This document shows, one piece after another, positions 1 through 28,988 of a DNA stretch of 28,988 nucleotides (positions are counted from its first letter, which is position 1; each line of letters begins with the position of its first letter). Below the pieces are notes generated by a model. It had not been told where the DNA came from, ran no database searches, and was given only the letters and a program-made list of their open reading frames with translations. Source of the DNA: a virus; IMG/VR virus record IMGVR_UViG_3300038309_000103, positions 1-28,988 of that record, one strand, 5' to 3'. A program made the position numbers and the translations under genes.

Positions 1-1490
1 CCGCCAGTCAATGTGATGACCGGGGGCGTGGTATCTGCGAGGGTTGTACTGGTGAATGTGGCAGTTACACCGCCCACAGACAGCGTGGTTTCGCGCACGC
101 CGTCATAACCACCACTGGAATATTCGCTGCTACTGGTGTGACGAACACGAATACGGTAGTTCAGGCGGACGTTGGTCGATGCACTCGTCCACCCGCCCCA
201 CGTAGTCCCGCCATCGGTAGAGACCGAATATTGGCTTCCAGTATCGCCCGAAATAAGAACGGGCACGTCAACGCCCGCGTCCACACCCTGCACTGTGATC
301 GCGTTCGATATAACCGTGATGCCCCGTGCGACATTGTCTTGAGCCACAAAGCTGAATGGCGCTGGCGTGACATCAACTGCCGAAGTCGTTGTGAACTGAG
401 CGGAGCCCTCAGTTGCTTGGCCGCCGCTGCCAAACTCGTTGGTGGGCCGCACGACCACTGTGAAAAGCGTACCCGTTGCCAGCCCACTCAGCTGAACAGG
501 GTTGGATGTTGACACCCAACTGCCGCCGTTCAGTGAATATTCAAAGCCCGTTGCATCGGTCCCGTCGTAGTCGATAAGGAGCACTGCAGTGGTAGTCGTG
601 ACCGTTTCAACGGTCAGCGTAACAGTGCCGACCGGGGCCCCTGACTGAAACACGGGGACGCCTATGGTATTCAGCGTAATCCCGGTCATTTGGCCTGTGG
701 TGCTGTCAATAAATACCGCGTCAAAAATATCGGCCGCATCTACCGTCAGCACGCCGTCGTCTGTCAGCGTGAAATCCGCCGCAGTATAGACAATCTGATC
801 GCCAGGGACCGGGTACCCTGGGTCACTCGCATTGTCTGGGTCTGTCGCCCACTCGCGGAAAATGTACTGGTCATAGCCCTCGGCCAGGGTCGCCACGGCT
901 TTTCCGAAGCCGGGGGCGTAATCCACAGTTCGCGAAGCGGATAGCGAACCCGTCGTAACAGCCGGCGAAGTCACCAGATTGGATTCGTTGCCGACAGCAT
1001 CATTCTGGGCAAAATGGACATAGTAGGTCGTGTTCGGCGCCAGCTCAGTGAGCGTTACCGATTGCGTGCCAACCGCAGTTACACTTTGGCTGATACCGTT
1101 CGCCACCACATCCGCACGCGGCTCACTCGCGTTTTCAGTAATCCAGGCAAACAAAGTGCCGTTGGCTTCATCAGTATCGACCGTAGCATCCACGGTATCA
1201 TATCGGGGCGATACCGCCGTCGGACTGGTCAAAACCGGGGCCGTAGTGTCGGCCGCCCCAATGGTCTCCGTTATAGCCTCGACACTACCGTCGGTCTGAA
1301 TAAGGCGGACCGTATAGGTACCATCCGGCCCCGAATGGGAGCCGTCCGCATTCACTGTCAGCGCGTCGGGGTATTCGATCTGCATCCCTGCACTGGGAGT
1401 TACCGCAAACCCGAAAGAGCCCGCCCAGCTGGTCAGATCGACATAGGATCGCCCGGTTCCAGGCTGATAGTCTGCGGTAGAAATGGCCAT
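1..1490 (-). CDS. Tail fibre-like protein with FN3/Ig-like domains (3' truncated by window edge)
   Basis: An open frame starts at ATG 1490 and stays open to the left edge, giving at least 496 codons with no stop, so the C-terminus is missing. The start overlaps the stop of the upstream gene (TGATG). The protein begins MAISTADYQPGTGRSY. It continues as beta-rich, Thr/Val/Ser/Gly-rich sequence with at least two fibronectin-III/Ig-like units (around residues 85-165 and 280-350). These are followed by a domain with the pattern VQGVDAGVDVPVLISG ... YRIRVRHTSS ... TLSVGGVTATFTSTTLADTT, typical of repeated adhesion modules in phage and surface proteins. No catalytic motif is visible. Its place last in the late operon after two other tail proteins fits a receptor-binding or tail-decoration role. 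Family assignment is by sequence character only. Confidence 0.8.
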   Translation of the reverse strand, partial: MAISTADYQPGTGRSYVDLTSWAGSFGFAVTPSAGMQIEYPDALTVNADGSHSGPDGTYTVRLIQTDGSVEAITETIGAADTTAPVLTSPTAVSPRYDTVDATVDTDEANGTLFAWITENASEPRADVVANGISQSVTAVGTQSVTLTELAPNTTYYVHFAQNDAVGNESNLVTSPAVTTGSLSASRTVDYAPGFGKAVATLAEGYDQYIFREWATDPDNASDPGYPVPGDQIVYTAADFTLTDDGVLTVDAADIFDAVFIDSTTGQMTGITLNTIGVPVFQSGAPVGTVTLTVETVTTTTAVLLIDYDGTDATGFEYSLNGGSWVSTSNPVQLSGLATGTLFTVVVRPTNEFGSGGQATEGSAQFTTTSAVDVTPAPFSFVAQDNVARGITVISNAITVQGVDAGVDVPVLISGDTGSQYSVSTDGGTTWGGWTSASTNVRLNYRIRVRHTSSSEYSSGGYDGVRETTLSVGGVTATFTSTTLADTTPPVITLTG

Positions 1491-2437
1491 CAGCTCACCT
1501 CGACGTTGTAGCCAGTGCCAAACAGGAGACCTGGCGCAGTGTTACCCGTGGCCGGCAGTGCCGGCATCGTAAACGTGTAGGTGCCCGTACCAGTTTTGGT
1601 CAGCGGCAGGGTCAGTGTATTACTTTGGCTGTCGGTAATTACCGCTTGCGTCGGATCGGTTGCACCCCAGTTCGACGTGGTGATAGTGATCGTGTCCCCT
1701 GGGTTAAGGATCACATCATCGATCGTAAAAGAGGGGCCGGCGGTTGAAAGAACCATCGCCCACGGATCAGAGGTAACGGACGCCAACTCCGAAGCATTGA
1801 GTACCTTATCAAATACGACAATGGCGGCCAGGATGATGGTCCCGTCCGCGCCGACGCTGGTGAGGACTGGTACATCATACGCGCCATTGATGTCCGCGGC
1901 GCCGCCGATAGTGTTCACCTGGTTGGGTAGAACCTCTACGCCATCCAGATAGTAGACCGGCGTACCAACGGTAAAGGCGAACGCACATGCGTGCACACCG
2001 GAGTAGACAGCTTGGTCCTTTCCGAACGTGTTGAACTGATTGGTCTGTGAGCCGCGATTTCCTGTCTCCATGACAAGTTCTACGTCATGGGCATAGTAAC
2101 CGCGTTGCTTATACTGAAGGGCAGTTGGGCTGGTCAGCAGGTCCAAAAACATAACCCCGTCGGCACCGGTGCCCAGTGTGCCGAGGTTTTTCCACGCCAT
2201 GACGATAGTGCTTTCATCCGGGACGCTCAACGTATTGGTTACCAGGTTGGTGCCCGGGTCAAACCGTCGCCCATCCCCCAGGTCTGGGTCATTCACCACC
2301 GTTGATGTACTGGTGATGGCCGTATCGGTCACCAAGTCCTTATCGAGCTGCCCGAACTCCCAGAAGGTTGCGATATTTGCAAACAGTGGGTGCGCGCTAT
2401 CCAGCCCAGTAATGCCTGCTGGTTTTGTCAGACTCAT
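1490..2437 (-). CDS. Tail-associated protein with LamG/ConA-like lectin fold
   Basis: A 315-aa protein. Residues about 20-225 resemble a LamG/concanavalin-like jelly roll: alternating beta strands with STIVMAWKNLG, CAFAFTVGTPVYYLDGVEV and a closing IILAAIVVFDKVLNASEL. Residues about 232-315 form a small Ig-like domain containing NPGDTITITTSNWG. Such domains bind carbohydrate, so a host-surface recognition or tail-fibre accessory role is likely. The ATG at 2437 overlaps the stop of the tailspike gene (ATGA) and is preceded by GGAGG at a 7-nt spacing, so the two are translationally coupled. The stop overlaps the ATG of the next fibre gene. I see no enzymatic residues. It could equally be an uncharacterised structural protein. 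Confidence 0.75.
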   Translation of the reverse strand: MSLTKPAGITGLDSAHPLFANIATFWEFGQLDKDLVTDTAITSTSTVVNDPDLGDGRRFDPGTNLVTNTLSVPDESTIVMAWKNLGTLGTGADGVMFLDLLTSPTALQYKQRGYYAHDVELVMETGNRGSQTNQFNTFGKDQAVYSGVHACAFAFTVGTPVYYLDGVEVLPNQVNTIGGAADINGAYDVPVLTSVGADGTIILAAIVVFDKVLNASELASVTSDPWAMVLSTAGPSFTIDDVILNPGDTITITTSNWGATDPTQAVITDSQSNTLTLPLTKTGTGTYTFTMPALPATGNTAPGLLFGTGYNVEVS

Positions 2438-4338
2438 ACGGTAGCCTCCACTGGGCCGATGGTGTGCGAAACAGCGCGGGGTACGCCATATATGTCGTGT
2501 GTCGAAGTCCTGGCATCAGAAGTCGCTGCTCCGGCCAACGGCGATGTCGGCGGCACAGTGACAATGCAACCGTCAAGTGTGATCTGCGGATCAGCCGCAA
2601 CAGGCGCGCTATCCCAGCTCGGAAGGGTCGCGGCATTCACCGGTGATGCGACAGTGCAGTGCCATCCATTGCTTTGTCCAACGAAGTTGTCCACCTTTTC
2701 CTCAGCGTTGTACGTATATCCGATCCACAGATGGTCCTCTGTCGAATAGACGGCATTATGACTGCATTCCACGGTCATATTGTCGCCGGACTGTCCGCTA
2801 ACTGTGAAGGCGCCTGCATTGGCCTGGTTGAAATCCGGAGTGTGTCTATACACCAGGTTGTTGCGTAGCCACATGGTCCCCAGATACCCGTTTTGGGGAC
2901 CATCGCCAGAGTCCATCAGGCGGAAACCGCCGGCCTCCGGGCCGTCCGACGTCAGCGGGTCTACGCCGTCCCAGGCGGCAGCCTTACCGCACTCAATCAG
3001 CACGTTGTTATATAACAGACTGTCAATATCCCATCCAGTTGAGCAGCCGTTACTAATGCCGGCGCCACCCTGTTCCACTATGACATTGTCATGCGTGGCC
3101 AGATCACCGATCACGATGCCGCCGTAGCCATTTTCGGGCTGGTCGTAGTTATGAATGCCGAATTTGGCGTGGTTCCCATGCAGGAAATTCCAACCCCACT
3201 CCCACGCCTCAACGGTCGGATTGGTCGCGTCTCGCGGCGTCAGGTAGGTGGTATGGTGCAGTTTCGACGAGCCTTTACAGCCGTAGTCGTACACCTCATT
3301 ACCAAACATCTTGTTGTTGCCGACATACGGGTGGCTCCCCTCAATCGCACCCTGGTACCTCGACGCACAGCAATCCACGATGTCGGTAATTCGGTTCGCG
3401 ATTGTGCGAGAGTTTTTGCACACCCGAATACCCCAGGTGTCGCCGCTATCAATTACTCCGCCGACCGGCTGATCGTTGGCATCGACAGCCAGATAATTGC
3501 TGGCGTACACATCGAGCTTACTGACCACCCAGCCCTGGGTTCTATACGGCTCGACCGCTTTTTGTCCAATGACCTTCGGCTGATACCCTGGATACGCAAC
3601 CGTTGCAAACTGCGCATCCAGGGTGCTCAGCGCCGATGCATTGTTCCAATACAGGGCGCGTGCAGTAGGGCTCGTCATGTTCCCTGTATCAACGTCGTGG
3701 ATGTACATCGTGCTGCCAGCCGGGATTGCATTGATCGCATAGCTGGCTGTGGCGAAGGGTTGGTCAAAGGTGCCCGGGTTGCTATCGCTCCCAGTAGACT
3801 TGACGTGGTAAATGGCGCCAGCGCGAACGGTAAACGGCAGCGTATTACTCTCAACGCCCCCCACCTCCAGGCTGATCGTCCCGGCACCATCTACGCTACC
3901 CAGGGGAATGGAAAGCGCGACCTCCTGCATCAAGTGGCTATACCACAGCCGGGCAGGCCCGGACGGCAGCACCCCATCCGCGCGTTTCCAGTAGTAGGTA
4001 GTGCATTCACGCTTCGTACCCTGGGCATCCGTGAAATATGCCTTGCTTGAGCCCTTGGAGTCACCCAGACCCTGACCCCACACAGTCACGATGACGCCGG
4101 AGCCAACGCCGTCCCCCAGCCCAGTGGCAGGACCGGAAATCAGATCGGAAAAACGGAGCAGTGGGGCGGGAGCGCGACTACTCTGTGAGTGGGACAGCCA
4201 ATTCGAGCTGTACCCGGGGTCACTACCGCCGCCTGACCGGGCGCCGCCCCGGCCGGTCACGCTGGTATCGATCAACGGATTACTGGCCGATACCAATCCC
4301 GGGAGATTCGCCAGAGTAATGTTCGCCGGATTTGCCAT
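2434..4338 (-). CDS. Tailspike-like protein: IPT/TIG domain plus right-handed beta-helix (putative depolymerase)
   Basis: A 634-aa protein. The frame opens at a TTG at 4362, but ATG 4338 (MANPANITL) has an AAGGG Shine-Dalgarno sequence 7 nt away and is preferred. Residues 1-65 are low complexity (Gly/Ser) and may attach the protein to the virion. Residues about 78-172 look like an IPT/TIG immunoglobulin-like module (SGVIVTVWGQGLGDSKG ... SLEVGGVESNTLPFTV). From about 176 a parallel beta-helix begins with the typical opening IYHVKSTGSDSNPGTFDQPF and continues with repeated strands (NKMFGNEVYDYG, NFLHGNHAKFGIHNYDQ, ATHDNVIVEQGGAGISN, DSLLYNNVLIECG, LRNNLVYRH). This fold is used by tailspikes that cleave or bind capsular or O-antigen polysaccharide. 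The substrate and active-site residues are not identifiable here. Confidence 0.8.
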   Translation of the reverse strand: MANPANITLANLPGLVSASNPLIDTSVTGRGGARSGGGSDPGYSSNWLSHSQSSRAPAPLLRFSDLISGPATGLGDGVGSGVIVTVWGQGLGDSKGSSKAYFTDAQGTKRECTTYYWKRADGVLPSGPARLWYSHLMQEVALSIPLGSVDGAGTISLEVGGVESNTLPFTVRAGAIYHVKSTGSDSNPGTFDQPFATASYAINAIPAGSTMYIHDVDTGNMTSPTARALYWNNASALSTLDAQFATVAYPGYQPKVIGQKAVEPYRTQGWVVSKLDVYASNYLAVDANDQPVGGVIDSGDTWGIRVCKNSRTIANRITDIVDCCASRYQGAIEGSHPYVGNNKMFGNEVYDYGCKGSSKLHHTTYLTPRDATNPTVEAWEWGWNFLHGNHAKFGIHNYDQPENGYGGIVIGDLATHDNVIVEQGGAGISNGCSTGWDIDSLLYNNVLIECGKAAAWDGVDPLTSDGPEAGGFRLMDSGDGPQNGYLGTMWLRNNLVYRHTPDFNQANAGAFTVSGQSGDNMTVECSHNAVYSTEDHLWIGYTYNAEEKVDNFVGQSNGWHCTVASPVNAATLPSWDSAPVAADPQITLDGCIVTVPPTSPLAGAATSDARTSTHDIYGVPRAVSHTIGPVEATV

Positions 4339-4351
4339 CAGCCTACCCTTG

Positions 4352-4372
4352 AATATTCGCAATGCGCATATT
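4352..4372. promoter_or_regulatory. Dyad element, copy B (operator-like)
   Basis: A 21-bp near-palindrome in the short gap between the giant-protein gene and the tailspike gene. Its core ATTCGCAATGCGCATATT (4355-4372) is identical over 18 bp to a site at 26423-26440, in opposite orientation. The arms are AATAT/ATATT and CGCA/TGCG around one central base, so it looks like a protein-binding operator. No convincing promoter with a usable leader could be fitted here for the tailspike gene. Confidence 0.5.
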
Positions 4373-4377
4373 TTAGC

Positions 4378-7300
4378 CTACTCCAGTAGCCATTGCCATA
4401 CTCCTTTGAACTGGCCAACCAAGGGCGCCATGCCCTTGAGATTTTCCAGCGAGCGGCTCACGTCCACCTGGCCATTATCGATAGCCAGAATCTGCTGGGT
4501 CACGCTCAGCGCGGGTGTCACGGCTCCGGCATACCCGGCCAGTCCCTGGTCCCAGTCGTGCGCTTGCCACAAGCCATACAGCAAATCCCACTGGGCAAAT
4601 GCGCCAGTCTTTCGCGTCAACTCCACCACCAGCTCATCCCAGTCCTCATCGAACCGATCCTGCCCGGCCAGCAACCCACGAAGCCCGAGACTCAGCATAG
4701 CCAGGGGCATCATCAATGCCATCGCCAACATCGGGGTGCCGAGGGACATCATGGCCCCCATCGTGAGCGAATAGCCTTCGGCCTGCGCCTGCCTGACCTG
4801 CTGCTGAATCTGGCGACCCACGCCCATCAGAACGGTGTCGCCGAAGGTCCAAAGGAATTGCTTGAGGTGCCAGATCAGCTTCATGTACGGGTTGTTGCCC
4901 CAGTTCGTCGCCTGGAACTTATTGGGGTTCAACGTGCCCTCGTTCACAAACTGGGAAATCCCGGCGGACACGGTACGGGCCAACTCTGCATTCGGCCCTT
5001 CCATATCCGGTGCGAATGGGGGTCGGCCCAACCGATTCCATTGCAGTACCTGCTCCGGGGTCAAGCCAAGTTTGGCCAGTGATGCGTAGTCCCCATCCGC
5101 CGCCGCTTTGAGAACATAGTGCATCCCGATGGCCGTGCCGACAGTGCGGCTGAGCCGAGTGATGAACTGCTGGCCGTTGACAGTAAAGAACAGGTTGTTG
5201 GCCTTGCTCAGAATCCCGGACTGGTAGCCCTCGCCCATGGACTCACGCATCGCCTGCTCCGCACCGGTGGTCATGGCTGCCCCGATCGCGTGGGCAAAGT
5301 GCTTGGCCTCAGAGTAGTTACGCAGCGACTGCACGATGTCGTTGAATCCAAACCCAGCCCGGATCGCCGCGATAGCCGGCTCTGGGATTGACGCCACGCC
5401 AGAAAAGCCGAGAATCATCAGGTTGATGACGCCTGTGGCCCATTCCTGCGATTTCCGCGCCCATTTATTCACACCCAGGTTGTTATGACCCAATGCACCA
5501 GAGACGAGGTCCTTGACCTCGCGAGCGGCGGAGACGCCCTTCTCGCCTTCGATAGCGCGAAGGGCCTCCTTGTATTTGATATTCGGATCGTAGTAGAGCT
5601 GCTCCCCGGCCTGGACCGCCCGCTGAGCTGACGCCTGTAGTGAAGCCAGGTATTTGCCGTCCTTAGTGACATAGCCGCCGAACGTCGATTCCCACGCGGT
5701 GCGTTTGGCCAGCCCGGCAGCCAGGTGTTGCAGCATCCCGAAACCCTTGTCGAGCAGGAACCCGGCCTCGGCCAATTTCTCAGGGCCAATGGCCAAGATC
5801 AATGTGCGGGCTGCTTCATGGGTACCGACCGGCTTGCCCGGCCCCATCGGCTCATGCCCCAGTTCTTCAATGCCATACCCCTCGATGATCCGGTCGATTT
5901 GCTGGTTCAGTTCCTCGTCAGTCGCCCCAGGCAACACCTCTTTCGCCATCGCCATCAACTCACCGCGCTTAGCTTCAACCGCGGTGTGATCGAACACATA
6001 CGGGGTAAACCCGTTCATGAACTGTCCGGACGACCAGCCCTGACGCTGCGCATCTTTGAGCAGGGTATCGATCGTCTTGCGCAGGATGCGGGCACCCTCG
6101 GTATCCTTACCCTCGCGCATCTCCGTATACGCCTGGTCCACTGCCGCCTGCTGGCCCCGCCCCTTCTTGATCTGGTCAAACGCCCGCTGCAGGTGCGCCG
6201 CCCAGCTATTGGCCAGGGTGTTGCGCTTCTGCTCATAGGAGCCCTGCCCGACCCGGGTCTGGTTCGCGGATTGGAACAGCATCCCGGCCAATTCCGGGTT
6301 GGCACTGCGAATCCGACCGATGACCGACCGATACAATCCTGTAGGACGGAGCATACCCTTCAACGTCCGCTTGATCCGGGAGTCCACCCCAGATGGGGGT
6401 AGCGGCTTTTCATCCGGTGTGTAGTGCATGGTCACCGGCGACCCAACGTTATAGCGATGGGACAACGGCATTTCTCCACGCAAAATGCGTCGGGCGAATT
6501 CATCGAATTTCAAGTTCAGCTTGAACCGGGACAGCCGCCGCACCGCCTTGTCCGACTGGATCGCGTCCCACATCCGTTTCAGATTGTCGATCACGAACCG
6601 CAGCGCTTTGCCAAGTACACCCTTGGCATCCAGGTACTGGCTGCGCCGGTCGCCGGTGACATCTTTAGCAATGGCCGCGCTCATCTGGTCGGCGAACCAT
6701 TCCTTGAATCCGGTGAACCCCTCCTTGCCGTTATAGCTCCAACCGTGGTCCGCTTGATACAAATCAAACAGGGCGTTCCGCTCCGCTTCTGGCAGCAGGT
6801 GCCAGCTCTGGTCATAGAGCATGTGCCCCAGCTCGTGACCAAAAACCAACGACCATTCCGCCGGATTGGTGCCGGGCTGCAAAGCGTCCATAGAGATCAC
6901 CACGGTCGGCCCGAGGTTGATATAGCCGGGTCGAGCCGCCAGTTTGGCCAGCTCTTTCGGGGTGACCAAATGTCCAGCGTCACGGGCGATACGCTCCAAC
7001 TCCGCCAGATCACCGGTTTCCACCAGCGTGATGGGCGTCTGCAGGAAGCGCGTGCGCTGCTCCCCTTTCATGCCTTTGGAAACTTGCAGCAACAACCGCC
7101 GGGTGAACCCGGCCAGCGCCTGGAACGATTGGCGCTTGGCTGCTCTGCCTCGGACCTTGGTGCCGGTAAAGTTCTTTTTGGCTTTACGCGGGCGGGGCGC
7201 CTGTGGCTGCTCGGCTTGGACTTCCGTCAAACCCGCATCCAGTGGCAACTGCATCCCGCGCATGGGGGCACTCAACCGGACAAATCGGCTCTCGCTCTCC

Positions 7301-10300
7301 GCCAGCTGCTCCGCTTCAAAGGCCACCGCCGCCTCGACTTCAGACAACTCGGCGCCACGCTCATTGCGAAACACCGATTGGTCCATCGGGTCTGGGACAA
7401 AGCCATCGGCCTCCTCGTACAGCTCGCCCTCGATCTGCAGTGAACTTTCACCGCTACTGGCCATTTCGGCCATCTGCCGGTCGAAGCCCTCCTCGTCGAT
7501 GTCGTTACGCGAGTCGGCCTGACGGTCGGCCAACTCCGCTTGCCAGCCCCGCAAGCTAGTGGTCATTTCACCGGCGCCATCCTGTACAGCCGCGCTCAAT
7601 CGCTTAATCTTACCTAGCAAGCTTAAGCGCTGATCAAGCAGGGATTTCAGCGATCCAATTACACCATGCCCGAAATCAACCGCTATCAATCGAGCTACTT
7701 GATCACGAGTCGCCTTTTCATCATCGATCGAACGCCGATTAGCACTGACTTCCTCATCCCGTAACGACCGGAGTCTAGCCTCCGCCTCCGCTACCCGGTC
7801 ATGGCGGCGCTTTAGTATCCGCTCCTGGTCCCGTTGCGTGAGACGTGTGGGCCCAGACGCCATACGGTTCTGAAACTCCTCCAAGTGATCACGGGCCTCA
7901 CGTAATTCGATCCGGGCCTGTTGCAGCCGAGTCTCAATCCGTTTGGTACCTGAGCGACGCGCTTCCCGCTGCTCGTACCAAGTCGTGTTTACATTGGCCG
8001 TGATATCAGCCAACGCAGCGACTGTTTCCGCATCGCCCGCATCCTCTGCGACCGACCGCATTTGAGACAGTGTCAGCTCGATTAAATCTTCTAGCTGCTG
8101 TAGCTCCTCGCTGGCCTGGTCCCGCAGTGCTGCTGCCTCGGCAGTTTTGGATCGACGTGCCTTACCCTGCTCCCGCTGGGTCCGGGCCTCGCCCGCTGTC
8201 ACCGGTGCGCCATCCGGGTCAAACCAGACCACGATGTCGTCGGCCACTTGTGGTAGGCCGGCAGCTTTCATACGCTCCAGGTGGCTGGATTCCGGTCCCT
8301 GAGCCAAACGAGCAAGGTTGCTCTCCAGGTTGGTGATTGCTTCCGCTGCCGTGACTGGATGACGGTCCTTGGCGTAATTGGCAAGCGTCACCGCGTCCAC
8401 CAGCTTAAACACCGGTCCGGTCATACCGCTGTACTCGATCAGCAGCAGATTCTGCCCGCGGGCCTTGTTGGTGTAGGTGCGGGCGCGAGCCTCTCCCTCG
8501 GTAGTGAACTGGGTCAGCTCATTGGTAAACGTAGCCGCATTCAGCTCAGCCAATCGGGTCAGCAACCGGTCCCGATACTGGGTGTCGAAAGCCACCGGGT
8601 CGGCCATGAACTGGCCGCGAATCTGCTGATAGTCCTTCTCCGCCTCGCTCCATTGCTCCGGCGGTAGCGCCTCACTGCGAGCCTCCAAAAATTGCGGCAG
8701 TTTCAGGGTCGCCTGATTTACCGTGCGGTAAAACACCAAGTCGGACTGCTCCTGCGGATCACGCTCCTGCGCCGACGGGTAGGACTCGGCCTGCGGCGTC
8801 CCGCTATTGGAATAGGCGTTGCGCAGTTCGCTCTCAATCTCGGTGGCCACGTCCCCGATCAACAAATTCTCTGACAAAGCGTCGATGATCGCTTGCTCCG
8901 GATTGTTGCGGTGATTGGCCGCCAGCAACCGCAAGCCTTCCGCCAACTGCTCCTCGGCACGAGACTCTTGGTCCAGTGGGATTTCGAATTGCACCGTCAT
9001 GTAGCGGATCAAATGCCGTAGGCGCTGTTCGATGTCGGCAGGATTCGCGGCGTTGCGGATCGCATCGATATCCGACCTGAACTGCAGCAGGGCCACCGGA
9101 GCTGCCAAATGTTCCGTCTGGTGCGGCCAGTGCCGAGCCCAGTAGGCTGACTCCAGTGCACCGGTGTCCAGACCCAACCCTACCAACCCGGCCAGCCGTT
9201 GAATGACACTCAGGTCCCGCACCGACTGGGTGATGAACGCCCGACGAGCCGGGTTCAGGGTACGGGCCTCGGCCTCAGCTTCAGCTTCCGCTTCGGCGGC
9301 TTCCTCGGCGGTAGGCGCCCGGCGACTCTGTTTCTCGGCCTGAATCTGGCGGTCCAGTACCCGATTGCCTGTCTGCGGTGCCTGCGCCTCCAACCCGAAG
9401 GGGATTTCTTCCTCCAGCTGGGTCTGGCTGACGAAGTTGGTCCGCATCTTCTTGGCCCGATCATCCAGCTCCCGGAACAGACCGCGTACATCGTCCAGGG
9501 TCTTTTCGCCCTGCTCCGTCAAGTCGTTGACCTTGGCCCCCAGCACCTCGGCCAGCCCAATCAGGCTATTGTCGTCCATATCAGGCAGCCGATTGATCAG
9601 GCTGTTGACCGACCCACCCTCACCGACATAGCGGCGGACGGCCCGTGCCAATACCGGTTTGGGTAGATCACCGCGCAACTTGGCTTTGAGACGGGGCATC
9701 AGGTACTTGCGCCCACCCTCCATCAGCGCTTCGTTGCGTACCAGTTCTACCCCGGCGTCCTTGGCTGCCTTGCGCCATTCCGCATCAGATGCATTATCCA
9801 GTTCCGCCACTGCCCGATCAGCCAGCTCAAACGAGGTACCGTGCGGGGTCCGGGCGTACTTGGCCGCCAGCTTCTTGTTCCGGGACAGGGCTTTGCGGAT
9901 CGCTTCGCGGGTACGCTCCCGATCTACCGGCACCACAGTCTTCTGGAACCGGGCCGGGTCAATGCCGAGGCGGTTCAGGGTTTCGTTCAGCTCGGCCACG
10001 TCCAGTCGACCGGCCTGGAGGTCAGCCATCAGTTCATCTACCGGGCGCAGTTTGCCCTCGGCGTTGTACACCGATGCCGCCGGTGTGCCCGGCTCGGACG
10101 GTGCCCGGCGCTTGGCTTGTGCCTCGCGGGCCGGGCTCTGGCCCAGGTCGCCCAGCACAGCAGTATCCAGCGTGAATTCCGGCACCTGCGCATCGGCCTG
10201 CTCCCGGGCCAGTCCGTCCAGCGAACCACGCTCAGCCTGGCGCCGGGCCTGACGTTCAGCCAGTACATCCTCCGGTTTCCGGACACGGATGTCCGCATCC

Positions 10301-12159
10301 GGGTTGGCCTGCGCTACGGCAGCGACCGTGCGCTCCAGGTTATCCTCATCGGTGACCGCCGCTTCGAGCGTGTTGCCCTCGGCGTCCACCGCGTGCACCA
10401 CCTGCTGGGTCTGCTCCGGGTTCAGTTCAGATTTGGGGGTAAAACCCCTGGCACGAGCCAGTGCATCCCCAGTCAGGGGCGTCGCCGGGTCCAACAGCGG
10501 GTCATTTGGGTCGTTGGTCAGATAAAGCGAACCGTCTTCGCTCTCGCGCCGGAAGACTTCGCCATCAAACGCGGCTACAGCGGCCGCCTCATCTCCCCTG
10601 TTCGCCGGAGCCAGCCACACCGACCCTCGACGTTTTGCCCTTGCCTCTAAATCAGAAACAGGATCAGGATCGGTTGCCTCGGGGTTGAAGTTGTGTTCTT
10701 TGCGCTGACGCTCATTGACCTCACGCCGGAGGTTCCGACGCATACCGGCCAACCCTGACACGGTAGCCCCAGTCGTACCGATCGCCCCGCCGAAGATGCC
10801 GCCCCGGATACCCGCATCGAGTACCTGCGTCAAATCCACGTTATCCAGGTCAAGTTCGCGGTTCGGGTCCAGCTCCATGATGCTCAGCTCGTCCATGAAC
10901 TGCTGCAGCATTTCCGTGGTGCCTTCGGCCATGAAACCGACACCACCGGTTTGCATTGCCTTGCCGGCAATGTCGCGAAGCCGTACCACTTTCCCGGCCT
11001 CACGCAGGGTGTCAGCCAGCTCCTTCGCCGCGTCGGCACTGCCGCCCTTCATCACCCGCCGCAGGATAGTCTCCAGAGAGGCCAGTTCCAGGGCTGCTTT
11101 GGCCGAGCCCACCCCCCACGCGTGCAGCAGCGCACCATCAGTGTCTTCCAGCCCTTCGCCAAACTGCTGCTGACGGGTCTCACCAACCATCTGGGCCTCG
11201 ATGGAGGTGCCCATGCCCACGGTGCCTGCCCGCCCCAACAGCACTCCCTTGGCGCTGAATGCCCCCTTGGCTATCTGTCCAGACTTGGCCAGTGCAGCCG
11301 ATCCGGCGAGTTTGCGCATCGCCGCTTTGCCCACACCGGCAACCAACATAGACCCGGCGCCAGTAGCCAGCGCCGCACCAATGTCCACGGCCAGCTGAGG
11401 AGCGTTTTCGATGAGCGTTTCCAGCACATACAGACCGACGCCTTCATAGCCTCCGGCCAACGCTTCTTCATAGTTGGCAATCCGGGCCGGATTCAGGGCC
11501 GCTTCGGTCATATTCCGCAGCATTCCGTCCTCGCCCCATTTCTCCAGGGCGTCGATACCCGTGGTCTTACCCAGCACCTCGGCAAAGCCGTACAGAGAGC
11601 TTTGCAAATTATCCACGCCCCGGCCAAACGCCGCTTCTGCCGCATTGTTACGGTTCATTCCCCGGGTGCGGGTATGAAGCGGTTGAGCGAGGAGGTTTTC
11701 AAAGCGGTTGCGCAGAAAATCCAGGTTCTCCCGGTCAGACTGCTCGACGTACCGGTCCCATTCCGGGCGCACGCGATTGCCAGTGGCCTGGTCGACGACG
11801 CCCAGGTGCATGAAGTTCATGGACTCGCGGTTCGGCGCAGCCAAGCCTCGACGGATCATATCCTGGCCAACGTTACCCTGGTCGTCAACGACATCCACCA
11901 GTTCCCGACCATGGCGGCCAGTAGCCCCGGTGCTCTGTACCTGTGCGCCACTGTCCAGGGCTTGTTGCAGCGCCTGCCGGGCCGGCTCGGCCCCGGGCAT
12001 ATCCACCGGCACTTCGCGCCCGGCCCGCTCCGGGGTATCCCCGTGCCGCAGACGTTGATTACCGTTTGGCCCGTACACCCCATCGCCGTCATATGCCGAC
12101 CCCTCCCGTTTCTCGACGAGGCGTTGCCAGCGGGTCAGGCGATCTTGGTCAATGGGCAT
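4378..12159 (-). CDS. Giant polyvalent virion (ejection-type) protein with SNase-like and HExxH metalloprotease-like domains
   Basis: A 2593-aa protein starting at ATG 12159 with AAAGGA 8 nt upstream. Residues 1-110 carry staphylococcal-nuclease-like signatures: DGDG (24-27), RLRHGDTPE (36-44), GRHGRE (81-86) and MIRRGLA (101-107). Residues about 230-330 are hydrophobic and Ala/Gly-rich. Residues about 600-1700 are charged and partly coiled coil. HELGH at 1775-1779 followed by KEWFAD (Glu1820) is a zinc-metallopeptidase signature. Near residue 2423 NPYMKLIWHLKQF, followed by a hydrophobic segment (about 2470-2495), resembles the LPD38-type region of polyvalent proteins. It lies after two internal-virion candidates, as T7 gp16 and other ejected proteins do. 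The inferred job is entry into the cell with the DNA, perhaps processing itself or host targets. It is preceded by its own terminator. Confidence 0.8.
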   Translation of the reverse strand: MPIDQDRLTRWQRLVEKREGSAYDGDGVYGPNGNQRLRHGDTPERAGREVPVDMPGAEPARQALQQALDSGAQVQSTGATGRHGRELVDVVDDQGNVGQDMIRRGLAAPNRESMNFMHLGVVDQATGNRVRPEWDRYVEQSDRENLDFLRNRFENLLAQPLHTRTRGMNRNNAAEAAFGRGVDNLQSSLYGFAEVLGKTTGIDALEKWGEDGMLRNMTEAALNPARIANYEEALAGGYEGVGLYVLETLIENAPQLAVDIGAALATGAGSMLVAGVGKAAMRKLAGSAALAKSGQIAKGAFSAKGVLLGRAGTVGMGTSIEAQMVGETRQQQFGEGLEDTDGALLHAWGVGSAKAALELASLETILRRVMKGGSADAAKELADTLREAGKVVRLRDIAGKAMQTGGVGFMAEGTTEMLQQFMDELSIMELDPNRELDLDNVDLTQVLDAGIRGGIFGGAIGTTGATVSGLAGMRRNLRREVNERQRKEHNFNPEATDPDPVSDLEARAKRRGSVWLAPANRGDEAAAVAAFDGEVFRRESEDGSLYLTNDPNDPLLDPATPLTGDALARARGFTPKSELNPEQTQQVVHAVDAEGNTLEAAVTDEDNLERTVAAVAQANPDADIRVRKPEDVLAERQARRQAERGSLDGLAREQADAQVPEFTLDTAVLGDLGQSPAREAQAKRRAPSEPGTPAASVYNAEGKLRPVDELMADLQAGRLDVAELNETLNRLGIDPARFQKTVVPVDRERTREAIRKALSRNKKLAAKYARTPHGTSFELADRAVAELDNASDAEWRKAAKDAGVELVRNEALMEGGRKYLMPRLKAKLRGDLPKPVLARAVRRYVGEGGSVNSLINRLPDMDDNSLIGLAEVLGAKVNDLTEQGEKTLDDVRGLFRELDDRAKKMRTNFVSQTQLEEEIPFGLEAQAPQTGNRVLDRQIQAEKQSRRAPTAEEAAEAEAEAEAEARTLNPARRAFITQSVRDLSVIQRLAGLVGLGLDTGALESAYWARHWPHQTEHLAAPVALLQFRSDIDAIRNAANPADIEQRLRHLIRYMTVQFEIPLDQESRAEEQLAEGLRLLAANHRNNPEQAIIDALSENLLIGDVATEIESELRNAYSNSGTPQAESYPSAQERDPQEQSDLVFYRTVNQATLKLPQFLEARSEALPPEQWSEAEKDYQQIRGQFMADPVAFDTQYRDRLLTRLAELNAATFTNELTQFTTEGEARARTYTNKARGQNLLLIEYSGMTGPVFKLVDAVTLANYAKDRHPVTAAEAITNLESNLARLAQGPESSHLERMKAAGLPQVADDIVVWFDPDGAPVTAGEARTQREQGKARRSKTAEAAALRDQASEELQQLEDLIELTLSQMRSVAEDAGDAETVAALADITANVNTTWYEQREARRSGTKRIETRLQQARIELREARDHLEEFQNRMASGPTRLTQRDQERILKRRHDRVAEAEARLRSLRDEEVSANRRSIDDEKATRDQVARLIAVDFGHGVIGSLKSLLDQRLSLLGKIKRLSAAVQDGAGEMTTSLRGWQAELADRQADSRNDIDEEGFDRQMAEMASSGESSLQIEGELYEEADGFVPDPMDQSVFRNERGAELSEVEAAVAFEAEQLAESESRFVRLSAPMRGMQLPLDAGLTEVQAEQPQAPRPRKAKKNFTGTKVRGRAAKRQSFQALAGFTRRLLLQVSKGMKGEQRTRFLQTPITLVETGDLAELERIARDAGHLVTPKELAKLAARPGYINLGPTVVISMDALQPGTNPAEWSLVFGHELGHMLYDQSWHLLPEAERNALFDLYQADHGWSYNGKEGFTGFKEWFADQMSAAIAKDVTGDRRSQYLDAKGVLGKALRFVIDNLKRMWDAIQSDKAVRRLSRFKLNLKFDEFARRILRGEMPLSHRYNVGSPVTMHYTPDEKPLPPSGVDSRIKRTLKGMLRPTGLYRSVIGRIRSANPELAGMLFQSANQTRVGQGSYEQKRNTLANSWAAHLQRAFDQIKKGRGQQAAVDQAYTEMREGKDTEGARILRKTIDTLLKDAQRQGWSSGQFMNGFTPYVFDHTAVEAKRGELMAMAKEVLPGATDEELNQQIDRIIEGYGIEELGHEPMGPGKPVGTHEAARTLILAIGPEKLAEAGFLLDKGFGMLQHLAAGLAKRTAWESTFGGYVTKDGKYLASLQASAQRAVQAGEQLYYDPNIKYKEALRAIEGEKGVSAAREVKDLVSGALGHNNLGVNKWARKSQEWATGVINLMILGFSGVASIPEPAIAAIRAGFGFNDIVQSLRNYSEAKHFAHAIGAAMTTGAEQAMRESMGEGYQSGILSKANNLFFTVNGQQFITRLSRTVGTAIGMHYVLKAAADGDYASLAKLGLTPEQVLQWNRLGRPPFAPDMEGPNAELARTVSAGISQFVNEGTLNPNKFQATNWGNNPYMKLIWHLKQFLWTFGDTVLMGVGRQIQQQVRQAQAEGYSLTMGAMMSLGTPMLAMALMMPLAMLSLGLRGLLAGQDRFDEDWDELVVELTRKTGAFAQWDLLYGLWQAHDWDQGLAGYAGAVTPALSVTQQILAIDNGQVDVSRSLENLKGMAPLVGQFKGVWQWLLE

Positions 12160-12176
12160 AAGAATGGTCCTTTACG

Positions 12177-12203
12177 AAAAAGCGCACAGTGTTGACTGTG
12201 CGC
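12177..12203 (-). terminator. Intrinsic terminator upstream of the giant-protein gene
   Basis: On the minus strand GCGCACAGT-CAAC-ACTGTGCGC forms a perfect 9-bp stem with a 4-nt loop, followed by TTTTT (12177-12181). It sits between the 606-aa gene and the giant-protein gene, so it should reduce expression of the giant ejection and tail genes relative to the genes upstream. A TATAAT lies directly upstream at 12204-12209, but no good -35 was found. Confidence 0.8.
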
Positions 12204-12231
12204 ATTATATCAGAGCCGGTGAAGAAAGCCG

Positions 12232-14052
12232 TCACTTCCTGAGGTTGAGCAACGCCCGTTGAGCCGCCGCACCGGGACTCATGTTCGGGTTGTTGCGCAA
12301 CACCTCGGCCGCCGCTTTCCCTACTGCCGCTTGGGTGTCAGGGTCCATGGCATCGCCATCGCTGTTCAACTGCGCCAACGCCAGCTGCATCACCTGTCCC
12401 AGTCGACCGGCCTCCACACCCTCGGTAAACAGCTGCCATGCCATGGACAGGTTCGGCTCATTACCCACACCGGCCAGGGCCGTAGCATCCAATCCGATTT
12501 TCTGAATTACGCCATGGAGGCGCGGGTCCTTCACCATCGCCTTGAATTGAGGGTCGCTGTTAGCCAGCGTTGTAAGTTGAGAGCGCAGATGCTCGCCGCC
12601 ACGCTTGTCCGCGACCGTCTTCAACTTACCATCTTCGTACACGGTAAAGGTCGCTCCATCGGCGAGAGTATTCGCCAGATTGTTCACGGTCTTGGCAAAA
12701 TCCGCCTGGGCGGCTTCCGGGGTCGTGTCTGACCGGCCTGTGGTCCAGAGGTTGCGGTTCTGTTCGGCGGTATAATTCGCGCCATTGATCGACTCGTTTC
12801 GACGAACCACATCACGCAGGCTACGGGCCGTCTGCTCCACGGCGCTCTGCCAGCTGTTCTGGCGCTGGCCAAGGGTCTCATTCTGGCCGATGGCCTGCAG
12901 GTTCTGGGTCAGTGCCGCCAATTGGCCTTTAAGTACCTGCTCACGCTGGTCCAGCTCGGCCATCTGCTCTTGTTCGACTTCTGTCAGAGTGCTCGGAACA
13001 TTCAGTCCTGTTTCGCCAAACACCCCATTCTGACCGTTCTGGCCCAACGTCCGGCTACCCGCCCGCTGTCGCGACTGAGTCAACGCTTCTCGTTGCGCCT
13101 GCAACTCCGCCAGCTGTGCCTCCAGCGCATCGCCCTCGGCCTGCAGCTCCTCGACTTTGCGCCCCTGGTACTCCTCCGCCACCGGCAGTGCCTGTGGCTT
13201 CGGATCGGCCAGAGCGGTTGCTCGGTCGCGAGCCTGTCCGAGTACCAACCGGTCACGGGCGGAACCGCCCTGCGCACCCCAGCTGGCGGACTGATTGAGC
13301 TTGCCGAGCAGTGCATCATAAATCTGCGCAGCTTCCTCGACCGAGATGACTCGGGGTTCACCATTGGCATCTACGGAGTCGGGGTCGACCCGCAGGGGGC
13401 CTCCAGGCGTACTTTCCTCCATGGCGATGTAGCCGACAAACTTCCCGTTCTCGTAATGGGGTTTCATCAGTGCAATAGAGTCTTCCCCAAACCCGTCCCC
13501 GGTGATCTCGGAGGATGCGGACATGGTAGCAATGGCCGCTGCGTAATCCTTCGGGTTCTGGGCCATTTCGATCCCGGTCGGCATCGAGCCGTCTTCTTTG
13601 ACAAACGTCTGCATCAGCTCCTGGCTGTAGGTAGCGCGCCCCCGAAGCTCTGCGATTTTTTGCAGAAGAGCATCCGTCCGATTCTGCGCGTTGGTCGCAT
13701 CCACCCGACCCTGGGAGGTGGCCTGGTTCTCGGTCAACTGCAGCTGCGCCGTCTCGTTCTGGGTCCTTTGATTCGTGTTCAGGAGCCTGCGGTTTTCGTT
13801 CTCCAGATTCAGTCCTTCCAGTCGTACCGGGTTGGTCTGCTTGTTGAAGTCAACCTCCTGAGACACCAGCTTGGTGAGTGCTTGAAGGCGCCCGATTTGA
13901 GCCTCGTTCAGGTCAATGCGGGAATCGTTCATGCGCACGTTCTCGCCGTGCGTCAGGTCAAATTGGCGAGCGTTCTCCGCCTCGTTCGAGCGCCAGCGGT
14001 AGGCATTGTCGAGGCTGCGGAAAGTATTATTGAACCCTTCACTGAATGCCAC
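12232..14052 (-). CDS. Probable internal virion protein, coiled-coil rich
   Basis: A 606-aa protein starting at GTG 14052, with AGGAGG just upstream; the stop codon of the preceding gene overlaps this ribosome site. The N-terminal 130 residues are helical, Asn/Gln/Glu/Arg-rich and heptad-like (VRMNDSRIDLNEAQIGRLQAL, QLQLTENQATSQGRVD). Residues about 295-400 are again strongly coiled coil (GRKVEELQAEGDALEAQLAE, EQEQMAELDQREQVLKGQL). No signal peptide, membrane helix or catalytic motif is evident. Position between a small gp14-like protein and the giant protein mirrors the internal-core gene order of T7-like phages (gp14, gp15, gp16), so a DNA-ejection core protein is inferred. No homologue was recognised at sequence level. 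Confidence 0.75.
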   Translation of the reverse strand: MAFSEGFNNTFRSLDNAYRWRSNEAENARQFDLTHGENVRMNDSRIDLNEAQIGRLQALTKLVSQEVDFNKQTNPVRLEGLNLENENRRLLNTNQRTQNETAQLQLTENQATSQGRVDATNAQNRTDALLQKIAELRGRATYSQELMQTFVKEDGSMPTGIEMAQNPKDYAAAIATMSASSEITGDGFGEDSIALMKPHYENGKFVGYIAMEESTPGGPLRVDPDSVDANGEPRVISVEEAAQIYDALLGKLNQSASWGAQGGSARDRLVLGQARDRATALADPKPQALPVAEEYQGRKVEELQAEGDALEAQLAELQAQREALTQSRQRAGSRTLGQNGQNGVFGETGLNVPSTLTEVEQEQMAELDQREQVLKGQLAALTQNLQAIGQNETLGQRQNSWQSAVEQTARSLRDVVRRNESINGANYTAEQNRNLWTTGRSDTTPEAAQADFAKTVNNLANTLADGATFTVYEDGKLKTVADKRGGEHLRSQLTTLANSDPQFKAMVKDPRLHGVIQKIGLDATALAGVGNEPNLSMAWQLFTEGVEAGRLGQVMQLALAQLNSDGDAMDPDTQAAVGKAAAEVLRNNPNMSPGAAAQRALLNLRK

Positions 14053-14060
14053 GGTGCCTC

Positions 14061-14561
14061 CTAAATGAACGTGGCCGCCAGCAACCCGGCCCCAAGGCCG
14101 ACGGTCGAAGCAACATTGGATTTGTATTGCTGTTGGGCCGCACTATAGGCGGTGTCTCGGCTCTGCTCGTTCGCGGCTGCAACGCCGAGCCCGCCTTGAG
14201 CCGCATTACGCAAACTGGCCCCCTGGTTCATCAGCGTCTGCAGCGTCTGCAGCTCGCGATCCTGATCGGCGATGATCGCCGAATTCCCGGCGTCCACCTG
14301 GGCCGCGGTCGATGCCAATGAGTCCCGGCGCGCTTGATTCGTGCGCTGAGCGCTGTTGGTCGTCACGCCATAGCGGCTATTATTGCGAGCATCCACTTGC
14401 CCCAGCACCCGCCGGGCCGTCACCGCATCCTTGATCGCGTCCTGCGTGGTATCGATGTCCAGCTGCTCGAACAGGCGCTCCTCGGCGGGAATACCGTAAC
14501 CCTTATATTCCTCGTAGAGCCTGCGGTTGATACTGGCAAGAACGTCGTCGAGTTTGGCCAT
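14061..14561 (-). CDS. Small internal virion protein candidate (T7 gp14-like by position)
   Basis: A 166-aa protein starting at ATG 14561 with AGGA 7 nt upstream. It begins MAKLDDVLASINRRLYEEYK, has a long Ala/Gln/Asn/Arg-rich helical middle, and ends in a short hydrophobic C-terminal segment (about residues 148-166, VASTVGLGAGLLAATFI). A helical soluble body with one apolar segment suits a protein that inserts into a membrane during ejection, as proposed for T7 gp14. The assignment rests on size, composition and gene order only. It sits directly upstream of the coiled-coil protein. Confidence 0.7.
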   Translation of the reverse strand: MAKLDDVLASINRRLYEEYKGYGIPAEERLFEQLDIDTTQDAIKDAVTARRVLGQVDARNNSRYGVTTNSAQRTNQARRDSLASTAAQVDAGNSAIIADQDRELQTLQTLMNQGASLRNAAQGGLGVAAANEQSRDTAYSAAQQQYKSNVASTVGLGAGLLAATFI

Positions 14562-14562
14562 A

Positions 14563-15183
14563 TCAGAGTCCTACCCCGGTAAAGCCGCCTGGCCCCCGAA
14601 CTCCGTTGCCAGTGTCGTAGAGCGTGCGCAAACTGGCACGAGCGCCCATCGGCTTAGTTGCCGCCGGTTGTCCCATGCCGTAGGCCATCGCACCACCTGC
14701 GGCAGAGCCGAGGAAGTCGGTAACCAACAGTCCGTCGGCCACATCCTCCTTCATCTTGCGGATAGACTCCTGCGTGGACAGCTGCGTGGCATTGCCAAGG
14801 CCGGCAATCGCTTCCTGTCCAGCACCGGTGGCCGCATCCATCACGCCCTTGGTCAACCGAATACTGCGCTCGTTGGCACTATTAGTACCACCGGTGAGGC
14901 TGGAACCCAAGGCCCGTGTGCCAGTGCGCGTGGCCGAGGTCAGCTGTCCGTTACTACCCGGTGCGCGAGGTGATCCCATCGCCTGCATCACATCTGCATT
15001 CCCTCGCCCGCGCAATGTCGCCGACTTATCCTGAGTGGACAAGTCATCCAGGCGCCCGGTCAATGGGGCAAAGCGGTCCTGATAACGGTTGAATTGGCTC
15101 TGGGAAATATCCGCCAGCGCGCGATCATTGGCACTTTCTTTGGATTTTTTCGGCTTGCCAAATAGGCCACTCAAAAAGCCCAT
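14563..15183 (-). CDS. Virion-associated protein of unknown function
   Basis: A 206-aa protein that I do not recognise. It begins with a short apolar then very basic stretch (MGFLSGLFGKPKKSKESAND), is rich in Gly, Ser, Thr, Ala and Asn, and has a Gly/Ala-rich segment near residues 155-170 (LGSAAGGAMAYGMGQPA). Low-complexity proteins of this type often lie between adaptor and internal-virion genes in podoviruses. The stop is separated from the next ATG by a single base (TGATATG), indicating translational coupling within the connector/ejection block. A minor structural or ejection role is inferred from neighbours only. Confidence 0.7.
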   Translation of the reverse strand: MGFLSGLFGKPKKSKESANDRALADISQSQFNRYQDRFAPLTGRLDDLSTQDKSATLRGRGNADVMQAMGSPRAPGSNGQLTSATRTGTRALGSSLTGGTNSANERSIRLTKGVMDAATGAGQEAIAGLGNATQLSTQESIRKMKEDVADGLLVTDFLGSAAGGAMAYGMGQPAATKPMGARASLRTLYDTGNGVRGPGGFTGVGL

Positions 15184-15184
15184 G

Positions 15185-15787
15185 TTACAGCCCTCCGTAT
15201 CGAACGGTGCGCGGGCGGCCTTGCTTGCGGTTGTTCACCAGCCGTTTGCCGCGCAGCACCATTGCATCGATCTGAACCGCTAGCAGCTGAGCCAAGTTCG
15301 GATCAAACCACGGCGAACCGGGTTGCCCATACACCTTCACCAGCCCGGCGTTTACCATAGCGGTGCGGAAATCGTGCACCAGCCAATCCGGAATCTCAGT
15401 CGTAGCCGGGGTCGGATACAACCGAACCATCACCCGCAAATTGCCGCGTGGCGTCTTCGGGGTGACCAGCAGCTGGTGGGGCTCATCATTGGTCAGATGG
15501 TAGCCGACCTCGCGGTCCTCGACAATATCCTCTCGGTCCAGCCCTTGCAACTCCTCATTATCCAGCTTGACCCACTCGATTTTTGCCACTCGCGTACCCT
15601 TCGGCAGCCGCAGCAGATACCGGTCGAGATTACTGAACAGCGCTATCGGGGGCAGCTCCTGGACCCACAGATCACTCTCACGGAACAGGTCCTGTACGCC
15701 AAGTTGCAATGCCCGAGTCAGTGCAGCATCTGAAAGGTCCGGGGCCTGAAACAGCATGTCCGGGAGCAGCTCATTCACATAATTCAT
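15185..15787 (-). CDS. Probable head-tail connector/tail tube-type protein
   Basis: A 200-aa protein whose ATG overlaps the stop of the adaptor gene (ATGA). It begins MNYVNELLPDMLFQAPDLSD, an N-terminal helix followed by ALTRALQLGVQDLFRESDLW. It then has beta-rich sequence (DRYLLRLPKGTRVAKIEWVKL, NLRVMVRLYPT) and a C-terminal helical part ending in basic residues. The helical start followed by a beta sandwich and the position after the adaptor recall T7 gp11/gp12-type or P22 gp4/gp10-type connector proteins. The exact family could not be named. No catalytic motif. Confidence 0.65.
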   Translation of the reverse strand: MNYVNELLPDMLFQAPDLSDAALTRALQLGVQDLFRESDLWVQELPPIALFSNLDRYLLRLPKGTRVAKIEWVKLDNEELQGLDREDIVEDREVGYHLTNDEPHQLLVTPKTPRGNLRVMVRLYPTPATTEIPDWLVHDFRTAMVNAGLVKVYGQPGSPWFDPNLAQLLAVQIDAMVLRGKRLVNNRKQGRPRTVRYGGL

Positions 15788-16431
15788 GACTCAGCTCCCA
15801 CCGCTTGTTTGAACAACTCATAATACTGGTTGCTGTTCTGCTGGTTGGCTGCAAAGTCTGCGTCCTTGGCCCAGGCCCGGTGCAACACATAGTAGGTCAG
15901 CGCCGGGGCATAGACGGCATCCACCGGCAGGTCGATATCGTAGCTGGCCAATACCTCCGGGTCATCCCCACTGGCCACAGCGATGGTGTCCGGGGAGACG
16001 GCCACTTCAATCTCGACCGCGCCAGTGCCATCACTCGGCGGATGTACCCAGAACCGGTGCTTCTGAAACTCGTCCAGCACCACATTATTCACCAGCGTCG
16101 CCGGGGTAGCGCTATGCCAATCCCGATCGAAGTTGTCCAGGTGCCGCTTGGTCACCCGGCGAATTGTCCGCTTGGGCACCGTCGTATCCAGCGGGTCCAC
16201 GTTCATCGGTACATCCAGTACCGCATAAACGCCGCTGACCGTCTGGCGCGAACCAGCGGTCAGATTGTGGCTCCGAGTCTCGGAAAACGCCTGCGGACGG
16301 GCCTCCAGCAGTTCCAGAAGCCCATCATTCAGATACCGCATCAGCTCGGACAGTGGCCACCGGCGGTGGTTCCGCTCATCGGTCAGAGCCGTAGCGGCAT
16401 TCAGCAGGATCGTCGAGACCTTAGTCGCCAT
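15784..16431 (-). CDS. Phage adaptor protein (DUF6682-like)
   Basis: A 215-aa protein beginning MATKVSTILLNAATALTDER with RWPLSELMRYLNDGLLELLE. It carries the N-terminal helical pattern of small phage adaptor proteins in which aromatic and Leu residues line a helix before a beta domain (VYAVLDVPMN, VEIEVAVSPDT). The C-terminal helix YAPALTYYVLHRAWAKDADFAANQQNSNQYY is also characteristic, with Ala-Asp-Phe-Ala-Asn before a run of polar residues. Such proteins form the ring under the portal that joins the tail. Its start overlaps the preceding gene by 11 bp and its stop overlaps the next gene. Family name from memory; moderate certainty. Confidence 0.72.
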   Translation of the reverse strand: MATKVSTILLNAATALTDERNHRRWPLSELMRYLNDGLLELLEARPQAFSETRSHNLTAGSRQTVSGVYAVLDVPMNVDPLDTTVPKRTIRRVTKRHLDNFDRDWHSATPATLVNNVVLDEFQKHRFWVHPPSDGTGAVEIEVAVSPDTIAVASGDDPEVLASYDIDLPVDAVYAPALTYYVLHRAWAKDADFAANQQNSNQYYELFKQAVGAES

Positions 16432-16765
16432 TCATTGCATCCCAGACGCGGTCGCGGTCGGCAGCGTCAATATTGCCACCCAGCACCTTCTCGATGCAGC
16501 GCACCTTGGGTTTGCCATCGGCACCGAAGGCTTTGGCGTCGCCCTCATCTTGCAGCACCTGGATCGCACGCTCGATGTCCTCGTCCTCGAACCGGTCGTC
16601 GGGCGGTGGGACCACCTTGCCGCCATCGGCCAACCGGGCACCGGCAGCCAGGCAGGCATCAACCAGGGAGTCACGTACCGGCCGCACCACCCCAGGTTCA
16701 AACCGGGCGGACGGGCCGTTATAAGCGACAAAGAGGGGAATATCAGAAACCATCATCACAGGCAT
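16421..16765 (-). CDS. Small phage protein of unknown function downstream of the capsid gene
   Basis: A 114-aa protein starting at ATG 16765 with AGGAG 6 nt upstream. It is acidic toward the C-terminus (RFEDEDIERAIQVLQDEGDA) and has no membrane segment, signal peptide or recognisable motif. It lies between the capsid gene and the adaptor gene, where small structural or head-completion proteins are common. An internal in-frame ATGATG a few codons in could be an alternative start. It overlaps the adaptor start by 11 bp. Confidence 0.65.
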   Translation of the reverse strand: MPVMMVSDIPLFVAYNGPSARFEPGVVRPVRDSLVDACLAAGARLADGGKVVPPPDDRFEDEDIERAIQVLQDEGDAKAFGADGKPKVRCIEKVLGGNIDAADRDRVWDAMNGD

Positions 16766-16784
16766 GGTGATCTCCTGTTAAGGG

Positions 16785-16808
16785 TGGTGGGGACCGAAGT
16801 CCCCACCA
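16785..16808 (-). terminator. Perfect 10-bp UUCG hairpin after the capsid gene
   Basis: On the minus strand TGGTGGGGAC-TTCG-GTCCCCACCA is a perfect 10-bp stem capped by the ultra-stable C(UUCG)G tetraloop, 8 nt downstream of the capsid stop. No U-tract follows (CCCTTAAC), so it is more likely an RNA-stabilising 3' end, processing signal or weak terminator/attenuator than a strong intrinsic terminator. It would help keep capsid mRNA abundant. Confidence 0.7.
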
Positions 16809-16816
16809 GTCTTCTC

Positions 16817-17953
16817 TTATGCACTCAGGGCAGTGTCGATGCACATTACAGAGAAGTCGTCTTTGGTGTCGGGGTCATAGAGATTGCCTTTGAACTGCGG
16901 CTTCGTGAAGCCGAAAATCTTGCCGTAGGAAATACCCGGCTGATTTTTGTAGTCAAAGTAATCTTCTTCCCAGAACCCCGGACCAATGTCGGCCATACCC
17001 AGTGCCTGAGCACCACACAGCAGCGCCCGCTGGCCCTGGTCGTTACCGGTGGCGCCGAACTTATTGCCGGCGGTCGCCGTGCGAGTGTTGAACACGTGGC
17101 GGAACTCGTGGATGATCAGGCCGTCGACCATGACAGAGTCAGTACCTGCGAACAGGCTGTTCTTGTCACCACGTACACCGGCATGGCGGACGTTCGCGAT
17201 GAAGTCAGCGTCGAGCTTGAGATCGGCCATGCCTTCGGGGGTCACGAACATGTGGTAGATTTCCTGACCACCCTTGCCGCGAATACCGCGAATGTACATG
17301 TCCTTGGCCGCCGCTTTGATCCGGACCAGGTCCTTGTAGGTCAGCGGCGTCAGAGTGCCGTCAGCGGCGCTATAACCGTCACCCGAGGTCAGACCATTGG
17401 AGGTCAGATGGAAGGCACGGTTTGCAGTCGGGGCAGCAGCCAGATCAGGCGCGAACTCCAGGTCAGCCAGATTCTGGCCAGTAGCCAGTACCGGACGGTC
17501 ACCACCACTGTTCTTCTTGGTGTACGGCACGGAACTGAGGGTCAGGAAGGCCATCTGGTCCATGCGATCCGCCAGCCAGTAGGACAGCTTGTCCTTGGAC
17601 TCTTTCCGGAAATTGACGATGGATTTCTGATCAGCCATGCGGCCTTCGAGGCGGTTGGCGTTACGCAGTTGATCCAGCTGGATCACATGATCGAACGCTT
17701 TCAGCGCCTCTTCGTTGCCTTCCAGGGTGTAATCCCCGGTCACACCATCGGTGAGCATGTCGGCAACAAGCGTCATCACGGCTCGGGCGCCCTTCTCGGA
17801 CTTCTTGAGTTCGGTAACGCGCTGGATCATTGCGTTGGTGCCCTTGCCAACAAATCGATTGACGAAGGACAGATTGCGGGCGTGGGACCAGGTCTCCATA
17901 GCCCATGCGGTTTTCTGCTCCGTAGTCAGAGCAGCAAAATTGGTCTTTGCCAT
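16817..17953 (-). CDS. Major capsid protein, N4-gp56 family
   Basis: A 378-aa protein starting at ATG 17953 with AGAGGA 7 nt upstream. It opens MAKTNFAALTTEQKTAWAME and shows the HK97-fold, N4-gp56-family pattern: an N-terminal helix, RNLSFVNRFVGKGTNAMIQR, then KGARAVMTLVADMLTDGVTG, a DRMDQMAFLTLSSVPY helix, and late MFVTPEGMADLKLDADFIAN, ADIGPGFWEEDYFDYKNQPGI and a C-terminal beta strand. It assembles the icosahedral shell on the scaffold. The gene is isolated from scaffold by a terminator and a 160-nt leader and followed by a stable hairpin, suggesting its mRNA level is set separately. Length fits the family (about 350-400 aa). Confidence 0.9.
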   Translation of the reverse strand: MAKTNFAALTTEQKTAWAMETWSHARNLSFVNRFVGKGTNAMIQRVTELKKSEKGARAVMTLVADMLTDGVTGDYTLEGNEEALKAFDHVIQLDQLRNANRLEGRMADQKSIVNFRKESKDKLSYWLADRMDQMAFLTLSSVPYTKKNSGGDRPVLATGQNLADLEFAPDLAAAPTANRAFHLTSNGLTSGDGYSAADGTLTPLTYKDLVRIKAAAKDMYIRGIRGKGGQEIYHMFVTPEGMADLKLDADFIANVRHAGVRGDKNSLFAGTDSVMVDGLIIHEFRHVFNTRTATAGNKFGATGNDQGQRALLCGAQALGMADIGPGFWEEDYFDYKNQPGISYGKIFGFTKPQFKGNLYDPDTKDDFSVMCIDTALSA

Positions 17954-18113
17954 GTCGGCGTCCTCTCACATTTCGTTCTGCGAGCTGCGCCGACAGGTGG
18001 GCACATACTCGCGTAAAGTCGCGGTTAAATGCCCGTGTCGTGGGTGAACAACGCTGTGATACTGCAAAACGCCTCTATGGGGACGGTCCCAAGCCGGTAT
18101 CGTCGGCTAGACG

Positions 18114-18145
18114 AAAAAGAGGCGGACCTATTACAGTCCTGCCTC
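18114..18145 (-). terminator. Intrinsic terminator between scaffold and capsid genes
   Basis: On the minus strand the stem GAGGC-A-GGAC pairs with GTCC-GCCTC around an 8-nt loop (18119-18145) and is followed by TTTTT (18114-18118). An additional 6-bp hairpin (GCACTG/CAGTGC) lies between the scaffold stop and this terminator. It should end most transcripts coming from the portal/scaffold genes. The 160 nt between it and the capsid start presumably contain a capsid promoter, but no clear sigma70 boxes were found. Confidence 0.8.
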
Positions 18146-18179
18146 GAATAGTAGCACTGCGGATATATCAGTGCAAGCG

Positions 18180-19262
18180 TTATACGTCGCCCCGCAACCG
18201 TGCCCGAACTGACTCCGGCAGAGCGGCGTATTCGTCGTCGCTCAGTTGGCTGATGTCGACCGTGTCCTCCGGCGCGTTCCTATTGCCCCGGCGACCATCC
18301 GGTTCCGGCGGCTGTTGCTGGGCGGCCTTGGCCTTTTTCTCCACCGGCACATCGACATTGCGCTCCGGGTCCTTGGGCTTGGGCTTGGGCGTTTTCGATT
18401 CGACATAGCTCACCGGTTTCAGGTCGTGAACTTTCGTCAGCATATCCACGGCCTTCTGCACCGCGACCGACGGAGTGTACCCTTTGGACATGTAAAAGTC
18501 CTGATACTCCAGCGCCTCGGTGTTCAAGTCCTCGTCGAAGGCTTCGCCGTTCGGGTCCAGCATCGGATAATCAGCGAACACCTGATCCACGATGGCATCG
18601 AGCTTGAGCTCTTCTTTCAACTGTGCCCGCAGCTGATCAGCATCCAGTGTCTTGGATTCAGCCTCACGGGACTCGCCCCGGTTGCTCGCCATGGCATCAA
18701 ACGCCTTGGTCTGCAGCTCCGCCGCCTTCTCCAGCTCCCCATCAATGGCCAGCTGGTTGGCCTCTTTCAGCCAGCTCTGAATCTGCTCCTGGGGAACCTT
18801 GGCTGCTTCGGCGGCAGCCTTGCGAGCAGCAGCAGCGTCAGCTTCCAATTGGCGAAGGCGTTCTTCCAGCTGCCGGCGCTTGGCGATCTCATGATCCATC
18901 CGCGCTTTCGGCACCATGTGGTTCGGCTTGCCGCGGTGCTTGGGCTCAGGTTCAGTTTGGGCTTCGGTCTCCGCTTCGGTTTCCGCTTCGGTCTCCGCTT
19001 CGGTCTCCGCTTCGGTCTCCGCTTCGGTCTCCGCTTCGGTGTCCGATTCGGTATCAGCCTCGGAGTCTGACTTCCCCTCACCATCGGGTACGTCCAGCTC
19101 CGCCAGATCGTCCGGAATCTCTTCGCCCTCGGCCAATTCGTTACCGAAATCCAGGTCCTCTGGCAGAGCCATGTCATCGTCGTCCGGCAAGAAATCTGCC
19201 GGGTCAAACGATGGCTTTTGCTGATCTGCCGGAAGAGTGTCTTGCTGCCCTGATTTACTCAT
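18180..19262 (-). CDS. Capsid scaffolding protein
   Basis: A 360-aa, very acidic, helix-rich protein. Its ATG overlaps the portal stop (TAATG). Residues 1-70 are Asp/Glu-rich, residues about 70-103 are an (ETEA)n tandem repeat, residues about 118-200 are coiled coil (RRQLEERLRQLEADAAAARK), and the C-terminus is basic/Pro-rich then acidic (ISQLSDDEYAALPESVRARL). The location between portal and major capsid protein, acidity, coiled coil and a C-terminal helix that could contact capsid are the usual marks of a scaffold. It directs procapsid assembly and would be lost or cleaved afterwards. No protease domain is seen in it. Confidence 0.8.
   Translation of the reverse strand: MSKSGQQDTLPADQQKPSFDPADFLPDDDDMALPEDLDFGNELAEGEEIPDDLAELDVPDGEGKSDSEADTESDTEAETEAETEAETEAETEAETEAETEAQTEPEPKHRGKPNHMVPKARMDHEIAKRRQLEERLRQLEADAAAARKAAAEAAKVPQEQIQSWLKEANQLAIDGELEKAAELQTKAFDAMASNRGESREAESKTLDADQLRAQLKEELKLDAIVDQVFADYPMLDPNGEAFDEDLNTEALEYQDFYMSKGYTPSVAVQKAVDMLTKVHDLKPVSYVESKTPKPKPKDPERNVDVPVEKKAKAAQQQPPEPDGRRGNRNAPEDTVDISQLSDDEYAALPESVRARLRGDV
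18961..19044. repeat. Seven tandem 12-bp units encoding the ETEA repeat in the scaffold
   Basis: Seven head-to-tail copies of GCTTCGGTCTCC (plus-strand reading), five identical and two with one change, followed by two degenerate units. The unit length is a multiple of three, so copy-number change by slippage would only alter the length of the acidic Glu-Thr-Glu-Ala linker. Confidence 0.9.
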
Positions 19263-21421
19263 TATGCGTTACCTCTCTTCTCATTGCCCTGAGTGCGTTG
19301 TTGCTGCGCCAAATAGCGCTGGGTTTCCGTCTGCTTCTGGACCGTGGCCAATTGAACAGCGCTCTGGACCGACTGCTTCTGGGAATTGAACCGGTGAGTC
19401 ATCTGAGCCAGCTCGATGCGGGTCATCAGTTCCTCACGCTTGGATTGAATCTTCGCTTCCAGCTCCTGCAGGCGCAGCTGGTTCTCCGGCGAATCCATAC
19501 CGCCAGCCTCCTGCGTAGCCTTGGCCATGTTCAGGTACATCCGGCTCTCGATCTCGCCGGCCTCAGCCATGAGCTTCTTCAACTCGCCCTGGAGCGTCTG
19601 CATCTGCAGCTCCTGCTGCATTTGCATCAACTGCAGCTCCTGTTCGGTCGGCTCGGCCATACCCGCCAGCTCCTTGAGTTGTTCGGCGATCTCATCGCGA
19701 TCCGCCAACCCGCTATACTGGACAATGATGTGGTCCGGGATCATGATGCCGTTGCTGCGCAGTTCCAGGGCCTTGGCGAACTGAATATCGTCGTAAGTGT
19801 CCCGGCTCGGCTGCACCGAGACGGTAGCGTCATACTTGCCCTTGGTAATGTCGTTGTGGATCGCGCCGGTGATCGTCGGGGCGTTAATTTCGAGGGTCTC
19901 GGTACGCTCCTCACCCATCTTCGGATGAGTCTTGGTGATGTTCACCACCCGATGCTCTGTGTAGTACTGCTGGAACAGCTCCAGCAGCTTGCGGCCGAGA
20001 ATGCGACGGGTCCGTGCAAGGTTGGTGAACGGTACTTGCAACTGGACATTGGCCCGGTTCTGTTTACCTTCCAGCGCTACGCCACTGATCTCCGGTGACG
20101 CAATGCCGAGCACACCCTCCATCCCGGAAATCTCCCGCAGGAACTGCCGCGACTTGTTGGAAATCAGCTCCAGCCCGGTCGGAATTGGGTTCGGTTTCAC
20201 TTTCTCGGGAGGCCTTGAGCCGCGGGCATGCACCAGTACCAGCCCGGTCTCGGCCCCGCGCTCGGCCAGCTCGTCTTCGTCCATATTGACCAGCGTGCCT
20301 TCCTCCACTGTCCAGCCAGAGTTGGCGGTCGTGTTGATTACATGCAGCTCCTGGCTGGTGGTCTTATTCAAGTGGTCCTGGGAACCGATCAGGTTCTTGA
20401 CCATGCCCATCGGTTTACCGCGCAGGAAGTACGGGAAATACGGCACGATGGTGAAACTGTCATAGGGCGACCAATCGTCGTGCAGTACAACGTGGTCGCA
20501 GGTCACAGTCCAACGGATACGAGACGAAGGTTTACGGTGAATCATCAGGCCAAACTGCATCCCGAAGGCTTCTCGCTGTTCAGCCGACCAGCTCATCGGC
20601 ACCGGGCTCATATCCCCAGTGCGCGGGTCGATGTAGTAGTAGGCGTTCACCAGCCGTCGATACTGGCGCGAGATCACGCGCACATTCTTGATCTGCTTCT
20701 CGCCGCCGAGCCCGGCGTTATACTCCCATTGCGTCCAGTCCGGTTCACCAAAGGTGTTGCGGTTGAACTCAAAGCTGTCGTAGCTGTAATAACTGCCGGC
20801 GGCCACCAACCCTTCGACCTGTTCACGCTTGTCCTTCCCGAACGTGTTCTCGATCTCATCCAGCGTCTGCCAATAGGTCCGGGTCACCCGGTTCCAGGTC
20901 TTGGGGTCGTACTCTTTAGCATCGACGTCCAGGACGATCTCGGTCGGGTCCACGGACGAAATCCGGACTTCGCCCTGCATGTGCTCGCTAAAATCCATGC
21001 GCACATCCAGGTAACCTCGATCCGAAACAAACCCGTCGATGACCATGTCCCACTCAGCCGAGTCGAAGTCGTTGTCATCCAGCGTGTGCATGGCCAGTTT
21101 GGTCAGTATCTGGCTCAAGTCATGGGCGCCCCGGTGCTTGGCTTTGTACCCGATCCGGGCCTGCCGTTGGCTGTACTCACCCAGGGCCGCGTTGATCGTC
21201 GACAGAATCAGGTTGATGGTCAGCGCCGGGCGACCTTCTTCCTCCAGCTTCTTGAGCACCGCAGCTTCCCACTGCTCGCCCATGTAGTAGTTCTGGTATT
21301 TCTCGGCCTCTTTGACATAGTCAATGTGCCCTGCGTCCCGGTCGCGCAGGTAGCACTGCCACTGGCGCTCAGCCAATAGACGGTCGGTCTCCGGTACAGC
21401 TTTGAACGCCGTATCAGCCAT
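19262..21421 (-). CDS. Portal protein, P22 gp1-like
   Basis: A 719-aa protein starting at ATG 21421, overlapping the end of the dUTPase gene by 8 bp. It begins with a helical segment ending NYYMGEQWEAAVLKKLEEEG, then RPALTINLILSTINAALGEY and a stem/wing body containing SSVDPTEIVLDVDAKEYD, FTIVPYFPYFLRGKPMGMVK and NLIGSQDHLNKTTSQELH, which is characteristic of P22-like portals. A late NGIMIPDHIIVQYSGLADRD precedes a Gln/Glu-rich C-terminal coiled coil (about 590-719), comparable to the P22 barrel. The dodecameric portal is the DNA gateway and docks terminase. Its length is close to P22 gp1 (725 aa). The pairing with an N4-type capsid is noteworthy. Confidence 0.88.
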   Translation of the reverse strand: MADTAFKAVPETDRLLAERQWQCYLRDRDAGHIDYVKEAEKYQNYYMGEQWEAAVLKKLEEEGRPALTINLILSTINAALGEYSQRQARIGYKAKHRGAHDLSQILTKLAMHTLDDNDFDSAEWDMVIDGFVSDRGYLDVRMDFSEHMQGEVRISSVDPTEIVLDVDAKEYDPKTWNRVTRTYWQTLDEIENTFGKDKREQVEGLVAAGSYYSYDSFEFNRNTFGEPDWTQWEYNAGLGGEKQIKNVRVISRQYRRLVNAYYYIDPRTGDMSPVPMSWSAEQREAFGMQFGLMIHRKPSSRIRWTVTCDHVVLHDDWSPYDSFTIVPYFPYFLRGKPMGMVKNLIGSQDHLNKTTSQELHVINTTANSGWTVEEGTLVNMDEDELAERGAETGLVLVHARGSRPPEKVKPNPIPTGLELISNKSRQFLREISGMEGVLGIASPEISGVALEGKQNRANVQLQVPFTNLARTRRILGRKLLELFQQYYTEHRVVNITKTHPKMGEERTETLEINAPTITGAIHNDITKGKYDATVSVQPSRDTYDDIQFAKALELRSNGIMIPDHIIVQYSGLADRDEIAEQLKELAGMAEPTEQELQLMQMQQELQMQTLQGELKKLMAEAGEIESRMYLNMAKATQEAGGMDSPENQLRLQELEAKIQSKREELMTRIELAQMTHRFNSQKQSVQSAVQLATVQKQTETQRYLAQQQRTQGNEKRGNA

Positions 21422-21881
21422 CGCTCATTCCCCCTGTAGAGCCAAAGCCGCCGCTGCCCCGGTCGGTTTGATCGGTAAAGTCGGTCAATTCTACCACATC
21501 AGGCGTGGCTACGGGCACAATAACCAGCTGAGCGATCTTGTCGCCCCGGCGGATCGTGCGGGTTTCATCGCTCTCGTTGCGCAGGAGCACCTGGAGTTCG
21601 CCTCGGTAGTCCCAATCGATCAATCCAGCCTTGCGGTCAATCTCGCGCTTGGCCGCCCAGCCACTGCGAGGCCAGATTTGCCCCGCGTACCCGGTCGGGA
21701 TGGCAACACGCCAACCGGTCGGAATCAATTTCTGCTGCCCCGGCTCAATTTCGCAGTTAATCGCGGACGGTAGATCATATCCCGCCGAGCCTTCGGTCTG
21801 GCGCAGTGGCAGGGGTAAGGGGTCTGTGCCCATTGCCTCCTGCAGCTGCTCCTGTTCCCACGCCGTTCGCGCAAACCCCAT
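21414..21881 (-). CDS. dut: dUTP diphosphatase (dUTPase)
   Basis: A 155-aa trimeric-type dUTPase that hydrolyses dUTP to dUMP and pyrophosphate. All five conserved motifs are present in order: SAGYDL (32-37), PRSG (71-74), GLIDWDYRGE (86-95, catalytic Asp in ID), RGDKIAQLV (112-120) and RGSGGFGSTG (141-150). The start chosen is ATG 21881 because it shares a base with the o-spanin stop (TGATG), implying translational coupling, and because the resulting length matches the family. The same frame is, however, open upstream into the i-spanin-like gene. Placement of a nucleotide-pool enzyme between lysis and portal genes is unusual. It overlaps the portal start. Confidence 0.93.
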   Translation of the reverse strand: MGFARTAWEQEQLQEAMGTDPLPLPLRQTEGSAGYDLPSAINCEIEPGQQKLIPTGWRVAIPTGYAGQIWPRSGWAAKREIDRKAGLIDWDYRGELQVLLRNESDETRTIRRGDKIAQLVIVPVATPDVVELTDFTDQTDRGSGGFGSTGGMSDG

Positions 21882-22187
21882 CACGGGCACTGCGTCTCCA
21901 CGGCCTCGAAGTACATTAGCAATCGCGCCACGTCGTCTGGTCCCAGCTTCACGCCCTCGGAAGTAGCAGATGGCAGCACTGGCGTAGGGGGAGGGCAGTT
22001 CGGGTTCGGCGGCTTGCTGATCCCTGTCAGCAGACATCCCGCCAAACCGCTCGTTCCAAGCAGCAATAGGGTCACTTTTAATACGGTCGATCCGGGCACG
22101 CTTCTCCTCCTTATCCCGCAAAGCGATCAGGTTCTGAATGCCTTCAAGTAAAAGTAGCGCCACCTTGGCCCAGACCGCCGCGCTCAT
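21414..22187 (-). CDS. i-spanin-like N-terminus whose frame continues without a stop into dUTPase
   Basis: ATG 22187 (overlapping the holin-like stop, TAATG) starts MSAAVWAKVALLLLEGIQNL followed by a charged helix and IKSDPIAAWNERFGG (residues 1-50). An apolar N-terminus, charged helix and W..RFG ending are typical of small phage i-spanin/Rz-like proteins, which usually stop soon after FGG. Here no stop occurs: translation would run through about 52 residues of o-spanin shadow (51-102) into a complete dUTPase, giving 257 aa. Either a genuine fusion exists, or a stop codon has been lost and dUTPase is mainly made from its own ATG at 21881. The spanin call is by context and general pattern. Confidence 0.5.
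   Translation of the reverse strand: MSAAVWAKVALLLLEGIQNLIALRDKEEKRARIDRIKSDPIAAWNERFGGMSADRDQQAAEPELPSPYASAAICYFRGREAGTRRRGAIANVLRGRGDAVPVMGFARTAWEQEQLQEAMGTDPLPLPLRQTEGSAGYDLPSAINCEIEPGQQKLIPTGWRVAIPTGYAGQIWPRSGWAAKREIDRKAGLIDWDYRGELQVLLRNESDETRTIRRGDKIAQLVIVPVATPDVVELTDFTDQTDRGSGGFGSTGGMSDG
21881..22099 (-). CDS. o-spanin-like (Rz1-type) lipoprotein, embedded in another frame
   Basis: A 72-aa product from GTG 22099, which has a strong AAGGAGGAG Shine-Dalgarno sequence 4-5 nt upstream. The N-terminus is a lipoprotein signal, VLKVTLLLLGTSGLAGC, with lipobox LAGC; the mature part starts at the Cys and is Pro-rich (SKPPNPNCPPPTPVLPS), as in Rz1 proteins. Outer-membrane o-spanins pair with an inner-membrane i-spanin to fuse membranes at the last step of lysis. 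It lies entirely inside the i-spanin-like/dUTPase frame in a different phase, an arrangement known for Rz/Rz1. Its stop is coupled to the dUTPase start. Confidence 0.75.
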   Translation of the reverse strand: MPGSTVLKVTLLLLGTSGLAGCLLTGISKPPNPNCPPPTPVLPSATSEGVKLGPDDVARLLMYFEAVETQCP

Positions 22188-22399
22188 TACTTCGGGCCTT
22201 TCGGGTCGGCGTTTTTGACCGCCAGCGCCAGGGGCTTGATGATCTTCTCGAAGATCAGGCCAGGCCATTTATCGTCCTTGGGGGTTGGGGTCAGGGCTAC
22301 GATGGCACTGGCCACCGGGTGCAGGGCCAACAGGACGGCTACGGTCTTGCCGAACCAGCCCAGGGTGTTCCACAGTTCAATGATCTGAGTAATGTCCAT
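22187..22399 (-). CDS. Small membrane protein, holin candidate
   Basis: A 70-aa protein from ATG 22399, with GAGG 9 nt upstream. It has one clear apolar segment (GKTVAVLLALHPVASAIVAL, about residues 17-36), then TPTPKDD, a weaker amphipathic helix and a basic C-terminus. One membrane helix with a charged tail, next to spanin-like genes, makes a holin or lysis regulator the best guess. No endolysin gene is visible beside it. Stop and next start overlap (TAATG). Confidence 0.6.
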   Translation of the reverse strand: MDITQIIELWNTLGWFGKTVAVLLALHPVASAIVALTPTPKDDKWPGLIFEKIIKPLALAVKNADPKGPK

Positions 22400-22400
22400 G

Positions 22401-22718
22401 TCAATAGCCCTCGTAGTAGCCAGACATCAGCGCTTCGCGGAGGCGATAGCCTTCCAGCGCCCAAATTTTCTGCTTTGCGTTATCCCGCGCGATTCGGCGG
22501 CCCAGTTCCTCGTCGAAATTCTCCGGCGAGGCACAGGCGGACTCGCCTACAACTGTGAAACCATTCTGTAGAACCAGACAACAAACAGTCACAGTCGTAC
22601 CTGCAAACACGTGGTACTCCTCGCGGATAATGATTTCCTCAATCCGCTCAGGGGTAATGCGCGGGGCGGTGAGCCCTTTGGCCTGAATCTCTTGCTCAAT
22701 CGTTTGGTCGTCGCTCAT
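22401..22718 (-). CDS. N4 gp49 / Sf6 gene 66 family protein
   Basis: A 105-aa protein. The frame is open further upstream, but ATG 22718 (MSDDQTIEQEI) has GGAG 6 nt away and is preferred. It carries the family pattern: RITPERIEEIIIREEYHVFA near the start, CCLVLQNGFTVVGESACASP in the middle, and NFDEELGRRIARDNAKQKIW then LEGYRLREAL at the end. This small family is widespread in podoviruses and siphoviruses and its function is unknown. Here it lies between terL and the lysis genes. Confidence 0.85.
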   Translation of the reverse strand: MSDDQTIEQEIQAKGLTAPRITPERIEEIIIREEYHVFAGTTVTVCCLVLQNGFTVVGESACASPENFDEELGRRIARDNAKQKIWALEGYRLREALMSGYYEGY

Positions 22719-22731
22719 GTGATTCTCCATG

Positions 22732-22995
22732 TCAAATCTCTCTGCAGCCGTCTTCAAAGATGCGTTTCGGGGAGATGTCCTTTTTCCCGCATTGAGGTGC
22801 AAAGTCCCAGTAGGTCATCTTCCACGGGTCAATGCGGTCTGGGCCGATAATGTCACGTTTACCAATGGTAACCGTGTCCGCCTGGACTTGGTTTAACTTG
22901 TCCTTGATCAGTTGCCATTGTTCGGGCGACGGGGCAGCGCCCTGAAACCCATGCTCCAGGCCCTCAAGAAACGCCTTGAATTCAGTCAGTGTCAT
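22732..22995 (-). CDS. Hypothetical phage protein
   Basis: An 87-aa protein from ATG 22995, with AGGAG 6 nt upstream and 9 bp after the terL stop. It begins with a helix, MTLTEFKAFLEGLEHGF, then PSPEQWQLIKDKLNQVQADT, and ends in a more polar segment with two Cys residues. The helix-PSPEQW-helix pattern occurs in small proteins beside phage terminase genes; its function is unknown. No membrane segment. Confidence 0.7.
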   Translation of the reverse strand: MTLTEFKAFLEGLEHGFQGAAPSPEQWQLIKDKLNQVQADTVTIGKRDIIGPDRIDPWKMTYWDFAPQCGKKDISPKRIFEDGCREI

Positions 22996-23004
22996 GCAGT
23001 TCTC

Positions 23005-25827
23005 CTACGCCGCTTGCCAGCCGAGGCGGCTGGACCGTGCGGACAGTGGTAGTTTGTCTTTCCACGACTTTTTCGGCTTACTCTTCGGCTTGCGCGGGAC
23101 CGCGAACTGATCCAGCAGCTTGCCGATGTAAGCCATCGCATCCACACCGTCGTCGTGCGCACCGGCGGGGAACCGCAGCATTTCGTTGATCAGGCTCTGG
23201 GTCAAATCACAGCCAGAACGGAACAGCACCCGGCCCTGCTGCATTCGACCCTTGATCGACTGGGCGCGGGCCACCTTGTCGTTTTTGCCAGGTTTCAGAG
23301 GCTCATAGCTGAAACCTGTGCACTGACGCTCCCGCGCCCGTTTCATAAGCAGTGGGCCGATGGACAACTCGATCTGGCCCCGTTCAATACCCACCATAGC
23401 CGGTTTCCAGGTTTCATAGGTGTCCAGCATCTTCTCCACGAGGGTCAGGGAGTCCCAACGCCCTCGCTGAATGTCAACCACATAGATGTTGTCCTGCCCA
23501 TCCACCCCGACGGTGATACCCACCGACCAGTCATTCATTTCCTTTTGCCCGACCGCCAAGTCCCAGGCCGTATAGAAGATCATGTCCTCCCAGTCGGGGA
23601 GGTCACGCTGCTGATAGAACTTAAACATCCCCTTGGTGAAAAATGCCCCCTCATCTGGTACCGGGTTCTGCTGGTACAAGGCCGACCAGTCACGGGGGCC
23701 GACCGCCCGCTTGATCCGCAGCAGCGCGTCAAGGGGGTATCGTTCCGGGTGCAGGGGCTCGCCGGCCTTGCGATACAGCTCGTCGGTCTCGGCGATGGCC
23801 GGGTAGTTCACCACCCGCCACTCGTCACCCTCGTCGTTGGCCATGGCCGTCATCAGGCGCCCCGCCAGATCGTCGTCGTGCCACCGGGTCAGGATCAGCA
23901 GCACACCGCCACCGGGCGCCAGACGGGTGTAGGCTGTCGAGGTGTACCAGTCCCAGACCGAGTCGCGAGTGGTAACCGATTCCGCTTCCTCACGGTTCTT
24001 GACCGGGTCATCGATGACTAGGCAGTTGTGGACGAGAACCTGGTTCGCAAAGAAATTCTCGGTTCCGGTTTGGAGGTCTACGACACTGTAGCCAGGGCCG
24101 TAAAGACCGTCCTCCATGTCTTTTGCACAGACGCCAAGCTGCTGTGATACCAGGCATGACACTCCCTGCACAGGCCGATCAAATTCTTCGGCACATGATT
24201 CGTGGCGTCGTGATCTATGTGATGGACTTCGGTGGCTCCGAACTTCATGCACCGTCTGCACAACATGTCTCGCCGGAGTATTTCCGATCTCACCTTGAGC
24301 CATTCGCCCTGATACGCCTTGTACCCTGGGACCGGCCGAGATTTCCGACTCTCCCAGTAGCACTCTTTTGAGCAGAACTTCTGCCGCCTGGCCTTGGTTA
24401 TCCCTCTGCCGCACGTCCGACACTCGCCCTTGATCTGCGCTGTAACCTGTCGGTGCTCCTGCCGGTACTGGTCGTAACAAGCTCTGCCGCAAAACGCCTG
24501 CGTATCCGGCCCGTACCGTTTTACTGACTTCTCGTAATCTGCCCTGGGCCTCTCGAATAACTTGTCGCAGTTTGCGCAGCACAAGGACACTTTCGGAACT
24601 TCTATCGTTTTTGCGTAGCAGTCCGTACACGTCTTGGCATGGCTCGCCTTTCTGCCGCCGCATTCCGGGCAAATCTTCTTTATATGGAGCGGCTTGCCTC
24701 CCCGGGCGCAGAGGGCCGAACAGTACGCTCTCTGTTCCCTCTCTGGCACGGCTCGTCGCCTTCCCGCTCGACGGTATTCTTTTAGTGATCGTGCAAACCC
24801 CATCCTGCACTCGTGGCAATACAACCAAACCATCTTCTGGTTCGAGTTCGTCCGCGTAAATATAACCTCGTGTTTCGGTCCAGACCCGGTGATCCGGGGT
24901 ACATTCCAGATCACCGACAGTGACCAGCTCTGGTTTACGGGATGCGGCAACGGCCAGTACCGGAGTCCAGCAAACTGCATTTGTTTCGTGGTCATACCCT
25001 AAAACCTCGTCGCCAATTTTTACCTCATTAGCGGCGATTATACCACGGCGGGTGTGGATAGTCGTGTTCGAACTAACACAATGAGCCCCAGTGCCGGTTA
25101 TAGGTCCGCCAACACCAGCCGCACGGTAGCCACCGCCGGAGGTGGTCAGCCATTCCTCGGCGCTCTGGCTGTCCGGGTCCAGACCGAAGTTCTCGAACAC
25201 CGTCTGATAGCTTTTTTCCCGAACCTGCGCCCGAACCTTACGGCTGAACTTCAACGCCAGGGCGCCGGAGTACGAACAGCTGATAAATTCGTGATGCGGG
25301 TACTTCCCGAGGTGCCACGCAGGGAAAGAAACAGAAGCCAGCTGGCTTTTACCGTGGCGAGGTGGGCAAAATATCGCCAATCGAGGACTTTGACCTGCCG
25401 CGACGGCCTCACTGAACCATTCCAGGTGCTCGCAGATGTCTTTGTGGACCCAGCCCGCCTTGTAATCAGGCATTGTGCGCTGTACAAAGGGCAGTAACCG
25501 CTTCCGAGCCAGCAAAATCCGGGCCAATTCCCGTCGCGCCGCTTTTTGAGGGTCAAACGCCTCGGCTTCTTCGGCTTCTTCAGCCTCGCGCTTGATCCTT
25601 TGGCGCTCCAGCTCGGCCATTTCCGCCCGCAGCGCGTCACGGGCCTGCTGCTGCTCGTGTTTGCGGCGATCTTCCTCGCGAACCTCGTCGTTCTGCTTGG
25701 CAATCTCGTCGGCTTTATCCTGTTGCGCTTGTCGACAGAAGATGCACACACCTTTTTCAGCAAACAGCGTGCGCGGATGCTCCTTTTCGCACATCTTGCA
25801 GACGGCTTTGAGGACATCACGAGCCAT
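23005..25827 (-). CDS. terL: Terminase large subunit precursor, interrupted by an intein
   Basis: A 940-aa precursor; removing the intein (residues 250-601) leaves a 588-aa terminase. ATG 25827 follows GGGGAGG and overlaps terS by 11 bp. Residues 10-31 form a zinc ribbon (CKMC ... CIFC), then a charged coiled coil to about 90. ATPase: Walker A CPPRHGKS (154-161), Walker B LVIDDP (603-608, just after the intein) and the coupling motif TRWHDDD (647-653). RNase H-like nuclease: WDLA Asp756, IERG Glu815 and AHDDGVDAM with acidic residues 892-896. This is the packaging motor and headful/cos nuclease. Walker A and Walker B lie on different exteins, so packaging depends on protein splicing. The catalytic residues are all present after the predicted ligation of His249 to Cys602. 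Confidence 0.93.
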   Translation of the reverse strand: MARDVLKAVCKMCEKEHPRTLFAEKGVCIFCRQAQQDKADEIAKQNDEVREEDRRKHEQQQARDALRAEMAELERQRIKREAEEAEEAEAFDPQKAARRELARILLARKRLLPFVQRTMPDYKAGWVHKDICEHLEWFSEAVAAGQSPRLAIFCPPRHGKSQLASVSFPAWHLGKYPHHEFISCSYSGALALKFSRKVRAQVREKSYQTVFENFGLDPDSQSAEEWLTTSGGGYRAAGVGGPITGTGAHCVSSNTTIHTRRGIIAANEVKIGDEVLGYDHETNAVCWTPVLAVAASRKPELVTVGDLECTPDHRVWTETRGYIYADELEPEDGLVVLPRVQDGVCTITKRIPSSGKATSRAREGTESVLFGPLRPGRQAAPYKEDLPGMRRQKGEPCQDVYGLLRKNDRSSESVLVLRKLRQVIREAQGRLREVSKTVRAGYAGVLRQSLLRPVPAGAPTGYSADQGRVSDVRQRDNQGQAAEVLLKRVLLGESEISAGPRVQGVSGRMAQGEIGNTPARHVVQTVHEVRSHRSPSHRSRRHESCAEEFDRPVQGVSCLVSQQLGVCAKDMEDGLYGPGYSVVDLQTGTENFFANQVLVHNCLVIDDPVKNREEAESVTTRDSVWDWYTSTAYTRLAPGGGVLLILTRWHDDDLAGRLMTAMANDEGDEWRVVNYPAIAETDELYRKAGEPLHPERYPLDALLRIKRAVGPRDWSALYQQNPVPDEGAFFTKGMFKFYQQRDLPDWEDMIFYTAWDLAVGQKEMNDWSVGITVGVDGQDNIYVVDIQRGRWDSLTLVEKMLDTYETWKPAMVGIERGQIELSIGPLLMKRARERQCTGFSYEPLKPGKNDKVARAQSIKGRMQQGRVLFRSGCDLTQSLINEMLRFPAGAHDDGVDAMAYIGKLLDQFAVPRKPKSKPKKSWKDKLPLSARSSRLGWQAA
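24078..24995 (-). CDS. HNH homing endonuclease with zinc fingers, nested out of frame inside the intein
   Basis: A 305-codon ORF, +1 to the terminase frame. Residues 1-54 overlap the Hint N-terminal half and look unconserved. From about residue 55 there are four Cys-pair zinc-finger-like units: C60/C63-C92/C96, C109/C112-C123/C126, C140/C143-C169/C173 and C192/C195-C208/C212. They are followed by a canonical HNH nuclease: C246-x2-C249, VHHIDHD (257-263), Asn271, LCRECH (275-280) and His284. All catalytic and zinc ligands are intact, so this frame is under selection. ATG 24995 has GAGG 9 nt upstream; ATG 24833 (residue 55) is an alternative start that would fit the conserved domain exactly. 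It presumably cleaves intein-less terL alleles, driving intein homing. The stop lies 53 bp before the intein end. Confidence 0.9.
   Translation of the reverse strand: MTTKQMQFAGLRYWPLPHPVNQSWSLSVIWNVPRITGSGPKHEVIFTRTNSNQKMVWLYCHECRMGFARSLKEYRRAGRRRAVPEREQRAYCSALCARGGKPLHIKKICPECGGRKASHAKTCTDCYAKTIEVPKVSLCCANCDKLFERPRADYEKSVKRYGPDTQAFCGRACYDQYRQEHRQVTAQIKGECRTCGRGITKARRQKFCSKECYWESRKSRPVPGYKAYQGEWLKVRSEILRRDMLCRRCMKFGATEVHHIDHDATNHVPKNLIGLCRECHAWYHSSLASVQKTWRTVFTALATVS
25037..25045 (-). promoter_or_regulatory. Extended -10 promoter-like element inside the intein, upstream of the HNH ORF
   Basis: The minus strand reads TGGTATAAT, a perfect TATAAT with an extended -10 TGn. A weak -35 (ACGACT, 3 of 6 matches) lies 17 bp further upstream. 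Transcription would begin near 25030, about 35 nt before the HNH ATG at 24995. It falls inside the block A coding region (codons for Arg-Gly-Ile-Ile). It could allow the nested endonuclease to be expressed apart from terL. Only sequence similarity supports it. Confidence 0.4.
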
Positions 25828-26350
25828 CGGTGACCTCCCCGTCCTCTATATCTTCCGGATTCAGACTGCTGAGTTTGTAGCCTGCCAGTTTCAACAGCTC
25901 ATTGACGCTATAGTGCTCCAGCTGCTTGGCCGTATTGACCTCTTTCTCCGCTTCCCGTTTCTCGGGTTCGTTGAGCCGATGCAGTTTGACGAGGGAGTCG
26001 GTGGCTTTGATCTGTTCGGTGGCGTTCGCGCTGTTGCGATACGCGGTCATGTACATATGGTGGGCGTCGTCTTTGGTGAACACGACGTTAGGTAGGATAT
26101 CCCGTTGGAATTCGTCCCGGTAGTGGGTCATTGCCTGCTGAAGGTCTTCGCGGTTCTTGAGCCATTTGCTGGCCGTCTGGGGACTCATACCGGCTCGCCG
26201 GGCTGCCTCTGCAATCGAGGCCCCGGCGTTCAGGGCGGCAACCAACATCTGTTCCTGTGCGGTGAGCTTGGGAAGAGGGTTGGTTGAGATCGCCTGGTCA
26301 GTGCGGATGGACTGGCGCTGACCTTCGTAGAGTTCCTCGTTGATCGGCAT
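25817..26350 (-). CDS. terS: Terminase small subunit
   Basis: A 177-aa protein from ATG 26350 (MPINEELYEGQRQ). The frame is open further upstream to a TTG at 26449, but that falls on the -35 box of the promoter, so it cannot be used from that transcript. A helix-turn-helix occupies about residues 35-65 (QEQMLVAALNAGASIAEAAR then AGMSPQTASKWLKNREDL). A helical oligomerisation region follows (about 70-140), and the C-terminus is acidic. TerS recognises phage DNA and feeds it to TerL. The gene overlaps terL by 11 bp. There is no good ribosome site: the start is 2 nt after the U-tract of a leader terminator. Confidence 0.85.
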   Translation of the reverse strand: MPINEELYEGQRQSIRTDQAISTNPLPKLTAQEQMLVAALNAGASIAEAARRAGMSPQTASKWLKNREDLQQAMTHYRDEFQRDILPNVVFTKDDAHHMYMTAYRNSANATEQIKATDSLVKLHRLNEPEKREAEKEVNTAKQLEHYSVNELLKLAGYKLSSLNPEDIEDGEVTDGS

Positions 26351-26352
26351 AT

Positions 26353-26377
26353 AAAAAGACCCCGCGATGAAGCGGGG
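26353..26377 (-). terminator. Leader terminator immediately before the terS start codon
   Basis: On the minus strand CCCCGC-TTCATC-GCGGGG is followed by TCTTTTTAT, a textbook intrinsic terminator whose U-tract ends 2 nt before the terS ATG. Upstream in the same leader a GGC-GAAA-GCC GNRA-loop hairpin (26384-26393) occurs. Because the late promoter is upstream of it, the late operon appears to need read-through or antitermination. Confidence 0.75.
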
Positions 26378-26420
26378 CAAAACGGCTTTCGCCTCACCTT
26401 TAACCCAAAAGGACACCGCA

Positions 26421-26449
26421 ATAATATGCGCATTGCGAATTTTTTGCAA
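26421..26449 (-). promoter_or_regulatory. Sigma70-type promoter for the terS/late operon
   Basis: -35 TTGCAA (26444-26449), 17-bp spacer and -10 TATTAT (26421-26426), with A/T tracts just upstream (about 26450-26470) that could serve as an UP element. Predicted start near 26414, giving a leader of about 65 nt before terS. The spacer and first -10 bases are occupied by the dyad element. Confidence 0.65.
26423..26443. promoter_or_regulatory. Dyad element, copy A, in the late-promoter spacer
   Basis: The minus-strand core ATTCGCAATGCGCATATT (26423-26440) is identical over 18 bp to 4355-4372. The extended 21-bp element is a near-palindrome (CGCA-A-TGCG core, A/T-rich arms) that overlaps the promoter spacer and -10 box, a classical repressor position. 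No gene for a matching regulator is recognised in this window. Confidence 0.6.
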
Positions 26450-26473
26450 AAAATTTTTACGATTTGAAAATCG

Positions 26474-26560
26474 TCGAAGGAAAAGTGTCCCGGGGCAAAA
26501 TGCCGGAGGAAAAGTGTCCCGGGACGAAATGTCGAAGGAAAAATGCCCCAGGACGAAATG
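26474..26560. repeat. Three 29-bp tandem direct repeats upstream of terS
   Basis: Units 26474-26502, 26503-26531 and 26532-26560, contiguous, each containing GAAAART GYCCCRGG and ending in AAATG. Units 1 and 2 share AGGAAAAGTGTCCCGGG; units 2 and 3 share GGACGAAATG. The central TGTCCCGGGACA-like part is itself a dyad. Lying in the divergent gap beside the terminase genes, they could be a TerS/pac recognition array, replication iterons or a regulator array. There are no spacers, so it is not a CRISPR. Confidence 0.8.
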
Positions 26561-26696
26561 TCACAGATTTCCGTGGCTGTCATGGTGTGGTCCCTGAGTG
26601 GATGGGGGTGGGGTCCCGATTCGCGTTCGCGGATTGGGATTCTACCACCAGCACTTTTTGGAACCTTGTTTAACCACCCCCTGGGGGGTCTACATC

Positions 26697-26852
26697 ATGA
26701 GCAAAGAGGAAAGCAACATGCCTATCACACGCATCATCAATGACCTTGAGCAACTGCCAATGGAGGGAGGCAACTCCGCATCCGATCAAGCCATCCAAGC
26801 CTTTCTCGATTATCTGTACGAGCGGCTGGATAACAAGGAGAAAGCAGCATGA
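26697..26852 (+). CDS. Small acidic protein of unknown function
   Basis: A 51-aa protein from ATG 26697 (MSKEESNMPITRIINDLEQL). The chosen start has a G-run 8 nt upstream and a context (GGGTCTACATCATG) that resembles the start of the 524-aa gene (GGGTACATCATG). ATG 26718 with GAGG 8 nt upstream is a reasonable alternative. The product is helical and acidic with no known motif. Its last codons overlap the next start (ATGA), so the two are coupled. First gene of the rightward operon. Confidence 0.6.
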   Translation: MSKEESNMPITRIINDLEQLPMEGGNSASDQAIQAFLDYLYERLDNKEKAA

Positions 26853-26929
26853 AACCACGTTACGCATGGACAGTCGTCGCAATGACCGCCCTGTTCTGGG
26901 GACCGGTCATCTACTGGGTACTCAACTAG
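26849..26929 (+). CDS. 26-residue single-pass membrane micropeptide
   Basis: A small ORF, MKPRYAWTVVAMTALFWGPV followed by IYWVLN. ATG 26849 overlaps the previous stop (ATGA) and has AAGGAG 8 nt upstream; the stop TAG overlaps the AGGAGG ribosome site of the next gene. Two positive charges, then about 20 apolar residues rich in Trp, indicate one inner-membrane helix with the N-terminus in the cytoplasm. The tight coupling on both sides supports translation. Function unknown. Confidence 0.65.
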   Translation: MKPRYAWTVVAMTALFWGPVIYWVLN

Positions 26930-26940
26930 GAGGGTACATC

Positions 26941-28515
26941 ATGGCAAGAGAAGTAGCAGTGAAGCGGACCGGTGTAGCAGCACCGGCCCATGTTCAGAGC
27001 AATCAAACCACCAGCAACGAGGTAATCACTATGAACAACGCAACTATAGCACAAGTCGTAGCAGCATCCAGCGCCCAGTCACTCCAGTGGTTCAAGCCGC
27101 TGGCCACGGGCCAGATGACCCCACGGGAGTACATCGAATGGCTGTCCAAGGAGACAGCGGTCTCGCAGGAGGGTCGCGCCTACTCAGCGGTGTACGCCGC
27201 CAACGGTGCAGCGCCCTACGCAGTGTCAGAGATCACCAAGGCGCTGTGGGCTGCGCAAAAGGTCGGTGCAATGGGCTACGCACAAGCGGTTGGTGCTGCC
27301 CGGCGCTTCCAGCGCATGGTCGAGGCCATCACTCACAGCCTCTCCGGCCAGATCGGCTACGCGGTGCCCGAGGTGTCCGCAGCGCTGGTAAAGATTCGTG
27401 TCGACCACGAAGGCGGTGGCGAGAGTGGTCACGACTTCAAAGCGCAGGTTGAGGAGGCTATCGAGCACTACCGGCAGCAGCTGGTCGCCGGATCGATCAC
27501 CCTCAAGGACTTCAATCTGGTCAAGCGTGAACTGAAGTCTCAGCTCAAGGAGCACGAGATCAAGGCGCTGATGGGCCAGGAGGAGCTGAAGGACACCGAC
27601 GCTGGTAACCCCAGTGAAGACGAAGGCAGCGTGCAAGTGGCGCTGCACGAGCCCACCGATCTCTGGCAGTACGAGCCCAAAGATGTGGCTGGGGCCGAGG
27701 GCCACATGATCCGGGCGCTGCACACCTTCCGGGGTGTGGACCTGCCGCTGGATGACCCGGACTGGGGTTATCTGGTCGAGCGGGCCGCCGAGTCGCTGGC
27801 CACAGCCATCGAGTACGCCGAGCCGGACCAGAAGGAAGCCACCCGCGCCAAGGCGGAGTATCGGATGGCCGTCATCGAGGGTGGCGTCATGGCCAACCCG
27901 TGGAAGGCCCGCTGGGCGATCAACTGGACTGCACGGCGCATCTGGCGGGATCGCGAGGTGCTGCGCGGCACGCTGGCCCGGTTCGAGGAGTCCATCGCCA
28001 AGATCGAGGAGACCATGGCGCGGGAGGAGAAGTACAACCTGCCTGCCCGGATGACCCGGCTGATGAGCGAGCGGCCCATCGAGTCCGATGAGGAGCGCAG
28101 CTACTACCTGGTCTGGGAGGTGGTGCCCGAGCACAAGGTGCAGCCGGACTCGCTGTACTACACCGACCGAGCACGCAATGTCTGTACGCTGACCCAGGGC
28201 GAGTACCGCATCAAGGTGTACGAGAACTTGATGGAGTGGGCCAGCACCATCCTCCGGCGCATGGACCGGCTGTACGCCAAGGTGGTGGCGGTCGAAAACG
28301 AGCTGGCCCCAGTCTGGACGCTGATGGCTCGCGCTCCAATGCCCGCCCAGGCTCCGGTGTACTGGAACCAGCAAGGGTTCTACCTCACCGAGGCCGAAGC
28401 CCGCACCGCGCTCGCTGTGGAGCAGGCTGCTTTCCTTGAGCAGAAGCGCGAAGCGCTGGTCGAGGGGGCACACACCCACCTCGAGGCGCTGCTGGCTGCG
28501 CAAGGTTTGATCTAA
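26941..28515 (+). CDS. 524-aa protein of unknown function
   Basis: ATG 26941 (MAREVAVKRTGVAAP) has AGGAGG 7 nt upstream and is preferred to an in-frame ATG at 26740 that overlaps another gene; a further internal start at 27031 (GAGG 8 nt upstream) is possible. The sequence is mostly helical and charged, with essentially no Cys. An Ala-rich segment (about 70-125, SAVYAANGAAPYAVSEITKA) is followed by an acidic linker (about 210-235) and an Arg/Glu/Trp-rich second half (KARWAINWTARRIWRDREVL). No enzymatic motif or transmembrane helix is recognised. It could be an early protein or an abundant structural/DNA-associated protein. It is followed by a UUCG hairpin. Confidence 0.8.
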   Translation: MAREVAVKRTGVAAPAHVQSNQTTSNEVITMNNATIAQVVAASSAQSLQWFKPLATGQMTPREYIEWLSKETAVSQEGRAYSAVYAANGAAPYAVSEITKALWAAQKVGAMGYAQAVGAARRFQRMVEAITHSLSGQIGYAVPEVSAALVKIRVDHEGGGESGHDFKAQVEEAIEHYRQQLVAGSITLKDFNLVKRELKSQLKEHEIKALMGQEELKDTDAGNPSEDEGSVQVALHEPTDLWQYEPKDVAGAEGHMIRALHTFRGVDLPLDDPDWGYLVERAAESLATAIEYAEPDQKEATRAKAEYRMAVIEGGVMANPWKARWAINWTARRIWRDREVLRGTLARFEESIAKIEETMAREEKYNLPARMTRLMSERPIESDEERSYYLVWEVVPEHKVQPDSLYYTDRARNVCTLTQGEYRIKVYENLMEWASTILRRMDRLYAKVVAVENELAPVWTLMARAPMPAQAPVYWNQQGFYLTEAEARTALAVEQAAFLEQKREALVEGAHTHLEALLAAQGLI

Positions 28516-28525
28516 CCCACTCACT

Positions 28526-28545
28526 CCGGGGACTTCGGTCCCCGG
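28526..28545 (+). terminator. UUCG hairpin after the 524-aa gene (attenuator-like)
   Basis: CCGGGGAC-TTCG-GTCCCCGG, a perfect 8-bp stem with UUCG tetraloop, 11 nt after the stop. It is followed by CCTTTATAG, so the U-tract is weak, and the next gene's ribosome site comes right after it. Its inner 16 bases are identical to the hairpin after the capsid gene on the other strand. Confidence 0.65.
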
Positions 28546-28566
28546 CCTTTATAGAAGGAGATGAAC

Positions 28567-28953
28567 ATGAGCATTCTCAACAAGAAACTCGCGGCCATTC
28601 AGGCGCTGCGGGCCAAAGCCGAACCCAAGCCTGAAAAACCCCGTTACCGGGTGCGCAACGGCAAGATCGTGCTGCGGATGCCCGCGGTACTGGCCAAACC
28701 GGAGCCTAAGCCCGAACCCAAGCAGCCCGCCAGCAACGTGGTACAGCTGCTGCCCAAGGAGCAACCGGTGCACAAGATCGGCGAGACCTGCCCGCACTGC
28801 CTGGGCAAGAAGCGCTACAGCTGGCACCTCAAGGAGAAGACCGAGAAGTGCTACCGATGTAATGGCAAGGGCTATCTGGATGCACGCGATCTGGCCTTCC
28901 TGCAGAAACGACAACAAGAGGATCGGCCCATCTGCCATGTAGTCACGGCCTGA
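28567..28953 (+). CDS. Cys-rich zinc-binding protein (DnaJ zinc-finger-like)
   Basis: A 128-aa protein. An ATG at 28561 touches the GGAG ribosome site, so ATG 28567 (MSILNKKLAAIQ), 6 nt away from it, is preferred. The N-terminal half is basic and Lys/Pro/Glu-rich (residues about 18-58, KPEPKPEPKQP), probably disordered. The C-terminal half holds CPHCLGKKRYSW and CYRCNGKGYL, two CxxCxG knuckles like those in the DnaJ central domain or in small phage zinc ribbons. It may bind nucleic acid or protein; function not determinable. Follows the UUCG hairpin. Confidence 0.75.
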   Translation: MSILNKKLAAIQALRAKAEPKPEKPRYRVRNGKIVLRMPAVLAKPEPKPEPKQPASNVVQLLPKEQPVHKIGETCPHCLGKKRYSWHLKEKTEKCYRCNGKGYLDARDLAFLQKRQQEDRPICHVVTA

Positions 28954-28988
28954 GCCGCCTGACCGCTCGCTAACCCTCTAACCCACCA

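Follow-up and report, generated by a model that had tools for sequence, protein, structure and literature searches.

A giant phage protein with an SNase-like N-terminus, a zincin-like site and a probable ejection-core region

What would a phage do with a single protein of 2593 amino acids that carries nuclease-like motifs at its N-terminus and a metalloprotease-like motif in its C-terminal half, and would such a protein travel with the virion? The question is raised by a window (the whole stretch of DNA analysed here) of 28,988 bases that constitutes the sequence of an IMG/VR virus record. The 2593-aa ORF, assigned to a giant ejection-type polyvalent protein from the ORF list and its homologues, was found at 4378..12159, exactly as given in the initial annotation, and lies on the minus strand, which had been left unstated there. 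It has its own ATG start and its own stop, and a ribosome-binding-like AAAGGA is located 5' of the ATG. Upstream of the giant ORF, a head-gene cassette on the minus strand comprises a terminase small-subunit-like ORF and genes for the large terminase, the portal, the major capsid protein (PF13252), an SU10-type adaptor and further virion proteins. A 606-aa ORF (12232..14052, minus strand) lies directly upstream of the giant ORF and is a possible second ejection-complex protein, a candidate role taken only from its position, which was compared with that of gp51 next to gp50 in N4. Between both ORFs there is a terminator-like stem-loop of 9 pairs followed by a T run (12182..12203, minus strand), which possibly reduces expression of the giant protein.

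Other ORFs of the window, all on the minus strand, showed features of their own. The large terminase ORF (940 aa, 23005-25827) is interrupted by an intein-like insert (about Cys250 to Asn602; TGAH/C ... VHN/C), which sits immediately before the LVIDD motif and is flanked on both sides by the terminase profile matches. A 642-aa ORF (2434-4362) has a weak beta-helix match to PF22842 (E 2.2e-4, below the cut-off) and perhaps encodes a tail spike, and in a 284-aa ORF (21414-22268) a dUTPase domain is confined to residues 147-280.

The metalloprotease-like signature lies within a zincin-like domain delimited by alignment and structure modelling at residues 1690-1901 (6457..7092, minus strand). HELGH occupies residues 1775-1779 (6823..6837, minus strand), and E1820, which belongs to EWFAD and is the presumed third zinc ligand, is encoded at 6700..6702 on the same strand; both were located by motif and alignment. 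In 5000 shuffles of the giant protein, HExxH appeared in 3.5% and HExGH in 0.26%, while HExxH followed by E[WFYH][FYVIL][AS][DE] appeared in 0.02%. When the 124 distinct closed relatives were counted, 116 were found to have HExxH, and 108 of those also fit a strict downstream pattern; this pattern is unmatched as written in KPP25, L139, L140, L144, L152, L153, L277 and L288. The H, E and H of the motif and the downstream E were invariant in a 50-row zincin alignment (A7), in which, as in alignment A3, every row had been preselected for HExxH, the downstream E being the only unbiased result in A7. The AlphaFold model of residues 1690-2593 had a mean pLDDT of 72, and its residues 1690-1901 aligned with lethal-factor-type zincin structures with Z 6.2-6.4 over about 141 residues (rmsd about 5; VIA-align) and with ECE-1 with Z 4.5. 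Profile searches yielded a Peptidase_M48 match with E 0.011 and no Pfam zincin match above the cut-off, and the zincin alignment, when searched against PDB sequences, returned motif-level matches only (best E 0.047). The HELGH and downstream Glu pointed out at residues 1775-1820 by the initial annotation are, given the presence of HExxH in the relatives and the alignment of the segment with zincin structures, a predicted zincin-like site. As HExxH is absent from eight of the 124 relatives (L138, L165, L280, L281, L284, L291, L293 and L300), the zincin is predicted to be dispensable in some lineages.

The preferred target of this putative peptidase is the phage protein itself. Iyer et al. (2017; PMC5512222), who used a lethal-factor-type structure to identify the peptidase domain of the N4 vRNAP, favour self-processing by zincins and cite P1 DdrB; in the same article, the N4 vRNAP, which bears the same kind of zincin domain, is described as packaged unprocessed. 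Host proteins would be the alternative target, and conservation of the site throughout the family, together with the resemblance of the fold to a zincin acting on foreign proteins, speaks in its favour. Nevertheless, no host target is known and the argument of Iyer et al. goes the other way, and we regard cleavage of host proteins as unlikely, although it is the most serious of the competing explanations.

At the other end of the protein, residues 19-113 (11821..12105, minus strand) are, as judged from Pfam, profile and alignment, an SNase (thermonuclease) domain with a complete predicted active site (D24/D26, R36, E44 and R85). The motifs DGDG, RL..GDTPE and GR, from which an SNase-like N-terminus had initially been proposed, were indeed found at residues 24, 36 (RLRHGDTPE) and 81 (GRHGRE). 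PF00565 matched residues 1-130 alone with 21.7 bits (cut-off 21, E 3e-4), but the score fell to 20.3 bits, below the 21-bit cut-off, when 220 residues were given, and the match went unreported when the whole giant protein was scanned, short pieces being required; NCBIfam gave nothing useful for this domain. A profile built from nine relatives, excluding the window, scored the window protein with 55.8 bits, and profiles of six sequences and of ten related N-termini matched staphylococcal nuclease with E 1.1e-10 and E 1.9e-14, respectively. Among these ten N-termini, Pfam detected SNase above the cut-off in seven (window, phiA008, L138, L156, L277, L286 and L297), placed L165 below it and missed L139 and L299. 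The AlphaFold models covered residues 1-520 and 1690-2593, and the SNase part, modelled inside the former, was of low confidence (block pLDDT about 35-74). SNase structures were the best Foldseek matches of this low-confidence model, at a non-significant best E of 0.29, and superposition on them gave a Z of only about 4 across 73-79 residues.

Conservation at the putative active site was strict. The ten aligned SNase N-termini are 23-33% identical to the window protein, and only D24, D26, R36, E44, G78 and R85 are invariant in all of them. Profile alignment pairs D26, R36, E44 and R85 with D21, R35, E43 and R87 of staphylococcal nuclease (residue numbers counted on the aligned chain), which we take to be its active-site positions. 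The refutation test proposed in the initial annotation, namely whether homologues fail to conserve the catalytic residues, was passed by both enzymatic assignments, since the SNase positions are kept in 10 of 10 rows and HExxH in the majority of relatives indicated above. A domain of this kind might nonetheless have lost the ability to cut and serve as a binding or scaffolding module, for instance by gripping DNA in the head or the channel. At the position equivalent to D40 of staphylococcal nuclease, presumably the second calcium ligand, the ten rows have either D or N, and the window reads DGDG in place of DGDT, both of which fit a binding module. However, binding alone would not require the positions equivalent to D21, R35, E43 and R87 to stay invariant at such low identity, and we consider the loss of cutting improbable.

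The distribution of the SNase domain was studied in relatives reached via the capsid and then via the C-terminal module of the giant protein. A total of 188 ORFs was obtained, and counts were made on the 124 that were distinct and closed at both ends; 50 of 82 loci were searched, those omitted being mostly short contigs. As these relatives came from seeded searches, the frequencies given here are not population rates. A viral scan queried with the whole giant protein produced no pattern match, another that used a two-row SNase alignment left no relative confirmed, and a scan with the adaptor recovered one short contig. SNase was found in 11 of the 124 relatives, a count made with a profile built from 10 rows that all fall within those 11. 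Others carry a lysozyme, GH19 or transglycosylase domain, and most have no N-terminal enzyme. In a Pfam scan of 74 N-termini (73 of 80 distinct ones plus the window, seven near-copies being omitted), SNase was detected in five, Phage_lysozyme in three, GH19 in one and SLT in one, peptidoglycan hydrolases thus amounting to 5/74. One relative, the 3114-aa ORF of L132, contains two HExxH zincin motifs in one protein, and its N-terminus looks GH19-like by eye, the GH19 match in the scan being 1 of the 74.

Scans with the C-terminal module revealed an SNase-like N-terminus in L138, L139 (the same protein as L298), L156, L165, L277, L286, L288, L297 and L299. Two SNase members, L138 and L165, are without HExxH, indicating that SNase and zincin are independent modules. 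In a C-terminal tree, the six SNase rows were among the early branches of the midpoint-rooted drawing and required 2 changes compared with a shuffled mean of 5.8; the window stands beside KPP25 on a very long branch, which makes the number of SNase gains or losses unsure. Three of these giants were found in bacterial records, L297 in Motiliproteus coralliicola C34 (contig of 1.54 Mb), L298 in Parendozoicomonas haliclonae (contig of 0.70 Mb) and L299 in an Endozoicomonas MAG, which points to SNase-bearing giants in prophages of marine bacteria.

This patchy distribution bears on a further explanation, according to which the nuclease would serve the DNA cycle of the phage itself, for instance by trimming genome ends or setting them free within the particle, instead of attacking foreign DNA. 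Fusion to a head-internal protein would indeed place the nuclease beside the packaged genome. Against this, only 11 of 124 proteins sharing the core carry the nuclease, which argues that the ejection machine has no general need of it, and a sequence-unspecific nuclease inside the head would endanger the genome; such a role seems to us even less probable than a binding module.

The C-terminal 660 residues are probably, according to the structure model, like the ejection core proteins of the podophages PhiM1 and T7. This helical, ejection-core-like region, delimited by alignment and model, spans residues 1933-2593 (4381..6363, minus strand), with a conserved C-terminal module at about 2190-2560. 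When the model of residues 1690-2593 was searched with Foldseek, the sole PDB match under 1e-3 was a PhiM1 ejectosome chain (E 6.7e-5, probability 1.00), and the four best rows of VIA-align were core proteins of PhiM1, T7 (9jyy), 7eyb and phage E1004, with Z 10.7, 9.7, 7.4 and 7.3 and rmsd 5.5-6.7 across 208-271 residues. The TM-score of the ejection-core match is low (TMq 0.21), and helical proteins may attain such Z values by chance. Matches in BFVD included internal core proteins, the structural protein of KPP25 and a number of entries named 'large polyvalent protein associated domain'. The C-terminal module, searched against PDB sequences, had no match below E 0.7. Further towards the N-terminus, a helical module at residues 164-475 (10735..11670, minus strand; PHROG 6958, model and hydropathy) contains one hydrophobic stretch (residues 256-274), has part of its helices at high pLDDT and is also found in relatives without an N-terminal enzyme. 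Profile scans recognised no domain in the middle region (residues 476-1700; 7060..10734, minus strand), and Pfam LPD models had no match in the giant protein.

The initial proposal that the protein belongs to the virion and enters along with the genome is favoured by the position of the gene among head and tail genes, the likeness to PhiM1 and T7, and the fact that the homologue in KPP25 is annotated as a structural protein of the virion. We infer from these data that the giant protein is present in the virion and is ejected, probably serving a short-tailed phage as a core protein whose N-terminal tip can be swapped. That it is instead a multidomain protein with a cytoplasmic or regulatory role, lying among head genes by accident, is favoured directly by none of the results and is very improbable in view of the ejection-core resemblance, the KPP25 annotation and the position of the gene.

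Comparison with known systems revealed both shared and distinctive traits. Residues 1933-2402 align structurally with the PhiM1 and T7 core chains and, as in the available descriptions of T7 gp16, whose N-terminus is a transglycosylase, an enzyme precedes the core. In contrast to these proteins, the N-terminal enzyme of the window is a predicted nuclease and not a peptidoglycan hydrolase, a zincin is added and the protein is about twice as long. Further counterparts are ORF88 of KPP25 and UIS74281.1 of Aeromonas phage phiA008, both homologous to the window protein over the C-terminal module with about 27% identity. The phiA008 protein also combines an N-terminal SNase (36.2 bits, clearer than that of the window) with a zincin motif, whereas KPP25 ORF88 lacks SNase sequence at its N-terminus and has HESMH in a different context; KPP25, a Podoviridae member according to a paper title in the reference list of PMC13340246, is a distant relative.

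The layout is also reminiscent of N4 gp50 as outlined in PMC12633501, with an N-domain bearing membrane helices, a middle enzyme, a C1 domain with HExxH and a large helical C2, but residues 476-1700 of the window protein have no RNA polymerase match. A weak PHROG vRNAP match (E 0.0031) fell only in the N-terminal helical module. No homology to N4 gp50 was found in hhalign comparisons with the C- and N-parts of a single N4 sequence, which gave probabilities of 0.4 and 0.2%. A fit to polyvalent phage proteins, also put forward initially, holds for the multidomain build and the zincin, since Iyer et al. (2017; PMC5512222) describe very large multidomain late-gene products with zincin-like peptidases, the phage-type ones also bearing lysozyme domains. 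In contrast, SNase or thermonuclease is absent from the main text of that article, which presents the ParB DNases of polyvalent proteins as unaccompanied by other DNase domains. No phage ejection protein bearing an SNase domain was found in the open-licence literature searched; within that literature, the large multidomain build with a zincin is already known and the DNase tip is apparently new.

The reading that we favour, with a probability of roughly 0.6, is that the giant is an ejection core protein whose SNase-type DNase cuts non-self DNA at entry and whose zincin cleaves the protein itself. The protein would be packed in the head, pass through the tail at infection and help to build a DNA channel across the envelope. 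Its N-terminal DNase, standing in place of the transglycosylase of T7 gp16 and the lysozymes of the relatives, would be carried in with the channel. Its non-self target at entry would be either the host chromosome or DNA present in the envelope space, such as that of a competitor phage or any other DNA coming in, while the DNA of the phage itself would be protected by its path through the interior of the channel. The zincin would most likely cleave its own polypeptide, as proposed for other polyvalent proteins, and could thereby free domains or complete assembly.

Where the DNase would act is a more tentative matter, and host-DNA degradation is only one possibility among several. If T7 gp16 is taken as a guide, the N-terminus might reside in the periplasm and not in the cytoplasm. 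SNase enzymes are usually calcium-dependent and free calcium is low in the cytoplasm, which together weaken the version in which the chromosome is degraded; the calcium need, like the comparison with T7, speaks for the envelope space as the site of action, the cytoplasm being less likely. A more specific scenario places the injected DNase in the calcium-rich envelope space, where it would be anchored on the outside of the channel and destroy the DNA of rival phages or other DNA coming in, the genome of the phage itself being safe inside; as a whole, this scenario is speculative and unlikely.

With these results, a predicted DNase type joins the enzymes apparently injected by phages along with their genomes, and the N-terminus of ejection proteins seems to be a position at which cargo can be swapped. 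If the rival-exclusion scenario is true, an N-terminal tip that is normally occupied by a wall-cutting enzyme, or by nothing, would have become an injected DNase in a family of podophage ejection proteins, providing immediate, virion-borne exclusion of rivals. The prophage-like relatives in marine bacteria offer a testable case for locating the site of action of an injected nuclease and for learning how the genome that enters escapes it.

Follow-up and report, generated by a model that had tools for sequence, protein, structure and literature searches.

In textbook inteins, the splicing and nuclease activities reside in one polypeptide. The large terminase subunit gene (terL) in IMG/VR virus record IMGVR_UViG_3300038309_000103 raises the question of whether the two can instead be separate proteins encoded by the same bases, as is inferred here. 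The window, by which we mean the whole stretch of 28,988 nucleotides that was analysed, very likely harbors a mobile terL intein with its homing endonuclease encoded by an overlapping gene in another frame, in place of a fused domain. Splicing, internal initiation, separate expression, cleavage and homing are all inferred in this reading, as there are no expression, splicing or cleavage data. The host gene and its insert are arranged as follows.

25827..23005, minus strand: terL precursor ORF, 940 aa, large terminase subunit
25827..25081 (249 aa) and 24024..23008 (339 aa), minus strand: terL exteins, 588 aa in sum
25080..24025, minus strand: intein, 352 aa in the terL frame; boundaries from the sequence and from the empty site in a relative, L011
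24836..25080, minus strand: N-terminal splicing domain (blocks A, N2 and B); terL-frame dN/dS 0.28 (0.12-0.57) against a second relative, L002
24025..24092, minus strand: C-terminal splicing blocks F and G (YSVVDLQTGTENFFANQVLVHN); partial Intein_splicing/TIGR01443 matches; near-identical in L002

The terL frame is matched by Terminase_6N (6.7e-11), Terminase_6C (3.3e-7) and TIGR01630 (3.2e-14), and the host gene in the window is unbroken, with one 940-aa ORF spanning the intein. The insertion point, H|C, is found immediately ahead of the Walker-B hydrophobic-DDP motif of terL. The insert begins CVSSNTT..., contains TPDH in block B and ends ...FFANQVLVHN|C, its signature residues being Cys1, the block-B TxxH, the C-terminal His-Asn and Cys+1; C1, T61, H64 and N352 are unchanged across all 17 inteins aligned. 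Hint_2 and Intein_splicing are only weak matches in this frame, and both the Hint and the Pfam HNH matches of the window fall under curated cut-offs, so that support comes from PHROG, structure and homologues. Both splicing halves are modelled in a Hint fold with an AF2 pLDDT of 94-96, and the best Foldseek matches are inteins. With signature residues, Hint fold, in-frame insertion in a conserved motif and an empty allele all present, the insert is very likely an intein, protein splicing itself being inferred. The rival possibility, that the insert is an RNA intron that splices itself and harbors an HNH gene, is prompted by the frequency of HNH genes in phage group I introns (background in PMC11855218), but it is all but excluded by a terL frame that is open throughout and by the intein motifs and Hint fold; no Rfam match was found up to E=1. 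The spliced terminase of 588 aa that the initial annotation had put forward is correct as arithmetic (249+339), and the splicing remains an inference.

The second reading of the insert is in the +1 frame of terL, where the following features are found.

24078..24995, minus strand: HNH ORF in its longest form, 305 aa, +1 frame of terL, from ATG 24995
24078..24833, minus strand: HNH gene in its shorter form, 251 aa, +1 frame, from ATG 24833; stop TAG at 24080..24078
24834..24995, minus strand: possible N-terminal extension of the HNH, from ATG 24995; overlaps the N-splicing domain; Shine-Dalgarno (SD)-like CGAGGTT 7 nt upstream
24708..24818, minus strand: zinc unit 1 (CHEC...CSALC); ligands kept in L002
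24618..24671, minus strand: zinc unit 2 (CPECG...CTDC), zinc-ribbon-like; kept in nearly all homologues long enough to cover the region
24477..24578, minus strand: zinc unit 3 (CANC...FCGRAC); four Cys invariant in 27 sequences
24360..24422, minus strand: zinc unit 4 (CRTC...FCSKEC); four Cys invariant in 27 sequences
24144..24260, minus strand: HNH catalytic core (CRRC...VHHIDHD...N...LCRECHAWYH); core residues invariant in 27 sequences

PHROG 1271 (HNH endonuclease) matches this frame at E=2.8e-17, and Pfam HNH does so at 5.5e-4, slightly short of the cut-off. The invariant core consists of H204, H205, N217, H226 and H230 (251-aa numbering) in 27/27 homologues. The AF2 model has a pLDDT of 87.7 overall and around 97 in the core. 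Foldseek of this model against the PDB gave nothing at E<=0.001; its HNH part resembles McrA-type HNH enzymes (probability 0.99-1.0, E around 0.03-0.06), and the remainder matches only unspecific zinc-finger proteins. With zinc ligands and catalytic core present, the hidden ORF is very likely an HNH homing endonuclease, whose cleavage of the empty allele is inferred. The claims made from sequence alone of a full HNH gene in the +1 frame at 24078-24995, and of four zinc units with all ligands intact, thus held, the latter both in the sequence and in L002, with the correction that the start may be ATG 24995 or 24833. The zinc-finger/HNH part begins at around 24833 and ends in block F, and so occupies the space left between blocks A/B and F/G of the intein. 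The HEN domains of inteins are known to occupy one conserved site (PMC6801210), and the hidden HNH fits the linker between the splicing halves there.

The terL-frame linker is of a different character. No endonuclease-domain match to it was found in the window by domain search, and its AF2 pLDDT is 31-48; together with a dN/dS of around 1, this upholds the earlier claim that the intein has no endonuclease in the terL frame. Yet the terL frame crosses 24078..24995 on the minus strand without any stop. Resampling of codons with the HNH protein fixed gave 9.9 expected terL-frame stops against 0 seen, with 0/4000 resamples open, and in the converse resampling the HNH frame remains open in 0.8%. 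The linker, of around 240 aa, is likely to be unconstrained except for the avoidance of stops.

The relative L002 has both frames open in the same layout, with 69% identity to the window in terL and 62% in the HNH, and no ligand has been lost from its HNH core or from its four Cys4 units. The comparison of dN/dS in both frames, which the initial annotation had suggested, was made with a script of our own, modelled on overlapping-gene methods, in which each substitution is scored for what it changes in either frame. Over the 246 codons of the overlap, the window and L002 give a dN/dS of 0.11 (0.09-0.24) in the HNH frame and 1.13 (0.83-1.59) in the terL frame, whereas in the exteins the pattern is reversed (terL 0.07, +1 frame 0.93). 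The HNH is therefore a conserved protein under strong purifying selection in the overlap, where the terL frame is near neutral. Only two sequences of the window clade bear the intein, and saturation affects some of the rates. In the clade of the isolated cyanophage S-EIV1, values are 0.08-0.19 for the HNH, where estimable, and 0.42-1.16 for terL; four further groups, including a family with its HNH in the +2 frame, give uncorrected ratios of 0.09-0.61 and 0.45-1.03, respectively. In the S-EIV1 clade, the +1-frame constraint extends back into the N-splicing domain, and some residues there are therefore doubly coded.

These rates bear on the view that the HNH is a decaying relic, non-functional and with an open frame merely left over. 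In favor of this, the HNH is broken in some relatives: a stop interrupts the HNH frame of L025, whose terL frame is intact, and in L026/L027 a deletion takes out much of the HNH with terL still open. Against it, the HNH frame is under strong purifying selection in five other groups as well as in the comparison of the window with L002, and all ligands are retained, so that the relic reading is very unlikely. Homologues with stops or lost ligands, named at the outset as grounds for refutation, are consequently not supported as an objection, even with the broken HNHs of L025-L027.

A second objection, likewise named at the outset as a ground for refutation, is that a sequencing or assembly error, in the form of two compensating indels, has displaced the HNH of an ordinary intein from the terL frame. 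In its favor, the sequence of the window is that of a metagenomic contig, and a classical intein would carry its HNH in frame. The error reading is nevertheless all but excluded, since an artefact would not yield a terL frame open over 250 codons against around 10 expected stops, and since the same layout occurs in independent contigs and in five deposited phage genomes. A tblastn search of phage genomes with the HNH found S-EIV1, in which the HNH is +1 out of frame within terL as annotated and the insertion site is again Walker B. The deposited genomes with the layout in +1 are S-EIV1 and Gordonia phage Clown (gp5), and those with it in +2 are Tetrasphaera phage TJE1 (terL), Rhodobacteraceae phage LS06-2018-MD07 and Acinetobacter phage Highwayman. 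The HNH lies unannotated inside the terL CDS in the deposited genomes S-EIV1, Clown, TJE1, OP947163 and Highwayman.

Profile searches of viral and genome contigs for HNH relatives, seeded with hidden HNHs, show how far the layout extends. The window-type HNH is found at 88 distinct loci, around 54 of them hidden in terL inteins (49 by automatic criteria and five checked by eye), with 30 free-standing and 4 chance overlaps. Among these 88 window-type loci there is no in-frame fusion of intein and HNH, a count that is biased by seeds that were themselves hidden. L033, L111, L120 and L122 were dropped as chance overlaps, being 'hidden' calls without intein blocks. In L099, a window-type HNH is found at a different terL site. 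A second family (HNH_3), unrelated to the first, has its core first and a zinc unit after, unlike the HNH of the window, and is hidden in 71/78 loci, mostly in the +2 frame. Its inteins occupy the nuclease motif of terL ('HN|C-DA-RY') and, in the case of L005, Walker B. Five of its loci (L165, L169 and L174-L176) have the HNH hidden in +1, not +2, which suggests independent nestings or a frame switch. Outer frames are identified by Pfam as terminase in 10/10 tested, with Intein_splicing over the cut-off in 6 and weaker or absent in the rest, and the hidden frames of the tested relatives match HNH or HNH_3. An unannotated free-standing HNH_3 relative was also observed between the terL and portal genes of Brevundimonas phage Poludnitsa (ON529862; L205:2354-2929), and could possibly represent a free form of the nuclease.

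The layout, seen in over a hundred other phage sequences, is thus very likely a recurring kind and not a one-off. A bolder reading, which has to be taken as one joint claim, is that inteins with overlapping-frame endonucleases are a widespread and ancient class in phage terminases, that they arose at least twice (with unrelated HNH families, different frames and different terL sites), that they travel as a unit, and that they are unannotated since gene callers report only the terL frame; we lean towards this reading, though by no great margin. The earlier proposal of a distinct class of mobile intein is supported as far as a recurring class is concerned, and is qualified by a report from 2025 of an out-of-frame HNH without an intein (PMC11855218).

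Evidence for mobility is found in both families. L011 has the same terminase without the Walker-B intein, and its 3' flank is 88-93% identical to that of L002 over 60-300 nt. This empty site and the broken HNHs of L025-L027 are likely to represent the stages expected of a homing cycle, homing itself being inferred. In the HNH_3 family, pairs occur in which the HNHs are 70-75% identical and the exteins only around 30%, and the splicing domain follows the HNH (r=0.80) more closely than the extein does (0.59); extein comparisons with L054 are probably distorted by a second intein in its terL. Such similarity of HNH and splicing domain between distant terminases implies that the two appear to move together, and they likely form one co-moving mobile unit, again with homing inferred. 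L011 also contains another intein, at Walker A (L011:2989-5805; PPRHGK|QIAD...THN|SQLA), with an in-frame LAGLIDADG-like motif (LLAGLVDTDG), and therefore one terminase can host either type. L026/L027 likewise have a second, LAGLIDADG-type intein at Walker A.

How the hidden HNH may be expressed is less clear. In the proposed scheme, reading of the terL frame would give a precursor in which ordinary splicing halves are joined by an unconstrained linker, and splicing would release this linker to leave the mature terminase. Reading of the +1 frame would give a separate zinc-finger HNH endonuclease, its translation most likely beginning within the intein. This enzyme would cleave terL alleles without the intein at the insertion site, and the intein would then be copied in during repair. 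Among 15 divergent families, 7 have an internal ATG with a good Shine-Dalgarno match, where codon resampling predicts 3.4 (P=0.013); this weak signal loses significance once GTG/TTG count as starts (P=0.13), and conserved intein motifs contribute part of it. A ribosome-binding site conserved at an internal position was rejected as a candidate, as the initial count (10 seen against 1.9 expected) was confounded by stop codons and a fair test yields no more than a suggestive result. ATG 24995 and the SD-like CGAGGTT of the window are shared with L002, and the SD-like sequence is supplied by a conserved intein motif, GDEV..YD. Because the first 54 codons (24834..24995) overlap the splicing domain and show no +1 constraint (dN/dS 0.96 in the sole available pair), the start may be ATG 24995 or ATG 24833. 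Free-standing relatives of the HNH start beside the first zinc finger.

Alternatively, a programmed +1 frameshift could fuse the HNH to the terL N-extein and N-intein, with no start of its own. The lack of a strong start signal conserved across all families speaks for this, as does the reach of +1 constraint into the N-splicing domain in the S-EIV1 clade. Against it, the two unrelated HNH families are in different frames (+1 and +2) and the HNH_3 family uses both, and therefore a single slip direction cannot serve all. The position at which free-standing relatives begin also argues against a frameshift, and a fusion would tie HNH output to a disrupted terminase. The frameshift is accordingly considered unlikely, and internal initiation is preferred. 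The decoupling of splicing from the endonuclease, as originally suggested, is supported by layout and selection; separate translation, splicing and cutting of the empty site are inferred.

Several known systems resemble this arrangement in part. In the ShiLan element (PMC11855218, Genes 2025), an out-of-frame HNH is found in a phage DNA methylase insertion, with a similar case in Pacc40; Applejack is another such case. The ShiLan and terL elements share a zinc-finger HNH in another frame of a stop-free insertion, a disjunct distribution and an undetermined translation mechanism. However, the ShiLan insertion is without detectable splicing domains and was reported to be neither intein nor intron, whereas the terL HNH is flanked by full intein blocks in the host frame. 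Canonical HEN-containing (large) inteins carry the endonuclease at a conserved point flanked by the N and C splicing blocks (PMC6801210), but in frame and released within the intein, in contrast to the unconstrained linker and separate overlapping HEN gene of the window. Also known are 'fractured genes', in which a free-standing homing endonuclease lies between the two parts of a split intein. These similarly uncouple the nuclease from the splicing polypeptide, but their host gene is divided into two pieces that are translated separately, whereas terL is one continuous ORF overlapping the nuclease gene. The TerL of cyanophage Mic1 likewise has inteins in its ATPase and nuclease domains, although an in-frame endonuclease domain is reported in one of them, with no mention of other frames (PMC7156551). 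Phage HNH homing endonucleases (PHROG 1271, PF01844, PF13392) share the HNH core and zinc units but are normally free-standing or intron-encoded. The literature searched contains no description of an intein with its endonuclease in another frame, but it did not cover preprint 10.1101/2025.01.02.630785, whose subject is inteins of 'non-canonical architecture' in actinobacteriophages and whose data set could include Gordonia phage Clown. The out-of-frame HNH insertion is thus already known from ShiLan, and its nesting in an intein is unreported as far as the searched literature goes.

If the nuclease is made separately, its dose, timing and decay could be adjusted without regard to splicing, and, as L025 to L027 suggest, the host gene need not suffer when the nuclease is broken. 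These loci also form a large natural collection of overlapping genes, each pairing a conserved frame with one that merely has to lack stops, which serves the study of overlap origin and internal initiation. A nuclease may be concealed in many long 'HEN-less' phage inteins and could be uncovered by translating their linkers in the two remaining frames. In the terL frame, the HNH core reads as a motif, S[PS][HY]R[PS], with an invariant Arg and the consensus SPHRPQ (around 24218-24201 in the window), and this motif in terL-frame inteins could flag hidden HNHs in protein databases.

Three further ORFs of the window deserve mention. On the minus strand, a 72-aa lipobox ORF (21881-22099; LLGTSGLAGC..., Rz1-like), without PHROG match, lies in another frame inside a 284-aa dUTPase-containing ORF (21414-22268), and a 2593-aa ORF (4378-12159), without Pfam match, is found in a virion gene cluster. 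On the opposite, plus strand, a 591-aa ORF (26740-28515), without Pfam or PHROG match, adjoins the packaging genes.
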